NCBI RefSeq assembly: GCF_030053135.1
Contig: NZ_CP125653.1
Coordinates: 62,001 to 126,000 of the forward strand
Direction: 5' to 3'
DNA: 64,000 bases
From: Rhizobium sp. BT04
GTDB lineage: Bacteria > Pseudomonadota > Alphaproteobacteria > Rhizobiales > Rhizobiaceae
Below the pieces are notes generated by a model. It did not search any database. It had not been told where the DNA came from and saw nothing but the letters and a program-made list of their open reading frames with translations. The number at the start of each line of letters is the position of its first letter. Positions within the stretch are counted from its first letter, which is position 1. A program made the translations under genes and the position numbers. Positions 1-64,000 of this stretch are shown piece after piece.

Positions 1-385
1 AGACCAGCACGCCGTTGAAGGTGCCGCAGGCAAGACCGGTGCCGATGCCGATCGCGACCAGTCCCGGCGTGCCGATGCCGAGCTGGGCCGCCGCCCCCAT
101 CGCCGTCGAGGCGAGCGCGATGATGGCGGCGACCGAGAGGTCGATCTCGCCCGAGATGACGAGCAGCGCCATGGCGAAGGCGATCATCGCCTTTTCGGTA
201 AAGTTGAAGGTGGCGTCAGATAGGTTCCAGGCATCGAGAAAATAGGGCGAAGCCAGGGAATTGAAGACGAAGATGAGGACGGCGACGGCAAAGAGCAGCA
301 CTTCCCAACTGGCGACGATGCGGCGGAAGGGTGTGCCGAGGCGGTCGGGGATCATCCGCTTTTCGTGTGTGGACACGGTGCTCAT
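1..385 (-). CDS. rhaQ: rhamnose ABC transporter permease RhaQ (C-terminus beyond window)
   Basis: Inner-membrane permease of the L-rhamnose ABC importer (CUT2/ribose type). The gene enters from the left edge; the window holds its N-terminal 128 residues. Visible are a cytoplasmic N-terminus, a first hydrophobic segment (around residues 28-45) and the GEIDLSVA stretch typical of RbsC-like permeases. The ATG at 385-383 overlaps the rhaP stop codon in an ATGA, which indicates translational coupling. Homology and position after rhaT-rhaP make RhaQ the natural name; the distal genes of the operon (rhaU, rhaK in R. leguminosarum) would lie outside the window. Confidence 0.9.
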   Translation of the reverse strand, partial: MSTVSTHEKRMIPDRLGTPFRRIVASWEVLLFAVAVLIFVFNSLASPYFLDAWNLSDATFNFTEKAMIAFAMALLVISGEIDLSVAAIIALASTAMGAAAQLGIGTPGLVAIGIGTGLACGTFNGVLV

Positions 386-1383
386 GCTGCGGCCTCCGTT
401 CTGATCTCGGCTGCGGCGCGGTCGCGCAGGATGATGCGGCCGCGGTTGCGCTCACGCCTGGCGTTGAAGGCGACGGCGAGAATGATGACGGTTCCGGAGA
501 TCGCCATTTGCGTGAAGGGTGAAATGCCGATGACCGGCAGGGCGTTCTTGATGACGCCGAGGAAGAGCGCGCCGAGCACCGTGCCGGCGACCGAGCCGAC
601 GCCGCCGGCAATGGAGATGCCGCCGATGACGCAGGCCGCAACGCTGTCGAGCTCGAAGCCGTTGGCGATATCGACATAGGCGACGGCGTAACGCGAGACC
701 CAGAGATAGCTGGAAAGGCCGGCGAGCGCGCCGGAGAGCACGAAGGCCAGGAATTTCGTCCGGCCGGTATCGATGCCGGCATAGACGGCAGCCGTCGGAT
801 TGCCGCCGGTCGCATAGGCCGAGCGGCCAAACGGGCTGTAGCGCAGCAGCATGTACATCAGCGCGACGATGATGATCGCGACCCAGCCCAGCACCGGCAG
901 GCCGAGGATCGGCGTGCGGGGGACGGAGAGGAAGGTCGGCGTCATCTGGTGGGCGTTCACCCAGGCGCCGCCCGAGAGCACGAAGGCCATGCCGCGATAG
1001 ATGGTGAGGGTGCCGAGGGTGACGACGATCGACGGAATTTCGAGGCGCCAGACGAGGAAGCCGTTGATGGCGCCGAGCGCCGCACCGATGACGATCGCGG
1101 CAAGGATGAGCACGACCAGCGGCAGGCCGGGAAAGGCGGCGTTCATCATCGCAATTGCCATGCCGGTAAAGGCAAGGTTGGCGGCAACCGAGAGATCGAT
1201 CGATTTCGTCAGGATGACCGTCATCTGGGCAAGCGCCAGAATGATGAGGATCGCCGTGTCGTTGAAGATGCCGGCGAGATTGTCCGGTGTGGCGAAATCG
1301 GCGGCGCGTGTCGAGAAGACGGCAATCATCACCACGATGATGGCAAAGAGCAGGGTTTCACGTTTTCTAATCAGTCTGGCCAT
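382..1383 (-). CDS. rhaP: rhamnose ABC transporter permease RhaP
   Basis: First permease of the rhamnose importer, 333 residues, RbsC/AraH family. It contains many hydrophobic helices and the family stretch KSIDLSVAANLAF near the N-terminus, plus the conserved loop with SVAACVIGGISIAGG in the C-terminal half. I chose the ATG at 1383 because GAGGTG lies six bases upstream; ATGs at 1389 and 1401 are in frame, and 1401 would overlap the end of rhaT. It sits 10 bases after rhaT and overlaps rhaQ by four bases, so the three are one operon. Confidence 0.92.
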   Translation of the reverse strand: MARLIRKRETLLFAIIVVMIAVFSTRAADFATPDNLAGIFNDTAILIILALAQMTVILTKSIDLSVAANLAFTGMAIAMMNAAFPGLPLVVLILAAIVIGAALGAINGFLVWRLEIPSIVVTLGTLTIYRGMAFVLSGGAWVNAHQMTPTFLSVPRTPILGLPVLGWVAIIIVALMYMLLRYSPFGRSAYATGGNPTAAVYAGIDTGRTKFLAFVLSGALAGLSSYLWVSRYAVAYVDIANGFELDSVAACVIGGISIAGGVGSVAGTVLGALFLGVIKNALPVIGISPFTQMAISGTVIILAVAFNARRERNRGRIILRDRAAAEIRTEAAA

Positions 1384-1393
1384 GCCCATCACC

Positions 1394-2926
1394 TCATGCA
1401 TTTCCGGTCGCCGCGCGCACCAGCGCTTCCGGCGAAAGCTGATTGCGCTCGAAGAGCCCGGCCGACAGGCCTTCCTTCATCACCAGCACACGATCCGACA
1501 TGCCGATGATTTCGGGCAGTTCGGAAGAGATCATGATGATGGAGAGGCCCTCTGCGGCAAGCTCGCTGATGAAGCCGTGGACGGCGGCCTTCGAGCCGAT
1601 ATCGATGCCCTTCGTCGGTTCATCGAGGATGATGACCTTGGGCATGGTGGCGAGCCACTTGCCGATGACGACCTTCTGCTGGTTGCCGCCCGACAGCGTG
1701 CCGACCGGTACGGAGAGGGCGGCAGCGCGCAGATCCAGCCGCTCGGCATATTTGCGGGCGAGGGCGAATTCTTCCGCCGCCTGCAGGAAGCCCTTGCGCG
1801 AGGTGCGCGCTAAGGACGGCAGCGTCATGTTCTGGTAGATCGGCATCGGCAACGCCAGCCCGTGGCGGCCGCGCTCTTCCGGCACGTAGACGATGCCGGC
1901 TTTGATCGCATCATGCGGCGAATTGATCGAAATTTCCCGGCCTTCGAGCGACAGCCTGCCGGAGAGCGGCCTGGTGATGCCGAAGAGCGATTGCGCAAGT
2001 TCCGACCGTCCGGCGCCGATCAGGCCGTAGATGCCGAGAATCTCGCCTTTGCGCAGCGTCAGCGAAATATCGCGAAATTCGGTGCGGTGGCTGTATTTTT
2101 CGACTTCGAGCACCGGAGCGCCGATGTCCACATCGATCTTCGGAAAGGCGTTCTCGACGTCGCGGCCGACCATCATCCGGACGATCTCGTCCTGCGGCGT
2201 GTCCTTGAGCCGGCCCTGGCCGACGGCGCGGCCGTCGCGGAAGACGACGAAGTCGTCGGCGATCTCGTAGACTTCATCGAACTTGTGACTGATGAACAGG
2301 ATCGCCTTGCCCTGTTCCTTCAGGCCCTTGATGATGCGGAAGAGATCGTCGATCTCCTTGCGGGAGAGGGCCGCCGTCGGCTCGTCCATGATGACGATGC
2401 GGGCCTCGATCGACAAAGCGCGGGCGATCGCCACCAGGTGGCGCTGCGCGATCGAGAGGTCCTTCAGCCGGATCGTCGGATCGATATTGCTTTCAAGCGC
2501 GGTCAGCAACGTCTTCGAACGGCTGTTCATCACCTGCCAGTCGATGGTGCGCAGCCGCGTGCGCGGCGCATGGCCGAGGAAGATGTTTTCGGCAACCGTC
2601 AGCTCGTCGAACAGTACGGTTTCCTGATGGATGGCGGTGACGCCGGCATCGATAGCAGCCTGGGCGCTGGCGAAGGTCACCGTCCGGCCGTCGACCAGGA
2701 TCTCGCCTTCGTTCGGCCTGTAGATGCCGGTCAGGATCTTGACGAGCGTCGATTTGCCGGCGCCGTTTTCGCCGATCAGCGCGGTAACCGTGCCGGGGTG
2801 CAGCGCGATGCTGACATTGTCGAGCGCCTTCACGCCAGGAAAGATCTGGGAGATGCCGCGCATTTCCAGAATGGCCGGTGTATCGGGCATGGGGCTGACA
2901 TCGTGCTTTTGCGTTGCGGCGTGCAT
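1394..2926 (-). CDS. rhaT: rhamnose ABC transporter ATPase RhaT (double nucleotide-binding domain)
   Basis: Sugar importer ATPase of about 510 residues with two ABC domains, as in RbsA/MglA. The first domain has Walker A GENGAGKST and Walker B IVIMDEPTAAL. The second has a degenerate P-loop (GLIGAGRSEL), signature LSGGNQQK and Walker B VIILDEPTKGID, the usual RbsA pattern. The ATG at 2926 is preceded by AAGGTG at good distance; an in-frame ATG at 2968 falls inside a palindromic repeat and is unlikely. It energises RhaP/RhaQ with RhaS as binding protein. Confidence 0.93.
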   Translation of the reverse strand: MHAATQKHDVSPMPDTPAILEMRGISQIFPGVKALDNVSIALHPGTVTALIGENGAGKSTLVKILTGIYRPNEGEILVDGRTVTFASAQAAIDAGVTAIHQETVLFDELTVAENIFLGHAPRTRLRTIDWQVMNSRSKTLLTALESNIDPTIRLKDLSIAQRHLVAIARALSIEARIVIMDEPTAALSRKEIDDLFRIIKGLKEQGKAILFISHKFDEVYEIADDFVVFRDGRAVGQGRLKDTPQDEIVRMMVGRDVENAFPKIDVDIGAPVLEVEKYSHRTEFRDISLTLRKGEILGIYGLIGAGRSELAQSLFGITRPLSGRLSLEGREISINSPHDAIKAGIVYVPEERGRHGLALPMPIYQNMTLPSLARTSRKGFLQAAEEFALARKYAERLDLRAAALSVPVGTLSGGNQQKVVIGKWLATMPKVIILDEPTKGIDIGSKAAVHGFISELAAEGLSIIMISSELPEIIGMSDRVLVMKEGLSAGLFERNQLSPEALVRAATGNA

Positions 2927-2946
2927 TGTTCGTTTCACCTTGAAAA

Positions 2947-3076
2947 CCCCTCCCCAACCTCTCCCCACAAGCGGGAGGGGCTTGACCCACCGCGATGCCG
3001 AGGCTCGCGATGGGCGGGGGCGTTGCTTCAGATTATCTCTCCCGTCGCGGGAGAGATGGCCGGCAGGCCAGAGGGG
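2947..3076. repeat. RIME-type palindromic intergenic repeat between rhaS and rhaT
   Basis: GC-rich palindromic block with one clear hairpin (ATCTCTCCCG at 3035-3044 pairing with 3048-3057) and a second, imperfect one at about 2953-2980. The layout and sequence style match Rhizobium-specific intergenic mosaic elements, and a close relative lies between rhaD and rhaI. It sits exactly between the binding-protein gene and the rest of the transporter operon, where it could stabilise the upstream rhaS message. Confidence 0.75.
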
Positions 3077-3086
3077 GTCTTAACGA

Positions 3087-4082
3087 TCAGAAGACCTTGG
3101 AGAACTGGTCGATGTTCGAAGCATTGTAGACGAAGGGATCGGCCATGGCGGCTTCGCCGTTGTCGCCGACCTTGATCTTGCCCATGCGGCCGGCAGCAAT
3201 CTCGCTGCCCGGCTTGCCGTCGGTCTCGCCCTTGACGAGGCGATAGGCGATCTGGGTGGCGGAGTAGCCGAGATCGATCGGGTTCCAGATGGCGAATTCC
3301 TTCGTGGCGCCGGACTTGATCGCTCCGGCCATTTCGGACGGCAGGCCGAGGCCGGTGACGTAGACCTTGCCGACGAGACCCTTGTCTTCGACGACCTTGG
3401 AAGCGGCGAGAACGCCGACCGTCGTCGGAGCGACGATGACCTTGACGTTCGGGTTGGACTTCAGGAGGCCTTCGGCTTCACGATAGGACTTGTCCGACAG
3501 GTCGTCGCCATAGACGGTGGTGACGAGATTGAGACCCGGGAAATCCTTGAGCTGCTTCTTCATCTGGTCGATCCAGATGTTCTGGTTGGTCGAGGTGGTC
3601 GTTGCCGACAGGATGGCGAAGTCACCCTTGCCGCCGTCGAGATGGTCCTTGACGAGCGTCAGGCACATCTTGCCGATCAGCTCGTTGGACGACGGGTTGA
3701 GCTGCAGGATACGGCCTTCGGGCGCGACGCCGGAATCCCAGGAGATCACCTTGATGCCGCGCTGGGCAGCCTTCTTCAGCGCCGGAACGAGCGCGTCGGG
3801 ATCGTTGGCCGAGACGGCGATGGCGTCGACGCCCTGGGCGATCAGCGAGTTGATCACTTCGATCTGGCCTTCGGCCGTCGTCGACGTCGGGCCGGTGTAG
3901 ATCACCTCGACGCCGCCGAGCTCCTTGGCGGCTTCCTGGGCGCCCTTGTTGGCGGCGTCGAAGAAGCCGTTGCCGAGCGACTTCACGACGAGGCCGATCT
4001 TGATGTCCTTGGCGCTGGCAGTGCCGGCCATCATGGCGACGGCGAGCGCTACGCCGAGCGCAAGTGTCTTTGTAAGTTTCAT
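3087..4082 (-). CDS. rhaS: rhamnose-binding periplasmic protein RhaS
   Basis: Solute-binding protein of 331 residues, periplasmic-binding type 4 (ribose-binding-like). The N-terminus is a Sec signal peptide with likely cleavage after ASA at residue 24. The mature part starts KDIKIGLVVKSLGNGFFDA, the standard first strand and sugar-contact region of this family. It follows rhaR by 47 bases and precedes rhaT, which fixes its role in rhamnose capture. The start has an AGGAAAGT-type ribosome site just upstream. Confidence 0.93.
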   Translation of the reverse strand: MKLTKTLALGVALAVAMMAGTASAKDIKIGLVVKSLGNGFFDAANKGAQEAAKELGGVEVIYTGPTSTTAEGQIEVINSLIAQGVDAIAVSANDPDALVPALKKAAQRGIKVISWDSGVAPEGRILQLNPSSNELIGKMCLTLVKDHLDGGKGDFAILSATTTSTNQNIWIDQMKKQLKDFPGLNLVTTVYGDDLSDKSYREAEGLLKSNPNVKVIVAPTTVGVLAASKVVEDKGLVGKVYVTGLGLPSEMAGAIKSGATKEFAIWNPIDLGYSATQIAYRLVKGETDGKPGSEIAAGRMGKIKVGDNGEAAMADPFVYNASNIDQFSKVF

Positions 4083-4129
4083 GTCACTTTCCTCCCACTA
4101 AGATTAGACTTCCACACCTCGGCGGCGCC

Positions 4130-4939
4130 TCATGCGACCGACGAGGAATCCTCCTTCGCCTGGGCCACCGGGCTCGCAACGACGAGCCGAATGCCGGCAC
4201 TTTCGATCATGCGAGCTGCCTCTTCCGAGACCCCGTCATCGGTGATGACCACAGAAACGCGGTCGAGCGCACAGAGAATGAGGCTCGACCGGCGACTGAA
4301 TTTGCTTGAATCGACCATGACCACGAGTTCGTCGGCCTGGTGCATCAGTTTCTGCTCGCTCTGGATGATGAGGGCATCCGCCTCCATGATGCCGAGCGGG
4401 CCGACGCCCTGTGCGCCGATGAACATGCGCCGCGCATAGAAGTTGCGGATGGCGTCATTGTCGAAGGGCGACAGGATCAGGCTCTGCTCGCGATAGATCG
4501 CGCCGCCCGGCACCGTCACCGAGTTTTTGGAGTGCTTCACCAGATGTTCGGCGATCGCAAAAGAATTGGTCATCACCTGCATGCGGTGGCCGGCCATGTA
4601 GTGCACCATCTGGAAGGTCGTCGTGCCACCATTGATGATGATGGCGTCACCCGCCTCGCAGAGTTCAACCGCCGCGCGCGCAATTGCGCGATTTTTGTCG
4701 ATATTGACTGATTCTGAAACGCGGAAGGGCCGGCCGGCGAGATTGCCGAGTTGTGGCGGATGCACCGCCTCGGCGCCGCCGCGGACACGACGTATCCTGC
4801 CCTGCACATGAAGGGCCGCAATGTCGCGCCGAATGGTCGCTTCGGAAGCCTCCGTCAGCTCGGAAATGTCCTGGATCGTGACCACGGACTTTTCCTGAAC
4901 GGCGCTTAGAATAATGCGATGGCGTTCGCGTTCGTGCAT
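4130..4939 (-). CDS. rhaR: DeoR-family regulator of rhamnose genes, RhaR
   Basis: DeoR/GlpR-type repressor, 269 residues. The N-terminal winged helix-turn-helix (SVVTIQDISELTEASEATIRRDIAALH, given here in part) is followed by the sugar-phosphate-binding DeoRC domain with the characteristic INGGTTT motif. It is first in the minus-strand operon and divergent from rhaD-rhaI. This gene order is that of the characterised R. leguminosarum rha locus, where the DeoR protein is a negative regulator. Here it probably binds the 198-base divergent region (see the inverted repeat at 4994-5046). Confidence 0.9.
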   Translation of the reverse strand: MHERERHRIILSAVQEKSVVTIQDISELTEASEATIRRDIAALHVQGRIRRVRGGAEAVHPPQLGNLAGRPFRVSESVNIDKNRAIARAAVELCEAGDAIIINGGTTTFQMVHYMAGHRMQVMTNSFAIAEHLVKHSKNSVTVPGGAIYREQSLILSPFDNDAIRNFYARRMFIGAQGVGPLGIMEADALIIQSEQKLMHQADELVVMVDSSKFSRRSSLILCALDRVSVVITDDGVSEEAARMIESAGIRLVVASPVAQAKEDSSSVA

Positions 4940-4993
4940 CGGGCTCCTCCTCTTGTTGCATTTATTTCGTATCCGTTAAGGACTGTCAATCAC

Positions 4994-5046
4994 AAACGAT
5001 CATAAAATTTCATATTGCGCTGCACAATAATCGAATTTGATCGTTT
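4994..5046. promoter_or_regulatory. candidate RhaR operator: spaced inverted repeat in the rhaR/rhaD divergent region
   Basis: AAACGATCA at 4994-5002 is repeated in inverted orientation as TGATCGTTT at 5038-5046. The nine-base arms match perfectly and are 35 bases apart. A TTGACA hexamer follows at 5051-5056, pointing to rhaD. Paired distant half-sites are common for DeoR repressors. The role is inferred from position. Confidence 0.5.
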
Positions 5047-5136
5047 TCGATTGACAAGCGCTGTTTTGATGCGCGATACCGTGAGCGAAAGGGCGCGCTG
5101 ATCGCGGCGCCTCACAAGCCTGTATGGGAGGATGAC

Positions 5137-7233
5137 ATGGCGGCGAACGTCCGGCTTCTGGAAAACCGGTGGGATGATGCTTACGCGGCAGGCCTCGATG
5201 AGCCTGGCAAGCTGCTCTATCGCTCCAACCTGCTCGGCGCCGACAAGCGCATCACCAATTATGGCGGCGGCAACACCTCGGCGAAGGTGCTGGAAACCGA
5301 TCCGCTGACGGGCGGCAAGGTGAAGGTACTGTGGGTCAAGGGATCGGGCGGCGACGTCGGCACGATCAAGCTCGACGGTTTCGCGACGCTCTACCAGGAC
5401 AAGCTGGAATCGCTGAAAGGCATCTACAAGGGCGTTGAGGACGAAGACCGCATGGTCGGCTTCCTGCCGCACTGCACCTTCAACCTGAACGCGCGTGCCG
5501 CCTCGATCGACACGCCGCTGCATGGTTTCGTGCCTTTCACCCATGTCGACCACATGCATCCTGACGCGATCATCGCGATCGCCGCGTCGAAGAATTCGAA
5601 GGAATTGACGCAGCAGATCTTCGGTGATGAGATCGGCTGGCTGCCCTGGCGCCGTCCGGGCTTTCAGCTCGGCCTCGACCTCGGCGCTTTCGTCGCCGCA
5701 AACCCGAATGCCAAGGGCGTCGTGCTCGAAAGCCACGGCCTCTTTACCTGGGCTGATGACGCCAAGGCCTGCTACGAGCTGACGCTCGATATCATCAACA
5801 AGGCGATCGTCTGGTTTGCCGAGAAGACCGAAGGCAAGACGATTTTCGGCGGCGCGCTCACCCAGAGCCTGACCGTTGCGGAACGCCGCACCATCGCCGC
5901 CCGGCTGATGCCGGAGATCCGCGGCCGCATCGGCAAGCAAGAGCGCAAGCTCGGTCATTTCGACGATCAGGACGCCGTGCTCGAATTCGTCAATTCCAGG
6001 GATCTGCGTCCGCTCGGCGCGCTCGGCACCAGCTGCCCCGACCATTTCCTGCGCACCAAGATCCGCCCGCTGATCGTCGATTTCGATCCGGCCAAGCCGG
6101 ATGTCGACGCGATCGTCACCGGTCTCGACAATGCGCTGGAGGATTACCGCGCCGACTACGCGCGCTATTACAACGACTGCAAGCATGACAATTCGCCCGC
6201 CATGCGCGATGCCAATCCCGTCATCTTCCTCGTTCCCGGCGTCGGCATGCTGTCCTTCGCCCGCGACAAGGCGACGGCCCGCATTGCCAGCGAATTCTAT
6301 GTCAACGCCATCAACGTCATGCGCGGCGCCTCGACGGTCTCGGAATATCAGGGCCTGCCGGAGCAGGAAGCCTTCGATATCGAATACTGGCTGCTCGAAG
6401 AGGCGAAGCTCCAGCGCATGCCGAAGCCGAAGAGCCTTGCCGGTCGTGTGGCCTTCGTCACCGGCGGCGCCGGCGGCATCGGCCGGGCGACCGCCGCGCG
6501 CCTCGTCGGCGAGGGCGCCTGCGTGGTGCTTGCCGATATCGATCAGGCGGCGCTCGAAGCCACCGAGGCCGATTTCGTCAAGAAATACGGCGCTGACGCC
6601 GTGCGCAGCATTCGGCTCGACGTCACTAGGGAAGATGCGGTGATCGCCTCCTTCGCGGAAGCCTCGGTTGAATTCGGCGGCATCGATATCCTCGTCTCGA
6701 ATGCCGGCATTGCCTCTTCCGCGCCGATCGAATTGACCGAGCTTTCGACCTGGAACCGCAATATCGATATTCTGGCGACCGGCTATTTCCTCGTTTCGCG
6801 CGAAGCCTTCCGCCTGTTCCGCCGCCAGGCGCTCGGCGGCAACATCGTCTTCGTCGCCTCGAAAAACGGTCTTGCCGCCTCGCCGAACGCGTCTGCCTAC
6901 TGCACGGCCAAGGCCGCCGAGATCCATCTCGCCCGCTGCCTGGCGCTGGAAGGCGCTGATGCCGGCATCCGTGTCAACACCGTCAACCCGGATGCCGTGC
7001 TGCGCGGCTCGAAGATCTGGAGCGGCGAATGGCGCGAGCAGCGCGCCGCCTCGTCGAAGATCGAGGTTGATGATCTCGAGGAACATTACCGCAAGCGTTC
7101 GATGCTGAAACTCAACGTTTTCCCGGAAGACATCGCCGAGGCGATCTATTTCCTCGCATCGGACCTTTCGGCAAAATCGACCGGCAACATCATCAACGTC
7201 GATGCCGGCAACGTGCAGAGCTTTACGCGCTGA
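5137..7233 (+). CDS. rhaD: bifunctional rhamnulose-1-phosphate aldolase / short-chain dehydrogenase RhaD
   Basis: Fusion enzyme of 698 residues. The N-terminal part is a class II aldolase domain with candidate metal histidines in PFTHVDHMHPDA and LESHGLF. From about residue 437 a complete short-chain dehydrogenase follows, with cofactor motif TGGAGGIG, NAG and catalytic YCTAK near residue 588. In this family the aldolase cleaves L-rhamnulose-1-phosphate to glycerone phosphate and L-lactaldehyde, and the dehydrogenase half is thought to oxidise lactaldehyde. The gene starts the plus-strand rhaD-rhaI operon and is divergent from rhaR. An ORF of equal length antisense to it is a coding shadow. 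Confidence 0.93.
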   Translation: MAANVRLLENRWDDAYAAGLDEPGKLLYRSNLLGADKRITNYGGGNTSAKVLETDPLTGGKVKVLWVKGSGGDVGTIKLDGFATLYQDKLESLKGIYKGVEDEDRMVGFLPHCTFNLNARAASIDTPLHGFVPFTHVDHMHPDAIIAIAASKNSKELTQQIFGDEIGWLPWRRPGFQLGLDLGAFVAANPNAKGVVLESHGLFTWADDAKACYELTLDIINKAIVWFAEKTEGKTIFGGALTQSLTVAERRTIAARLMPEIRGRIGKQERKLGHFDDQDAVLEFVNSRDLRPLGALGTSCPDHFLRTKIRPLIVDFDPAKPDVDAIVTGLDNALEDYRADYARYYNDCKHDNSPAMRDANPVIFLVPGVGMLSFARDKATARIASEFYVNAINVMRGASTVSEYQGLPEQEAFDIEYWLLEEAKLQRMPKPKSLAGRVAFVTGGAGGIGRATAARLVGEGACVVLADIDQAALEATEADFVKKYGADAVRSIRLDVTREDAVIASFAEASVEFGGIDILVSNAGIASSAPIELTELSTWNRNIDILATGYFLVSREAFRLFRRQALGGNIVFVASKNGLAASPNASAYCTAKAAEIHLARCLALEGADAGIRVNTVNPDAVLRGSKIWSGEWREQRAASSKIEVDDLEEHYRKRSMLKLNVFPEDIAEAIYFLASDLSAKSTGNIINVDAGNVQSFTR

Positions 7234-7255
7234 TTTTTGACTGGGGGCGGATGCG

Positions 7256-7410
7256 TCCGCCCCTCACCCTAACCCTCTCCCCGTCAGGACGGGGAGAGGG
7301 GACTTGCCCGACGGAAAGTCGGAGTGGGACAGAGATGGCGCGGCATACTCCCTTCTCCCCGTCTGAACGGGGAGAAGGTGCCGGCAGGCGGATGAGGGGC
7401 TGCCCCACGG
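7256..7410. repeat. RIME-type palindromic repeat between rhaD and rhaI
   Basis: Two strong hairpins in a row. The first has 13-base perfect arms at 7273-7285 and 7288-7300. The second has 12-base arms (CCTTCTCCCCGT) at 7351-7362 and 7367-7378. The two-palindrome architecture is that of rhizobial RIME1 elements, and the block resembles the repeat at 2947-3076. It lies between the two cotranscribed catabolic genes. Confidence 0.8.
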
Positions 7411-7450
7411 CAAGATCCCAATGTTTAAATTGCAGAATCGGGAGGAAGAC

Positions 7451-8743
7451 ATGGCCGAATTCAGGATCGCGCAGGATCTGGTTGCAACGGATAACGACAA
7501 GCGGGCAACCGCGTTGAAAGCCGATTACGAGGCGCTGGGCGCCACACTTGCGCGTCGCGGCGTCGATATCGAGGCAATTACCCGCAGGGTCGCGGAATTC
7601 TTCGTCGCCGTTCCCTCCTGGGGTGTCGGCACCGGCGGCACACGTTTTGCCCGCTTCCCCGGCACCGGCGAGCCGCGCGGCATTTTCGACAAGCTCGACG
7701 ATTGCGCCGTCATCAACCAGCTGACGCAGGCGACCCCGAATGTATCGCTGCATATTCCCTGGGATAAGGCGGATGCGCGGGAGTTGAGGGCCAAGGGCGA
7801 CGCGCTCGGCCTCGGCTTCGATGCGATGAATTCCAACACCTTTTCCGATGCTCCGGGCCAGGCCCATTCCTATAAATACGGCTCGCTCAGCCACACCGGC
7901 GCGGCAACACGCGCCCAGGCGGTCGAACACAATCTCGAATGTATCGAAATCGGCAAGGCGATCGGCTCGAAGGCATTGACGGTCTGGATCGGCGACGGTT
8001 CGAACTTCCCCGGCCAGAGCCATTTCACCAAGGCTTTCGAGCGTTACCTCGCCTCGATGGCCGATATCTACAAGGCGCTCCCCGACGATTGGAAACTGTT
8101 CTCCGAACACAAGATGTACGAGCCGGCCTTTTATTCGACGATCGTGCAGGATTGGGGCACCAATTACCTGATCGCCCAGACGCTCGGCCCCAAGGCCTAT
8201 TGTCTCGTCGATCTCGGCCACCATGCGCCGAACACCAATATCGAGATGATCGTTGCCCGGCTGATCCAGTTCGGCAAGCTCGGCGGTTTCCACTTCAACG
8301 ATTCGAAATATGGCGACGACGATCTCGACGCCGGCGCGATCGATCCCTACCGGCTGTTCCTCGTTTTCAACGAGTTGGTCGATGCCGAGCAGCGTGGCGT
8401 CAACGACTTCAACCCGGCCCATATGATCGACCAGTCGCATAATGTCACCGACCCGATCGAAAGCCTGATCAACAGCGCCAACGAAATCCGCCGCGCCTAT
8501 GCACAGGCGTTGATCGTCGACCGCAAGGCGCTCGATGGCTACCAGCAGGACAATGACGCATTGATGGCGTCGGAAACGCTGAAGCGCGCCTATCGCGCCG
8601 ATGTCGAGCCTATCCTGGCCGAGGTCCGCCGCAGGGCCGGCGGCGCGATCGACCCGATCGCCGTCTACCGCGCCAGCGGTTACCGCAGACAAGTGGCGGC
8701 TGAGCGCCCGGCTTCCGTTGCCGGCGGCGGCGGCATCATCTGA
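7451..8743 (+). CDS. rhaI: L-rhamnose isomerase RhaI
   Basis: Metal-dependent isomerase converting L-rhamnose to L-rhamnulose, 430 residues, of the Pseudomonas stutzeri-like type (TIM barrel). Likely metal and substrate residues are seen in FSEHKMYEPAF, YCLVDLGHHAPN and GFHFNDSKYGDDDLDAG. The ATG at 7451 is preceded by GGGAGGAAG; an upstream in-frame ATG at 7421 lies beside the palindromic repeat and is less likely. It is the second gene of the rhaD operon. Confidence 0.92.
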   Translation: MAEFRIAQDLVATDNDKRATALKADYEALGATLARRGVDIEAITRRVAEFFVAVPSWGVGTGGTRFARFPGTGEPRGIFDKLDDCAVINQLTQATPNVSLHIPWDKADARELRAKGDALGLGFDAMNSNTFSDAPGQAHSYKYGSLSHTGAATRAQAVEHNLECIEIGKAIGSKALTVWIGDGSNFPGQSHFTKAFERYLASMADIYKALPDDWKLFSEHKMYEPAFYSTIVQDWGTNYLIAQTLGPKAYCLVDLGHHAPNTNIEMIVARLIQFGKLGGFHFNDSKYGDDDLDAGAIDPYRLFLVFNELVDAEQRGVNDFNPAHMIDQSHNVTDPIESLINSANEIRRAYAQALIVDRKALDGYQQDNDALMASETLKRAYRADVEPILAEVRRRAGGAIDPIAVYRASGYRRQVAAERPASVAGGGGII

Positions 8744-8767
8744 GCGGCCAGACCGAATAAAGATGAA

Positions 8768-8799
8768 TGCCGGCAGCGCGGGGTGAGTCCCTGCCGGCA
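8768..8799. terminator. hairpin between convergent rhaI and AhpD-like gene
   Basis: TGCCGGCA at 8768-8775 pairs with an identical (self-complementary) copy at 8792-8799, and the loop has a GGG/CCC inner pairing. It lies between two convergent genes. There is no T-run, so termination is inferred from position. Confidence 0.5.
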
Positions 8800-8807
8800 A
8801 TCGCCGT

Positions 8808-9266
8808 TTACGGCTTCCAGGCGCCGGCGATCTGGCGGGTGGCGATGTTCAGCCGGTTCCAGACATTGATGTTGGCGATGGCGATGACGAGGGCCGCAAG
8901 GCTCCTGCCGTCATAATGCCGGGTGGCTTCGTCCCAGATATCATCGGGCACCGGGTCGGCGCGGTCGCTGACGCGGGTCACCGCCTCGGTCAGCGCAAGG
9001 GCTGCCCGTTCGGCATCGCTGAAATAGGGCGTGTCGCGCCAGGCGCTGACGGCGAAAAGCCGTTCATCCGTCTCGCCGAGCTTCTTGGCGATGCGGGGAT
9101 GACCGTCGATACAGACGCTGCAGCCGTTGATCTGGCTGGCGCGCAGATTGACCAGTTCGAGCAGCTTCGGCGAAAGGCCGGTCTCGGCCGGCACCTTGGC
9201 AAGAGCAGCCAGCGCCTGCATGGCCGCGGGAAGGACGAGGGCGGGATTTCCCATTCTCTCCTGCAT
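8808..9266 (-). CDS. AhpD-like / carboxymuconolactone decarboxylase family protein
   Basis: Small all-alpha protein of 152 residues in the AhpD-like fold. The redox motif is present as Cys49-Ser-Val-Cys52 with His56 (CSVCIDGH), the proton-relay arrangement of AhpD peroxidase-type proteins. A ribosome site AAGGAG precedes the ATG. It is divergent from a SigJ/ECF41-like sigma factor at 9377, and carboxymuconolactone decarboxylase-like genes are the classic neighbour and target of ECF41 sigma factors. A thiol-dependent detoxification role is likely; the substrate is unknown. Confidence 0.85.
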   Translation of the reverse strand: MQERMGNPALVLPAAMQALAALAKVPAETGLSPKLLELVNLRASQINGCSVCIDGHPRIAKKLGETDERLFAVSAWRDTPYFSDAERAALALTEAVTRVSDRADPVPDDIWDEATRHYDGRSLAALVIAIANINVWNRLNIATRQIAGAWKP

Positions 9267-9313
9267 GATATTGTCTCCTTGATGCGTTTAGCGGTGTGAC
9301 GATCCGCCGGCGC

Positions 9314-9340
9314 TGTCACATCGGCCGGGTTTCATTCGTC
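9314..9340 (+). promoter_or_regulatory. ECF41-type promoter in front of the sigma factor gene
   Basis: TGTCACA at 9314-9320, 16 bases, then CGTC at 9337-9340. This is the promoter pattern reported for ECF41 sigma factors, 37 bases before the sigma gene start. It implies autoregulation. Confidence 0.65.
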
Positions 9341-9348
9341 ATTGATTT

Positions 9349-9375
9349 GACGGGACACAGCGGAGGAATGTGACG
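9349..9375 (-). promoter_or_regulatory. candidate ECF41-type promoter toward the AhpD-like gene
   Basis: On the minus strand CGTCACA (9375-9369) is followed after 16 bases by CGTC (9352-9349). It differs from the plus-strand copy only at the first -35 base. The -35 abuts the sigma gene start codon, so the two promoters are back to back. Confidence 0.5.
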
Positions 9376-9376
9376 G

Positions 9377-10246
9377 ATGGACGAGAAAAAATGGCTGGCC
9401 GATGAATTCGAGGCGAACCGGGCGCATCTGCGGGCCGCCGCCTATCGCATGCTCGGCTCGCGCAGTGAAGCGGAGGATGCCGTTCAGGAGGCTTGGCTGC
9501 GGCTGAGCCGTGCGGATACGAGCGATGTCGGCAATCTTGGCGGCTGGTTGACGACTGTTGTGGCGCGCATCTGCCTCGACATGCTGCGTGCCCGCAAGAC
9601 CCGGCGTGAGGAGCCGCTGGAGATACCTGTCCATGGCGCGATCGCCGATCCGGCAAACGATCCGGAGCGCGACGCAGCCTTTGCCGAATCGGTCGGCGTG
9701 GCGCTGCTCGTGGTGCTGCAGACGCTGGCGCCGGCCGAGCGTGTCGCCTTCGTGCTGCACGACATGTTCGATTTGCCCTTCGACGAGATCGCTTCGATCA
9801 TCGGCAGGTCGTCCGCCGCTACAAGGCAGCTTGCAAGCCGCGCCCGTCGCCGGGTGCAGGGCGTGGACGAGGCGCCTGATGTCGATTTCGGCCGGAAGCA
9901 GACGATCGCGCAGGCTTTTCTGACGGCATCGCGCAATGGCGATATCGAGGCGCTGATTGCCGTGCTTGCCCCCGATGTCGCCTTCCGGCCGGATGCGACG
10001 GCGGCCCGATTTGGAGCGGTCGGGGAGGTTCGCGGCGCTCCGGCGGTCGCCGCGCTTTTCAAGGGCCGGGCGCAGGCGGCGGAAGCCGCCATCGTCGACG
10101 GTGAAGTCGGATTCGTCGTGCGCACCGAGGGCCAGATTCGCGTCGTCGTGGCACTGACCATCGCCGACGGCAAGATCATGGCGATCGACGCCTTTGCCGA
10201 TCCGGATTATCTCGAACGGGTGGATTATTCAGTGCTTTCCGGCTGA
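9377..10246 (+). CDS. SigJ-like ECF sigma factor with C-terminal SnoaL-like domain (ECF41-like)
   Basis: Sigma factor of 289 residues. Region 2 is near residues 10-75 (AYRMLGSRSEAEDAVQEAWLRL) and region 4 near 110-160 with a helix-turn-helix (FDEIASIIGRSSAATRQLASR). The last 110 residues form a SnoaL/NTF2-like domain that in this family acts in place of an anti-sigma factor. The ending DPDYL resembles the conserved NPDKL of ECF41. The WLPEP motif usually found between regions 2 and 4 is absent, so assignment to ECF41 proper is open. It is divergent from the AhpD-like gene, its probable target. Confidence 0.85.
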   Translation: MDEKKWLADEFEANRAHLRAAAYRMLGSRSEAEDAVQEAWLRLSRADTSDVGNLGGWLTTVVARICLDMLRARKTRREEPLEIPVHGAIADPANDPERDAAFAESVGVALLVVLQTLAPAERVAFVLHDMFDLPFDEIASIIGRSSAATRQLASRARRRVQGVDEAPDVDFGRKQTIAQAFLTASRNGDIEALIAVLAPDVAFRPDATAARFGAVGEVRGAPAVAALFKGRAQAAEAAIVDGEVGFVVRTEGQIRVVVALTIADGKIMAIDAFADPDYLERVDYSVLSG

Positions 10247-10343
10247 AAACAAACGGCAATTCGGGTTTGTCTTGCTGGAAGACGTGTTTCGGAGAGGCGC
10301 GCGTGCCGTCTTTTCCCCGACCGTCAGAGCGATGTCATTTTCC

Positions 10344-10403
10344 TTGACAGCGACGCTGTCACTTATATTCTATTATAAAGATTTGCATAACATAATTATG
10401 GAA
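10344..10403 (+). promoter_or_regulatory. promoter plus candidate IclR operator of the amidohydrolase gene
   Basis: TTGACA at 10344-10349, 16-base spacer, TATTCT at 10366-10371. The 37 bases at 10367-10403 match 29 of 37 positions, without gaps, to 49063-49099, where an identical promoter layout precedes a transporter operon. The AT-rich core (CATAATTATGG) is nearly palindromic. Binding by the IclR protein at 11745-12578 is inferred. Confidence 0.6.
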
Positions 10404-10513
10404 TTATTGGAATACGACACGTATTCCATCCCCTCTTCCATGATGACCAGCCAGGCGGATCGCCGCCGGGCGCGGGTCGATTCATATCCGAGACTTCGAA
10501 AGGAATGCATATC

Positions 10514-11722
10514 ATGTCCGGGGACCAGCCGAAGAAGCCGCTCCTGCTCGCCAATGTCAGACCGGTGGCTTTCGGCGCCGGCGCGCCGGCTGCGGCGGTC
10601 GACATTCTCGTCGACGGTGACGGCAGGATCGCTGAGATCGGTGCTTCGCTCGCCGTTTCCCAGGATGTGACGCGCATCGACGGCAAGGGCGCCTTCGTCT
10701 CGCCCGGCTGGATCGACCTGCATGTGCATATCTGGCACGGCGGCACCGATATTTCCATCCGCCCGTCCGAATGCGGCGTCCAGCGCGGCGTCACCACGCT
10801 GGTCGATGCCGGTTCAGCCGGCGAGGCGAATTTCCACGGTTTCCGCGAATATATCATCGAGCCCGCGCGCGAGCGCATCAAGGCCTTCCTGAACCTCGGC
10901 TCGATCGGCCTCGTCGCCTGCAACCGCGTCGCGGAACTCAGGGATATAAGAGATATCGATCTCGACCGCATCCTCGAAGTCTATGCCGAAAACAGCGAGC
11001 ACATCGTCGGCATCAAGGTGCGCGCCAGCCATGTCATCACCGGCTCCTGGGGCGTTACCCCGGTAAAGCTCGGTAAGAAGGTCGCCAAGATCCTCAAGGT
11101 GCCGATGATGGTGCATGTCGGCGAACCGCCGGCGCTTTATGATGAAGTGCTGGAGATTCTCGGCCCCGGCGACGTCGTCACCCACTGCTTCAACGGCAAG
11201 GCCGGTTCGAGCATCATGGAGGACGAGGACCTTTTCTATCTTGCCGAGCGCTGCGCCTCCGAGGGTATCCGCCTCGACATCGGCCATGGCGGCGCCTCCT
11301 TCTCCTTCAAAGTCGCCGAAGCGGCGATCGCGCGCGGGCTGCTACCGTTCTCGATTTCGACTGATCTGCACGGCCATTCGATGAACTTCCCAGTCTGGGA
11401 CCTGGCGACGACGATGTCGAAGCTGCTTTGCGTCGGCATGCCCTTCGACAAGGTGGTGGAAGCCGTCACCCATGCGCCGGCATCTGTCATCAAGCTGTCG
11501 ATGGAGAACCGGCTTGCGATCGGCGCGCAGGCCGAATTCACGATTTTCGATCTGGTCGATTCCGCGCTCGAGGCGACGGATTCGAATGGCGACGTCTCTG
11601 TTCTCAGCAAGCTGTTCGAGCCGCGCTACGCGGTGATCGGCGCCGATGCTTTCGCCGCCAGCCGCTACGTGCCGCGGGCGCGCAAGCTGGTGCGCCACAG
11701 CCATGGTTATTCCTACCGGTAG
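10514..11722 (+). CDS. amidohydrolase/deacetylase-family metallohydrolase
   Basis: Metal-dependent hydrolase of 402 residues in the amidohydrolase superfamily (EF_0837/deacetylase-like). Metal-site motifs are in order: DLHVHIW, a probable carboxylated lysine in GIKVRASH, HVGEPP, THCFNGK and the aspartate of STDLHGH. The start at 10514 has AAAGGA nine bases upstream; the ATG at 10505 is too close to it. Such enzymes are often encoded with SelA-like PLP enzymes, and here that partner is at 53316-54512 behind a matching promoter. It probably opens an N-acyl or cyclic amide; the substrate is not known. Confidence 0.82.
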   Translation: MSGDQPKKPLLLANVRPVAFGAGAPAAAVDILVDGDGRIAEIGASLAVSQDVTRIDGKGAFVSPGWIDLHVHIWHGGTDISIRPSECGVQRGVTTLVDAGSAGEANFHGFREYIIEPARERIKAFLNLGSIGLVACNRVAELRDIRDIDLDRILEVYAENSEHIVGIKVRASHVITGSWGVTPVKLGKKVAKILKVPMMVHVGEPPALYDEVLEILGPGDVVTHCFNGKAGSSIMEDEDLFYLAERCASEGIRLDIGHGGASFSFKVAEAAIARGLLPFSISTDLHGHSMNFPVWDLATTMSKLLCVGMPFDKVVEAVTHAPASVIKLSMENRLAIGAQAEFTIFDLVDSALEATDSNGDVSVLSKLFEPRYAVIGADAFAASRYVPRARKLVRHSHGYSYR

Positions 11723-11744
11723 GATCCACTGAAGAGGGCAAGGG

Positions 11745-12578
11745 TCAGCGGTTGCGCCAACCCATCAGCTTTTCGATCCGCTCCGCCGAACTGCGCACAT
11801 GCGCCGCATAGTGGTTTTCGTCGGAAAAAGCCTTCTGCTCCGGTAGCACGATGGAAATGGTGGCGACGCACTGGCCGTCGCGATCGCAGATCGGCGAGGC
11901 GATGCAGGCAACCGCATAATCCGATTCCCCCGCCTGGATCGACAGGCGCGCCTCGAAGGCCTTGCCGGCCGATTCCGAGAGGGTGCCCGGATCGATCTCG
12001 GCGCGGCCGGTCGGTGACGAGCGGGCGCAGCGCTTGAACAGTTCGATGCGTTCCGCCTCGGCCAGGTGGCCGACGAGCAGGCGGCCCGACGCCGTCCAGT
12101 TCAGCGGCACCCGGGTTCCGACGCGCGATGCCACCTGGAAGTGGCTCGGGCCGTCGGCCATGGCAAGCACCAGCATAAAATCGCCGTCGCGGCCGCAGAC
12201 CTGCACCGTCTCGCCGGCCTGGCGGCAGAGATCGTGCATTTCGTGGGTGGCGATGCTCATGAAATCCAGCGATCGGGCATAGGCGAGACCGTAATGGTAG
12301 AGCCGCGCGCCAAGCCAGATCGAGCCGTCCGCCTGGCGCGTCAGCATGTTTTTCTCGACCAGATCGTCGACGATGACATAAACGGTCGACAGCGGCGCCT
12401 TCACCGCCTTGGCGATCGCATAGACGCCGGCCGGCGATCCGGTCTCATAGAGATGATCGATCACCTGAAGCGCCCGGTCGATGCCGCTGACGCGCGCGCG
12501 GCGCGCACCCTTGCCACCGGCCTCGCCGCCAAGGCCCTCATCTTCGGAGTAAGCTGTGGGGGATGTCTTTCCGTCCAA
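11745..12578 (-). CDS. IclR-family transcriptional regulator
   Basis: Regulator of 277 residues. The N-terminal winged helix (IDRALQVIDHLYETGSP onward) contains the recognition region GVYAIAKAVKAPLSTVYV, and the C-terminal IclR effector domain includes SGRLLVGHLAE and a cysteine near DYAVACIASPI. It is convergent with the amidohydrolase gene, 22 bases apart. It is the best candidate for binding the element shared by 10367-10403 and 49063-49099. A weak related stretch (TTACATTACTATGG, 12610-12623) lies just upstream of its own start and might serve autoregulation. Confidence 0.87.
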   Translation of the reverse strand: MDGKTSPTAYSEDEGLGGEAGGKGARRARVSGIDRALQVIDHLYETGSPAGVYAIAKAVKAPLSTVYVIVDDLVEKNMLTRQADGSIWLGARLYHYGLAYARSLDFMSIATHEMHDLCRQAGETVQVCGRDGDFMLVLAMADGPSHFQVASRVGTRVPLNWTASGRLLVGHLAEAERIELFKRCARSSPTGRAEIDPGTLSESAGKAFEARLSIQAGESDYAVACIASPICDRDGQCVATISIVLPEQKAFSDENHYAAHVRSSAERIEKLMGWRNR

Positions 12579-12788
12579 TTCGACGTTCCTCGTTAAAACC
12601 GCGATTGTGTTACATTACTATGGCATAGCGGTCGCTGTGGCAAATCGCAACATTTTGTGGGTTGATCGTGAGGGCGGATGCTGCAGCGGGATCGTGTCAG
12701 AGCGTGCGACTGGTCGGCAAGAACTCCACCATAAACTTGGAACAACAAGCCATAGCCCGAGTTTGCCCCCTGAACCCAGGAGGCAATG

Positions 12789-13646
12789 ATGACGAATTAT
12801 CCGAAACCGCCTTTCCCGTCCCAAAAGCAGCCGATGCCCGGCTTTACCGCGCGGATGGACCCCATTCCCGATCACGGTGAGGAGAGCTATCGCGGTTCCG
12901 AAAGGTTGAAAGGCAAGCGGGCAATCATCACCGGCGGCGATAGCGGCATCGGCCGGGCGGTGGCGATCGCCTATGCCCGGGAAGGCGCCGATCTGGTGAT
13001 CTCCTATCTCGACGAGGATGAGGATGCCGATGTGACGAAGCGGCTGGTCGAGCAGGCCGGGCGCAGGGCTGTGCTCGTCAGCGGCGACATCCAGGATCCC
13101 GCCCATTGCAGGCAGATCGTCGAGACGGCGGTCAAGGAGTTCGGCGGCATCGACATTCTGGTCAACAATGCCGCGCATCAGGCGAGCTTCAAGAGCATCG
13201 ACGAGATCAGCGACGAGGAATGGGAACTGACCTTCAAGGTCAATATCCATGCGATGTTCTACCTGACCAAGGCGGCCGTCGTCCATATGAAGCCCGGCAG
13301 CGCCATCATTAACACGGCCTCGATCAATGCGGACAGTCCGAACCCGACGCTGCTTGCCTATGCGACGACCAAGGGCGCAATCCAGAATTTCACCGCCGGC
13401 CTTGCCCAGCTTCTGGCCGAAAAAGGCATTCGCGCCAATGCTGTGGCGCCGGGCCCGATCTGGACGCCGCTCATTCCCTCGACGCTGCCTGAAGACAGCG
13501 TCAGCAATTTCGGCAAGCAGGTGCCGATGAAGAGGCCGGGCCAGCCGGCCGAGCTTGCAACGGCCTATGTGATGCTGGCCGATCCCTTGTCGAGCTATGT
13601 CTCCGGCACGACAATCGCGGTCACCGGCGGCAAGCCGATCCTCTAA
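12789..13646 (+). CDS. short-chain dehydrogenase (YghA/YhdF-like)
   Basis: SDR oxidoreductase of about 285 residues with an N-terminal extension of about 45 residues typical of the YghA/YhdF subgroup. It has the cofactor motif TGGDSGIGRA, NNAA and the active-site YATTK. An AGGAGGCA ribosome site precedes two adjacent ATGs; the second (12789) has the better spacing. The C-terminal signature GTTIAVTGGKPIL matches the subgroup. The substrate is not predictable; relatives are stress-linked general reductases. Confidence 0.85.
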   Translation: MTNYPKPPFPSQKQPMPGFTARMDPIPDHGEESYRGSERLKGKRAIITGGDSGIGRAVAIAYAREGADLVISYLDEDEDADVTKRLVEQAGRRAVLVSGDIQDPAHCRQIVETAVKEFGGIDILVNNAAHQASFKSIDEISDEEWELTFKVNIHAMFYLTKAAVVHMKPGSAIINTASINADSPNPTLLAYATTKGAIQNFTAGLAQLLAEKGIRANAVAPGPIWTPLIPSTLPEDSVSNFGKQVPMKRPGQPAELATAYVMLADPLSSYVSGTTIAVTGGKPIL

Positions 13647-13652
13647 AGCCGC

Positions 13653-13685
13653 AAGGGCCGCCGTCTGGTTGTGACGGCAGCCCTT
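13653..13685. terminator. hairpin between convergent genes
   Basis: AAGGGC+CGCCGTC (13653-13665) pairs with GACGGC+GCCCTT (13673-13685) with a one-base bulge. It lies just downstream of the dehydrogenase and upstream of the end of the convergent small gene. Confidence 0.55.
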
Positions 13686-13725
13686 GACGGGGGCAGGGAG
13701 ATCCCCAAGCTGTTCAGGCGTTTGT

Positions 13726-13941
13726 TCAGCCGAAGCAGGGCATGGCCGGCAGATTGGCGCGGCTTGCGAGCGCTCCGATCATGTTGGCCACCGATGTCGG
13801 GCGCGGTTCTCGTTTGCCGGCGGCCGTCTCCAGGAGTTGCTTGAAGTCTTCAAGCTTCACGCCGTCGGCGCGCAACACCATGGCGATCAGGGGGTCGCGA
13901 AGCGCTTCGGATATCGTCAGGTCGTCTCTGGTCTTTCTCAT
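13726..13941 (-). CDS. small conserved-type hypothetical protein, 71 residues
   Basis: Short acidic/basic protein beginning MRKTRDDLTISEALRDPLI, mostly predicted helical, with no recognised domain. The start at 13941 is supported by a strong GGAGG site six to seven bases upstream; longer in-frame starts have none. It is divergent from the TetR gene at 14068, and the palindromes at 14023-14063 lie between them, so it may be controlled by that regulator. Confidence 0.6.
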   Translation of the reverse strand: MRKTRDDLTISEALRDPLIAMVLRADGVKLEDFKQLLETAAGKREPRPTSVANMIGALASRANLPAMPCFG

Positions 13942-14022
13942 GGTTGTCCTCCTTTCGTGGGCGGTCGCCCGTGTTCCACTTTTCGCCGCCATGCTTCAAC
14001 ATTGACTTTCGCGTTTCGTGGT

Positions 14023-14063
14023 GTTACCGGTAAGTAACAATGCATTTGTTACCGATCGGTCAC
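14023..14063. promoter_or_regulatory. two TetR-type operator palindromes
   Basis: GTTACCGGTAAGTAAC (14023-14038) and GTTACCGATCGGTCAC (14048-14063) are two 16-base inverted repeats sharing the GTTACC half-site, starting 25 bases apart. They lie immediately before the TetR gene and are shared with the divergent small gene. This points to autorepression. Confidence 0.65.
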
Positions 14064-14067
14064 ATTG

Positions 14068-14691
14068 ATGTCAAGGACTACGTCCGCAAAAAAATCAGAA
14101 ACTTCGAATGAAATCTCCGTAGTCGTTTCCGAAGATCGCATCCCGCCCAGGGAGCGTATTGTTTCGACCGCATCGGAGCTTTTCCGCGAGCGCGGCATCC
14201 GCGGCATCGGCGTCGATGCCATCGCCGACGCGGCTCTGACCAACAAGATGACGCTCTACCGGCATTTTGGCTCGAAGGACGAGCTGGTCTGCGAGACGCT
14301 GCGCCGCGCTTCCGAAAGGGCCGGTGCCATCTGGCGCGATCTGGAGACGGCCTATCCCGGCAATCCGCGCGCCCAGCTTTACGCCTGGGTGGAGACGCGG
14401 GCGCAATGTCTGAACGGCGAGCCCGCCGGCTGCGATCTCGCCAATGCCGCCATCGAGCTGAAGGGTGAGGGCCATCCCGCCCACGAAATGATCGAGCGGC
14501 ACAAGGCCGAACAGCGTGATCGCCTGGCCGCGCTCTGTTCGGCGGCCGGCGCGCGCGAACCCCAGCTTCTCGCCGATACGTTGACGCTGTTGCTCGAAGG
14601 TGCGCGCGTCACCCGCCAGGCCATGGGCGCTGCCAGCTGCTGCGGCCATTTCGCTAAGGCCTGCAACGCCGCGATCGCCTCTTTCGCCTGA
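14068..14691 (+). CDS. TetR/AcrR-family regulator
   Basis: Repressor of 207 residues. The N-terminal TetR helix-turn-helix includes RERIVSTASELFRERGIRGIGVDAIADAALTNK (partly quoted) and the hallmark LYRHFGSKDELV. The C-terminal ligand domain is rich in cysteine near the end (GAASCCGHFAKACNA), which might sense thiol-reactive compounds. A TTG codon directly precedes the ATG chosen. Operators lie in the 45 bases upstream. Confidence 0.85.
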   Translation: MSRTTSAKKSETSNEISVVVSEDRIPPRERIVSTASELFRERGIRGIGVDAIADAALTNKMTLYRHFGSKDELVCETLRRASERAGAIWRDLETAYPGNPRAQLYAWVETRAQCLNGEPAGCDLANAAIELKGEGHPAHEMIERHKAEQRDRLAALCSAAGAREPQLLADTLTLLLEGARVTRQAMGAASCCGHFAKACNAAIASFA

Positions 14692-14762
14692 ATCGGCCTT
14701 TCGCGGAACCTTACCCTTTCCATATCGTTTTCCATCACCGGACGGCGATGTGGAGACCGGAG

Positions 14763-14951
14763 ATGAATTACGTCTATCTCAAGCACCTGTATGCCAAACG
14801 CGCCGAGCTCGAAGCCAAGCTGGAGCTTCACGATGCGCGATATTGTTTCGGCGAGGAAGAGGTCGATGACGGCACCGACAGCGATTTGCGTCAGCGGCTG
14901 AGCGAAATCGCCGACGAAATTGCCGCACTGGAAAGCAGCCCGGGGCGCTAG
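14763..14951 (+). CDS. small hypothetical coiled-coil protein, 62 residues
   Basis: Starts MNYVYLKHLYAKRAELEAKLELHDARYCF and ends in a second heptad-rich helix (LRQRLSEIADEIAALESS), suggesting a short helical hairpin. The ATG at 14763 is preceded by GGAG at short distance. No known domain is recognised. It stands alone between the TetR gene and an intergenic repeat. Confidence 0.55.
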   Translation: MNYVYLKHLYAKRAELEAKLELHDARYCFGEEEVDDGTDSDLRQRLSEIADEIAALESSPGR

Positions 14952-15045
14952 GGCGGTTCAGCTTTTAACGGAAACGCAGAACCGCTCTACCCTTTTGTTT
15001 TACGCAATTCCGGACGGAAAACCGCTTCGCACTTCCTGGAATTGC
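14950..15045. repeat. rhizobial intergenic repeat with two stem-loops
   Basis: Two hairpins: AGGGCGGTTC (14950-14959) with its near-complement at 14979-14988, and GCAATTCC (15004-15011) with GGAATTGC (15038-15045). The text resembles a repeat seen often between genes of rhizobia. It may also end transcription of the neighbouring genes. Confidence 0.6.
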
Positions 15046-15046
15046 T

Positions 15047-15481
15047 CTAATCCGCTCCAAGGATCTCCATCGTCCGCTCGTCGAATTTTCCCTGATAGAA
15101 ATGTTCGATCACCCGGTGGAAGGGTGAGCCATGATCGCTGATCGCCGCAAACAAGGTCATGGACGAGCACAGCTTGAGGTCGTCGGGCGAGCCCAGGATC
15201 TCATGCGCGGAACGGCCGTGGACCGATAGGATCGCCTCGACGCAGCGCAGCAGCCGGCTAGAGAGAATGGGATCGGCGAGATAGGCAGCGGCTTCTTCGG
15301 CCGAGCGGATCGCATATTTTTCGGCCATCGGCGACGTGCCGAGACCGGCAATCTGCGGGAAGATGAACCAAATCCAGTGGGAGGTCTTGCGCCCGGCTTT
15401 CAGCTCGGAAAGCGCCTTTTCGTAGACGCCGTTCTGGGCATCGACAAAGCGGTCGAGATTGTAATCGATATCACCGGCCAT
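15047..15481 (-). CDS. DUF1810 family protein
   Basis: Cytoplasmic protein of 144 residues matching the DUF1810 family: FVDAQNGVYEKALSELKAGRKTSHWIWF (partly quoted), FPQIAGLG and the ending region PFHRVIEHFYQG. Family members are a little-studied group with no established reaction. It is a single gene here, with its start just before a short spacer. Confidence 0.8.
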   Translation of the reverse strand: MAGDIDYNLDRFVDAQNGVYEKALSELKAGRKTSHWIWFIFPQIAGLGTSPMAEKYAIRSAEEAAAYLADPILSSRLLRCVEAILSVHGRSAHEILGSPDDLKLCSSMTLFAAISDHGSPFHRVIEHFYQGKFDERTMEILGAD

Positions 15482-15559
15482 GGTCCTTCCCTTTTCGCTG
15501 TCAATGCAGCCTGGCCAAGGTCTCCCATGCCCGGCGAGTTAGGTCGCCTGAGCCCGCCC

Positions 15560-15874
15560 TCAGCAAACCCTTTCGGCATAAGGGCTGCTCTCACGGCAAT
15601 GGCCGTAAGGCTGATGGTGCGGTGTATTGTCGCCTGATGTGGCGGCAATGGCCGATGTCGTCACCGGATCCGTCTCGCTGGAAGAATATGCGGCAAAACC
15701 GACAAAGCTCAAGAGAGCCAGGGCGGCGACCACGACAACGCGCTCGAAGCCCGAAAGTTTCTGGGCGGTGACATGTTCGACATAGTCGCGCTCGCCCAAA
15801 CCGGCGGTTTCATCCTCTTTCACATGAAGGGTCACCATATCCTGGCGACGGGTCAAAGTTTCACAATCTGTCAT
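15560..15874 (-). CDS. hypothetical single-pass membrane protein
   Basis: Protein of 104 residues with one hydrophobic segment around residues 45-63 (VVVVAALALLSFVGFAAY) after a charged N-terminus, and a short polar C-terminus. An AGGAG site lies nine bases before the ATG. No family is recognised. It may be an inner-membrane anchored small protein. The 239 bases between it and the amidase at 16114 hold no gene that I can support. Confidence 0.5.
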   Translation of the reverse strand: MTDCETLTRRQDMVTLHVKEDETAGLGERDYVEHVTAQKLSGFERVVVVAALALLSFVGFAAYSSSETDPVTTSAIAATSGDNTPHHQPYGHCRESSPYAERVC

Positions 15875-16113
15875 CTTAATTTACTCCTGCAACACATGCG
15901 ATGCCGGTCTCTCAAGAATAACTCTCAACCCTCATGGCGAACCGACTCCCGCATGCGTGCAGCATGTGTGTCTTTAATCGCGGCAATTGAAGGGGCGATA
16001 TGCAAACTCAGTGTTCAAAAAATCGTTCTAATAAATGCAAAATATCGTGAAGCTCTGGCTCGCCGGAATGATCCGGGATAATCGAGAGCATCATCTTTCG
16101 TCTGGATCGTCTC

Positions 16114-17484
16114 ATGAGCAAATCCTTCGGCGCGATGTCGGTCGCCCAGCTTTCCGTCCTCATTCAAGGCGGCGCCGCCGATCCGGTCGGCGTGGCCGAG
16201 GCGGTCTTCGAATCCATCGCGAACCATGCCGACAAGGCCGTCTTCACCACACTGCTGGAAAGCCGGGCGATGGAGGAGGCGCGTGCCGCCTCGAAGCGTT
16301 TGCGGGAAGGGCGCTCGCTCGGATTGCTGGATGGTATTCCCATTGCCTGGAAGGATCTTTTCGATATCGAAGGTCTGGCGACGACGGCGGGTTCCGTCGT
16401 GTTGGCCAAGGACATGCTGGCCAAGCGCGATGCGGCCGTCGTCGGTCTCCTCCGGCAGGCGGGCATGGTCGCTGTTGGCCGCACCAATATGAGCGAATTC
16501 GCCTTTTCCGGTCTCGGCATCAATCCGCATTACGGCACGCCGGTCAATCCGCGCGGCACCGATCTCCCGCGTATTCCTGGGGGTTCGTCTTCCGGTGCCG
16601 GTGTTGCCGTTGCAGCCGGGCTGGTGCCGGTCGCGATGGGCACGGATACCGGCGGCTCGGTGCGCATTCCCGCCGCCTTCAACGGTATCGTCGGCTACAA
16701 GGCGACGCATGGCCGTTACGCGATGGCAGGCGTCTATCCGCTGGCAAAGAGCCTGGATTCGCTGGGGCCGCTCTGCCGCAACGTCAGGGACGCGGTCTGG
16801 ATCGATGCGGCGATGCGCGGATTGACGGCGCCCGCGGTCATTGTACGCCCCTTGCAAGGGCTGGAACTCCTCGTGCCTGAAAACGTCGTCTTCGACGGCG
16901 CCGAACCCGGCGTCGTCGCCGCGTTCGAGGCAGCTTTGGACCGTCTTCACAAAGCCGGCGCCCAGGTTTCTCGTGCCGTCATTCCGGCCTTCGACGAGAT
17001 TTTCGATCTGATGACGAGCTATGGTCCGCTGGTGACGGCGGAGGCTTTCGCGCTTCACCATGAACGCTTGGCTGGACCGGACGCGGACAGGATGGACCAC
17101 CGGGTGGTCATGCGCACCCGCCTGGGCGCCAAGACGACGTTGGCCGACTATCTCAGAATCCTTGAGGCGCGCGGTCGGCTGATCGCCGATGTCGAGCGTC
17201 TCGTCGGCGACCGGCTGATCGCTTTTCCCACGGTCGCTCATGTCGCTCCGCCGATCGGGCCGCTGGAGCAGGACGACGAGCTGTTTTTCGCGACGAATAA
17301 CAAGACGTTGCGCAATACCGCGCTCGGCAATTTCCTCGACTGGTGCGGTGTTTCCATTCCCTGCGGCACCGGCGTATCGGGCATGCCGGTCGGGCTCTTG
17401 CTTTCGGCGACCGCCCGTCGCGACGAGGCGCTGCTCGGGACGGCCCTGGCCGCCGAGCCGGTCATTCGCGGCGATTTCGCCTGA
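16114..17484 (+). CDS. amidase (amidase signature family)
   Basis: Enzyme of 456 residues with the full Ser-cisSer-Lys triad of the amidase signature family: Lys80 in IAWKDLFD, the serines of GGSSSGAG at about 157-163, and nucleophile Ser182 in GTDTGGS. It resembles AtzF/GatA-like amidases that hydrolyse small amides, without the extra C-terminal domain of allophanate hydrolase. It is followed after 65 bases by a TIM-barrel protein, possibly cotranscribed. The substrate cannot be told from sequence. Confidence 0.87.
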   Translation: MSKSFGAMSVAQLSVLIQGGAADPVGVAEAVFESIANHADKAVFTTLLESRAMEEARAASKRLREGRSLGLLDGIPIAWKDLFDIEGLATTAGSVVLAKDMLAKRDAAVVGLLRQAGMVAVGRTNMSEFAFSGLGINPHYGTPVNPRGTDLPRIPGGSSSGAGVAVAAGLVPVAMGTDTGGSVRIPAAFNGIVGYKATHGRYAMAGVYPLAKSLDSLGPLCRNVRDAVWIDAAMRGLTAPAVIVRPLQGLELLVPENVVFDGAEPGVVAAFEAALDRLHKAGAQVSRAVIPAFDEIFDLMTSYGPLVTAEAFALHHERLAGPDADRMDHRVVMRTRLGAKTTLADYLRILEARGRLIADVERLVGDRLIAFPTVAHVAPPIGPLEQDDELFFATNNKTLRNTALGNFLDWCGVSIPCGTGVSGMPVGLLLSATARRDEALLGTALAAEPVIRGDFA

Positions 17485-17549
17485 TCGGCAATTGAACCGC
17501 CGGGCTTTTATTGCCATTGATGGCAGGAGGAGATGCTGGAGGACGGCAC

Positions 17550-18410
17550 GTGCAGATCTTGCAAAACGGACGTTTCGCGGTTTCGACATGGTCGCTGCAT
17601 CGGCTGCTCGGCGCCGTTTATGCCTATAGCCCCGATCCCGACAAAAGTGCTGCGCCGAAAGAGCCCTACGGCCCCGGTGCTGCGGCGCTGATCGACGTGC
17701 CGGCGGCGCTCGCAGCGCGCGGCATCCACCGGCTGGAGATCTGTTCGTTCCATCTGCCGAGCCTGGATGCGGCCTACCTCCATGAACTCAGCGATGCGAT
17801 GGCGGCCTCGAACGTGCTGTTCCAGACGCTGCTCGTCGAGGACGGCGATCCGAGCCATGCCGGGACCGCCGAACGCGACGTCAGATGGATGGCGGAGTGG
17901 ATCGATATCGCCGCTACCCTCGGGGCAGAGAGAATGCGTGTCATTGCCGGCAAGCAGAGCCCGACCGAGGAAAACCTTACCCGCGCCGCCGGTCACCTCG
18001 GCTGGCTGGGCGAACAAGCGGAAGGCAGTGGTGTGCGCGCCGTCGTCGAGAACTGGTTCGACCTCTTGCCGTCGCCCGTCGAGATGAACTGGCTGCTCGA
18101 CCGGCTGGACGGCAAGGTCGGCCTCAACGGCGACCTCGGCAACTGGGCAGCGCCGGAAAAATACGAGGGTCTCGCCGACATCATGCGGCGGGCGGAAATC
18201 TGCCACGCCAAAGCCGATTACGGCGTCGCCGGCCTCGATGCCGATGATTACCGCCAGTGCCTGGAGATGTGCGAGAGGGCCGGTTATGGCGGCCCCTTCA
18301 CGCTGATCTACGACTCACCCTTCTTCCCCGACGAGTGGGACGGCATCCTGCTGCAAAAGGCCTTCATCGAGGAATTCCTGGGCGAGGCGCCGGCCCGCAG
18401 GACCGCTTGA
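17550..18410 (+). CDS. sugar phosphate isomerase/epimerase-like TIM-barrel protein
   Basis: Xylose-isomerase-like barrel protein of about 286 residues, with likely metal residues in RAVVENWFD, VGLNGDLGNW and CHAKADYG. I chose GTG at 17550 because GGAGG stands seven bases upstream; an ATG at 17520 is also in frame. It lies directly after the amidase and next to betC. Members include epimerases and endonuclease-IV-like folds; the reaction is unknown. Confidence 0.75.
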   Translation: MQILQNGRFAVSTWSLHRLLGAVYAYSPDPDKSAAPKEPYGPGAAALIDVPAALAARGIHRLEICSFHLPSLDAAYLHELSDAMAASNVLFQTLLVEDGDPSHAGTAERDVRWMAEWIDIAATLGAERMRVIAGKQSPTEENLTRAAGHLGWLGEQAEGSGVRAVVENWFDLLPSPVEMNWLLDRLDGKVGLNGDLGNWAAPEKYEGLADIMRRAEICHAKADYGVAGLDADDYRQCLEMCERAGYGGPFTLIYDSPFFPDEWDGILLQKAFIEEFLGEAPARRTA

Positions 18411-18426
18411 TCGGCAATGCTTCCCT

Positions 18427-19941
18427 TTATTCCTGGCGCGGAAACCTCTGGCTTTCCTCCAGCACGTTCAGATCCATGTGGTTGCGCATATAGCGCTCCG
18501 AGGCTTTCTGCAGCGGCTGATAGTCCCAGGGATAATAGGCGCCGTTACGCAGCGCCGCGTAGACCACCCAGCGGCGCGCCTGGCTTTCGCGCACGGCTGC
18601 GTCGAAATCGGCAAGGTTCCAGCGCCGACGTGCCTGTTCGACAAGCCGTGCCAGGGTGTCGGCGTGTGCGGGGTTGACTGCGAGATTGTCGAGTTCCTTC
18701 GGATCGGCCTCGAGATCGAACAGCATCGGCGGATCCTTCTCGCAGAGCGAGAGCTTGTAGCGTCCGTCCCGGATGCAGACGAGCGGCGCTTCCGAACCCT
18801 CCGCGGCGTATTCCATCGGCACCGGGCCGCGGCTGCCGGTTCCCGCGGCAAGGGCCGCGAGATCCTCGCCCTCGGTCCATGGTTTCAGCGAGGCGATATC
18901 AATCCCGGCAAGAGCAGCCAGCGTCGGCGTCACGTCGAGCGTGGAGACGGGCTGATCGATACGTCCCGGCTTCCAGCCGGGGACCGACATCATCAGCGGA
19001 ACGCGCGCCGATCCTTCGAAGAAATTCATCTTGAACCAGAGGCCGCGGTCGCCGAGCATGTCGCCATGGTCGGAAACGAAGAAGATGATCGTGTTATCGG
19101 CCATGCGGGTTCGTTCGAGGGCGTCGAGAATGTCGCCGATCTTGTCGTCGATATAGGAGATGTTGGCGAAGTAGCCCCGCCTTGCCCGCCGGATCTCTTC
19201 CGAGCTGATGTCGAAAGCGTCGTGGTCGCAGGCTTTCATCAGCCGCTGCGAATGCGGATCCTGCCGATCATAGGCAATCGGCGCAACCGCCGGGTCAAGC
19301 GCCGGGCAATCCTCATAAAGGTCCCAGAATTTGCGACGCGCCACATAGGGGTCGTGCGGATGGGTGAAGCTGACGGTCAGGCACCAGGGGCGTTCGTCAT
19401 GGCCGCGTGACAGATCGAACAGCTTGCGGGTGGCGTGGTAGGCGACCTCGTCGTCATATTCCATCTGGTTGGTGATCTCGGCGACGCCGGCGCCGGTGAC
19501 GGAGCCGAGATTGTGATACCACCAGTCGATGCGCTCGCCGGGCTTGGTATAGTCGGGCGTCCAGCCGAAATCGGCCGGATAGATGTCGGTCGTCAGACGC
19601 TCCTCGAAGCCATGCAACTGATCGGGGCCGACGAAATGCATCTTGCCGGAAAGTGCCGTCTGGTATCCGGCGGCGCGCAGATGATGCGCATAGGTTGGAA
19701 TATCAGAGGCAAATTCCGCGGCATTGTCATAGACGCGCGTCCGGCTCGGCAATTGCCCGGACATGAAGGAAGCCCGCGCCGGTGCGCAGAGCGGGCTTGC
19801 CGTATAGGTATTGGCAAAACGCACGGAACGTTCCGCCAAGAATTTCAGATGCGGCGCATGAAGGAAATCGGCCGGCCCATCGGGAAAAAAGGTCCCGTTC
19901 AACTGATCCACCATCAGAATGAGAATATTCGGGCGCGCCAT
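18427..19941 (-). CDS. betC: choline-sulfatase BetC
   Basis: Sulfatase of 504 residues that frees choline and sulfate from choline-O-sulfate, feeding glycine betaine synthesis. The formylglycine signature is Cys52-Ala-Pro-Ala-Arg56 in SPLCAPARASF, so aerobic maturation by a formylglycine-generating enzyme is expected. The metal site MVDQLNG and the SDHGDMLGDRGLW segment fit BetC, as does the C-terminal tail with WDYQPLQKASERYMRNHMDL (cited in part). No signal peptide is present, consistent with a cytoplasmic enzyme. A divergent LysR gene lies 95 bases away. Confidence 0.92.
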   Translation of the reverse strand: MARPNILILMVDQLNGTFFPDGPADFLHAPHLKFLAERSVRFANTYTASPLCAPARASFMSGQLPSRTRVYDNAAEFASDIPTYAHHLRAAGYQTALSGKMHFVGPDQLHGFEERLTTDIYPADFGWTPDYTKPGERIDWWYHNLGSVTGAGVAEITNQMEYDDEVAYHATRKLFDLSRGHDERPWCLTVSFTHPHDPYVARRKFWDLYEDCPALDPAVAPIAYDRQDPHSQRLMKACDHDAFDISSEEIRRARRGYFANISYIDDKIGDILDALERTRMADNTIIFFVSDHGDMLGDRGLWFKMNFFEGSARVPLMMSVPGWKPGRIDQPVSTLDVTPTLAALAGIDIASLKPWTEGEDLAALAAGTGSRGPVPMEYAAEGSEAPLVCIRDGRYKLSLCEKDPPMLFDLEADPKELDNLAVNPAHADTLARLVEQARRRWNLADFDAAVRESQARRWVVYAALRNGAYYPWDYQPLQKASERYMRNHMDLNVLEESQRFPRQE

Positions 19942-20036
19942 CCGGTTCCTCCTATGCTATTTGAAGATTTTATTGAAACGCCTATTATCGTGGCTGTAAA
20001 GACAGCTTTTTTCGATGGGTGCCTAAAGGAATTTTT

Positions 20037-20942
20037 ATGCCAGACCACCCGATTGATCTTGGATGGATGCGCATCTTCGTCGAGGTCGCAAGACTCGGGA
20101 GTTTTTCGGCAGCCGCAACGCTTCTCGGGCTGACCCAACCCGCCGTCAGCTACCAGATCCGCCGGCTGGAGGAGCAGTTCGGAGTCGGCCTGCTGCGCCG
20201 CCAGCATCGCGGCGTAGCGCTGACGGCCGAAGGCGAGCGGCTTCTTGAGGTCGCCGCCAAGGCGGTCGCTGACATCGATGCGCTGGCTCGCAGGTTCAGT
20301 GCCGAAGCGCAAAGGCCGATCGTCCGGCTCAGAACCGACTATGCCTTTTCGTCGCTTTGGCTAATCCCGCGCATCGATGGCTTTCGTCTTCTCCATCCGG
20401 AAACGGATATACAGATCGTCGCGACGCAGAGGTTTGCCGCCGATTTTCGCGACGAGGCAGATGTCGCGGTCGTTTTCGGTACGCGGGCGGAATTCGGCGC
20501 CATCGGGACGCTGCTGCTGCGGGAAAAGGTCGTGCCCGTCTGCACGCGGGGATTTCTCGATCGCAACGGCCCGTTCGACGATCCGGGGCAGCTTGCCAAA
20601 GCGGTTCTGATCCATCTCGACACGCCGATGCCGTCGCCCTGGTTCGACTGGCGCAGCTATTTGACCGAATTCTCCGTCATCCGCGACATCAATGCCGGCC
20701 GCGATGATATCAGCTTCAATACATACTCGCTGGTCGTTCAGGCTGCGCTGAGCGCCCAGGGCGTGGCGATCGGCTGGATGGGGCTCGTCGATACGCTGCT
20801 TTCCGCGCGCATGCTTGTCGAAGCCGGCCCGCCGCTGGAAGCGAAAGACCGCGGTTACTGGCTGGTGCCGCCGCGATCGGCAAGCGCCCACAGCGAGAAG
20901 CTCAGCACCTGGCTGATGAACGAGGCGGGGAAGGTCGGCTAG
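20037..20942 (+). CDS. LysR-family regulator, probable choline-sulfate utilisation regulator
   Basis: LysR-type activator of 301 residues. The N-terminal helix-turn-helix region reads RLGSFSAAATLLGLTQPAVS, followed by the co-inducer domain. The ATG at 20037 has AAAGGA upstream. Divergence from betC is the standard arrangement of the choline sulfate utilisation regulator, so control of betC with choline or choline sulfate as co-inducer is likely. Neither betA nor betB is in the window. Confidence 0.87.
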   Translation: MPDHPIDLGWMRIFVEVARLGSFSAAATLLGLTQPAVSYQIRRLEEQFGVGLLRRQHRGVALTAEGERLLEVAAKAVADIDALARRFSAEAQRPIVRLRTDYAFSSLWLIPRIDGFRLLHPETDIQIVATQRFAADFRDEADVAVVFGTRAEFGAIGTLLLREKVVPVCTRGFLDRNGPFDDPGQLAKAVLIHLDTPMPSPWFDWRSYLTEFSVIRDINAGRDDISFNTYSLVVQAALSAQGVAIGWMGLVDTLLSARMLVEAGPPLEAKDRGYWLVPPRSASAHSEKLSTWLMNEAGKVG

Positions 20943-21069
20943 CTCGAGCCGCGCCGCATGGCGGAAAGGCTCTGACGGCGGTTATCCCGGATAACCATGG
21001 CCACATCCGCATGCTCACCACACGCCTCGCAAGATATGGATATAGTTGAAGCCTTTTCGAGTCCGACTC

Positions 21070-22002
21070 TTAGCCGATTTTTCTCGTCACAAAGAAACTC
21101 ATCGCAACTTTTTCGTCACCATTTGGCATTGACGTGAACGGCGTTCGAAATTCCTTCCGTCCTAGTCCGTCCGTACGGATGTACTGGAGTTCCGCAAGGA
21201 TTTCGAAGCCGCTCTCCTGCATCAGATTGATGTGATGGCTGCGCCACTTCCGATTTATCAGGTAGGGTCGTCGTCCACGCATCATCGTCCACGTGGGCGC
21301 GCTCAAAACCCAGTGCCCATTCCAGTCGCTTGACAGACCGTGAGATTGGAAGTCGATCAGGTGCGTCGCAAACCCTCCTGGCTTCAGCCACCGAGCAATA
21401 GCGATATAGGTATCAACGAGGTTGTCCACGTGCTCCATGACTGAATGCGTCATCAGCCAGTCAGCCACACCCGCCTGCAGTACGTTGAAATCGGTCCATG
21501 GTGCGACGAACTTTAATCGTTCGCTGCCATTCACGAGGTCCGCCTTCAGCGCGTCGATTGCCTCCGCACTGAGGCGCTGTTGCACGATCCCATCTATCCG
21601 ATCCCAGGCGAAGTTTGTCGGTGACGGCGGAAAAAAGATGTCGCCCGATACGGTATTATCCCAAAATGCGGCCCGCTCGCCGAAGAGTTCAATCAAACCG
21701 TTCAGGACTTCAAGATCGTGCTCGATGCTCCGGTGGTCTTGCAAGTCCAGCCCGATGTACGTGTCGATGCCCGCAAGCAGTGCGGCAAGCCCAACGCCAA
21801 GCGAACTTCCGGGGCCGACCTCGACCAATACTTCAGGTCTTTTGCCGTTCAGCCAAGGCGCTAGGTGACCGTAGTGGCGAAAGAAAAGGTCATAACAGTG
21901 GCGCGCAGAAGCAGTGCCCCCTTCTACGTGCGTATTTCGCAGTTGCGGCAGGACAAAGGAACCCAGTCCCTTGGCCAGGGAGCGAAGTGCAATATGGGTC
22001 AT
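21070..22002 (-). CDS. SAM-dependent methyltransferase-like protein
   Basis: Protein of 310 residues with a class I methyltransferase core: motif I as VLVEVGPGSSLGVG, acidic loop GLDLQDH, and HSVMEHVDNL before a KPGG turn. The start at 22002 has AGGTGG upstream. The long spacer between motif I and the MEH segment is unusual. Such proteins occur in surface-polysaccharide clusters, but no partner genes are nearby. The gene stands alone in an AT-richer stretch, which may indicate acquisition. Confidence 0.7.
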   Translation of the reverse strand: MTHIALRSLAKGLGSFVLPQLRNTHVEGGTASARHCYDLFFRHYGHLAPWLNGKRPEVLVEVGPGSSLGVGLAALLAGIDTYIGLDLQDHRSIEHDLEVLNGLIELFGERAAFWDNTVSGDIFFPPSPTNFAWDRIDGIVQQRLSAEAIDALKADLVNGSERLKFVAPWTDFNVLQAGVADWLMTHSVMEHVDNLVDTYIAIARWLKPGGFATHLIDFQSHGLSSDWNGHWVLSAPTWTMMRGRRPYLINRKWRSHHINLMQESGFEILAELQYIRTDGLGRKEFRTPFTSMPNGDEKVAMSFFVTRKIG

Positions 22003-22586
22003 GGCGCCACCTTTTTCATCGAAACTCCAGCACGGCAATGTCCGGCGTGCTCTACCCAGCAGAATTCGCGTGCAACATCATCAGAGACAAAAGAAAAGCC
22101 AAGCAATATGGTTCGGCCCTGGAATCGTTAGTTGGGATTGTACGCGGCTCATAGTGATTGATATTTTCACGAATCTAAAGTCATTCATTGGGCGTACAGC
22201 AATAATCACTATGACCATGGCTGGGTTGCTGAAGCGCATGAGAGGCTGCCTCAAAAAGAATTGAGTGATTTCAGCGAGTTGCGATTCCCTCGGATTTGCG
22301 AGATTCGATGGAGTTCTTCCTCCCGTTACTGGATCGCGGCTTGCTAGCGATCTATGCAACATGAGTAATAGAGAGGGCATTCGGTAAGTGGGCGGGTGTA
22401 TCTCGCTCTCCTGGTCTATATCGGGATTTCAAAAGCGCCACATGGATGCCCGCCGATCTGGGGGGCTAGCAGCAACCTTGCGGCTCACCAAGCCTCAACG
22501 CCGACGTTTGTGCCCAGGAGAAGCCTTGTCATGAACGACGCCGGTCGCCATTGTGGGATCGAATCGATAGGGAAGGCGGCTGAAGC
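22003..22586. other. 584-base stretch without supported gene
   Basis: Short open frames overlap here, but none has a convincing ribosome site, domain or coding bias. The region is less GC-rich than its surroundings. Nothing further is seen. Confidence 0.5.
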
Positions 22587-22790
22587 ATGTGGCGAACGAT
22601 CGGATATGTTCTCGGAGTGCTTATGATCATCTTCGGACTGATCTGGATCGGCCAGGGAAGTGGCTATTTTCCCTATCCGTCGTCCAGCTTCATGATCAGG
22701 CAAACGATCTGGATCCTTTGGGGAGCCATCCTGGCGGGACTGGGAGTCATGGTCATGATCGTCCTTTCGCGGTTACACCGGAGAGGATGA
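22587..22790 (+). CDS. small two-helix membrane protein, 67 residues
   Basis: Two hydrophobic segments (about residues 5-23, GYVLGVLMIIFGLIWIGQG, and 41-61) separated by a short polar loop GYFPYPSSSFM. It ends in a basic RLHRRG tail. Similar short membrane proteins are common in rhizobia without known role. The start is preceded by only a weak purine-rich site. Confidence 0.55.
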   Translation: MWRTIGYVLGVLMIIFGLIWIGQGSGYFPYPSSSFMIRQTIWILWGAILAGLGVMVMIVLSRLHRRG

Positions 22791-22835
22791 GGCCGTGAAC
22801 CCTTCTGATCGAGCCAATGAACTGGGGAGAATGGC

Positions 22836-23630
22836 ATGAGCGCAGCTGAAATCGACGGTTTCGCGGCACGGATCAGGAACCACCAGGGCGGCATGATCTC
22901 CGCCTGGGTGGGTATTCCGGACGCCACGCTCGCCAACCACCTGGCGCAGGAGGCTTTCGACGCCGTCGTGCTGGATATGCAGCACGGTATGTGGGACATG
23001 CCGGCGGCAGCAAACGCCGTCGGCCAGGTGCGCCTCGCCGGCAAACCAGCCTTGGCGCGCATACCGGTCGGCGATTTCGCTTCCGCCTCGCGCCTGCTCG
23101 ATGCCGGCGCCTCCGGCATCATCGCGCCGATGATCAATTCGGCCGAGGATGCACAAGCCTTCGTCAAGACCACGAAGTACCCGCCTCTCGGCGAGCGCAG
23201 CTGGGGACCGTCGCTGGCGCTGAATCATATGGGCCTGTCCGGTGATGATTATCTGAAGAACGCTAATGCTCTTACTGTCGCAATCGCCATGGTCGAGACC
23301 CGGGCGGCACTCGAGGCGATCGATGGCATTCTCGGCGTTGCCGGCATCGACGGCATTTTCGTCGGTCCTTCCGATCTTTCGATCGCGCTGTCGAACGGCG
23401 ATCAGGTGGCGCCGAACGCCGCCGAGATCGACAGCGCCATGCAGCATGCGGTTTCGCGCTGCCGCGCCCACGGCAAATTCGCCTGCGCCTATGCCGCCGA
23501 TGGCGAGCGGGCCGGCGAATTGCTGAAATTCGGCTTCGATCTGGTCATTGCCGGTGCGGAGACCACGCAGCTGCGCTCCGGCGCCCGCCGTGCCATCAAT
23601 GCCGCCCGCAGGATCGCGTCAGGAAGCTAA
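22836..23630 (+). CDS. HpcH/HpaI-type class II aldolase
   Basis: Metal-dependent pyruvate aldolase of 264 residues (HpaI/GarL/RhmA group). It shows DMQHGMWD, substrate arginine in ARIPVGD, metal glutamate in AMVETRAAL and metal aspartate in FVGPSDLS. These enzymes cleave 2-oxo-3-deoxy acids to pyruvate (or oxaloacetate) and an aldehyde. The isolated location gives no substrate clue. A link to rhamnose is not supported, because RhaD/RhaI define a phosphorylated route here. Confidence 0.87.
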   Translation: MSAAEIDGFAARIRNHQGGMISAWVGIPDATLANHLAQEAFDAVVLDMQHGMWDMPAAANAVGQVRLAGKPALARIPVGDFASASRLLDAGASGIIAPMINSAEDAQAFVKTTKYPPLGERSWGPSLALNHMGLSGDDYLKNANALTVAIAMVETRAALEAIDGILGVAGIDGIFVGPSDLSIALSNGDQVAPNAAEIDSAMQHAVSRCRAHGKFACAYAADGERAGELLKFGFDLVIAGAETTQLRSGARRAINAARRIASGS

Positions 23631-23635
23631 GCGTT

Positions 23636-24316
23636 TCAGCGGGCCGGCTTGACGGCCAGCCAGATGACGTGGCGGGCGCCGCCGCGTTTGCCGTTGGCGC
23701 GGGTATTGACGGCATCGACGGAAAAGCCGCTGTCCTTCAGGCGGCGGGTGAAATCAGGGTCGGGACCGGACGACCAGACGGCGAGCACTCCGCCGGGGCG
23801 AAGCGCGTCGCGGGCGGCGCGAAGGCCGCCGAAGTCGTAGAGCCGGTCGTTGGATTTGCGGGTCAGGCCATCAGGGCCGTTGTCGACATCAAGCAGGATG
23901 GCGTCAAAGGCAGCCTTGCCGGCCCGGATCGCCTCGCCGACATCGCCCTGATGGATGTCGACGCGGGGATCGTCGAGGCAGCCCTTGAACACCTCCGCCA
24001 TCGGCCCGCGCGCCCAGGCGACCACGGCCGGCACCAGTTCGGCGACGGTGACGCCGGCATCTTCGGGCAGGACGGCAAGAGCGGCGCGCAGCGTAAAGCC
24101 CATGCCGAGCCCGCCGATCAAGATCCTTGGCTTCGGGTGCGCCTTAATTCGTTCCCAGGAAAGCGTTGCCAGCGCTTCTTCCGAGCCGCTGAGACGGCTG
24201 TTCATCAGTTCGTTGGCGCCGAGCATGATCGAAAATTCGCTGCCGCGCTGCTTCAGCCTGAGTTCACCGTTTTCACCGGGAATGGTCGCGGAATCGAGCT
24301 GGATCCAGGGCAGCAT
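23636..24316 (-). CDS. spermidine synthase-like methyltransferase-fold protein
   Basis: Protein of 226 residues with a Rossmann core: ILIGGLGMGFTLRAAL, acidic VAELVPAVV, and DAILLDVDNGPDGL, as in short SpeE-like proteins. It lacks the N-terminal beta domain of true spermidine synthases, so polyamine synthesis is doubtful. It follows the oligosaccharide transporter operon by 70 bases on the same strand and could be its last gene. Confidence 0.75.
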   Translation of the reverse strand: MLPWIQLDSATIPGENGELRLKQRGSEFSIMLGANELMNSRLSGSEEALATLSWERIKAHPKPRILIGGLGMGFTLRAALAVLPEDAGVTVAELVPAVVAWARGPMAEVFKGCLDDPRVDIHQGDVGEAIRAGKAAFDAILLDVDNGPDGLTRKSNDRLYDFGGLRAARDALRPGGVLAVWSSGPDPDFTRRLKDSGFSVDAVNTRANGKRGGARHVIWLAVKPAR

Positions 24317-24386
24317 GACGGTTTCGCCTCATATGACAGAGACCGTCCCCTAGCATAGGGCGCTAGATGAGGCCAGCAAGCCGGCC

Positions 24387-25286
24387 TCAGATCATCCGCA
24401 TGAAATGATCCTGCTCGAATTCGACGATGTCGTCCTGCGGCACGGCCGAACGGCGGCGGATATCTTCCACCTCGTCGGGCCTCAGCCGGGCCTTCGGGTC
24501 GTCGAAGCGGACATCCGGATCGGGCACGGCTGAGAGCAGCAGCCGGGTATAGGGATGCAGCGGATTGTCGATCACCTTGGCGACGCTGCCCCATTCGACG
24601 ATCTGGCCGGCATACATCACGGCGATGTCCTCGGCGACGTAACGGGCGGTGGCGATATCATGGGTGATGTAAAGCAGGCCGAGATTCAGCTCCCGCTTCA
24701 TTTCGTTCAACAGGTTCAGCACGCCGAGGCGCACCGACACATCGAGCATCGAGGTCGGTTCGTCGGCGACGATCACCTCCGGCTTGACGGCCAAGGCCCG
24801 AGCGATGTTGACGCGCTGGCGCTGACCGCCGGAGAGTTCATGCGGATATTTCGGCGCGACGAGATCGGGATCGAGCCTGACGCGCTGCAGCAGTTCGCGG
24901 ACCGCGACGTCGATCTCTGCCCCTTTGATCTCCGGGCGATGCAGCTTCAGCGGCCGGCTGAGATGATGGGCGATGGTGTGGGCGGGATTGAGCGAGGCGA
25001 AGGGGTCCTGGAAGATCATCTGCACCGAGCGGCGGTAGCGGGCGATCTCATCCGCCTTGGCCCCCTCCACAGGTCGGCCCTTGTAGAGAATCCGGCCGGA
25101 TGTCGGCAGATATTCGCGCATCGCCATGCGGGCGCAGGTGGTCTTGCCACTGCCGGATTCGCCGACGAGCGCCAGCGCCCGGCCGGCATGCAGCGAAAAC
25201 GAGATGGCGCGGGCCGCATGCACGGCCGCGGAACCATGGCCGAAGGTCTTCGTCACCAGGTCGAGCGCGAGAATGGCGTCCGTCAT
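24387..25286 (-). CDS. oligopeptide/oligosaccharide ABC transporter ATPase (OppF/DppF-like)
   Basis: ATPase of 299 residues with Walker A GESGSGKTT, signature LSGGQRQRVNIARAL and Walker B VIVADEPTSMLD, plus the C-terminal oligopeptide-transporter extension (HPYTRLLLSAVPDPD). It overlaps the preceding ATPase by four bases (ATGA). It is one of two ATPases for the importer whose binding protein is at 27996-29642. Confidence 0.9.
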   Translation of the reverse strand: MTDAILALDLVTKTFGHGSAAVHAARAISFSLHAGRALALVGESGSGKTTCARMAMREYLPTSGRILYKGRPVEGAKADEIARYRRSVQMIFQDPFASLNPAHTIAHHLSRPLKLHRPEIKGAEIDVAVRELLQRVRLDPDLVAPKYPHELSGGQRQRVNIARALAVKPEVIVADEPTSMLDVSVRLGVLNLLNEMKRELNLGLLYITHDIATARYVAEDIAVMYAGQIVEWGSVAKVIDNPLHPYTRLLLSAVPDPDVRFDDPKARLRPDEVEDIRRRSAVPQDDIVEFEQDHFMRMI

Positions 25287-26086
25287 AGCAGCACTCCTCC
25301 ATGCAGCGAGGGGAAGGAGGCCCAGAGTTTTTTCGTGTAGTCATGCTTGGGCGTCCTGTAGATCGCTTCGGCCGTGTTCTGCTCCACCAGCCGGCCGGCG
25401 AGCATGATGCCGATGCGGTCGCAGAACTGCACCATCAGCCCGAGATCATGGGTGATGAACAGCACGGAAAAGCCGAAGCTGCGGCGCAGTTCGTTGATGC
25501 GCTGCAGGATTTCGCGCTGGACGACGACGTCGAGCGCCGTCGTCGGCTCGTCCATGACGACGAGCTTCGGATCGAGCGCCATGCAGATGGCGATGACGAT
25601 GCGCTGGCGCATGCCGCCGGAGAACTGGTGCGGATAGTCGCGCATGCGATCCGGCGCGATATCGACCAGCGTCAGCATCTCGGCGGTGCGCTCGCGGGCT
25701 GCAGCGCGGCTCATGTTCTTGTGAGTGCGCAGCATGTCGTAGAATTGCGTTTCGATGCGCAGCACCGGGTTCAGCGAGTTCATGGCGCTCTGGAAGACCA
25801 TGGCGACCTCGCGCCAGCGGAAGGCGCTGAGCGCCTGCCGGTCGAGGCCGAGCACGTCGCGGCCGTCGAGCAGGATGCGGCTCTCCTTGCGGATCAGCGC
25901 CGGTGGCCTGTGCAGGCGGCTGATGGCAAAGGCGATTGTGCTCTTGCCGCAGCCGGATTCGCCGGCAAGGCCGAAGACCTCGCCGGGCGCGACATCGAAG
26001 CTGACATCGTCAACGGCGCGGAAATCCTTCTCCTCGCCGATATAATCGATGGTGAGGTTCCTGACCGAGAGCAGCGGCTGCGTCAC
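25283..26086 (-). CDS. oligopeptide/oligosaccharide ABC transporter ATPase (OppD/DppD-like)
   Basis: ATPase of 267 residues starting from GTG at 26086 (VTQPLLSVRNLTIDY), with GGGAGG upstream and a four-base GTGA overlap with the permease stop. Walker A is GESGCGKST, the signature FSGGMRQRIVIA and Walker B LVVMDEPTTALD. It pairs with the OppF-like ATPase. A longer frame extending to 26242 only reads into the permease gene. Confidence 0.9.
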   Translation of the reverse strand: MTQPLLSVRNLTIDYIGEEKDFRAVDDVSFDVAPGEVFGLAGESGCGKSTIAFAISRLHRPPALIRKESRILLDGRDVLGLDRQALSAFRWREVAMVFQSAMNSLNPVLRIETQFYDMLRTHKNMSRAAARERTAEMLTLVDIAPDRMRDYPHQFSGGMRQRIVIAICMALDPKLVVMDEPTTALDVVVQREILQRINELRRSFGFSVLFITHDLGLMVQFCDRIGIMLAGRLVEQNTAEAIYRTPKHDYTKKLWASFPSLHGGVLL

Positions 26087-26961
26087 AGGCGGCCCTCCCC
26101 GGAACGGACGAGCAGGGACCAGCGCTTCAGGTGATTGCCGGTGCGCAGTCGCGGATTGGCGATCTCGTCGACGGCGAAATTCAAGAGCGACATGCCGATG
26201 CCGAGAAAGGCGAGCGCGAAGCAGGGAGTGAGGATATCCCACCAGGCGCCGACCGAAAGAGCCGAGGCCTTCTGCGCGTTGTAGAGCATGGTGCCCCAGG
26301 AGATTGCTCGGGGATCGCCGAGGCCGAGGAACTCAAGTGTTGCCTCGGTGATAATCGCGAAGATGACGCTGCCGATGAAATTGATGCCGACGATCGATAT
26401 CACGTTGGGGAAAATCTCGAAGGTCATAATGCGCCATTGCGACTCGCCCATCATCTCGGCAGATTTGACGAAATCCTTGTGCTTGACGGAAAGCGTCTCG
26501 GCGCGGGTGACGCGGGCGCCCCAGGCCCAGGAGGTGGCGCCGAGGATGAGAGCGATGACGACGGGGCTCGCCTGGCCGATGAAGGCGGCAAGCACCAGGA
26601 GCAGCGGCAGATTGGGAACGACCAGCACCATGTTGGTGAAGAAGCTGATGATCTCATCGGTCTTGCCGCCGCGATAACCGGAGATGATGCCGAGCGCGGT
26701 ACCGACGAGGGTGATCAGCAGGCCGGCGCCGAAGCCGACAGCAAGCGAGGTTCGCGCGCCGTAGAGCAGCCGGGCAAAGACATCCTGGCCGAGGCGGGTG
26801 GTGCCGAGGATGTGGTCGAGCGACGGCGGCTGGTGCGGCCGTCCGGTGCGGGCGGCGGGATCATATTGCGTCAGCAGCGGTGCAGCGATCGCCACGATGA
26901 CGATGACGACGATGATGATTAGACCGGTGAGCGCCTTGCGATTTCGAAGCAGGGTCTTCAT
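26083..26961 (-). CDS. ABC transporter permease (OppC/DppC-like)
   Basis: Inner-membrane permease of 292 residues with an N-terminal helix (ALTGLIIIVVIVIVAIAAPLL), the DppC-typical periplasmic segment HILGTTRLGQDVFARLLYGART (in part) and five further helices around the EAA-type loop. It lies one base from the OppB-like gene and forms the translocation pore with it. Confidence 0.9.
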   Translation of the reverse strand: MKTLLRNRKALTGLIIIVVIVIVAIAAPLLTQYDPAARTGRPHQPPSLDHILGTTRLGQDVFARLLYGARTSLAVGFGAGLLITLVGTALGIISGYRGGKTDEIISFFTNMVLVVPNLPLLLVLAAFIGQASPVVIALILGATSWAWGARVTRAETLSVKHKDFVKSAEMMGESQWRIMTFEIFPNVISIVGINFIGSVIFAIITEATLEFLGLGDPRAISWGTMLYNAQKASALSVGAWWDILTPCFALAFLGIGMSLLNFAVDEIANPRLRTGNHLKRWSLLVRSGEGRL

Positions 26962-26962
26962 C

Positions 26963-27940
26963 TCACGCTCCCTTCAGCCGGGGGTCGAGCAAGATATAGC
27001 TGACGTCGACGATAAAGTTGGCGATCAGCATGGTCGCGGTCATGATGAGCAACTGACCCTGGATGACGGGGTAATCGCGGGCGAGGATCGCCTGGTAGAG
27101 AATGTTGCCGAGGCCGGGATAGTTATAGACGACCTCCGTCACCAGCGAGCCGCCGAGGATGGTGCCGATGGCGATGGCAAGGCTGGAGACGGTTGGCAAC
27201 AGGGCGTTGCGCGCTGCGTACCAGAGCATCACATGCCGGTCGGAAAGGCCCTTGGCGCGGGCCATGACGATATAATCCTCGCCGAGCAGGTTGATCATGT
27301 TGTTGCGCATAGTGACGGTGAAGCCGCCGATCAGCACGGTGCAGAGCGTCACCATCGGCAGGATGCCGTGATAGGCGAGGCTGCCGATATATTGCAGGCT
27401 GAAGGCCGGATCGAGCGATGGGTCGGCGGCATAACCGTTCGGAAACCAGCCGAGCGTGAAGCCGAAGATGAAGAGCACGATCAGAGAGGTAACGACGGCC
27501 GGTACCGAGGTGGCGAAGATCGCGCCGACGGAGACGATGACATCGAACTTGCTGCCGCGGCGCCAGGCGGCGACGATGCCGAGGAAGGTGCCGAGCGCGA
27601 AGCTCACGATCGTCGCCGTGCCCATCAGGCCGACGGTCCAGACGAGCGCATGGCCGAGCACCGAGGTGACCGGCAGCGGAAAATATTTGATCGAGCGGCC
27701 GAGATCGCCGGTGAAGATGCTGCCGAGATAAGTGAGGTACTGCTGCCAGAGCGGACCGTCGACGAAACCGAAGGTAAGTTTCAGCGCCTGCAGGCTTTCT
27801 GGCGGCAATTCGGTGCCGGCGCTCGAGAACATGATCTGCACCGGATCGCCCGGCATCAGCCGCGGCAGGAAGAAATTGATCGTCGCTGCCGCGATGAAGG
27901 CTGCCATGTAGAAGACGAGGCGGCGAAGCAGGAAAGCCAT
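26963..27940 (-). CDS. ABC transporter permease (OppB/DppB-like)
   Basis: Permease of 325 residues with an N-terminal helix MAFLLRRLVFYMAAFIAAAT, the conserved motif RLMPGDPVQ after it and the EAA loop region MARAKGLSDRHVMLWYAARN. It is the first gene after the binding protein, separated by a strong hairpin. Confidence 0.9.
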   Translation of the reverse strand: MAFLLRRLVFYMAAFIAAATINFFLPRLMPGDPVQIMFSSAGTELPPESLQALKLTFGFVDGPLWQQYLTYLGSIFTGDLGRSIKYFPLPVTSVLGHALVWTVGLMGTATIVSFALGTFLGIVAAWRRGSKFDVIVSVGAIFATSVPAVVTSLIVLFIFGFTLGWFPNGYAADPSLDPAFSLQYIGSLAYHGILPMVTLCTVLIGGFTVTMRNNMINLLGEDYIVMARAKGLSDRHVMLWYAARNALLPTVSSLAIAIGTILGGSLVTEVVYNYPGLGNILYQAILARDYPVIQGQLLIMTATMLIANFIVDVSYILLDPRLKGA

Positions 27941-27957
27941 GGGGACTCCATCGTGAC

Positions 27958-27980
27958 GGAGCGGCGCTTTACGCCGCTCC
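27958..27980 (-). terminator. hairpin between binding-protein and permease genes
   Basis: GGAGCGGCG (27958-27966) and CGCCGCTCC (27972-27980) form a nine-pair stem with a five-base loop. It sits in the 55-base gap after the binding-protein gene. It would protect or attenuate the message so that binding protein exceeds permease. Confidence 0.6.
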
Positions 27981-27995
27981 CGAGGATTGCAATGC

Positions 27996-29642
27996 TTACT
28001 TGATCGGCTCGAGAGCGAGCAGGTTCAGCAGGCGTGCCGGATTGGTCCGCGAGATCGACGGATTGACGAAGGGGTTTTCCTTGGTCGACCAGCCGGTGAA
28101 GCGCTTGGTGTTGTACTGATACCAGTTCGGATTGTTGAACACCGGAATCATCGGCAGGTTTTCGGCGACGATGCGCTGCGCCTTGTTCATCGCGTCCTTT
28201 TGCTTGGCAAGGTCGGCGGTATGGGTGAACTCGGTGACGAGTTTCTCGACCTCCGGGTTGAACCAGCGCTGCGCGGTGAAGCGGGTCTTGCCCTTATCCG
28301 AGGCGCTGAAGGCGCGCTTGTAGGGGTAATAGGGCGAGGCCGATGCCGGCAGGCTGTTGATCGCCGCATCGAAGGTGCCGTTGATGAGGTTGCCGGTCCA
28401 GACGGCTTCCTCCGGCGTTTCGATCTTGGCGTCGACGCCGACCGCCTGCATGCCCTCGACGGCGAGGTTGACGGTGTCGATCCAGTCGGTCCAGGCGCTG
28501 GGGACGATGATCGAGAAGGAGATCTTGGTGCCGTCGGGATTGTCGCGGAAGCCGTCGCCGTCCTTGTCCTTGTAGCCCGCCTCGTCCAGCAGGGCCTTGG
28601 CGGCATCGGCGTCATAGGTTGCGAACTTGCCGAAGTCGGCCTTGACGGATGGGTCCGCCCAGCTCTTGTAAAGCTCACCCATCAAGCCGGGGTCTTCGTT
28701 CAGCGTCGGATAGCCGTAGCCGGCGACGTCGATCATCGTCTTGCGGTCGAGCGCCATCGAGACGGCACGGCGGAACTTCAGGTCGTTGAAGGCCTTCTTG
28801 TTGTTCTCGTTCGCCGTTTCCAGGTTGAACAGGAAGGCGACCATGCTGCTTGGCGAATACCAGTAATGGAAATGCGCCGGATCCTTGGAAACATAGACAT
28901 TGTCGATATCGGGAATGAAGGAGACGCCCCAGTCGAGCGTGCCGTCGGCCGTTGCGGTCAGCATCTGATTGTTGTCGGCAAGCTGCGGGAAGCGCATGCA
29001 ATCGACCTTCAGGTGCTCGTTGTCCCAGTAGTTCGGGTTGCGGCACTGGTCGTAGGTCTGACCGGTGAAGCGCGGCACTTCCGTCAGCGGGCCGCTGCCA
29101 ACAGGGGTTTCGTTGGCGAAGGTGACCGGATCGGCAACGTCCTTCCAGACATGTTCCGGAACGATCGGCAATTGCGAGATCTGCTCGGCGGCGAGCGAGC
29201 TCGGATTGGCGAGCGTGAAGCGCACCGTCTGGCCGTCGACCGCCTGGACATCGGTGATGAAGGTCCAGATGCTGACGAAGTCGAGCGCCGGAAATTTCTT
29301 CAGGTAATCATAGGTGAACTTGACGTCGGCTGCGGTCAGCGGCTTGCCGTCCGACCATTTCAGGTTCGGGCGCAGCTTGAAATCGATGCTTTTCAGGTCG
29401 TCGGAGAGTTTGAAGCTTTCGGCCAGGCGATAGACCGGCTTGTTGCTGTCGAAGCGGTTGAAAATAACCAGCGGCTCGTAGATGAAGTCGAGCGTCGACT
29501 GGCGCGACGAGGTCTGGTTGAACGGGTTGAAGTTGCGAACCCAGGTCGTCGCCGGTTCGATATTCACCGTCAGGACCGTCTGCGCCATGGCAGAACCCGA
29601 AAGCAGTGTCAGCGCGGCGGCGGCAAGAAGATATTTTTTCAT
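27996..29642 (-). CDS. family 5 solute-binding protein, probable chito-oligosaccharide binding
   Basis: Periplasmic protein of 548 residues with a signal peptide (cleavage after AMA, residue 20). The order of conserved blocks, such as WVRNFNPFN near residue 35, DFIYEPLV, RNPNYWDNEHLKVDCMRFPQ, and YQYNTKRFTGWSTKENP near the C-terminus, follows from memory the Vibrio chitin-oligosaccharide-binding protein rather than peptide-binding DppA. A GH3 hexosaminidase gene lies directly upstream. I therefore favour uptake of GlcNAc oligosaccharides; peptides or muropeptides remain possible. Confidence 0.8.
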   Translation of the reverse strand: MKKYLLAAAALTLLSGSAMAQTVLTVNIEPATTWVRNFNPFNQTSSRQSTLDFIYEPLVIFNRFDSNKPVYRLAESFKLSDDLKSIDFKLRPNLKWSDGKPLTAADVKFTYDYLKKFPALDFVSIWTFITDVQAVDGQTVRFTLANPSSLAAEQISQLPIVPEHVWKDVADPVTFANETPVGSGPLTEVPRFTGQTYDQCRNPNYWDNEHLKVDCMRFPQLADNNQMLTATADGTLDWGVSFIPDIDNVYVSKDPAHFHYWYSPSSMVAFLFNLETANENNKKAFNDLKFRRAVSMALDRKTMIDVAGYGYPTLNEDPGLMGELYKSWADPSVKADFGKFATYDADAAKALLDEAGYKDKDGDGFRDNPDGTKISFSIIVPSAWTDWIDTVNLAVEGMQAVGVDAKIETPEEAVWTGNLINGTFDAAINSLPASASPYYPYKRAFSASDKGKTRFTAQRWFNPEVEKLVTEFTHTADLAKQKDAMNKAQRIVAENLPMIPVFNNPNWYQYNTKRFTGWSTKENPFVNPSISRTNPARLLNLLALEPIK

Positions 29643-29683
29643 GTTTATTCCCCTTTTTTATGCGGTGAGAGATGACGTGCCGG

Positions 29684-30706
29684 TCAGAAGACCAGCGCGC
29701 TTGCAAACATGTTTTCGACTTCAGCGTGGGCGGCGCGGACATCGATCTTGAGATTGCCGAGGCGGGCCTTGCCGGTAGCGATCCGCTGCAGGGCAGCTTC
29801 CGTCAGCGGGCGGGCGGCCTTGGCGGCGGCTTCGCTTTCCGGGATGTCGCCATGGCTGTGGAGCGCAATATCGAAGCCTGCGTCGAGCACCTGTTTAACG
29901 CGTTCCGGCAGGGTGCCGGAGAGCGACTCCATGAAGATGCAGTCTGATATCAGCACGCCGTCATAACCCATGTCGTTGCGGATCACGTCGTGCATGATCG
30001 GCGAGACCGATGCCGGCAGCTCCGCGTCATAGGCCGAATAGACGACATGGGCGACCATCGCCCAGGGCGTATCCTTCAGCGCCACGAACGGCTTGAAATC
30101 GGTGGCGGTGAGCGTCTCGCGGCTGGCATTGACGACCGGACGCTCCTTGTGGGAGTCGAGCGTCGCACGGCCATGGCCGGGAATGTGCTTGATGACGGGC
30201 ATGTTGCCGGTCTCGAGCAGGCCATCGACCACCTCGCGGCCGAGGGCAGCGATGAAATCGGGATCAGGGCCGAAGGAGCGGGCGCCGATGACCGCGCTCG
30301 TCGTCTCGAAGACGAGATCGAGAACGGGCGAGCAGCCGCTGGAAAGGCCGAGTTCCGTCATCATCGCGCCCATGGCCTGGGAGGAAAGGCGCAGTGCTTT
30401 TTTGCCGAGATCAAAATCGCGGCGGGCAAGCTCGGCAAACTGGCCGAAACTGCGGAAGAGCGGCCAGGGGCCGGCATCGAGATGCTGGACGCGGCCGCCT
30501 TCCTGGTCGGTGAAGACAGGCGCATCATCGCGGCCGACAGCTTCGCGGAAGCGCTCGATCAGACGCCTCGTCTGCTCCGGTTCGCGCTGATTGCGCCGGC
30601 CGACGAAGAGGCCGAGCGGATTGGTCTCGCGATAGAGGGCGAATTCATCATCCGAAATCGTGGGGGTGGGAAGGCCGACGAAAAGGGCGAGCGGGGTCGA
30701 GGACAA
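29684..30706 (-). CDS. GH3 beta-N-acetylhexosaminidase (NagZ-like)
   Basis: Cytoplasmic glycosidase of 340 residues. The diagnostic NagZ motif is present as KHIPGHGRATLDSHKE, with the His/Asp pair that acts as acid-base. The nucleophile is likely the aspartate in VLISDCIFMESL. No signal peptide is seen. It lies between a GNAT gene and the binding protein. In the chitobiose route it would split imported di- or oligosaccharides to GlcNAc; in the recycling route it would cleave GlcNAc from muropeptides. Confidence 0.87.
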   Translation of the reverse strand: MSSTPLALFVGLPTPTISDDEFALYRETNPLGLFVGRRNQREPEQTRRLIERFREAVGRDDAPVFTDQEGGRVQHLDAGPWPLFRSFGQFAELARRDFDLGKKALRLSSQAMGAMMTELGLSSGCSPVLDLVFETTSAVIGARSFGPDPDFIAALGREVVDGLLETGNMPVIKHIPGHGRATLDSHKERPVVNASRETLTATDFKPFVALKDTPWAMVAHVVYSAYDAELPASVSPIMHDVIRNDMGYDGVLISDCIFMESLSGTLPERVKQVLDAGFDIALHSHGDIPESEAAAKAARPLTEAALQRIATGKARLGNLKIDVRAAHAEVENMFASALVF

Positions 30707-30730
30707 TTCTGGAACTCCGGGATCAGATGG

Positions 30731-31210
30731 TCATTTCGGCGCGCTTCGCAGCATGCCTTCATAGATGCCCTTGTCGGGGGCGGGGATGGTGATTGCGCCT
30801 GCCGCCTTGGCGTAAAAATCGACCGGCCCGGCATCGCCGATGAAGGCATAGGCGTGACCGAGTGTCTTCATCGTCTGAAGGCAGGCGGAAAACAGCGCGA
30901 GCCCGATGCCCTTGCCGCGCGCGTCGCGGTCGACACCGGTCGGGCCGAAGAAGCCGCGCGCCGTCGTCTCATAGCAGGCAAAGCCGAGCAGCCTGCCGCC
31001 GTCGACTGATATCAGGCAAGCAACGGGCTGGCGGGAGAAGGCGACGGCGACCTCGCTTGCCCAGTTCTCGCTGAACCGTTCGCGAACCCAGCCGAGAACG
31101 AGATGCAGTTCCGGGGGGAGGGCCGGGCGGATGGAGACGCCGACGCGGGCAGCTTTTTGCTGCAGGTCGGCGAGCTCGGTGGAATATAGGTTCACAAGCA
31201 GGTCTGGCAC
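30731..31210 (-). CDS. GNAT-family N-acetyltransferase
   Basis: Protein of 159 residues with the acetyl-CoA binding segment GVDRDARGKGIGLALF (the R/Q-x-x-G-x-G/A motif). It is first in the oligosaccharide operon, 24 bases ahead of the GH3 gene, and follows a palindromic operator candidate. It probably acetylates an amino sugar or a sugar-derived amine, but the acceptor is not shown by sequence. Confidence 0.8.
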   Translation of the reverse strand: MPDLLVNLYSTELADLQQKAARVGVSIRPALPPELHLVLGWVRERFSENWASEVAVAFSRQPVACLISVDGGRLLGFACYETTARGFFGPTGVDRDARGKGIGLALFSACLQTMKTLGHAYAFIGDAGPVDFYAKAAGAITIPAPDKGIYEGMLRSAPK

Positions 31211-31227
31211 CTGTCATTCCTCCTCTT

Positions 31228-31245
31228 ATTCCGTTATTACGGAAT
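31228..31245. promoter_or_regulatory. candidate operator palindrome upstream of oligosaccharide operon
   Basis: ATTCCGT-TATT-ACGGAAT, a perfect seven-base inverted repeat with a four-base centre, 18 bases before the GNAT start. It looks like a site for a dimeric repressor such as GntR or RpiR type; no regulator gene is adjacent. Confidence 0.5.
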
Positions 31246-31368
31246 TTATCCCCTTTTAATGTTATAGACTTGGCCATCCGATCGAGCTTGTCAACAAGGT
31301 TTTTCGACGAGCCAAAGAGATGGCCTGCGACTGAGCCGCGGTTTCAACGCAAAGTAGGTGCCGAACGC

Positions 31369-31397
31369 AAAACGGCCCGGGGAGACCGGGCCGTTTT
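31369..31397 (-). terminator. Rho-independent terminator of the thi operon
   Basis: AACGGCCCGG (31371-31380) pairs with CCGGGCCGTT (31386-31395) and is flanked by A and T runs. It lies 25 bases after thiD. The symmetry would allow function in both directions. Confidence 0.8.
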
Positions 31398-31421
31398 CGA
31401 TGGCACGTGTTCGCTGTGCGT

Positions 31422-32231
31422 CTATTTGTCGTCCTTCCAGAGCCCATGAAAATGCTGCACCGGGCCGTGGCCGGAGCCGACGGTGAGGTCTCCGGCGGCG
31501 GCGACCGCGCCGGCGAGGTATTCCTTCGCGATGGCGACCGCCTCCCGCGCCGAGGCGCCCTTGGCGAGTTCGGCCGCCAGCGCGCTAGAGAGCGTGCAGC
31601 CGGTGCCATGCGTGTTCTTGGTCGGCACGCGTCGGGCTTCGAACCAATACAGGCCGTCGGCGGTGGCCAGCACGTCGGGGCTCTCGTCGCTGTCGAGATG
31701 GCCGCCCTTGACGAGCACGGCGGCCGGGCCAAGCGCCCGCAGCTGTTCGGCCTGCGCTGCCATCTCCGCGCGATTGGTCGCAACCGGCCGGTGCAGCAGG
31801 GCGGCGGCCTCGGGAAGGTTCGGGGTCAGAAGGGTTGCGACCGGCAGCAGCCGGCGGGTCAGCACGTCGATGGCTTCCGGCGCAAGCAGGGCGGCCCCAC
31901 CCTTGGCAATCATCACCGGATCGATGACGATAGGGATGCTGCGCCGATCCGCCAATGCTTCGGCGACGGCCTCGGCAATGCCGGCATTGGCGATCATGCC
32001 GATCTTGACGGCATCGACGCGCACATCGGCAAAGACCACATTGATCTGGTCGGCGACGAATTGCGGCGGCACCAGATGCACGCCGCTGACACCTTGGGTA
32101 TTCTGCGCCGTCAACGCGGTCAGCACCGCCATGCCGTAGACGCCGCGGGCGGAAAAAGCCTTGAGATCGGCCTGGATGCCGGCGCCGCCGGAGGGATCGG
32201 AGCCGGCGATCGAGAGAACGTTGCGGATCAT
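31422..32231 (-). CDS. thiD: hydroxymethylpyrimidine/phosphomethylpyrimidine kinase ThiD
   Basis: Kinase of 269 residues for the pyrimidine half of thiamine. It shows IAGSDPSGGAGIQADLKAF (in part) at the N-terminus and the anion-hole motif THGTGCTLSSALA at the C-terminus. It overlaps thiE by four bases and is the last gene of the operon thiM-thiE-thiD. Confidence 0.93.
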   Translation of the reverse strand: MIRNVLSIAGSDPSGGAGIQADLKAFSARGVYGMAVLTALTAQNTQGVSGVHLVPPQFVADQINVVFADVRVDAVKIGMIANAGIAEAVAEALADRRSIPIVIDPVMIAKGGAALLAPEAIDVLTRRLLPVATLLTPNLPEAAALLHRPVATNRAEMAAQAEQLRALGPAAVLVKGGHLDSDESPDVLATADGLYWFEARRVPTKNTHGTGCTLSSALAAELAKGASAREAVAIAKEYLAGAVAAAGDLTVGSGHGPVQHFHGLWKDDK

Positions 32232-32863
32232 GCACGGGCCTTTCGGATTTCGGCGGCGATGCGGCGTGTGGCCGCTTCAGGGTCGGGCGTGCCTGCGATC
32301 GCCGAGACGACGGCAAGACCCTTGGCGCCTGCGGCAAACACTTGCGCCACATGATCCGCCTTGAGGCCGCCGATCGCCACCGACGGCACCGGCGAGGCCT
32401 TCACCAGCCTGGCAAGACCGTCAAAGCCGATCGGCTGCTTGTGGTCGGCTTTGGTCGGTGTCGCAAACACCGGTCCGACGCCGGTATAATCGACCAGACT
32501 GGGATCGACGGCAGCGGCAAGCGCCTCGGTTTCGACCGACAGGCCGAGGATCATCTCGGGGCCGATCATCGCCCGCGCGGTGCGCGCATCCACGTCCTCC
32601 TGGCCGATATGCAGACCGTCGGCGCCGATGGCGATGGCCGCCTCGACATCGTCGTTGACGATGAGCAGGGCGCCGGTCCCAACAAGTGCCTGTTTCAGGA
32701 CGCGGCCGGTCGCAATCATCGCGGTGGTGCCGGCCTGTTTGTCGCGCAATTGCACCATCGTCGCGCCGCCGGCAACGGCGAGGCGCGCCGTTTCGACCAT
32801 GCCGATCCCGGCGCAGAGTTCGGGGTCGAGCACGAGATAGAGCGAAAGGTCGAAAACCTTCAT
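32228..32863 (-). CDS. thiE: thiamine phosphate synthase ThiE
   Basis: Barrel enzyme of 211 residues joining hydroxymethylpyrimidine pyrophosphate and thiazole phosphate. Family motifs are MVQLRDKQAG, LIVNDDVEAAIAIGADGLHIGQ (in part) and the C-terminal VVSAIAGTPDPEA. It overlaps both thiM and thiD by four bases. The enzyme is slightly short but complete. Confidence 0.92.
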   Translation of the reverse strand: MKVFDLSLYLVLDPELCAGIGMVETARLAVAGGATMVQLRDKQAGTTAMIATGRVLKQALVGTGALLIVNDDVEAAIAIGADGLHIGQEDVDARTARAMIGPEMILGLSVETEALAAAVDPSLVDYTGVGPVFATPTKADHKQPIGFDGLARLVKASPVPSVAIGGLKADHVAQVFAAGAKGLAVVSAIAGTPDPEAATRRIAAEIRKARA

Positions 32864-33663
32864 GCGGCCGATACCCTTGCCCTGGCATCCAGCGTTTCGG
32901 CGTCGAGCGCGGCCAGCGCATCCAGGAAGCGCCAGGCGAAGGAGCCCGGGCCGGCCGCCCCGAGCGCGGCAGCCTCGCCGGCGACGGCGAAGGTTGAAAG
33001 TGCGCCGACCGTCGCCCCGAAGATATCATCCGGCGCTGTGGCGGCAAAGGCGCCGACGAGGCAGGTGAGCGAGCAGCCGAGCGCGGTGACCTGCGGCATC
33101 AGGGCCGATCCGCCTGTTATACGGACGGCCCTTTCACCATCGGTGACGAAATCCACAGCGCCGGTGACGGCGACGACCGCCTGCTGGCGCTCGGCGAGCC
33201 GGCGCGCCGATCCTTCGGCCTGCTCGACCGGGTCGCGGCTGTCGACGCCCTGGCCGCGGCTCTCTCCGCCGGCAAGCGCGATGATCTCCGAGGCGTTGCC
33301 GCGGATGATCGTGGGCTTGAGCGCCAGCAGAGCCGCGACCGCATCGCGGCGGAAAGCCGTGGCATAATGGGCGACCGGATCGAGCACCCACGGCTTGCCG
33401 GCCGATGTCGCCGCCTTCGCAGCCGCCTGCATGCCGTCGATCCATTGCGTCGACAGCGTGCCGATATTGACAGTCAGCGCATTCGCGATCCCGGCGAATT
33501 CGCCGGCTTCCTCAGCGGCATGCACCATGGCCGGCGAGGCGCCCGCGGCAAGCAGAACATTGGCGGCGATATTCATGGCGACGTAATTGGTGATGCACTG
33601 AACGAGCGGCGGCTTCTCGCGCATCGCTTTCAGCATTGCTCCTGGTGTGGTCCTGGTCTGCAT
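32860..33663 (-). CDS. thiM: hydroxyethylthiazole kinase ThiM
   Basis: Kinase of 267 residues that phosphorylates salvaged thiazole alcohol. It shows PLVQCITNYVAMNIAANVLLA (in part), the conserved asparagine/threonine region and VTALGCSLTCLVGAF with the catalytic cysteine. The gene starts the operon and follows the TPP riboswitch by about 60 bases. With ThiE and ThiD it makes a salvage set without de novo thiC/thiG in this window. Confidence 0.93.
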   Translation of the reverse strand: MQTRTTPGAMLKAMREKPPLVQCITNYVAMNIAANVLLAAGASPAMVHAAEEAGEFAGIANALTVNIGTLSTQWIDGMQAAAKAATSAGKPWVLDPVAHYATAFRRDAVAALLALKPTIIRGNASEIIALAGGESRGQGVDSRDPVEQAEGSARRLAERQQAVVAVTGAVDFVTDGERAVRITGGSALMPQVTALGCSLTCLVGAFAATAPDDIFGATVGALSTFAVAGEAAALGAAGPGSFAWRFLDALAALDAETLDARARVSAA

Positions 33664-33721
33664 GTGGCCCCTTTCAGGCGGGGGCGGGCACGGGGCGGTT
33701 CGTGCGGGCTCAGCCGCGACC

Positions 33722-33801
33722 CCGAGCGACTCCCTCCGCCGGCATTATCCGGTTCAGGTTCGAAGGGTGCTTCTCAGCCCGTCTGTCGACGAACGCCCCT
33801 G
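33722..33801 (-). ncRNA. TPP riboswitch
   Basis: Read on the minus strand the region has the thi-box core: CTGAGA (33777-33772), then ACCCTTCGAACCTGA, then GGATAATGCCGGCGGAGGGA (33750-33731). The outer stem starts from GGGGCGTTC near 33800. It precedes thiM and should lower expression when thiamine pyrophosphate is plentiful, probably by hiding the start of thiM. Confidence 0.92.
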
Positions 33802-33849
33802 TCTCTCATCGCGTTTCTTTTCGCAGAGAACGGGGCGGATGTCACCTCG

Positions 33850-34329
33850 AAAATGACAGTACTGCGACGGCGCGGCGCGTGAAGCCGGTACCGGCAAACG
33901 GAACGCAATCTCCCAGAACGCGAAGTAAATACCTAACGCAAACTTTACCGTGCTGACACGTTAAGGTTGACCGGATTGCGGATTGCAGCGATACGATCTT
34001 GCCAGCAAATAAAATCTTCCTGAAGTTGTATTTTAAATGAGAAAATTTTTGAAAAGCGGTATGAAGCGAGGCCTTCGTGATACCGCCCCGGTTCTGATAT
34101 CCACGGCTTGTGTTCACTTCGATTGCGGGGCGCCAACGAAATGAATACTTGCTACCGGCGGTGCAGTGTTGCTTCTTCGCCACAACCGAACCGAATTGCG
34201 GTGAGCCCCAGCATCCCCGTGGCGCCATATTTCCGGGTGAGCTACATGTCAGCAGAGAGCCGCGGCACGCGGTCCGGCGAGTGGTATCGAGAGCGGAGAA
34301 TCCGCAGCTTTGAGGGATAAGTTCCGCAC
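33850..34329. other. 480-base intergenic region upstream of the type I secretion operon
   Basis: Short frames here have no domain or ribosome support. The region is AT-richer around 33950-34080, as expected for promoters of the thi operon (leftward) and the secretion genes (rightward). No specific operator is recognised. Confidence 0.5.
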
Positions 34330-36477
34330 ATGGATGGCGTCGTTTCGCAGCAGCTGGACTCCGGTCTTCGTGCGCTCTGCGGCATCGCCGCATTCTATCG
34401 GATCGCTGCGGATGCGGTTCAGCTAGAGCACGACTTGGCATTGAAGGGGCGCATGTCCCAGCCCATCGACATTCAGCGGGCAGCCAAAATCATCGGACTC
34501 AAGGCACGTGTGGTCGAGAAGGTCACGGCGCGACGCCTTCGAACCATGCCAGTCCCCGCTATCGTCCAAGTTCGCAGCGGATCCTTTCAGGTGCTCGGCG
34601 GGTTGAATCCCTCTGGAAAATACCGGCTTGTCGATCCCATAACGCGCGCTGATCGCGAGATTGCTCCGTCGGATATATTAGCCGAAATCGACGCGCGCGT
34701 TATTCTTGTGGGCCGGCGGATCAGAGGAGAAGGGTCGGACCCGCGAGAATTCGGCTTCAAGTGGTTTCTGCCGTCGATCTGGCGTTATCGAAAGCCGCTC
34801 GCGCATGTATTGCTCGCATCGCTGTTTGTGCAGATCTTTGCGCTCATCACGCCTTTGTTCTTTCAGGTCGTGGTCGACAAGGTGCTGACGCATAAGGGCT
34901 ATTCAACGCTGTTTGTGCTTGTCGCCGGCATCGCGATCGTTGGCCTGTTCGATGTCATGCTCCAGTATCTGAGAGCCTATGCGCTGGCTCACACGACGAA
35001 CCGGATCGACGTCGAGCTCGGCCAACGCTTGTTCCATCACCTGCTACGGCTGCCGTTGGAGTATTTCGAGACGCGGTCTGCCGGTCAGACCGTCGCCCGC
35101 GTCCGCGAACTGGAAACCATACGGGCATTCCTGACCGGGCAGGGACTGTTTTCGGCCCTCGATGTCGTTTTCATCTTTGTCTTCATCGCGGTTCTTTTCG
35201 CTTATTCCTGGAGCTTGACGCTGATCGTCATTGCCGCCATCCCGATCTACATCCTGATCGGAAGCGTGGTGCGACCGCCGCTGCGCGAATTCGTCAAGGA
35301 GAAGTTCAATCGCGGCGCGGCAAGCCAGCAGTTTCTGGTCGAAGCCGTCGTCGGCATCCACACGGTAAAGTCCGCCGCGGTGGAGCCGGTGATGCAGGCG
35401 CAGTGGGAGGAGAAGCTCGCAGCTTACGTGCGAACAGCCTTCGATACGACAATGCTGGGCGTCGGCGGGCAAAACGCCATTCAATATGTGAGCAAGCTTT
35501 CGACGGCTGCCCTTCTTCTTTTCGGTGCAAGGGCGGTCATCGAAGGCGAGCTTTCGGTCGGCTCACTTGTCGCCTTCAACATGATTGCCGGGCAGGTCAC
35601 CCAGCCGATCCTGAGGCTGTCCCAACTCTGGCAGGATTTCCAGCAGGTGCAGATCTCGGTCGACAGGCTCGGCGATATCCTCAACACGCCGATAGAGCGT
35701 CAGCCAAACGCGCGGTTGTCGTTGCCTGCACCAAAGGGAAAAATCGATTTTCGAAACGTCACCTTCCGGTATCGGCCCGGCTCACCGGAGGTGCTGAAAA
35801 ACATATCGCTTGAAGTAAAGCCGGGAGAGGTCATCGGCATCGTCGGCACCTCGGGCTCGGGAAAGTCGACGCTCGCGAAACTGGTGCAGCGTCTTTATAT
35901 CCCCGAAGAGGGGCAGGTCCTTCTTGACGGCATGGATCTCTCCCAGCTCGATCCCGCCTGGCTTCGAAGCCACATCGGAGTCGTTCTCCAAGAGAACCTG
36001 CTGTTCAACCGGACGATCCACGACAATATCGCCTTCTCAAACCCGGCGATGCAACGCGCCCAGGTTATTGCTGTCGCCAAGCTCGCCGGGGCGGATGAAT
36101 TCATTTTGCGATTGCCGCATGGTTACGACACGATGATCGAAGAGCGCGGCGCCAACCTGTCCGGCGGCCAGCGCCAGAGGATCGCCATTGCCCGTGCGCT
36201 TGCCACCACTCCCCCGATCCTGATTTTCGATGAAGCGACCAGCGCCCTCGACTATGAAAGCGAGCGCGTCGTGCAAACCAACATGCACCAGATCGCCGCC
36301 GGCCGCACCGTTATCATCATCGCGCATCGGCTCGCCGCCGTACGGCCTTGCAACCGCATCATCGGCATGGCGGACGGACGCATAGTGGAAATCGGCAGCC
36401 ATGATGATCTGCTCAAGCGCCCGGGCGGGCTCTATGCGCGGCTTTGGGCCTTGCAGAACGACAGAGGCGTCGCATGA
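34330..36477 (+). CDS. type I secretion ABC transporter (HlyB-like)
   Basis: Exporter ATPase of 715 residues. Residues 1-130 form a C39-like domain in which the catalytic Cys position of peptidase C39 is Ser11 (DSGLRALCG in place of ECGLACL), so it is a non-cleaving substrate-recruiting domain as in HlyB. Five to six membrane helices follow from about 155. The nucleotide domain has GTSGSGKST (near 505), LSGGQRQRIAIARAL and LIFDEATSALD. It is coupled by ATGA with the HlyD gene and lies upstream of the RTX gene, its expected substrate. Confidence 0.9.
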   Translation: MDGVVSQQLDSGLRALCGIAAFYRIAADAVQLEHDLALKGRMSQPIDIQRAAKIIGLKARVVEKVTARRLRTMPVPAIVQVRSGSFQVLGGLNPSGKYRLVDPITRADREIAPSDILAEIDARVILVGRRIRGEGSDPREFGFKWFLPSIWRYRKPLAHVLLASLFVQIFALITPLFFQVVVDKVLTHKGYSTLFVLVAGIAIVGLFDVMLQYLRAYALAHTTNRIDVELGQRLFHHLLRLPLEYFETRSAGQTVARVRELETIRAFLTGQGLFSALDVVFIFVFIAVLFAYSWSLTLIVIAAIPIYILIGSVVRPPLREFVKEKFNRGAASQQFLVEAVVGIHTVKSAAVEPVMQAQWEEKLAAYVRTAFDTTMLGVGGQNAIQYVSKLSTAALLLFGARAVIEGELSVGSLVAFNMIAGQVTQPILRLSQLWQDFQQVQISVDRLGDILNTPIERQPNARLSLPAPKGKIDFRNVTFRYRPGSPEVLKNISLEVKPGEVIGIVGTSGSGKSTLAKLVQRLYIPEEGQVLLDGMDLSQLDPAWLRSHIGVVLQENLLFNRTIHDNIAFSNPAMQRAQVIAVAKLAGADEFILRLPHGYDTMIEERGANLSGGQRQRIAIARALATTPPILIFDEATSALDYESERVVQTNMHQIAAGRTVIIIAHRLAAVRPCNRIIGMADGRIVEIGSHDDLLKRPGGLYARLWALQNDRGVA

Positions 36478-37931
36478 AAGGTAATGTCGCCAAAGCCGTT
36501 CGATATGCCGGCCTTCCCCCGCGCCCGTTGGCGCGATCCGACCACGAGTTTCTGGCGCCGGCGCTCGAAATTCTGGAGACGCCGGCCTCGCCGGTGCGTC
36601 TGGCGCTGATCCTGATCATTTGCGCCTTCGTCACGACGGCGTTGATCTGGTCTTATATCGGCCGCATCGACATCATCGCGGCCGCACAAGGCAAAATTCA
36701 GCCGACCGGCCGCGTCAAAGTTGTTCAGCCATTGTTGACAGGCAAGGTGAAGGCACTTCCGCCGCCGAATGGCGCGCCCGTCAAGAGCGGTGATATCCTG
36801 CTCGAACTCGACCCGACGGATGCCATTGCCGATGAGACGGACGCAACAAAAGGCCTGGCGTCCGTGAGATCAGAGGTCCGTCGTCGAAAAGCCGCGGTGG
36901 ACTATGTTCGGTCTCAGGAGAGCGACCAGCCGCTGCCGACGATCTCCTGGGATGCAGATGTGCCCGAGGAATTGCGTCGTCGTGAAGAAGGCATCCTGCG
37001 GGGCGATCTCGAGCAATTCCAGGCCGCGGCTGCGTCGCTCGATGCTCAGAAGTACCAGAAGGAAGTGGAGCGCGATCGTCTGGTCGTGACGGTTGCGGCT
37101 CAGAACTCGCTGGTTGAGACCCTGAAAGAGCGCGTGGCGATGCGCAGTGCGCTGGCTTCGAAGGACGCCGGCACGATGGCGAGTGTGATCGATGCCACGG
37201 AAACATTGAAAGAGCAGGCGACACAGCTTGCCGTGCAGGAGAGCCACCTCGCAGATGCCGTGGCCGGCATCGAGGTCTTCGCGCGGGAGAAGGACAAGCT
37301 GACGCGAACCTTCCTGAGCGATCAACTCGGGCGGCTCGGCGATGCGGAGCGTCGGGTCGAAGAACTGGAGCAGAGGCTGGCGAAAGCCAGGAATGTTCGC
37401 GAGCAGATGACCTTGCGCAGTCCAATAGACGGCACGGTGCAGGCGTCTTCGATTACCAGTGTGGGTCAAGTGGTGACCGTCGGCCAGGATGTGATGCGTG
37501 TCGTGCCTGAGGGGAGCGCGTTGGAGCTCGAAGTCTACGCTTTGAACAAGGACATCGGCTTCATCAAAATCGGACAGGACGCTGTCGTCAAGCTCGAAGC
37601 CTTTCCCTTCACCCGCTACGGAACGATCGCAGCCCACGTCACCAAAATTGCGGCAGATGCGATCCCTGAACCCGACGCCGCACGCCGTGAGGGCGACCCT
37701 GCGGCAAGACAGGCGGAGACAACGTTCGGCGGCGCCGAAAGAATGCAGAACCTGGTTTTTCCGGTCACATTGAGCCTCGAGACCGACCAGATTTCAGCAG
37801 ATGGCCGTAACGTCAAGTTAAGTGCGGGCATGGCAGCAATTGCGGAAGTGCGAACGGGCGAGCGCAGAATGCTGGAATATGTCTTTTCGCCTTTGGTTGA
37901 GGTCGCGGAGGAAGCACTTCATGAGCGATAG
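36474..37931 (+). CDS. type I secretion membrane fusion protein (HlyD-like)
   Basis: Adaptor of 485 residues with one membrane helix (about 43-63, LALILIICAFVTTALIW) after a cytoplasmic tail. A lipoyl half-motif and long coiled coils follow (roughly 120-320), then the conserved C-terminal HlyD barrel (VRTGERRMLEYVFSPLVEVAEEALHER, partly cited). The ATG overlaps the HlyB stop. A TolC-like outer-membrane partner is not in the window. Confidence 0.9.
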   Translation: MKGNVAKAVRYAGLPPRPLARSDHEFLAPALEILETPASPVRLALILIICAFVTTALIWSYIGRIDIIAAAQGKIQPTGRVKVVQPLLTGKVKALPPPNGAPVKSGDILLELDPTDAIADETDATKGLASVRSEVRRRKAAVDYVRSQESDQPLPTISWDADVPEELRRREEGILRGDLEQFQAAAASLDAQKYQKEVERDRLVVTVAAQNSLVETLKERVAMRSALASKDAGTMASVIDATETLKEQATQLAVQESHLADAVAGIEVFAREKDKLTRTFLSDQLGRLGDAERRVEELEQRLAKARNVREQMTLRSPIDGTVQASSITSVGQVVTVGQDVMRVVPEGSALELEVYALNKDIGFIKIGQDAVVKLEAFPFTRYGTIAAHVTKIAADAIPEPDAARREGDPAARQAETTFGGAERMQNLVFPVTLSLETDQISADGRNVKLSAGMAAIAEVRTGERRMLEYVFSPLVEVAEEALHER

Positions 37932-38050
37932 TTGCGAAGATCAAAAACTTTCTGAACATAATTGAAGCTTTTAGTTGAAGTTTCCCCTTTTGTGCAGCAG
38001 AGGGAAACGGCATTAGGCGCGGCCGAATGGAATAGGCAAACGGGGATTTT

Positions 38051-41000
38051 ATGACGGACCTTATTACTCCGACGAAGATCGTCAACACGACTGGCGATAG
38101 GAAAGTTGACGGGCTTCTTGATGTCTTCGCCTGGGACGGAACGATAACCTATGCGTTTCCCACAACCTCGGGATCCTATGTCTATAGCGGCGAGAAAAAT
38201 TCTCAATTTTCTTCAATTTCGTCGCAACAGCAGACTCTCGCCTTGTTTTTTATGGAGCAGTCCTATGGGAATGCGGCAAATGACGGCTTCTCCGTAGAGG
38301 GGTTCACGAACGCCAACTTTGAGGCCGGAAGCGCGGATACCGCAACCGTGCGGTTCGCTCAATCTTCCCTACCTCCAACGGCGTGGACCTATATGCCAGG
38401 TGGCACCCGCGGCGGCGATATCTGGTTCGGGACGAAATATGCTGGCACCGAGGATGACCTTCGCTTTCCCGAGTTCGGCAACTATGCGGGCCATACCGTG
38501 GCCCATGAACTGGGTCATGCTCTCGGGCTGAAACATGCTCACGAAGCGGGTGATTTCAACGGGACAGTCGTTCCGAGCGCCTACGACTCGCTCGAATATA
38601 CGATCATGACCTACCACACATTTATCGGAGACGATGAGAGCGGGGCGAAGTATGAGCATGATGGCGCGCCACAAACCTTCATGATGCTCGACATCGCCGC
38701 CCTGCAGCAAATGTATGGTGCGGACTATACGACGAACGGTGGCGACACCGTCTATAAGTGGAATCCGAACGAAGGCGTCACCTATGTCAACGGCGTTGCG
38801 GCCATCACGCCCGCTGCCAACCGCATCTTCGCGACAATCTGGGACGGCGGCGGTATCGATACCTATGATTTGAGCGCTTATACCACCGCCCTCAAGATCG
38901 ACTTGCGAGCAGGGGGGTACTCGGTCTTTTCCCAGGGCCAGTTGGCCGACCTGGGAGGTGGTCCGAACAATGGCTACGCCCGCGGCAATATTTTCAACGC
39001 GCTTCTTTATGACAGCAACGTTGCCTCCTTGATCGAGAATGTTCAGGCCGGCTCAGGGAACGACAACATTGTCGGCAACGAGGCGAACAATACGCTTTGG
39101 GGCAATGCCGGAGATGATTCGCTTTACGGCGGTATCGGTGACGACACATTGATCGGAGGCGTTGGTTCCGACTGGATGGTGGGCGGGGCCGGCAACGATC
39201 TCTATGTTGTCGACGACAACTTCGATTTTGTGATCGAGAGTGCGAACCAGGGGACGGACACAGTCCAGACGGCGCTTTCAAGCTATACGCTCCGCAACAA
39301 TGTCGAGACCTTGACCTACACGGGGTCAGCCAACTTCACCGGCACGGGCAATGTGCTTGCTAATACGATCACCGGCGGCGACGGCAACGACACGCTGGAT
39401 GGCGGGGCAGGTGCGGACATCTTGATCGGCGGTGCCGGCAGCGACACCTATATCGTCGACAGCGTTGCCGATAGCGTTACCGAGAACGCCGATGCGGGAA
39501 CCGACATGGTTCGCGCGACATCAGCAAGCTATACGCTTGGCACCAATGTCGAGAACCTCACCTACATCGGCACGGGAACTTTTATCGGAACAGGCAATGC
39601 GTTGAACAACATCCTGGCCGGGGGGGCAGGCGCTGACACCCTGGACGGAAAGGCGGGAGCAGACACACTGATCGGCGGAGCGGGCAACGACACCTATATT
39701 GTCGATGTTCTGGCCGACGTGGTCACCGAAGGGCTGAATGCGGGCACCGATCAGATCAATACGACGCTTTCTTCCTATGCTTTGACGAATATTGCCAACG
39801 TCGAAAACCTGAAGTTCATCGGCAGCGGCGATTTTAGCGGGACTGGCAACAGCCTCGCCAACGCGATCACCGGCGGCGCCGGCAACGATCTTCTGGACGG
39901 CGGCGCCGGCAATGACACGCTGGTCGGCGGGGCTGGCAACGACATCTATGTGGTCGACAGTGCGAGCGACGTCGTCACCGAGGCGGCCAGCGCCGGCACC
40001 GACGAAATCCGCACGGCGCTTGCGAGCTATACGCTCGGCAACAATGTCGAGAACCTGACCTACACGGGATCCGCCAGCTTCACCGGCACCGGCAATGCGC
40101 TTGATAACACGATCACCGGCGGCGCCGGCAATGATGTGCTGAATGGCGGGGCAGGTGCCGATAGCTTGATCGGCGGCGCAGGCGACGACACCTACATCGT
40201 CGACAATGCCGCCGACAGCGTCACCGAGGACGTCGATGCGGGAACCGACACGGTGCAGACGAATCTGACCGCCTATACGCTGGGGGTCAATGTCGAAAAC
40301 CTCACCTATGGCGGAACGGGAACGTTCGCCGGAACAGGCAATGAGCTTGCCAATACGATCAGCGGCGCGGCAGGTGCTGACACCCTGGACGGAAAGGCCG
40401 GAGCAGACATACTGATCGGCGGGGCGGGCAACGACACCTATATCGTCGAAGATCTTACCGACGTGGTCACCGAAGGGCTGAATGCAGGCACCGATCTGAT
40501 CAATACGACGCTTTCTTCCTATGCCTTGACCAATATTGCCAATGTCGAGAAGTTGACCTTCACCGGCACCGGCGATTTTGTTGGGACTGGAAACAGCCTT
40601 GCCAACACGATCACCGGCGGCGACGGCAACGACACGCTTGATGGCGGCGCCGGCAATGACACGCTGAATGGCGGTGCCGGCAACGACATTTATGTGGTCG
40701 ACAGTGCGAGCGACGTCGTCATCGAGGCGGTCAGCGGCGGCACCGACGAAATCCGCACGGGACTTGCAGCCTACTCGATCGCCGCATTGGTCAATGTCGA
40801 GAACCTGACCTACACGGGATCCGCCAATTTCACCGGCACCGGCAATGCGCTTGATAACACGATCACCGGCGGCGCCGGCAATGACACGCTGAATGGCGGG
40901 GCAGGCGCTGACACGCTGATCGGCGGTGCGGGCAGCGACATCTACATCGTCGATAATGCCGCCGACAGCGTCGCCGAGAACGCCGATGCGGGGACCGACA

Positions 41001-44000
41001 CGGTTCGGACGAACCTGGCGAGCTATACGCTTGCCGCCGATGTCGAGAACCTGAGCTTTACCGGCACGGGGGCGTTTGCGGGCACGGGCAACAATCTCGA
41101 CAACGTGATCACCGGGGGCGCTGCCATCGATACGTTGTCGGGCGGCGCCGGCAATGATGTGCTGAACGGCGGGGCAGGCGCTGACACGCTGATCGGCGGT
41201 GCGGGCGATGACACCTACATCGTCGACAATGCCGCCGACAGCGTCGCCGAAGCCGCCGATGCGGGAAGCGACACGGTTCGCACGACACTGGCAAGCTATA
41301 CGCTTGGCAGCGATGTCGAGAACCTCACCTACCTCGGCACGGGAACGTTTGCCGGAACAGGCAATGCGCTTGCCAATACGATCAGCGGCGCGGCAGGTGC
41401 CGACATCCTGGACGGAAAGGCCGGTGCGGACAGCTTGATCGGCGGGGCGGGTAACGACACCTATATTGTCGATGATCTGGCCGACGTGGTCACCGAAGGG
41501 CTGAATGCAGGCACCGATCTGATCAGGACGGCGCTTTCAAGCTATACGCTCGGCAGCAATGTCGAGAACCTGATCTTCACCGGCACCGGCACCGGCGATT
41601 TTAGCGGGACTGGCAACAGCCTCGCCAACGTGATCACCGGCGGCGCCGGCAACGATCTTCTGGACGGTGGCGCCGGCAATGACATGCTGAATGGCGGTGC
41701 CGGCAACGACATTTATGTGGTCGACAGTGCGAGCGACGTCGTCATCGAGGCGGTCAGCGGCGGCACCGACGAAATCCGCACGGGACTTGCAGCCTACTCG
41801 ATCGCCGCATTGGTCAATGTCGAGAACCTGACCTACACGGGATCCGCCAATTTCACCGGCACCGGCAATGCGCTTGATAACACGATCACCGGCGGCGCCG
41901 GCAATGACACGCTGAATGGCGGGGCAGGCGCTGACACGCTGATCGGCGGTGCGGGCAGCGACATCTACATCGTCGACAATGCCGGCGACAGCGTCGCCGA
42001 AGCCGCCGATGGGGGAAGCGACACGGTTCGCACGACACTGGCAAGCTATACGCTTGGCAGCGATGTCGAGAACCTCACCTACCTCGGCACGGGAACGTTT
42101 GCCGGAACAGGCAATGCGCTTGCCAATACGATCAGCGGCGCGGCAGGTGCCGACATCCTGGACGGAAAGGCCGGTGCGGACAGCTTGATCGGCGGGGCGG
42201 GTAACGACACCTATATTGTCGATGATCTGGCCGACGTGGTCACCGAAGGGCTGAATGCAGGCACCGATCTGATCAGGACGGCGCTTTCAAGCTATACGCT
42301 CGGCAGCAATGTCGAGAACCTGATCTTCACCGGCACCGGCGATTTTAGCGGGACTGGCAACAGCCTCGCCAACGTGATCACCGGCGGCGCCGGCAACGAT
42401 CTTCTGGACGGCGGCGCCGGCAATGACATGCTGAATGGCGGTGCCGGCAACGACATTTATGTGGTCGACAGTGCGAGCGACGTCGTCATCGAGGCGGTCA
42501 GCGGCGGCACCGACGAAATCCGCACGGGACTTGCAGCCTACTCGATCGCCGCATTGGTCAATGTCGAGAACCTGACCTACACGGGATCCGCCAATTTCAC
42601 CGGCACCGGCAATGCGCTTGATAACACGATCACCGGCGGCGCCGGCAATGACACGCTGAACGGCGGGGCAGGCGCTGACACGCTGATCGGCGGTGCGGGC
42701 AGCGACATCTACATCGTCGACAATGCCGGCGACAGCGTCGCCGAAGCCGCCGATGGGGGAAGCGACACGGTTCGCACGACACTGGCAAGCTATACGCTTG
42801 GCGCCAATATCGAGAACCTCACCAATATCGGCACGGCAGCCTTTACCGGAACAGGCAACGCGCTGAACAACATCCTGTCCGGAGGGGCGGGGGTCGACAC
42901 GCTCAAGGGCGGCACGGGCGACGACACCTATGTCATCTCCACCGGTGACATCGTCATCGAGAATGCCGACGAGGGAACCGACACGGTGCAGACGGCCCTG
43001 GCCGCCTATACGCTGGCGGCCAATGTCGAGAACCTCACCTATGCCGGTACGGCCGCGTTTACCGGCGTCGGCAATGGGCTCGACAATGTCCTCAAGGGCG
43101 GTGTTGCTGCCGACAAGCTCATCGGGGCTGGCGGCAACGACACTTTGATCGGCGGGGCTGGTGCCGACACGATGTCGGGTGGGATTGGCGACGACATTTA
43201 TGTCGTCGATATCGCGACCGACCTGGTGATCGAGAATGCGAACGAGGGGACGGACACGGTCCAGACGGTGCTTGTCAGCTATACGCTCGGCAACAATGTC
43301 GAGACCCTGACCTACACCGGGTCCGCCAGCTTCACCGGCACCGGCAATGCGCTTGATAACACGATCACCGGCGGCGCCGGCAATGACACGCTGAATGGCG
43401 GGGCAGGCGCCGACACGCTGATCGGCGGTGCGGGCAGCGACATCTACATCGTCGATAATGCCGCCGACAGCGTCGCCGAGAACGCCGATGCGGGGACCGA
43501 CACGGTTCGGACGAACCTGGCGAGCTATACGCTTGCCGCCGATGTCGAGAACCTGAGCTTTACCGGCACGGGGGCGTTTGCGGGCACGGGCAACAATCTC
43601 GACAACGTGATCACCGGGGGCGCTGCCATCGATACGTTGTCGGGCGGCGCCGGCAATGATGTGCTGAACGGCGGGGCAGGCGCTGACACGCTGATCGGCG
43701 GTGCGGGCGATGACACCTACATCGTCGACAATGCCGCCGACAGCGTCGCCGAAGCCGCCGATGCGGGAAGCGACACGGTTCGCACGACACTGGCAAGCTA
43801 TACGCTTGGCAGCGATGTCGAGAACCTCACCTACCTCGGCACGGGAACGTTTGCCGGAACAGGCAATGCGCTTGCCAATACGATCAGCGGCGCGGCAGGT
43901 GCCGACATCCTGGACGGAAAGGCCGGTGCGGACAGCTTGATCGGCGGGGCGGGTAACGACACCTATATTGTCGATGATCTGGCCGACGTGGTCACCGAAG

Positions 44001-47000
44001 GGCTGAATGCAGGCACCGATCTGATCAGGACGGCGCTTTCAAGCTATACGCTCGGCAGCAATGTCGAGAACCTGATCTTCACCGGCACCGGCACCGGCGA
44101 TTTTAGCGGGACTGGCAACAGCCTCGCCAACGTGATCACCGGCGGCGCCGGCAACGATCTTCTGGACGGCGGCGCCGGCAATGACATGCTGAATGGCGGT
44201 GCCGGCAACGACATTTATGTGGTCGACAGTGCGAGCGACGTCGTCATCGAGGCGGTCAGCGGCGGCACCGACGAAATCCGCACGGGACTTGCAGCCTACT
44301 CGATCGCCGCATTGGTCAATGTCGAGAACCTGACCTACACGGGATCCGCCAATTTCACCGGCACCGGCAATGCGCTTGATAACACGATCACCGGCGGCGC
44401 CGGCAATGACACGCTGAATGGCGGGGCAGGCGCTGACACGCTGATCGGCGGTGCGGGCAGCGACATCTACATCGTCGACAATGCCGGCGACAGCGTCGCC
44501 GAAGCCGCCGATGGGGGAAGCGACACGGTTCGCACGACACTGGCAAGCTATACGCTTGGCGCCAATATCGAGAACCTCACCAATATCGGCACGGCAGCCT
44601 TTACCGGAACAGGCAACGCGCTGAACAACATCCTGTCCGGAGGGGCGGGGGTCGACACGCTCAAGGGCGGCACGGGCGACGACACCTATGTCATCTCCAC
44701 CGGTGACATCGTCATCGAGAATGCCGACGAGGGAACCGACACGGTGCAGACGGCCCTGGCCGCCTATACGCTGGCGGCCAATGTCGAGAACCTCACCTAT
44801 GCCGGTACGGCCGCGTTTACCGGCGTCGGCAATGGGCTCGACAATGTCCTCAAGGGCGGTGTTGCTGCCGACAAGCTCATCGGGGCTGGCGGCAACGACA
44901 CTTTGATCGGCGGGGCTGGTGCCGACACGATGTCGGGTGGGATTGGCGACGACATTTATGTCGTCGATATCGCGACCGACCTGGTGATCGAGAATGCGAA
45001 CGAGGGGACGGACACGGTCCAGACGGTGCTTGTCAGCTATACGCTCGGCAACAATGTCGAGACCCTGACCTACACCGGGTCCGCCAGCTTCACCGGCACC
45101 GGCAATGCGCTTGATAACACGATCACCGGCGGCGCCGGCAATGACACGCTGAATGGCGGGGCAGGCGCCGACACGCTGATCGGCGGTGCGGGCAGCGACA
45201 TCTACATCGTCGATAATGCCGCCGACAGCGTCGCCGAGAACGCCGATGCGGGGACCGACACGGTTCGGACGAACCTGGCGAGCTATACGCTTGCCGCCGA
45301 TGTCGAGAACCTGAGCTTTACCGGCACGGGGGCGTTTGCGGGCACGGGCAACAATCTCGACAACGTGATCACCGGGGGCGCTGCCATCGATACGTTGTCG
45401 GGCGGCGCCGGCAATGATGTGCTGAACGGCGGGGCAGGCGCTGACACGCTGATCGGCGGTGCGGGCGATGACACCTACATCGTCGACAATGCCGCCGACA
45501 GCGTCGCCGAAGCCGCCGATGCGGGAAGCGACACGGTTCGCACGACACTGGCAAGCTATACGCTTGGCAGCGATGTCGAGAACCTCACCTACCTCGGCAC
45601 GGGAACGTTTGCCGGAACAGGCAATGCGCTTGCCAATACGATCAGCGGCGCGGCAGGTGCCGACATCCTGGACGGAAAGGCCGGTGCGGACAGCTTGATC
45701 GGCGGGGCGGGTAACGACACCTATATTGTCGATGATCTGGCCGACGTGGTCACCGAAGGGCTGAATGCAGGCACCGATCTGATCAGGACGGCGCTTTCAA
45801 GCTATACGCTCGGCAGCAATGTCGAGAACCTGATCTTCACCGGCACCGGCACCGGCGATTTTAGCGGGACTGGCAACAGCCTCGCCAACGTGATCACCGG
45901 CGGCGCCGGCAACGATCTTCTGGACGGTGGCGCCGGCAATGACATGCTGAATGGCGGTGCCGGCAACGACATTTATGTGGTCGACAGTGCGAGCGACGTC
46001 GTCATCGAGGCGGTCAGCGGCGGCACCGACGAAATCCGCACGGGACTTGCAGCCTACTCGATCGCCGCATTGGTCAATGTCGAGAACCTGACCTACACGG
46101 GATCCGCCAATTTCACCGGCACCGGCAATGCGCTTGATAACACGATCACCGGCGGCGCCGGCAATGACACGCTGAACGGCGGGGCAGGCGCTGACACGCT
46201 GATCGGCGGTGCGGGCAGCGACATCTACATCGTCGACAATGCCGGCGACAGCGTCGCCGAAGCCGCCGATGGGGGAAGCGACACGGTTCGCACGACACTG
46301 GCAAGCTATACGCTTGGCGCCAATATCGAGAACCTCACCAATATCGGCACGGCAGCCTTTACCGGAACAGGCAACGCGCTGAACAACATCCTGTCCGGAG
46401 GGGCGGGGGTCGACACGCTCAAGGGCGGCACGGGCGACGACACCTATGTCATCTCCACCGGTGACATCGTCATCGAGAATGCCGACGAGGGAACCGACAC
46501 GGTGCAGACGGCCCTGGCCGCCTATACGCTGGCGGCCAATGTCGAGAACCTCACCTATGCCGGTACGGCCGCGTTTACCGGCGTCGGCAATGGGCTCGAC
46601 AATGTCCTCAAGGGCGGTGTTGCTGCCGACAAGCTCATCGGGGCTGGCGGCAACGACACTTTGATCGGCGGGGCTGGTGCCGACACGATGTCGGGTGGGA
46701 TTGGCGACGACATTTATGTCGTCGATATCGCGACCGACCTGGTGATCGAGAATGCGAACGAGGGGACGGACACGGTCCAGACGGCGCTTGTCAGCTATAC
46801 GCTCGGCACCAATGTCGAGACCCTGACCTATACCGGGTCCGCCAGCTTCACCGGCACCGGCAACGCGCTTGCCAACACGATCACCGGCGGCGCCGGCAAT
46901 GACACGCTGAATGGCGGGGCAGGCGCCGACACGCTGATCGGCGGTGCGGGCAGCGACACTTACATCGTCGACAATGCCGCCGACAGCGTCACCGAAGCCG

Positions 47001-48178
47001 TCGCCGCGGGGATCGACACGGTTCGCACGACCCTGGCAAGCTATACGCTTGGCAGCGATGTCGAGAACCTCACCTATGTGGGAACGGCAGCCTTTACCGG
47101 AACAGGCAATGCGCTGAACAACATCCTGACCGGGGGGGCAGGTGCCGACACCTTGGACGGAAAGGCAGGAGCAGACATACTGATCGGCGGAGCGGGCAAC
47201 GATACCTATATTGTCGATGATCTGGCCGACGTGGTCACCGAAGGGGTGAATGCAGGCACCGATCTGGTCAGGACGACGCTTTCAAGCTATACGCTCGGCA
47301 ACAATGTCGAGAACCTGACCTATACGGGATCCGCCAGCTTCACCGGCACCGGCAATGCGCTTACCAACATGATCACCGGCGGTGCCGGCAATGATCTTCT
47401 GGACGGCGGCGCCGGCAATGACATACTGATCGGCGGGGCTGGCAACGACATCTATGTGGTCGACAGTACGAGCGAAGTCGTCACCGAGGCGGTCAGCGCC
47501 GGCACCGACGAAATCCGCACGGCGCTTGCGGGCTATACGCTCGGCGACAATGTCGAGAATCTGACCTATACGGGATCCGCCAACTTCACCGGCACCGGCA
47601 ATGCGCTCGCCAACACCATCACCGGCGGCGCCGGCAACGACATACTGGACGGTGGCGCTGGCGCCGATAGCTTGATCGGCGGTGCGGGTGACGACACCTA
47701 CATCGTCGACAATGCCGCCGACAGCGTCACCGAGAACGCCGATGCAGGAAGCGACACGGTTCGCACGACGCTGGCGAGTTATACGCTTGGCAGCGATGTC
47801 GAGAACCTCACCTATGCCGGAACGTCTGACTTCAGCGGAACAGGAAATTCGCTGGATAACCTCATTCTCGGCGGTAGTGGGACCAACACGCTGACCGGTG
47901 GCGCCGGCAACGATATTCTCATTGGCGGGGAGGCAGCTGATTTCTTCGTTTATTCGCCGAACTGGGGTCACGATACGATCATAGACTTCATGGCAATCGG
48001 CACGGCGCATGACACGATCCGGATCGATCACAGCATTTTCGCCGATTGGGCGTCGCTTCTTGCTGCATCCAGTCAGTCTGGCAGCGATACAATCGTTACA
48101 GCCGATATCGACAACACCATAACGTTGAAGAACGTGGCCGTATCAAGCCTAGACTCGTTCGACTTCCTGTTCGCGTGA
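38051..48178 (+). CDS. giant RTX protein with M10 (serralysin-like) metalloprotease domain
   Basis: Secreted protein of 3375 residues, one of the largest here. Residues 1-330 carry a serralysin-type domain with zinc motif HELGHALGLKH (His152, Glu153, His156, His162) and a Met-turn near Met186 in YTIMTYH. From about residue 335 to 3280 come RTX nonapeptides (GGxGxDxLxGG) alternating with VENLTYTG-type linkers. The C-terminus ends in a non-cleaved type I signal region (SSLDSFDFLFA). It follows HlyB and HlyD genes, the dedicated exporter. The array contains a DNA-level tandem amplification. Calcium-dependent folding outside the cell is implied; the target is unknown. Confidence 0.92.
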   Translation: MTDLITPTKIVNTTGDRKVDGLLDVFAWDGTITYAFPTTSGSYVYSGEKNSQFSSISSQQQTLALFFMEQSYGNAANDGFSVEGFTNANFEAGSADTATVRFAQSSLPPTAWTYMPGGTRGGDIWFGTKYAGTEDDLRFPEFGNYAGHTVAHELGHALGLKHAHEAGDFNGTVVPSAYDSLEYTIMTYHTFIGDDESGAKYEHDGAPQTFMMLDIAALQQMYGADYTTNGGDTVYKWNPNEGVTYVNGVAAITPAANRIFATIWDGGGIDTYDLSAYTTALKIDLRAGGYSVFSQGQLADLGGGPNNGYARGNIFNALLYDSNVASLIENVQAGSGNDNIVGNEANNTLWGNAGDDSLYGGIGDDTLIGGVGSDWMVGGAGNDLYVVDDNFDFVIESANQGTDTVQTALSSYTLRNNVETLTYTGSANFTGTGNVLANTITGGDGNDTLDGGAGADILIGGAGSDTYIVDSVADSVTENADAGTDMVRATSASYTLGTNVENLTYIGTGTFIGTGNALNNILAGGAGADTLDGKAGADTLIGGAGNDTYIVDVLADVVTEGLNAGTDQINTTLSSYALTNIANVENLKFIGSGDFSGTGNSLANAITGGAGNDLLDGGAGNDTLVGGAGNDIYVVDSASDVVTEAASAGTDEIRTALASYTLGNNVENLTYTGSASFTGTGNALDNTITGGAGNDVLNGGAGADSLIGGAGDDTYIVDNAADSVTEDVDAGTDTVQTNLTAYTLGVNVENLTYGGTGTFAGTGNELANTISGAAGADTLDGKAGADILIGGAGNDTYIVEDLTDVVTEGLNAGTDLINTTLSSYALTNIANVEKLTFTGTGDFVGTGNSLANTITGGDGNDTLDGGAGNDTLNGGAGNDIYVVDSASDVVIEAVSGGTDEIRTGLAAYSIAALVNVENLTYTGSANFTGTGNALDNTITGGAGNDTLNGGAGADTLIGGAGSDIYIVDNAADSVAENADAGTDTVRTNLASYTLAADVENLSFTGTGAFAGTGNNLDNVITGGAAIDTLSGGAGNDVLNGGAGADTLIGGAGDDTYIVDNAADSVAEAADAGSDTVRTTLASYTLGSDVENLTYLGTGTFAGTGNALANTISGAAGADILDGKAGADSLIGGAGNDTYIVDDLADVVTEGLNAGTDLIRTALSSYTLGSNVENLIFTGTGTGDFSGTGNSLANVITGGAGNDLLDGGAGNDMLNGGAGNDIYVVDSASDVVIEAVSGGTDEIRTGLAAYSIAALVNVENLTYTGSANFTGTGNALDNTITGGAGNDTLNGGAGADTLIGGAGSDIYIVDNAGDSVAEAADGGSDTVRTTLASYTLGSDVENLTYLGTGTFAGTGNALANTISGAAGADILDGKAGADSLIGGAGNDTYIVDDLADVVTEGLNAGTDLIRTALSSYTLGSNVENLIFTGTGDFSGTGNSLANVITGGAGNDLLDGGAGNDMLNGGAGNDIYVVDSASDVVIEAVSGGTDEIRTGLAAYSIAALVNVENLTYTGSANFTGTGNALDNTITGGAGNDTLNGGAGADTLIGGAGSDIYIVDNAGDSVAEAADGGSDTVRTTLASYTLGANIENLTNIGTAAFTGTGNALNNILSGGAGVDTLKGGTGDDTYVISTGDIVIENADEGTDTVQTALAAYTLAANVENLTYAGTAAFTGVGNGLDNVLKGGVAADKLIGAGGNDTLIGGAGADTMSGGIGDDIYVVDIATDLVIENANEGTDTVQTVLVSYTLGNNVETLTYTGSASFTGTGNALDNTITGGAGNDTLNGGAGADTLIGGAGSDIYIVDNAADSVAENADAGTDTVRTNLASYTLAADVENLSFTGTGAFAGTGNNLDNVITGGAAIDTLSGGAGNDVLNGGAGADTLIGGAGDDTYIVDNAADSVAEAADAGSDTVRTTLASYTLGSDVENLTYLGTGTFAGTGNALANTISGAAGADILDGKAGADSLIGGAGNDTYIVDDLADVVTEGLNAGTDLIRTALSSYTLGSNVENLIFTGTGTGDFSGTGNSLANVITGGAGNDLLDGGAGNDMLNGGAGNDIYVVDSASDVVIEAVSGGTDEIRTGLAAYSIAALVNVENLTYTGSANFTGTGNALDNTITGGAGNDTLNGGAGADTLIGGAGSDIYIVDNAGDSVAEAADGGSDTVRTTLASYTLGANIENLTNIGTAAFTGTGNALNNILSGGAGVDTLKGGTGDDTYVISTGDIVIENADEGTDTVQTALAAYTLAANVENLTYAGTAAFTGVGNGLDNVLKGGVAADKLIGAGGNDTLIGGAGADTMSGGIGDDIYVVDIATDLVIENANEGTDTVQTVLVSYTLGNNVETLTYTGSASFTGTGNALDNTITGGAGNDTLNGGAGADTLIGGAGSDIYIVDNAADSVAENADAGTDTVRTNLASYTLAADVENLSFTGTGAFAGTGNNLDNVITGGAAIDTLSGGAGNDVLNGGAGADTLIGGAGDDTYIVDNAADSVAEAADAGSDTVRTTLASYTLGSDVENLTYLGTGTFAGTGNALANTISGAAGADILDGKAGADSLIGGAGNDTYIVDDLADVVTEGLNAGTDLIRTALSSYTLGSNVENLIFTGTGTGDFSGTGNSLANVITGGAGNDLLDGGAGNDMLNGGAGNDIYVVDSASDVVIEAVSGGTDEIRTGLAAYSIAALVNVENLTYTGSANFTGTGNALDNTITGGAGNDTLNGGAGADTLIGGAGSDIYIVDNAGDSVAEAADGGSDTVRTTLASYTLGANIENLTNIGTAAFTGTGNALNNILSGGAGVDTLKGGTGDDTYVISTGDIVIENADEGTDTVQTALAAYTLAANVENLTYAGTAAFTGVGNGLDNVLKGGVAADKLIGAGGNDTLIGGAGADTMSGGIGDDIYVVDIATDLVIENANEGTDTVQTALVSYTLGTNVETLTYTGSASFTGTGNALANTITGGAGNDTLNGGAGADTLIGGAGSDTYIVDNAADSVTEAVAAGIDTVRTTLASYTLGSDVENLTYVGTAAFTGTGNALNNILTGGAGADTLDGKAGADILIGGAGNDTYIVDDLADVVTEGVNAGTDLVRTTLSSYTLGNNVENLTYTGSASFTGTGNALTNMITGGAGNDLLDGGAGNDILIGGAGNDIYVVDSTSEVVTEAVSAGTDEIRTALAGYTLGDNVENLTYTGSANFTGTGNALANTITGGAGNDILDGGAGADSLIGGAGDDTYIVDNAADSVTENADAGSDTVRTTLASYTLGSDVENLTYAGTSDFSGTGNSLDNLILGGSGTNTLTGGAGNDILIGGEAADFFVYSPNWGHDTIIDFMAIGTAHDTIRIDHSIFADWASLLAASSQSGSDTIVTADIDNTITLKNVAVSSLDSFDFLFA
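40869..43370 (+). repeat. higher-order repeat unit 1 (2502 bp, with nested duplication)
   Basis: First of three consecutive copies inside the RTX gene. It equals the following 1758-base units apart from an inserted 744 bases that duplicate part of itself. All lengths are multiples of three, so the frame is kept. Confidence 0.85.
41261..42754 (+). repeat. nested tandem duplication of 750 and 744 bases
   Basis: 41261-42010 and 42011-42754 are near-identical. The first copy has a six-base insertion (an extra ACCGGC, coding Gly-Thr twice more) near 41586. The junction falls in the GSDTVRTTLASYTLG segment shared by many repeats, consistent with unequal recombination. Confidence 0.8.
43371..45128 (+). 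repeat. higher-order repeat unit 2 (1758 bp)
   Basis: 586-residue unit made of seven RTX/linker modules. It is almost identical base for base to unit 3; only scattered substitutions are visible (for example at 44174 versus 45932). Confidence 0.88.
45129..46886 (+). repeat. higher-order repeat unit 3 (1758 bp)
   Basis: Third copy. Near-identity to unit 2 continues until about 46780; the last module differs at several bases and the sequence then diverges into unique modules. Confidence 0.88.
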
Positions 48179-48189
48179 GCCCAATAAAA

Positions 48190-48218
48190 CCTCCCCGATA
48201 GAAATCATGCCGGGGAGG
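48190..48218 (+). terminator. hairpin after the RTX gene
   Basis: CCTCCCCG (48190-48197) pairs with CGGGGAGG (48211-48218), 12 bases past the stop codon. No strong T-run follows. Confidence 0.6.
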
Positions 48219-48305
48219 ATGGCCGATTTTCAAAGTATATCGCGAAACTGTGCGGCCTTCGCGCCGTTGATGTCAGCTGGATGTGGCGTAAGCATCGCCC
48301 ATTCC

Positions 48306-48890
48306 CTAACTCAAATCATGCAGATCCGTCGTCATCGCCGGCCCAATCGAAAACTCCGAAAACCGCACCCTCAACCCACTGCGCTCCGGCGTGCAGGCTG
48401 TCGGGCCTACCTCATAATGCGCGGCTACGGGGAAGGGCGCTAACCGCAGCAGCGGCCAGAAACTGCCATCGCGCGAAGCCTGGATGCGCATCGCGCCGTT
48501 GGCGACGGTGACGCGGATACGGAAATCTTCCAATTCCTTGAAGGGCTGCGCCACCGACCAGTCGGATCTGCCGTCGGTGACGACGGTGCTGAGGAAGGGT
48601 TCGCCGTCGGTGAACTCGACGCCTGTTTTCACCCAGCATTTCTCGTCGATGCGCACCATCAGGCCGGCCTGGTCGTAGAGCGTGCGGAATTCGCCCTGGA
48701 CGCGGATTTGCGCGGTGAAGCCGTCGGCGGTGGGAAAGGCGAGGAAATGGCCGCTGTCGCGGGTGAAGCCGTAATGGGTTTGCCGCCAGAAATCGGTTTT
48801 CTCGTCGGTCGTCAGGGTGAGGGCGGCTTCGTCCGCCTGCCAGTTTGCCGGCTCGTTCAGCCATTTGCCGCCGTTGAAATCGATGCTCAT
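48306..48890 (-). CDS. DUF1349 domain protein
   Basis: Protein of 194 residues matching the DUF1349 family (concanavalin-like beta sandwich): WRQTHYGFTRDSGHFL, YDQAGLMVRIDEKCWVKTGVE (in part) and SRDGSFWPLLRLAPFP. The start at 48890 follows a GGGAGAACAGG ribosome site. It lies divergent from the transporter operon at 49118. Function of the family is not established; binding to a carbohydrate-like ligand is plausible. Confidence 0.82.
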   Translation of the reverse strand: MSIDFNGGKWLNEPANWQADEAALTLTTDEKTDFWRQTHYGFTRDSGHFLAFPTADGFTAQIRVQGEFRTLYDQAGLMVRIDEKCWVKTGVEFTDGEPFLSTVVTDGRSDWSVAQPFKELEDFRIRVTVANGAMRIQASRDGSFWPLLRLAPFPVAAHYEVGPTACTPERSGLRVRFSEFSIGPAMTTDLHDLS

Positions 48891-49039
48891 CCTGTTCTCC
48901 CGTTCCGTGAAGCCTGGCCGCAGGGCGGTCGCCCGACCTTGGCATATCACGCAGCCCCAGTGGAGGGGCGCAGGCGCATCTGAAGATGGTGTTTTTTCGA
49001 TGTTGCGCTATCCGTGGCTGCATAATCCGTCGCTGCTGC

Positions 49040-49099
49040 TTGACAGGATCGATCCATCTCCTATTCTGTTACAAAAAGATGAATTACATAATTGTGGAA
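49040..49099 (+). promoter_or_regulatory. promoter plus candidate IclR operator of the second transporter operon
   Basis: TTGACA at 49040-49045, 16-base spacer, TATTCT at 49062-49067. The 37 bases 49063-49099 match 29 of 37 positions to 10367-10403. The ATG of the binding protein is 18 bases beyond. Confidence 0.6.
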
Positions 49100-49117
49100 C
49101 TAAACGGGAGCCCTCAG

Positions 49118-50644
49118 ATGAAAACATTGGTCGCATTCCTTCTCGGCATTGCGTTCGTCACCCTGCCTTCGACGCTGCTTGCCCAGGAAAAGGGCGGTGT
49201 CATCAACGTCGCAACGATCGGCGAGCCGCCGACGCTCGATCCGATGTCGTCGACGGCCGATCTCGTCGGCATCGTCACCCAGCACATTTTCGAAACGCTC
49301 TACACCTTCGACAAGAGCTGGAACGTCACGCCGCTTCTGGCCGAAAGCCTGCCTGAGATCAGCGCCGACGGCAAAACCTATACGATCAAGCTCAGGACCG
49401 GCATCAAGTTCCACGACAATACCGACATGACCTCGGAAGATGTCGTCGCCTCGCTTGGCCGCTGGATGAAGATCGCTTCGCGCGGTAAGCAGGTGGCCGG
49501 TTTCATCGACAAGGTCACCGCCGTCGATCCGACGACCGTCACCATCACGCTGAAGCAGCCCTATGCGCCGCTGACCTCGCTGCTTGCCTTCAACAATTCG
49601 GCGGCGATCATCATCCCGTCCGAAAAGCAGGACGAGCCGATGAAGGAATTCATCGGCACCGGTCCCTACATGCTGAAGGAGCGCAAGGCCGACCAGTATA
49701 TCCAGCTCGTCCGCTTCGACGGCTACAAGTCGCGCGAAGGCGACAGCAACGGTTATGGCGGCGCTCGCCACCAATATCTCGATGAGATCCGCTTCGTACC
49801 GGTGCCGGATCCGAACACCCGCGTCGAGGCCGCCGTTTCCGGCCAGTATGATTATGTCGACTCGATCCCGGTCGAATCCTACGACAAGCTGAAGGCCTCC
49901 ACCGCCTCGCAGCCGATCATCCTCAAGCCCTTCGGTTATCCCGTCTTCGTCTTCAACACCGCCGATGGCATCAACAAGAATGTCGAAGTCCGCAAGGCGA
50001 TTCGCCAGGCGCTCAGCATGGAGGACATGCTGGCCGCGGCTTTCGGCAGCAAGGATTTTTACACGCTCGACGGCGCCATCTATCCGAAGACCTTTGCCTG
50101 GTCGACGGATGCTGGCGTCGAGGGCGCCTATAACGTCGCCGATCCGGAAGGGGCGGCCGCTGCCGCCAAGAAGGCCGGTTACAACGGCGAACCGATCCGG
50201 ATTCTAACCAGCCGCCAGTACGAGTTCCACTACAAGATGGCGCAGGTTGCCGCCGAATATCTGAAGCTTGCCGGCTTCACCGTCGATATGCAGGTTGTGG
50301 ACTGGGCGACGCTGACGCAGCGCCGCACCGATCCGAAGCTTTGGGATATCTACATCACTCATAGCCCCTTCCTGCCGGAGCCGGCTCTTATCGGCTCGCT
50401 CTCGACCAGTTCGCCCGGCTGGTGGGATACGCCGGCCCGCAAGGCCGCCGTCGATGCCTTCACTTCGGAAGTCGATCCGAAGAAGCGCGTGGCACTCTGG
50501 GCCGATGTCCAGAAGGCCGTTTATACCGACGCGCCCTTCATGAAGATCGGCGACTTCAACGCCGTCTCGGCAAAGTCGGTCAAGCTCGACGGCGTCGATC
50601 CGGCGCCGTGGCCGTATTTCTGGAATGCTTCGATCAAGAAGTGA
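49118..50644 (+). CDS. family 5 solute-binding protein (peptide/nickel-type ABC importer)
   Basis: Periplasmic binding protein of 508 residues, with a signal peptide ending near LLA at residue 22. The mature part opens GGVINVATIGEPPTLDPMSST (in part), typical of DppA-like proteins. ATG at 49118 has GGGAG upstream. It is the first gene of an operon with two permeases, RidA, a SelA-like enzyme and a fused ATPase. Its ligand is probably the compound degraded by those enzymes. Confidence 0.88.
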   Translation: MKTLVAFLLGIAFVTLPSTLLAQEKGGVINVATIGEPPTLDPMSSTADLVGIVTQHIFETLYTFDKSWNVTPLLAESLPEISADGKTYTIKLRTGIKFHDNTDMTSEDVVASLGRWMKIASRGKQVAGFIDKVTAVDPTTVTITLKQPYAPLTSLLAFNNSAAIIIPSEKQDEPMKEFIGTGPYMLKERKADQYIQLVRFDGYKSREGDSNGYGGARHQYLDEIRFVPVPDPNTRVEAAVSGQYDYVDSIPVESYDKLKASTASQPIILKPFGYPVFVFNTADGINKNVEVRKAIRQALSMEDMLAAAFGSKDFYTLDGAIYPKTFAWSTDAGVEGAYNVADPEGAAAAAKKAGYNGEPIRILTSRQYEFHYKMAQVAAEYLKLAGFTVDMQVVDWATLTQRRTDPKLWDIYITHSPFLPEPALIGSLSTSSPGWWDTPARKAAVDAFTSEVDPKKRVALWADVQKAVYTDAPFMKIGDFNAVSAKSVKLDGVDPAPWPYFWNASIKK

Positions 50645-50673
50645 TGGAGTGACTTTGGTGGCCATCGCTAGCT

Positions 50674-50809
50674 CCCTCATCCCTGTGCTTGTCACAGGGA
50701 TCCAGCCACGGCGCCTCTGCGCCGTGATTGACCCTTATTCGGTCAAGGAGTCTTCCGCGCCCAACGACTTGGGCGCGCTGGATTCCTGTGACAAGCACAG
50801 GAATGAGGG
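50674..50809. repeat. cloverleaf-forming palindromic repeat element
   Basis: Outer arms of 32 bases (50674-50705 and 50778-50809) are complementary except at two positions. Inside are three hairpins: CACGGCGC with GCGCCGTG (50707-50726), TTGACC with GGTCAA (50728-50746) and GCGCCCAA with TTGGGCGC (50757-50776). The whole folds like a cloverleaf with no tRNA features. It lies between the binding-protein and permease genes. Confidence 0.75.
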
Positions 50810-50869
50810 GAGAGGAACGGCAGATTCCACTACGATACCACGGGGACCAAGCGCAGGAGCAAGGTTCGG

Positions 50870-51811
50870 ATGATACGCTACACCCTCCAGCGCCTGTTCG
50901 GCATGATCGTCGTGATGTTTCTCGTCGTCACGATCGTCTTCGTCATCGTGCGCGTGACACCGGGAGATCCAGCCGCTGTCATGCTCGGGCCGGATGCGAC
51001 GCCGCAGGATATTGCCGATCTCAGGTCCCGGCTCGGCCTCGATCAGTCGCTCGGCCTGCAATATCTCTATTATATCGGCCAGCTGCTGAAGGGCGATCTC
51101 GGCCAGTCGATCTTTCTCAACATGCCGGTCACCGCGGCGCTCATCGACCGCGCCGAGCCGACCTTCTTCCTGACGCTGTTCTCGCTGGTCATTGCCAGCA
51201 TCATCGCCCTGCCGATCGGCATCTATGCCGCCTATCGCCGCGGCTCCTTGGTCGACCAGGCGGCAACGACGCTTGCAATGTTTGCCGCCAGTATTCCAAG
51301 CTTCTGGCTCGGCCTCATCCTGATGCAGTTCTTCGCCGTCCGGCTTAACCTCTTCCCGGTCTCGGGTTATGGCGGCCCCGGCTCGACCTTCTTCGAGCGC
51401 ATGTATCATCTGACGCTGCCGGCCTTTGCGCTCGGCATCGTCTCCTCGGCGCTGATCCTGCGTTTCACCCGCGCCTCGATGCTCGATGTGCTCGGCGACG
51501 ATTATATCCGCACGGCGCGCGCCAAGGGGCTGATCGAGCGCAAGGTGATCCTCAAACATGCGCTGAAGAATGCGCTGATCCCGATCCTGACGGTGCTCGG
51601 CCTGACGGCGGCGGTGCTGATTTCGGGCGCCGTCGTCACCGAAACCGTCTTCGGCCTGCCGGGAGTCGGCAATCTCGTCGTCTCGGCGGTGCTGCGCCGC
51701 GACTACCCCGTCATCCAGGGCGCGCTGCTGGTTATCGCCGCGCTCTACGTGCTGATCAATTTTGCGATCGACATGCTTTATCTGCTGGTCGATCCGAGGG
51801 TGCGCTACTGA
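50870..51811 (+). CDS. ABC transporter permease (DppB-like)
   Basis: Permease of 313 residues with N-terminal helix (LQRLFGMIVVMFLVVTIVFV), motif VRVTPGDPAAVML and the coupling loop region TARAKGLIERKVILKHALKN. The stop codon overlaps the next start by one base (TGATG). Confidence 0.9.
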   Translation: MIRYTLQRLFGMIVVMFLVVTIVFVIVRVTPGDPAAVMLGPDATPQDIADLRSRLGLDQSLGLQYLYYIGQLLKGDLGQSIFLNMPVTAALIDRAEPTFFLTLFSLVIASIIALPIGIYAAYRRGSLVDQAATTLAMFAASIPSFWLGLILMQFFAVRLNLFPVSGYGGPGSTFFERMYHLTLPAFALGIVSSALILRFTRASMLDVLGDDYIRTARAKGLIERKVILKHALKNALIPILTVLGLTAAVLISGAVVTETVFGLPGVGNLVVSAVLRRDYPVIQGALLVIAALYVLINFAIDMLYLLVDPRVRY

Positions 51812-52680
51812 TGGCCGATATCGCGATCAAGCCAACCGAAAGCGAGGGCGGCAAATTCGTCCGCCGCCTGCTGAAGCGCAGGACGGTGGCCTTTGGCCTG
51901 TTGATCCTGACGATCTTCGTGCTGCTGGCGGTGTTTGCGCCTGTCGTCGCGCCCTATTCACCGTCGAAACTGTCCATCGTCAACCGGCTGAAGCCGCCGA
52001 GCGGCATGTTCTTCTTCGGCACGGACGAATTCGGCCGCGACGTCTTCTCGCGCACGATCTTCGCCGCGCGCCTGTCGCTGCTGGTCGGCGCTGCCGTCGT
52101 GACGCTTTCGGCGGTGATCGGCGTGACGCTCGGCCTGCTCGCCGGCTTTTTCCAGAAGCTCGACACGCCGATCGCCCGGCTGATCGATGCGATGATGGCA
52201 TTCCCGGATATTCTGCTGGCGATCGCGCTGGTCGCCGCCCTCGGTCCCTCGCTGACGACTGTCATCATCGCGCTGTCGATCGTCTATGCGCCGCGCCTTG
52301 CCCGCATCGTCCGCGCATCGACGCTGGTTATTCGTGAGCTTCCCTATGTCGAGGCGGCGAGGGCGCTCGGGATTTCGACCTTCCATATCATGACGCGGCA
52401 TGTGCTGCGCAATCTGCTGTCGCCGATCCTGGTGCAAGCGACGTTCCTCTTTGCCAGCGCCATGCTTGCCGAAGCCGGCCTGTCTTTTCTCGGCCTCGGC
52501 GTCAGCCCTGAGATCCCGACCTGGGGAACGATGATCGCCGCCGGCCGGCAATATATCGGCCAGGCCGACTGGATGACGCTGTTTCCCGGCGTCGCCATCA
52601 TTCTTTCGGTGCTGTCGCTGCAGATGGTCGGTGACGGCCTTAGGGACATGCTCGACCCAAGACTTCGCAAGGATCTTTAA
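51811..52680 (+). CDS. ABC transporter permease (DppC-like)
   Basis: Permease of 289 residues with an N-terminal helix, the DppC segment FFFGTDEFGRDVFSRTIFAAR (in part) and loop EAARALGISTFHIMTRHVLRN (in part). It forms the pore with the preceding DppB-like protein. The operon continues with RidA 67 bases on. Confidence 0.9.
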   Translation: MADIAIKPTESEGGKFVRRLLKRRTVAFGLLILTIFVLLAVFAPVVAPYSPSKLSIVNRLKPPSGMFFFGTDEFGRDVFSRTIFAARLSLLVGAAVVTLSAVIGVTLGLLAGFFQKLDTPIARLIDAMMAFPDILLAIALVAALGPSLTTVIIALSIVYAPRLARIVRASTLVIRELPYVEAARALGISTFHIMTRHVLRNLLSPILVQATFLFASAMLAEAGLSFLGLGVSPEIPTWGTMIAAGRQYIGQADWMTLFPGVAIILSVLSLQMVGDGLRDMLDPRLRKDL

Positions 52681-52747
52681 ATCCGCCGACCCCTCGGTCG
52701 GCTTAATCCAAATTCGCCAAATCGAAAATTGCATGACAGGAGTTTGC

Positions 52748-53245
52748 GTGAATCAGTTTCCCACCGCCGCCGGCAAGGCCGAGAACTCGCCTTACGAACG
52801 GCTTGCCGCCCTCGGCATAACGCTGCCGCCGCCGCCGCCGCCGATCGCCAATTTCGTGACGCATGTGCTGGAGGGCAATATGCTCTATCTCTCCGGCCAG
52901 GGACCGCGCGAGGCCGACGGCTTCCTGCATGCCGGCAAGGTTGGCGCCGACGTCGGTGTCGAGGCGGCCTATGATCATGCGCGGCTGACCGGCATCAATC
53001 TGCTCGCCGTCATGCAGGATGCGCTCGGCGATCTCTCCCGCGTCAAGCGGGTGGTCAAGCTGCTCGGCATGGTCAATGCCGTGCCCGAGTTCGAGGATCA
53101 TCCGAGCGTCATCAACGGCTGCTCGGATCTCTTGATCGAGGTCTTCGGGCCGGCTGGCGAACATGCCCGCTCGGCCGTCGGCTTCGGCTCGCTGCCCGGC
53201 AACATCACCGTCGAGATCGAGGCGATCGTCGCCTTGCACGGCTGA
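52748..53245 (+). CDS. RidA/YjgF-family protein
   Basis: Protein of 165 residues. The GTG at 52748 has AGGAG five bases upstream; an in-frame ATG at 52733 lacks one. Family features are LYLSGQGP, the arginine of [23 protein letters not shown] (in part) and a GDLS loop. RidA enzymes hydrolyse reactive enamine/imine intermediates released by PLP lyases. The next gene is such a PLP protein, so the pairing makes functional sense. Confidence 0.85.
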
Positions 53246-53315
53246 CGAGAACTTTCATATTGGGAGCAGGGTTCTATTTTATCCCGCTACTCGCCCCAGA
53301 ATTCTGGAGACCTTC

Positions 53316-54512
53316 ATGTCCACTGATATCAGACCATCAATCGGTCTTCGCCCCGTCATCAACGTATCGGGCACGATGACGGGCCTCGGCGCTTCGATCG
53401 TCGTGCCGGAGGCGATCGAGGCGATGGCGTCGATCCTGCCGCATTTCGTCGAGATCAACGACCTGCAGCGCAAGGCCAGCACCGTCATTGCCCGGCTGAC
53501 CGGCGGCGAGGCGGGTTTCGTCACCGCCTCCTGCTCGGCCGGCATTTCGCTCGCCGTTGCCGGGGCCATCACCGGCGACAATCTGCTGGCGATCGAGAAG
53601 CTGCCGGATGTCACCTCCGAGAAGAACGAAGTGCTGGTGCAGATGGGCCATGTGGTGAGCTACGGCGCACCGGTCGACCAGGCGATCCGGCTTGCCGGCG
53701 GCAAGGTCGTGCTGATCGGCCAGGCAACCTCGACGCATCGCTTCCACATGGAAAATGCCATCACCGAAAAAACCGCGGCTGCAGTCTATGTCGTTTCCCA
53801 TCATGTCGTCGACTACGGCCTGCTCAACCTGAAGGAATTTGTCGAGATCGCCCATGCCAGGGGCGTGCCGGTCATCGTCGATGCGGCCTCGGAATATGAT
53901 CTCAGGGTTTTCCTGGAGCAGGGCGCCGAAATCGCCCTTTACTCCGGCCACAAATTCCTCGGCGGCCCGACTTCGGGCATCGTGGCCGGCAAGAAGGAAC
54001 TGGTGCGCCACGCCTTCCTGCAGAATATGGGCATCGGCCGCGGCATGAAGGTCGGCAAGGAGAGCATCTTCGGGGTCATGGCGGCACTCGAAGCCTGGGA
54101 AAGCCGCGATCATGCCGGCATCCGCGAACGCGAGACCGGCTATCTCAACCTGTGGAAGCGCGCGCTCGACGGCCGCCCCGGTGTCACCGCGCTGATCGAG
54201 CCGGATCCGACCAACAATCCGCTCGATCGGCTGCGTCTGATCGTTGAGCCCGAGCAGGCGCATATCACCGCCTGGGATCTGGCCGATGCGCTGGCGAGGG
54301 GCAACCCGCCGATCATCGTGCGCGATCACGAGGTGGAGCACCGCTATTTCTATCTCGACCCGTGCAACCTGCACCCCGGTCAGGAGACGATCGTCGCCGA
54401 ACGTCTGGCGGAAGAACTCGACAAGGCGCGTGCCTCCAACGAGATCATCGCAACGCCCATCGAGAACCGTAGCCGGCACCGTTTCGATGGTATGCTGCGC
54501 TGGCCGGATTGA
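53316..54512 (+). CDS. SelA-like PLP-dependent enzyme (DgaE/aminotransferase class V fold)
   Basis: Fold-type I PLP enzyme of 398 residues in the SelA/D-glucosaminate-6-phosphate ammonia-lyase group. The Schiff-base lysine is probably Lys213 in [13 protein letters not shown], and [10 protein letters not shown] supplies the PLP-ring aspartate. It opens with [14 protein letters not shown], the family N-terminus. It cannot be a true selenocysteine synthase: no selB, selD or selenium genes are visible. In the operon with RidA and a transporter it likely deaminates an amino-acid- or amino-sugar-like substrate. Confidence 0.82.
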
Positions 54513-54529
54513 GCCGAAGAGGAGCGGAT

Positions 54530-56362
54530 ATGGCCAGGGTCCAAGCGCAACCGATCGAGTCGGCAGACGTTCTTTCCGTCGACGGACTGACGACGTCCTT
54601 TCTGGTGGACGGCGTCTGGAAACCTGTTGTGCGCGACGTCTCCTTCACCGTCGCACCTGGTGAAACGGTGGCGATCGTCGGCGAATCCGGCTCGGGCAAG
54701 AGCGTCACCTCGCTCTCGATCATGCGGCTGCTGCAGGCGGATACCAGCCGTGTAGAGGGCCGCGTCATGCTCGGCGGGCGCGACCTGCTGGCCTTGCCGG
54801 AACATGCCATGCGGCAGGTGCGCGGCAACGAGGTGGCGATGATCTTCCAGGAGCCGATGACATCGCTCAATCCGCTCTTCACCATCGGCGACCAGATTTC
54901 CGAGGCGCTGCTCTGCCATTCCGATATGAGCAAGGCGGACGCCAAAGCCGAGACGATAAGACTTCTGGAAAAGGTCCGCATCCCGTCGGCCGCCTCGCGC
55001 TTCGGCGAATATCCGCATCGTTTTTCCGGCGGCATGCGCCAGCGGGTGATGATCGCCATGGCGCTCGCCAGCCGGCCGAAACTGTTGATCGCCGACGAGC
55101 CGACGACGGCGCTCGACGTGACCATCCAGGGCCAGATCCTCGATCTCATCAAGATGCTGCAGGAGGAGGAGGGAACCTCGGTTCTGTTCATCACCCATGA
55201 TATGGGCGTCGTCGCCGAGATCGCCGACCGGACGGTGGTGATGTATCGCGGCGAACAGGTCGAAAGCGGCGCCACCGCCGATATCTTCCACCGCGGCAGA
55301 CATCCCTACACGAGGGCGCTGCTCTCGGCCGTGCCGGTGCTCGGCTCGATGCAAGGCCGGCAAAGGCCGCTGCGCTTTCCGGTGGTCAATACGGCAACCG
55401 GGGAATCCGACGTGCCCGCCGAGGCGGCCGATACGGTGGCGGCGACGCCGGTGTTGCAGGTGAAGAATCTCACCAAGCGCTTCGACATTCATACCGGCCT
55501 GTTCGGCCGGCTGACCAGCCGGGTGCATGCGGTCGAAAACGTCTCTTTCGATCTGCATGCCGGCGAGACGCTGTCGCTCGTCGGAGAATCCGGCTGCGGC
55601 AAATCGACGACGGGGCGTGCCATCATGCGCCTCATCGAGCCACAGGCCGGTTCCGTTCTAGTCGAGGGCAGGGAGGTGCTCGGCCTCGACAGGAAGGATT
55701 TGCGCGAGATGCGCAAATCCGTGCAGATGATCTTCCAGGACCCCTTTGCCAGCCTCAATCCGCGCATGACGGTGGGGGCGGCAATCGCCGAGCCCTATCT
55801 CGAACACAGGATGGGCAATGCGAGAGAGGCAAAAGAGGTGGTCGCCGACCTCTTGGTAAAGGTCGGCCTGTCCCCGGATATGGCCGCGCGTTATCCGCAT
55901 GAATTTTCCGGCGGTCAGCGCCAGCGTATCTGCATCGCCCGGGCGCTCGCCTTGCAGCCGAAGGTCATCTTCGCCGATGAAAGCGTCTCGGCGCTCGACG
56001 TTTCGATTAAGGCGCAGGTCATCAACCTGATGCTCGATCTGCAACAGAGCCTCAATCTCGCCTTCCTGTTCATCTCGCACGACATGGCGGTCGTCGAGCG
56101 CGTCAGCCACCGTGTGGCGGTGATGTATCTCGGCGAGATCGTCGAGATCGGCCCGCGCGCCGCCGTCTTCGAAAATCCGCAGCATGCCTATACGAAGAAA
56201 CTTATCGCGGCCGTGCCAGTGCCTGATCCCGATCGTCGCCATGAAAAGCGTATGGTGGCGAATGACGAGATCAAGAGCCCGATGCGCCCGGTCGATTATC
56301 GGCCTCCGGCCACCTTCTATCGCGAAGTCGGGCCGGGTCATCTGGTGATGGCCGATCGGTAG
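54530..56362 (+). CDS. ABC transporter ATPase, DppD-DppF fusion
   Basis: Fused ATPase of 610 residues with two full ABC domains. Walker A motifs are GESGSGKS (about 51-58) and GESGCGKST (about 350); signatures are FSGGMRQRVMIA and FSGGQRQRICIA. Both domains keep the Walker B aspartate and glutamate. The fusion replaces the separate DppD/DppF pair seen in the operon at 24.4-26 kb. AGGAG precedes the start. It completes the importer begun at 49118. Confidence 0.9.
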   Translation: MARVQAQPIESADVLSVDGLTTSFLVDGVWKPVVRDVSFTVAPGETVAIVGESGSGKSVTSLSIMRLLQADTSRVEGRVMLGGRDLLALPEHAMRQVRGNEVAMIFQEPMTSLNPLFTIGDQISEALLCHSDMSKADAKAETIRLLEKVRIPSAASRFGEYPHRFSGGMRQRVMIAMALASRPKLLIADEPTTALDVTIQGQILDLIKMLQEEEGTSVLFITHDMGVVAEIADRTVVMYRGEQVESGATADIFHRGRHPYTRALLSAVPVLGSMQGRQRPLRFPVVNTATGESDVPAEAADTVAATPVLQVKNLTKRFDIHTGLFGRLTSRVHAVENVSFDLHAGETLSLVGESGCGKSTTGRAIMRLIEPQAGSVLVEGREVLGLDRKDLREMRKSVQMIFQDPFASLNPRMTVGAAIAEPYLEHRMGNAREAKEVVADLLVKVGLSPDMAARYPHEFSGGQRQRICIARALALQPKVIFADESVSALDVSIKAQVINLMLDLQQSLNLAFLFISHDMAVVERVSHRVAVMYLGEIVEIGPRAAVFENPQHAYTKKLIAAVPVPDPDRRHEKRMVANDEIKSPMRPVDYRPPATFYREVGPGHLVMADR

Positions 56363-56451
56363 TGCAGCCCTGCGCGAGCCATTGGGAGTTGCCTAACGGA
56401 CCGTCGGCGCATAAAGCAGATGCATAGCCAAATGCTTGGAAAACCGCACCA

Positions 56452-57273
56452 ATGAACAAGACAGATTATTTTTCGAAGCTCGGCGGTTTGCCGCCGCAGA
56501 CCCAGCTGCTTTCCGGCAAGGCCGTTTTCACCACGGCTTACGCGGTCATCCCGCGCGGCGTCATGACCGATATCGTCAGCAGCGTTCTTCCGCATTGGGC
56601 GGGAACGCGCGCATGGGTGCTCTCCCGGCCGCTCTCCGGTTTCTCCGAGACCTTCTCGCAATATGTGATGGAGGTTCAGCCGGGCGGCGGAAGCGACCGG
56701 CCGGAGCCCGACAAGCGGGCCGAGGCGGTGCTCTTCGTCGTCGAAGGCGGCATGACGGTGGAGCTCGACGGCGTCAGCCACGCACTGCGCGCCGGTTCCT
56801 TCGTCTATATTCCGGCGGGTTCGGCCTGGCGCCTCAAAAACGATGGTTCGGCCGCGGCGATCTTCCATTGGATCCGCAAGGCCTTTCAGGAGGTCGAGGG
56901 GCTGGAGCCGCCGCCGGCGATCGTCACGCATGAGGACGATCATCCGATCCGGCCCATGCCCGACACCGACGGCCGCTGGGGCACGACCCGCTTCATCGAT
57001 CCGGCCGACGTGCGCTACGACATGCACGTCAATATCGTCACCCTCGAGCCGGGCGCCGTGATCCCCTTCATGGAGACCCATGTCATGGAGCATGGTCTCT
57101 ATGTGCTGGAAGGCAAGGCGGTCTATCGTCTGAACCAGGATTGGGTCGAGGTCGAGGCCGGCGATTTCATGTGGCTGCGTTCCTTTTGCCCGCAGGCCTG
57201 TTATGCGGGCGGCCCCGGCCGGTTCCGCTACCTGCTCTACAAGGACGTCAACCGCCACATGACGCTTTGGTAG
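56452..57273 (+). CDS. bicupin, (S)-ureidoglycine aminohydrolase-like (AllE)
   Basis: Double cupin protein of 273 residues. The C-terminal barrel carries the manganese-binding set in PFMETHVMEHGLYVLEGKAVY (Glu, His, His) and the glutamine of FCPQACYAGG, as in AllE/UGlyAH. In purine breakdown that enzyme converts (S)-ureidoglycine to (S)-ureidoglycolate with release of ammonia. No other allantoin genes are here, so the role may be in the neighbouring transporter pathway. It starts 89 bases after the ATPase. Confidence 0.83.
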   Translation: MNKTDYFSKLGGLPPQTQLLSGKAVFTTAYAVIPRGVMTDIVSSVLPHWAGTRAWVLSRPLSGFSETFSQYVMEVQPGGGSDRPEPDKRAEAVLFVVEGGMTVELDGVSHALRAGSFVYIPAGSAWRLKNDGSAAAIFHWIRKAFQEVEGLEPPPAIVTHEDDHPIRPMPDTDGRWGTTRFIDPADVRYDMHVNIVTLEPGAVIPFMETHVMEHGLYVLEGKAVYRLNQDWVEVEAGDFMWLRSFCPQACYAGGPGRFRYLLYKDVNRHMTLW

Positions 57274-57292
57274 GAGCTGTCGCGGAGGGACG

Positions 57293-57826
57293 ATGAGGCT
57301 CGAAAGCGAACGCCTGATTTTGAGACCCTGGCGGCAGTCGGATCGCAAACCCTTCACTGCGATCAACGCCGAGCCCGACGTCGTCAGATATCTCAATCCT
57401 CTGACCGACGACCAGTCGGATGCGATGCTCGACCGCATCGACCGGCACTTCGAGGATCATGGTTGGGGGCTGTGGGCTCTGGAGGAAAAGGCAAGCGGCG
57501 CGTTGATCGGCATGTGCGGCCTCAACAATGTGTCGCCGGCCTTGCCGTTTTCCCCGGCCGTCGAAATCGGTTGGCGGCTTTCAGCCTCCCGGCACGGCGC
57601 CGGATATGCGCGCGAGGCGGCGGAACGCTCCCTCGATTTTGCCTTCAGCGATCTGAAGCTCGACCGCATCGTCAGCTTCACCGTGCCGGCAAACAGCAAT
57701 TCCTGGGGTTTGATGAGACGGCTCGGAATGAGCCGGGTCGGTGAATTCAATCATCCCAATTTCGCGGAGGGGCACCCGTTGCGCCATCACGTGCTCTACG
57801 AGCTGCGATCGTCAAACGGTCTTTGA
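57293..57826 (+). CDS. GNAT acetyltransferase (RimJ/RimL-like)
   Basis: Protein of 177 residues opening MRLESERLILRPWRQSD, typical of the RimJ/RimL group. The acetyl-CoA segment is SASRHGAGYAREAAERSLDF and the C-terminal part reads NSNSWGLMRRLGM. It begins 19 bases after the bicupin gene, so it is probably the last gene of that transcript. The acceptor amine is unknown. Confidence 0.83.
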   Translation: MRLESERLILRPWRQSDRKPFTAINAEPDVVRYLNPLTDDQSDAMLDRIDRHFEDHGWGLWALEEKASGALIGMCGLNNVSPALPFSPAVEIGWRLSASRHGAGYAREAAERSLDFAFSDLKLDRIVSFTVPANSNSWGLMRRLGMSRVGEFNHPNFAEGHPLRHHVLYELRSSNGL

Positions 57827-58423
57827 AAGCCGGATTTCAGGGTTCGCGCCGGCCGTTGATTGAGATGAAACCAAAAGGAGTAAATTTGATAATTACTCAA
57901 TCTTAAATTGTAAAAGTGGCGTAATCTGTCGATTGGAACTGTCCCCTCAGGCTGCTCACAACCAGCATGAGCGCTTCATACGGCATTTAGTTTCGCGCGT
58001 TAGCAGAGGTGTGCAGTGAAGCCTCCGCCGCCGCCCGTACGAGTCATCTATTCCCGCGCCGCTTCTGCCGGTTCTGCTTCGATTTGCGGTGGCCCGATTG
58101 CGCCCTATTGTCCAGCGCGATCAGGCGGCGCGCACCCAACGTCAGCTGTTGCGGTCAACATCTACACCGCCTCCGCCCATTTCCCGTATACTGAAAATAC
58201 AGCATCTCCGCTCAGCGTCGTGATATTGAGCGAAAGCGATTGAGTGCGGCTTCCAGACAGCGGCATGTCCAGGCCACGCCACCACATAGCGCTATAAGGA
58301 TGATCAGATAATACAGCGTGGGTTGGTCAGCAGCCTTGATTACCGAAGTTTTAGAGTGCACCTCCCCCTGCGCCAACATTACGAACGGGACGCTCAAAGG
58401 CAGAGGAACCTCGTTCGACGGTT
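57827..58423. other. 597-base stretch without supported gene
   Basis: An AT-rich patch at about 57870-57920 is followed by short overlapping frames with no domain and no ribosome sites. It borders recombinase remnants on the right and may be the left end of the inserted element. Confidence 0.45.
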
Positions 58424-59024
58424 TTGTCGCCGGAGGAGGAGGCGGTGATCGTGGCCCTCAGGCGTTATACGACGGTCAGAGCTTTTGCCCGCCACCTCCA
58501 GGTGGTCGACCCCCAAACCCAGATTCCGCCTTCGCACATATTTCCACCACAACGAAGACCGCGTCCTTTCATCTATTCAGACGAACAGATCGCCGATCTC
58601 CTGAAGTCGATGCTCGACCTGCATCCTGGAAGCTTCCGAGGGCCGACATATCATTACTTCTTCGGCTTGCTGGCATCCACCGGACTTCGATTCTCAGAGG
58701 CGGCGCGGTTGCTTCGTGAGGACGCCGATCTGGAAGCAGGCATGCTGACGATCCGTGAGACGAAGTTCGGAAAGACCCGCATCGTGCCGCTGCATCCGAG
58801 TACGACGCTGGCGCTTCGGCGATATGCGTCAATCCGTGACGATCAGACGGGTAAGCAAATACTTCTTTACCGGAGACCTTGGCAAGGCCGTGATCCATGC
58901 CAACCCACACTTCTCCTTTATCCTCTGGACACGCCAGGCGGGACTGAGGCAGCCGGATGAGCGTGACGGTCCCAGGATTCACGATCTCCGCCACACCTTC
59001 GCCGTTCGAACGCTGCTATCCTGA
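58424..59024 (+). pseudogene. tyrosine recombinase fragment with frameshift (RIT-like)
   Basis: Translation from 58424 gives an integrase core with the first catalytic arginine in LLASTGLRFSEAARLL and the lysine in TKFGKTRIVPLHPST. Near 58850 the homology moves to another frame (FFTGDLGKAVIHANPHF) and ends HDLRHTFAVRTLLS before a stop, without the last His and Tyr. The gene is thus shifted and truncated. The sequence resembles the second recombinase of recombinase-in-trio elements. Confidence 0.75.
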
Positions 59025-59681
59025 TCCCAGGGAAGATCGGGTCGAAGGGGGAAGTGCAATTTCTCACCCGAGACCGAAGCGATCCTCGCGGCTCCTGATC
59101 GACGAACCTGGGTTGGGCGTCGTGACCATGTTTTGATGCTGACAGCCGTGCAGACAGGGATGCGCCTCTCCGAACTCGTGGGCCTTGATCGAAGTGCCGT
59201 CACCATCGGCACAGGGGCGCACATCCGGTGTTTCGGGAAGGGACGCAAGGAACGCACTACGCCGACAACCAGAATGCTCAATGTTACGCTCAAAGCCTGG
59301 TTGGACGAGCCACCGGTTGGGAACGGCAATGCTCTTTTCCCGACCGTTCACGGCGGGCGGATGAGCCCTGATGCCGTTCAGTATCTTCTGGCAAAATACG
59401 TGTTAACGGCGTCGAAGGGCTGCTCGTCGTTACGATCAAAGCGGATATCTCCCCATGTCCCTCGACATAGTGCGGCGATGGAGTTGCTGGATGCCGGTGT
59501 CGACAGCACGGTGATCTCATTGTGGCTCGGCCATGAGTCCATGCGGTCCACACAGCCTTACTTGCATGCCAACCTGGCAATCAAGGAGGCCGCTCTAGCC
59601 AAGATCGACCCGTTCAATGGACAATCGCCTGGCCGGTTCAGGGCCGGCGACGAGTTATTGGCGTTTCTCGACAAACTTTGA
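59025..59681 (+). pseudogene. tyrosine recombinase, N-terminally truncated (RIT-like)
   Basis: The open frame starts after the stop at 59022-59024. Recognisable homology begins near 59064 (SPETEAILAAPDRRTW). All catalytic residues remain: Arg in TGMRLSELVGL, Lys in GKGRKERTTP, His/Arg in HVPRHSAAM, His in WLGHES and Tyr in QPYLHA. About 100 N-terminal residues are missing. The LLDAGVDSTVISLWLGHES pattern is that of the third recombinase of trio elements. Confidence 0.75.
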
Positions 59682-59810
59682 TCCCTGCCGGAGCTATTGA
59701 CATCGCGGTGAGGGCCGCGATGTCATGCCGAGCCCACCAATCATCGAGGAACTCTCACTAGGCAGGAAAGCGCCACCACAGGACATTGCATTCCCCTTGA
59801 CCGCGCATCG

Positions 59811-60392
59811 TCACAGCAAAAGGCCATCCGCCAACAACGCCACCATCCGTTGCGCCTGAGCGGGGTCGTCATTCTCCGACATTGATAAACGGGCGATTGC
59901 TCCCAGCAATTCATCTGCGGCGATGTCCGAACGGATGCGGCCGGTGGCTGACGCCGAAGCAAGAAGTTCTTGAAGAGCGGGACGAAGGCGTGCCTCGAAA
60001 TGGCCCGGCAAGGCTGAATAGGCGGGTTCGCCCGAGTGAAGTGCTCCTGCGAGCCCGCGCTTGGTTGCGAAGAACGCAGAGAAGCGCTGCATCCACAATC
60101 GCAATGCCTCGAAGGGCTCGTGACGTTGCGCGAGATCGATAGCTGCGTCTGCGCAGTCGTCGATTTCGCGACGAAAGACAGCGGCGATCAGGTCAGACCG
60201 CTGCGGGAAGTGCCGGTACACCGTGCCCAAACCCACGCCTGCCTTGTTGGCAATGGTGCGAATGGGAGCATCCACTCCCTCGACGGCGAAAACGTCTTTG
60301 GCCGCCTGCAGCAGGGCATCCAGACTACGCTGCGCATCCGCACGCATGGGTTTGGTCGCCCCCTTCGCATCGCCATCCGATCCTGTTTCCAT
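59811..60392 (-). CDS. TetR-family regulator
   Basis: Repressor of 193 residues with the TetR DNA-binding region (DAPIRTIANKAGVGLGTVYRHF in part) and a helical effector domain. ATG at 60392 is preceded by AAGGAG; a longer frame to 60425 would overlap its operator. It is divergent from a short-chain dehydrogenase. Two palindromes lie in the gap. Confidence 0.87.
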   Translation of the reverse strand: METGSDGDAKGATKPMRADAQRSLDALLQAAKDVFAVEGVDAPIRTIANKAGVGLGTVYRHFPQRSDLIAAVFRREIDDCADAAIDLAQRHEPFEALRLWMQRFSAFFATKRGLAGALHSGEPAYSALPGHFEARLRPALQELLASASATGRIRSDIAADELLGAIARLSMSENDDPAQAQRMVALLADGLLL

Positions 60393-60410
60393 ATATACTC
60401 CTTGACAAAC

Positions 60411-60446
60411 GGAACATCGTTCCACATTTAAAGTGAACGTTGTTCC
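60411..60446. promoter_or_regulatory. two TetR-type operator palindromes
   Basis: GGAACATCGTTCC (60411-60423) is a perfect inverted repeat around three bases; TGAACGTTGTTCC (60434-60446) repeats it with one mismatch, 23 bases apart. A TTGACA lies at 60402-60407. Position suggests control of both divergent genes. Confidence 0.65.
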
Positions 60447-60507
60447 GTTTCCCTGTAACCGGTCCGACGTCTTTTGACAATGGCATGGCCCTCATGGAGA
60501 TCGCCCG

Positions 60508-61263
60508 ATGAACACTGAAATATTTAATCTTTCCGGGAAAGCCGCCCTTGTAACAGGGGGCAGTCGCGGCATCGGCGCGGCCTGCGCCAAGCTTCTGGCT
60601 CATCGTGGTGCTTCGGTCGCGATCACCTATTCGAAGAGCGCGGAACGGGCCGAGGCACTTGTAGCTGAGATCGTAGCCGCAGGCGGATCGGCCTTTGCAA
60701 TCGTTGCCGACGCTGGTGACGCCAACGCCACCAAGGCAGCCGTGGCTCAAGCCCTTGATCGGCTCGGCGGTCACCTCGACATCCTGGTCAACAACGCTGG
60801 CATTGCCGACCACGGTCCGGTTGGACTGGTGAGCGAGGCCAGCTTCGAACGACAGATGGACATCAACGTGCGCGGCGTCTGGTATACGACTTCCTCCGCC
60901 GTTGCGGCGATGCGTGATGGCGGACGGATTATCAACATCGGCAGCTTCTTCAGCGAGCGCGTGCCGACGCCCGGTGCCAGTTCCTACGGGATGACAAAGC
61001 ACGCCGTGGTCGGGATGACCAGGGGGTGGGCACGTGATCTCGCGGCCCGCCAGATCACGGTCAACACGGTCGAGCCGGGACCGATCGCGACAGAAGCCAA
61101 TCCTGATGAAGGTGACCGCGCCGCAATGATCAAGACCATGGTCCCCCTTGGTCGCTATGGACAGCCTCACGAGGTAGCCGAGCTGGTCGCCTTTCTGGCG
61201 TCACCAGCAGCGGCTTACATCACTGGCGCACAAATTCTCGTGGACGGGGGTATGCTTGCCTAA
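60508..61263 (+). CDS. short-chain dehydrogenase (FabG-like)
   Basis: SDR of 251 residues with TGGSRGIGAA, NNAGIAD, catalytic SSYGMTKHA and the closing motif ITGAQILVDGGMLA. It is divergent from the TetR gene and is its likely target. Such TetR-SDR pairs are often responses to toxic carbonyls or quinones. The substrate is not clear. Confidence 0.87.
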   Translation: MNTEIFNLSGKAALVTGGSRGIGAACAKLLAHRGASVAITYSKSAERAEALVAEIVAAGGSAFAIVADAGDANATKAAVAQALDRLGGHLDILVNNAGIADHGPVGLVSEASFERQMDINVRGVWYTTSSAVAAMRDGGRIINIGSFFSERVPTPGASSYGMTKHAVVGMTRGWARDLAARQITVNTVEPGPIATEANPDEGDRAAMIKTMVPLGRYGQPHEVAELVAFLASPAAAYITGAQILVDGGMLA

Positions 61264-61454
61264 CGCTGGCGTGGCAGTCCCAGACTTGAGGATACCTATC
61301 GGCATGACCACCTGCCTCTACGGCGCATTATGAGCTGAGCTCCGAGACGAGAGCTAGATTTATCATCTCGGGGATCGGCATACCTTTAGACTTCGGCTCG
61401 CGCGGGACCGGTCCGGCATAACCCCGCTTTTGCCCACATGCAGGAACTATCCCG

Positions 61455-62432
61455 ATGAGCCATAAGCAACACCCCATCGGCAGTGGCTTCGCGCCCGCGT
61501 CGACAGCAGACGACGTCCTCGCCGGCATCGATCTTACTGGTCGGAACGTCGTCGTCACCGGCGGCCACGCCGGCATCGGATTGGAGGTCACACGCGCACT
61601 CACTAAGGCCGGTGCATCTGTCGTAGTTGGGGCCCGCAATCCCGATGGAGCCGCCGAAGCATTAAGAGGCCTATTTCGCGTCGAGGTGGACAAGCTCGAC
61701 TTGATCGACCCGTCGTCGATCGACGCCTTTGCCGCTCGTTGGCTCGACACGGGAAAGTCGCTGCACATCCTTGTCAACAATGCCGCCGCGTCCGGCGGAC
61801 CCGAGCGCGACGCGCGAGGATACGAAACACAGTTCGCAACCAATCATCTCGGCCATTTCCAGCTAACGCTGGCGCTGCTGCCAGCACTACGTGCCGCCAG
61901 GGGCGCGCGAGTGGTCAACGTATCCTCCGGCGCTCATCGGTTCGGACGCATCCGCTGGGAGGACCCGAACTTCACAACGGACTTCGACTCGCTCGCCGCA
62001 TACGCCCAGTCCAAGACGGCGAATGTGCTGTTCGCGGTCGAACTGGATCGTCGCTACGCAGCGGACGGGATTCGCGGGTACGCGGTCCATCCGGGGGTCG
62101 TCGCCGGCACCAAGCTTAACAGCGCTGCCGGCGATGAAGCACTGCGCAGAATGGGCCTGATCGACGAGGCAGGCCTTCCAATTATCGATCCCATCATCGG
62201 CAAGAAGACGCCTGCCCAGGGTGCCAGCACGATCGTCTTCGCTTCTGCTAGTCCTTTGCTTGACACCGTTAGTGGCGTGTATCTCATGGACAACGACATT
62301 GCACCGCTGAACGATGAGCCTCGATCGCTTAATGATCAAAGCATCCCGGCCGACGCGGCGTCGCATTCAATCGATCCGCACTCCGCCAAGCGGCTTTGGG
62401 ATATGAGCAAACGGCTGCTTCGGCGGACCTGA
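61455..62432 (+). CDS. short-chain dehydrogenase (retinol dehydrogenase/protochlorophyllide-reductase-like)
   Basis: SDR of 325 residues with TGGHAGIGLEV, LVNNAA, and YAQSKTANVLFAVEL as active-site stretch. The length and the C-terminal tail (KRLWDMSKRLLRR) fit the extended RDH-like group. It follows the preceding SDR by 191 bases with no gene between, so cotranscription is possible. Confidence 0.85.
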   Translation: MSHKQHPIGSGFAPASTADDVLAGIDLTGRNVVVTGGHAGIGLEVTRALTKAGASVVVGARNPDGAAEALRGLFRVEVDKLDLIDPSSIDAFAARWLDTGKSLHILVNNAAASGGPERDARGYETQFATNHLGHFQLTLALLPALRAARGARVVNVSSGAHRFGRIRWEDPNFTTDFDSLAAYAQSKTANVLFAVELDRRYAADGIRGYAVHPGVVAGTKLNSAAGDEALRRMGLIDEAGLPIIDPIIGKKTPAQGASTIVFASASPLLDTVSGVYLMDNDIAPLNDEPRSLNDQSIPADAASHSIDPHSAKRLWDMSKRLLRRT

Positions 62433-62940
62433 CTTGAAAGTCACCGCGGCCGTATCACCCGCATTTCCATATCGGCACTTGCAACAAGCGAATGCCGGCT
62501 TCGGGCCGAACCCGGTCTTCCAACGCGTTCAAATTATGCCGAGCTTTCGATCCTGGATTACCGGAAATCTCGGGCCTTAGGGAAGTTACTCGGCATAGTA
62601 TCGGGCTCGGGATAAGTGCCCGTCTTCATATCGACACGTTGAAGATCAAGGCGCGGAATTTTCACTAACAAATGCCGTCGTCTCGCTTGGGCTTCGAAGT
62701 CTTCGATGATTGCAACTGACGCGTTAGATGCAGCAATTACCAGCAAAAATTTCGTGTTTTTTCCCTGTTGCGATCTGCTAGATTCTTCATAGCCTATGAA
62801 GCTGCAGGATTATTGATGGACGAGCAACTTGAACTCATCAATAACGCCTGTGGGCTGCTTTCCAGCATAATCCATCATTGGTCCACCGGGAGATGTCACG
62901 TTATCGAGCTGTGATCGAACTACCCCAGCTGCCCCTGAGA
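62433..62940. other. 508-base stretch without supported gene
   Basis: Low-GC patches and short frames only. The right end adjoins the transposase and may hold the left end of the insertion sequence, but no terminal inverted repeat was found with confidence. Confidence 0.45.
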
Positions 62941-63645
62941 TCAGGCAGCAGCGCTTGTCACGGCTTTCCAATATGCGATTGCGAGGACGCGGTGAATGTG
63001 AGTGGCCAGGGCGGATCGTTTGTGATGCGGGGTGACGAAGAGATTTCGGAGTGCCGAGAAGATCGAGATGAACCGCTGCAAGCTGCCGGCTGACCGGAAA
63101 CCTTGCATCGTGCGTTCCCGTTTTCGCAGCGGCAGATGAGAATTTTCCGCTCGATTGTTGAGACCCTTGTGGGACCGGTGCTCGACAGCCGGCATAACAT
63201 CACGCTTGGCCGCGCCATACGAACGGAGCTTGTCGGTGATGATCCGTTTGGGCGGCATGCCTTGCTTCTTCAGCAGCCTAATGAGCAAGCGTCTGGCCGC
63301 CTTCGTATCGCGTCGGCTGTGAACAAGCTCGTCGAGAACGTACCCGTCTTGATCAACGGCACGCCAAAGCCAGTGCTTTCGGCCCGCGATCGAAACCACC
63401 ACCTCGTCCAGATGCCAGACGTCCCGCTGCGACGGCCGCCGGCGACGGAGTTGCTTGACGTAGGCCGGTCCGAATTTCCAACCCCATCGGCGGATCGTTT
63501 CATACGAGACGACAATGCCGCGCTCCAGCAGCATTTCCTCCACCAGCCGCAGGCTCAGCGGGAACCTGAAATACAGCCACACCGCATGGGCGATGACCTG
63601 TTGTGGGAAACGGTGACGCTTGTAGCTGATGGTTGAATTCTTCAT
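62941..63645 (-). CDS. IS6-family transposase
   Basis: DDE transposase of 234 residues. N-terminal zinc-less helix-turn-helix (SYETIRRWGWKFG), catalytic Asp80 in WHLDEVVV, Asp138 in IITDKLRSYG and Glu167 in NNRAENSH. This is the full usual length for IS6 enzymes, so it may be active. It marks a mobile-element boundary on the right side of the window. Confidence 0.9.
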   Translation of the reverse strand: MKNSTISYKRHRFPQQVIAHAVWLYFRFPLSLRLVEEMLLERGIVVSYETIRRWGWKFGPAYVKQLRRRRPSQRDVWHLDEVVVSIAGRKHWLWRAVDQDGYVLDELVHSRRDTKAARRLLIRLLKKQGMPPKRIITDKLRSYGAAKRDVMPAVEHRSHKGLNNRAENSHLPLRKRERTMQGFRSAGSLQRFISIFSALRNLFVTPHHKRSALATHIHRVLAIAYWKAVTSAAA

Positions 63646-63779
63646 CCCGCCATCTTTACACCCGACTCACTGACAGCAGGTTTATGTGACAACTCCTCTC
63701 TGCCATCAGCGCCGATCCGCCGCAGACAATCCGGCTAAAAATAAAACCCACCGCAATCGACCGCGATTTCGGCAGCCTG

Positions 63780-64000
63780 CTAAGCCTTCAATGCTTCCGA
63801 TGGCAAGTGTCCAAAGCGCTTCTTGTATTCGGCTGCGAACCGGCCGAGATGCGTAAATCCCCATTTTGCAGCTACATCTGAAATGGAGCTTTTCAAGCGT
63901 GAATCCAGCAGATCGCAATGAACGGCAGCCAGACGTAATTCACGCAGATGGCTCATAGGGGTCGTATTTCTGAACTGTCTAAAGCCTTGTTGTAGCGTGC
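63780..64000 (-). CDS. AraC-family regulator, C-terminal end (continues past window)
   Basis: Read on the minus strand the last 221 bases encode QQGFRQFRNTTPMSHLREL and, further on, VAAKWGFTHLGRFAAEYKKR, the second helix-turn-helix of AraC/XylS regulators, ending in TAG at 63780-63782. The frame is open to the edge. The start lies outside the window. An unrelated overlapping frame at 63706-63918 is a shadow. Confidence 0.82.
   Translation of the reverse strand, partial: TLQQGFRQFRNTTPMSHLRELRLAAVHCDLLDSRLKSSISDVAAKWGFTHLGRFAAEYKKRFGHLPSEALKA

Follow-up and report, generated by a model that had tools for sequence, protein, structure and literature searches.

The stretch of DNA analysed here (the window) comprises 64,000 nucleotides of Rhizobium sp. 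BT04, positions 62,001 to 126,000 of contig NZ_CP125653.1. It carries two loci, 38 kb apart, that share a promoter pattern and a predicted operator. Locus A holds an amidohydrolase gene and a gene for an IclR-family regulator; locus B holds genes for a peptide-type ABC transporter, a RidA-family protein and a SelA-like PLP enzyme. The features, in window coordinates, are:

9377..10246, forward strand: SigJ-like ECF sigma factor (Pfam/NCBIfam); left flank of the presumed old cluster site, outside the regulon
10344..10371, forward strand: promoter A, TTGACA-N16-TATTCT (pattern search of window and genome)
10366..10406, forward strand: predicted operator A, 41 bases, with half site TTCTATTAT on the -10 hexamer and dyad core ATAACATAATTATGGAAT at 10387-10404
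10505..11722, forward strand: amidohydrolase/deacetylase-family metallohydrolase, PRK09237 family (NF006689, 454 bits, cut-off 371)
11745..12578, reverse strand: IclR-family regulator that probably represses the regulon (PF09339 and PF01614 both above cut-off; helix-turn-helix conserved across the states described below)
12609..12626, reverse strand: predicted operator of the IclR gene itself, ATGCCATAGTAATGTAAC, a single dyad with an 18-bp core
49040..49067, forward strand: promoter B, TTGACA-N16-TATTCT (pattern search of window and genome)
49062..49102, forward strand: predicted operator B, 41 bases, with dyad core ATTACATAATTGTGGAAC at 49083-49100
49118..50644, forward strand: extracellular solute-binding protein, family 5, peptide type (PF00496, 247 bits)
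50870..51811, forward strand: ABC permease, DppB type (profile search)
51811..52680, forward strand: ABC permease, DppC type (profile search)
52631..53245, forward strand: RidA/YjgF-family protein (open reading frame limits; a relative is annotated as 513 bases long)
53163..54512, forward strand: SelA/DgaE-like PLP enzyme (open reading frame limits; a relative is annotated as 1197 bases long)
54509..56362, forward strand: fused ABC transporter ATP-binding protein, GsiA-like (profile search)
56452..57273, forward strand: two-cupin protein (relatives annotated as (S)-ureidoglycine aminohydrolase)

This gene content matches that given in an initial annotation of the window, which placed an amidohydrolase at one site and a transporter, RidA and a SelA-like enzyme at the other. 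The IclR gene that it reported beside the first locus is confirmed by domain matches at 11745-12578 (PF09339, 27.0 bits with a cut-off of 22; PF01614, 85.7 bits with a cut-off of 24), the gene facing the amidohydrolase. The IclR protein falls under no named NCBIfam equivalog, the best being BhcR at 91.5 bits against a cut-off of 350, and its helix-turn-helix motif, APLST(V/I)YVI(V/I)DDLVEK, is kept in all 14 IclR proteins of the genus that were aligned. The nearest solved structure to the amidohydrolase is PDB 2ogj, Agrobacterium Atu3266, an enzyme that hydrolyses acetyl esters. The likeness is nearly full length (E 2.4e-231) and a shared substrate is putative; the protein scores below the cut-off of the EF_0837 equivalog TIGR03583 (295.7 against 432.15). 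The PLP enzyme is akin to DgaE (D-glucosaminate-6-phosphate ammonia lyase, structure 7lc0, E 1.7e-74), yet lies below the cut-offs of the DgaE families (TIGR01437, 322.6 against 385.3; NF047797, 300.5 against 600). Membership of the two-cupin gene in the operon is doubtful: two further genes intervene before it in the laboratory symbiont Rhizobium johnstonii 3841, where the IclR orthologue is RL_RS31885, and it was not found in 23 stretches from genomes of the genus with an unsplit or IclR-apart cluster (defined below), some of these stretches stopping directly after the ATP-binding gene. Upstream of locus B, positions 34330-48178 encode an ABC exporter with a C39-like domain, an HlyD-type protein and a 3375-residue open reading frame that is perhaps a secreted giant protein. 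These genes separate the thiamine genes from locus B; the two adjoin in R. phaseoli.

Both promoters read TTGACA, exactly 16 bases, TATTCT, as originally described (10344-10349 and 10366-10371 at A; 49040-49045 and 49062-49067 at B), and the spacers do differ, agreeing at 6 of 16 bases. The further claim of 29 identities in an ungapped stretch of 37 bases holds only for 10367-10403, where five of the bases belong to the -10 hexamer; strictly behind TATTCT, identity is 24 of 32 as far as 10403 and 26 of 37 over the next 37 bases. Within the window, site B is the best partner of the 37-mer at site A, and in 60 simulated windows with the same dinucleotide frequencies the best match to that 37-mer reached 19-23 identities. 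TTGACA-N16-TATTCT occurs at two places in the genome of 6,989,060 bases (backward control, 0), and the AT-rich 41-base block, with up to three mismatches allowed, is found in the whole genome only at sites A and B. Chance similarity between A and B is ruled out by the 29 identities against 19-23 in simulation and by this two-place rarity. Between operator A and the amidohydrolase gene lies an imperfect palindrome, TGGAATACGACACGTATTCCA (10408-10428), which may be a second operator or a leader hairpin. Inspection by eye shows its GGAA..TTCC symmetry again in some sister genomes.

Whilst sites A and B both stand, the count of two sites missed a third: another copy of the core stands before the IclR gene. 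There it overlaps a -10-like hexamer, TATGCC, of a promoter that was recognised by eye and has TTGCGA 17 bases upstream. A common core, ATDMCATARTWRTGKAAY, was built from the three window sites. With zero mismatches it occurs at only three places in the genome, before the amidohydrolase, transporter and IclR genes. At up to two mismatches there are 10 forward matches against 7 for the backward control, and therefore only the best core matches are meaningful.

To place the two loci in context, we examined 151 genomes of the family. The amidohydrolase was matched at E 1e-114 or better in 23, and for 20 of them a stretch of about 20 kb round the match was analysed (the window's own, G020 and G037 being left out). 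At 18 of the 20 loci, the amidohydrolase and IclR genes lie in or beside one cluster with genes for the binding protein, permeases, ATP-binding protein, RidA and SelA-like enzyme; of the remaining two, L037 comes from the genus of the window and is split, and L056 is without an IclR match. Upstream regions were scored against the 41-base block (maximum 41). Before the binding-protein gene of the 18 loci, the block scores 30-35 in nine and 24-29 in nine, and is thus degenerate in distant genera (9 of 18 loci below 30 of 41). All but one of these upstream regions (17 of 18) nevertheless beat every one of 100 simulated regions; the score of the exception, L046, was reached by 3 of 100.

Within the genus, the amidohydrolase was found in 109 of 148 genomes and the IclR gene in the same 109; SelA-like matches occur in 111, the two extra ones at 63 percent identity only. 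Three states, assigned by gene distance, can be distinguished among the 109. In the unsplit state (45 genomes) there is one cluster, with the IclR gene between those for RidA and the SelA-like enzyme. In the IclR-apart state (14 genomes) the amidohydrolase and SelA-like genes are together and the IclR gene lies 140-254 kb off where it is on the same contig (8 of 14). In the split state (50 genomes, including the window) the amidohydrolase and IclR genes are together and the SelA-like gene is elsewhere: 46 of the 50 have it on the same contig at a distance of 19-905 kb, and the other 4 on a different contig. In one split genome (G204), the amidohydrolase match covers residues 95-405 only and contains a stop, and this remnant at the old site may be decaying.

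A genus-wide core pattern, ATDNCATARYWRTGKAAY, widened after relatives had been seen, was searched for in the 148 genomes with no mismatch allowed. It is present in 104, comprising 102 of the 109 genomes with the IclR gene and 2 of the 39 without it; backward controls gave two matches in total across the 148 genomes. The corresponding Fisher p of 2.4e-25 is overstated, since these are related genomes, some of which had served to tune the pattern. Among the 150 matches listed, 62 lie at the IclR promoter, 60 at the transporter promoter and 25 at the amidohydrolase promoter (split state), 147 in all. Three are unassigned: two are in genomes without the IclR gene, and the third (G240) sits on a different contig and precedes a start codon whose peptide, judged by eye, is like the binding protein. 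Seven genomes have the IclR gene and no exact core (G169, G172, G192, G200, G249, G250 and G273); in G172, G192, G200 and G249 the transporter dyad is present with one change. The IclR promoter carries the core in all three states at the loci compared in the genus. An element scattered before unrelated genes, the alternative that the initial annotation had named, was looked for and not found, either in the genome-wide scan or among the genus-wide matches listed. The distribution of predicted sites suggests an autoregulated local regulon with few targets and an operator-like site on the regulator's own promoter.

A perfect palindrome, ATTCCGTAATAACGGAAT, two mismatches from the regulon core, lies elsewhere in the window (31228-31245), before a minus-strand operon (31210-24387) with genes for a GNAT protein, a GH3 glycosidase and a family-5 peptide transporter. 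It stands behind a TTGACA box, 22 bases before TATAAC. R. hidalgonense, R. phaseoli and R. bangladeshense have a like palindrome at this promoter, and the pattern was not found in the other three records examined, strain 3841 included. L132 and L133, both unsplit, carry these same 18 bases at the operator of the binding-protein gene.

The promoters of both halves are well conserved. When a base is taken as matched if it is the same as in either window copy, all 32 amidohydrolase promoters examined (from 31 of the 50 split genomes and one named plasmid record) score at least 32 of 41, and all 22 transporter promoters examined (21 genomes and one named record) at least 38 of 41. Operator A of the window's clade has a mean identity of 0.76 to the operators of unsplit genomes and of 0.69 to operator B. 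The differing spacers had been read as evidence that the pair is not a simple duplication. This was half right: promoters A and B do look homologous, since both resemble the binding-protein promoter of unsplit clusters, but they probably derive from different copies of it.

Further clues to the history of locus A come from its neighbours. Only 7 of the 45 unsplit genomes have the whole cluster at this old site, directly behind the sigma-factor gene (six by coordinates; in the seventh, G249, the sigma gene is shortened). We scanned eight unsplit loci with all open reading frames of the window, and in four (L127, L175, L178 and L179) the cluster sits between both of the flanks that enclose the amidohydrolase and IclR genes in the window, namely rhamnose, carboxymuconolactone decarboxylase-like and sigma-factor genes on one side and TetR-like and DUF1810 genes on the other. 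L174 shows the first flank, its stretch being cut on the other side, and L128, L129 and L130 show neither. All 14 IclR-apart genomes have the IclR gene on the far side of the sigma factor, and in each of the eight scanned it is followed by the genes that stand to the right of it in the window. Depending on the genome, the same flanks therefore enclose the whole cluster, the IclR gene alone, or the amidohydrolase plus the IclR gene. A remnant of the operator between the sigma-factor and IclR genes was sought in all 14 IclR-apart stretches and not found, the best scores of 19-24 of 41 being at the simulated level.

The interval between the sigma-factor and IclR genes measures 5.4-5.9 kb in seven of the 14 IclR-apart genomes (L167-L173). 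In R. hidalgonense (L007) the IclR and SDR genes are separated by a VapC/prevent-host-death toxin-antitoxin pair (6443-7113), as they are in other relatives; L007 retains the IclR operator.

Trees were built from 10 of the 50 split, 10 of the 14 IclR-apart and 10 or 13 of the 45 unsplit genomes. In the rpoB tree the split and IclR-apart clades are sisters (100/99), and so they are in the IclR tree (97/93). For the block of transporter and SelA-like genes, however, sister clades are rejected (AU p 0.0001 with five genes; 0.000367 with six genes and outgroups). Four of the six genes were tested singly: the ATP-binding (0.005), permease 1 (0.027) and binding-protein (0.048) genes reject sister B blocks; the SelA-like gene alone does not (0.123). 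For the amidohydrolase, the grouping of split and IclR-apart genomes has a p of 0.417 in a tree that contains a long-branch intruder. The rpoB tree also places a group of genomes around G172, whose clusters are at the old site, next to the split and IclR-apart clades (92/95). The IclR tree rejects that position (p 0.00026), and because of this conflict inheritance of the IclR gene is not cleanly vertical. With the flanks shared by some unsplit loci, the rpoB position of the G172 group makes it the best reading that locus A is what remains of a cluster at the old site, promoter A lying where the binding-protein promoter stood. Since the ancestry of the transporter block differs from that of rpoB and the IclR gene, the block of the split clade is likely to be a second copy of different origin, probably gained horizontally, the two copies having lost complementary genes.

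We put at about 85% the probability of the overall reading in which an autoregulated IclR repressor governs both halves of a regulon that was split from one cluster by way of a second copy and complementary loss. The proposal in the initial annotation of a split regulon under the neighbouring IclR gene is accordingly supported, by the clustering of the genes in the family (18 of 20), by the core on the IclR promoter, by the co-occurrence of core and IclR gene and by the near confinement of the cores listed to three promoters. An ancestral import-and-breakdown operon would thus exist in two pieces 38 kb apart, probably still switched together, because both pieces and the repressor gene keep the predicted docking site.

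How this might work can be proposed from the layout of the sites. We infer that the IclR protein binds a TTCCATAAT/ATTATGGAA-type dyad and represses rather than activates. At its own gene the predicted dyad overlaps the -10 of the promoter, and at the amidohydrolase and transporter promoters an extra half site lies on the -10, some 20 bp upstream of the dyad, a layout that would be suited to two IclR dimers. The positions of half site and dyad at A and B, and of the dyad on the -10-like hexamer before the IclR gene, agree with a repressor that stands in the way of RNA polymerase. Without inducer, the repressor would shut all three promoters; a ligand of the pathway, either imported or made, would free them, and the transporter, RidA, the SelA-like PLP enzyme and the amidohydrolase would be expressed together across 38 kb.

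As to the split itself, a single ancestral cluster would have stood at the amidohydrolase site, which lost the transporter, RidA and SelA-like genes and retained the promoter, the amidohydrolase and the IclR gene, whilst a second copy elsewhere would have retained the complementary genes and its own promoter. More tentatively, and here we would not quite go as far as an even chance, the horizontally acquired second copy was captured by the resident repressor, as both operon copies carried the operator, and complementary gene loss then left two half operons, neither complete alone. The sister clades would have ended the redundancy in different ways: one has its amidohydrolase at the old site and the other in the new block, and in both the repressor gene stayed at the old site.

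The most serious competitor is a duplication within the genome of the ancestor that the split and IclR-apart clades have in common, with complementary loss and both copies inherited vertically. This would account for the complementary gene sets at two sites, in the same order and with both promoters retained, and it agrees with the rpoB (100/99) and IclR (97/93) trees, in which the two clades are sisters. It is at odds with the transporter and SelA-like blocks, which are not sisters (AU p 0.0001 and 0.0004), unless the two clades kept different old paralogues, and we consider it rather unlikely. Plain relocation, in which the transporter, RidA and SelA-like genes left piecemeal and a matching promoter evolved anew, is favoured only indirectly, by the difference between the two spacers; it needs three gene groups to land in the same order behind an operator-bearing promoter when that operator already precedes the same gene in unsplit clusters, and is for this reason very improbable.

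Other explanations concern what the element does. The shared element might be bound by another regulator, with the IclR protein a passenger, and the palindrome ATTCCGTAATAACGGAAT in front of another peptide-transporter operon in the window means that a related factor may exist, or that the same factor may do more. Yet each of the three states has the core at the promoter of the IclR gene itself, the core tracks the presence of this IclR gene (102 of 109 against 2 of 39), and in scans with window genes as queries IclR was the sole regulator matched in the clusters; binding by another regulator is accordingly improbable. It is barely credible that something unconnected with a regulator, such as promoter curvature or an RNA leader element, maintains the 41-base block: the block is AT-rich and overlaps the likely transcription start, but its dyad symmetry, its third copy on the IclR promoter and its near confinement to IclR-bearing genomes argue otherwise.

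For the proposed IclR regulon, the protein families suggest, by analogy, a pathway in which a peptide-like or acylated amino compound would be imported, its acyl group removed and ammonia eliminated, with RidA possibly clearing a reactive intermediate. By linking importer, amidohydrolase and PLP enzyme, the regulon offers a route to their common substrate, and an operator model is ready from the three genome sites. Our literature search, thin on subscription journals, recognised nothing on this regulon, and an IclR regulon linking a peptide-type importer, a deacetylase-like amidohydrolase and a PLP enzyme is apparently undescribed. With unsplit, half-way and split states within one genus, the system is a natural experiment on operon breakage with surviving control, made useful by the remnants between the same flanking genes and by the intermediate states.

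Four IclR-family regulators of solved structure, 1mkm, BlcR (3mq0), AllR (1tf1) and TtgV (2xrn/2xro), are sequence relatives of the protein encoded here (E 1e-19 to 7e-5) and have local catabolic or efflux roles, with operators over promoters; our protein differs from them in being distant by sequence and without a named equivalog. Operon splitting is already known. Horizontal transfer of a single gene within a conserved operon is reported for alphaproteobacterial repABC (PMC2783167). According to Price et al. 2008 (PMC2395238), local or 'neighbor' regulators control one or two operons and move horizontally with them. The present regulon resembles the local regulators described there in having its regulator beside a target, an operator on the regulator's own promoter, two target units and frequent horizontal movement, but differs from them in that the larger target lies 38 kb off and the regulator has stayed with the smaller remnant.
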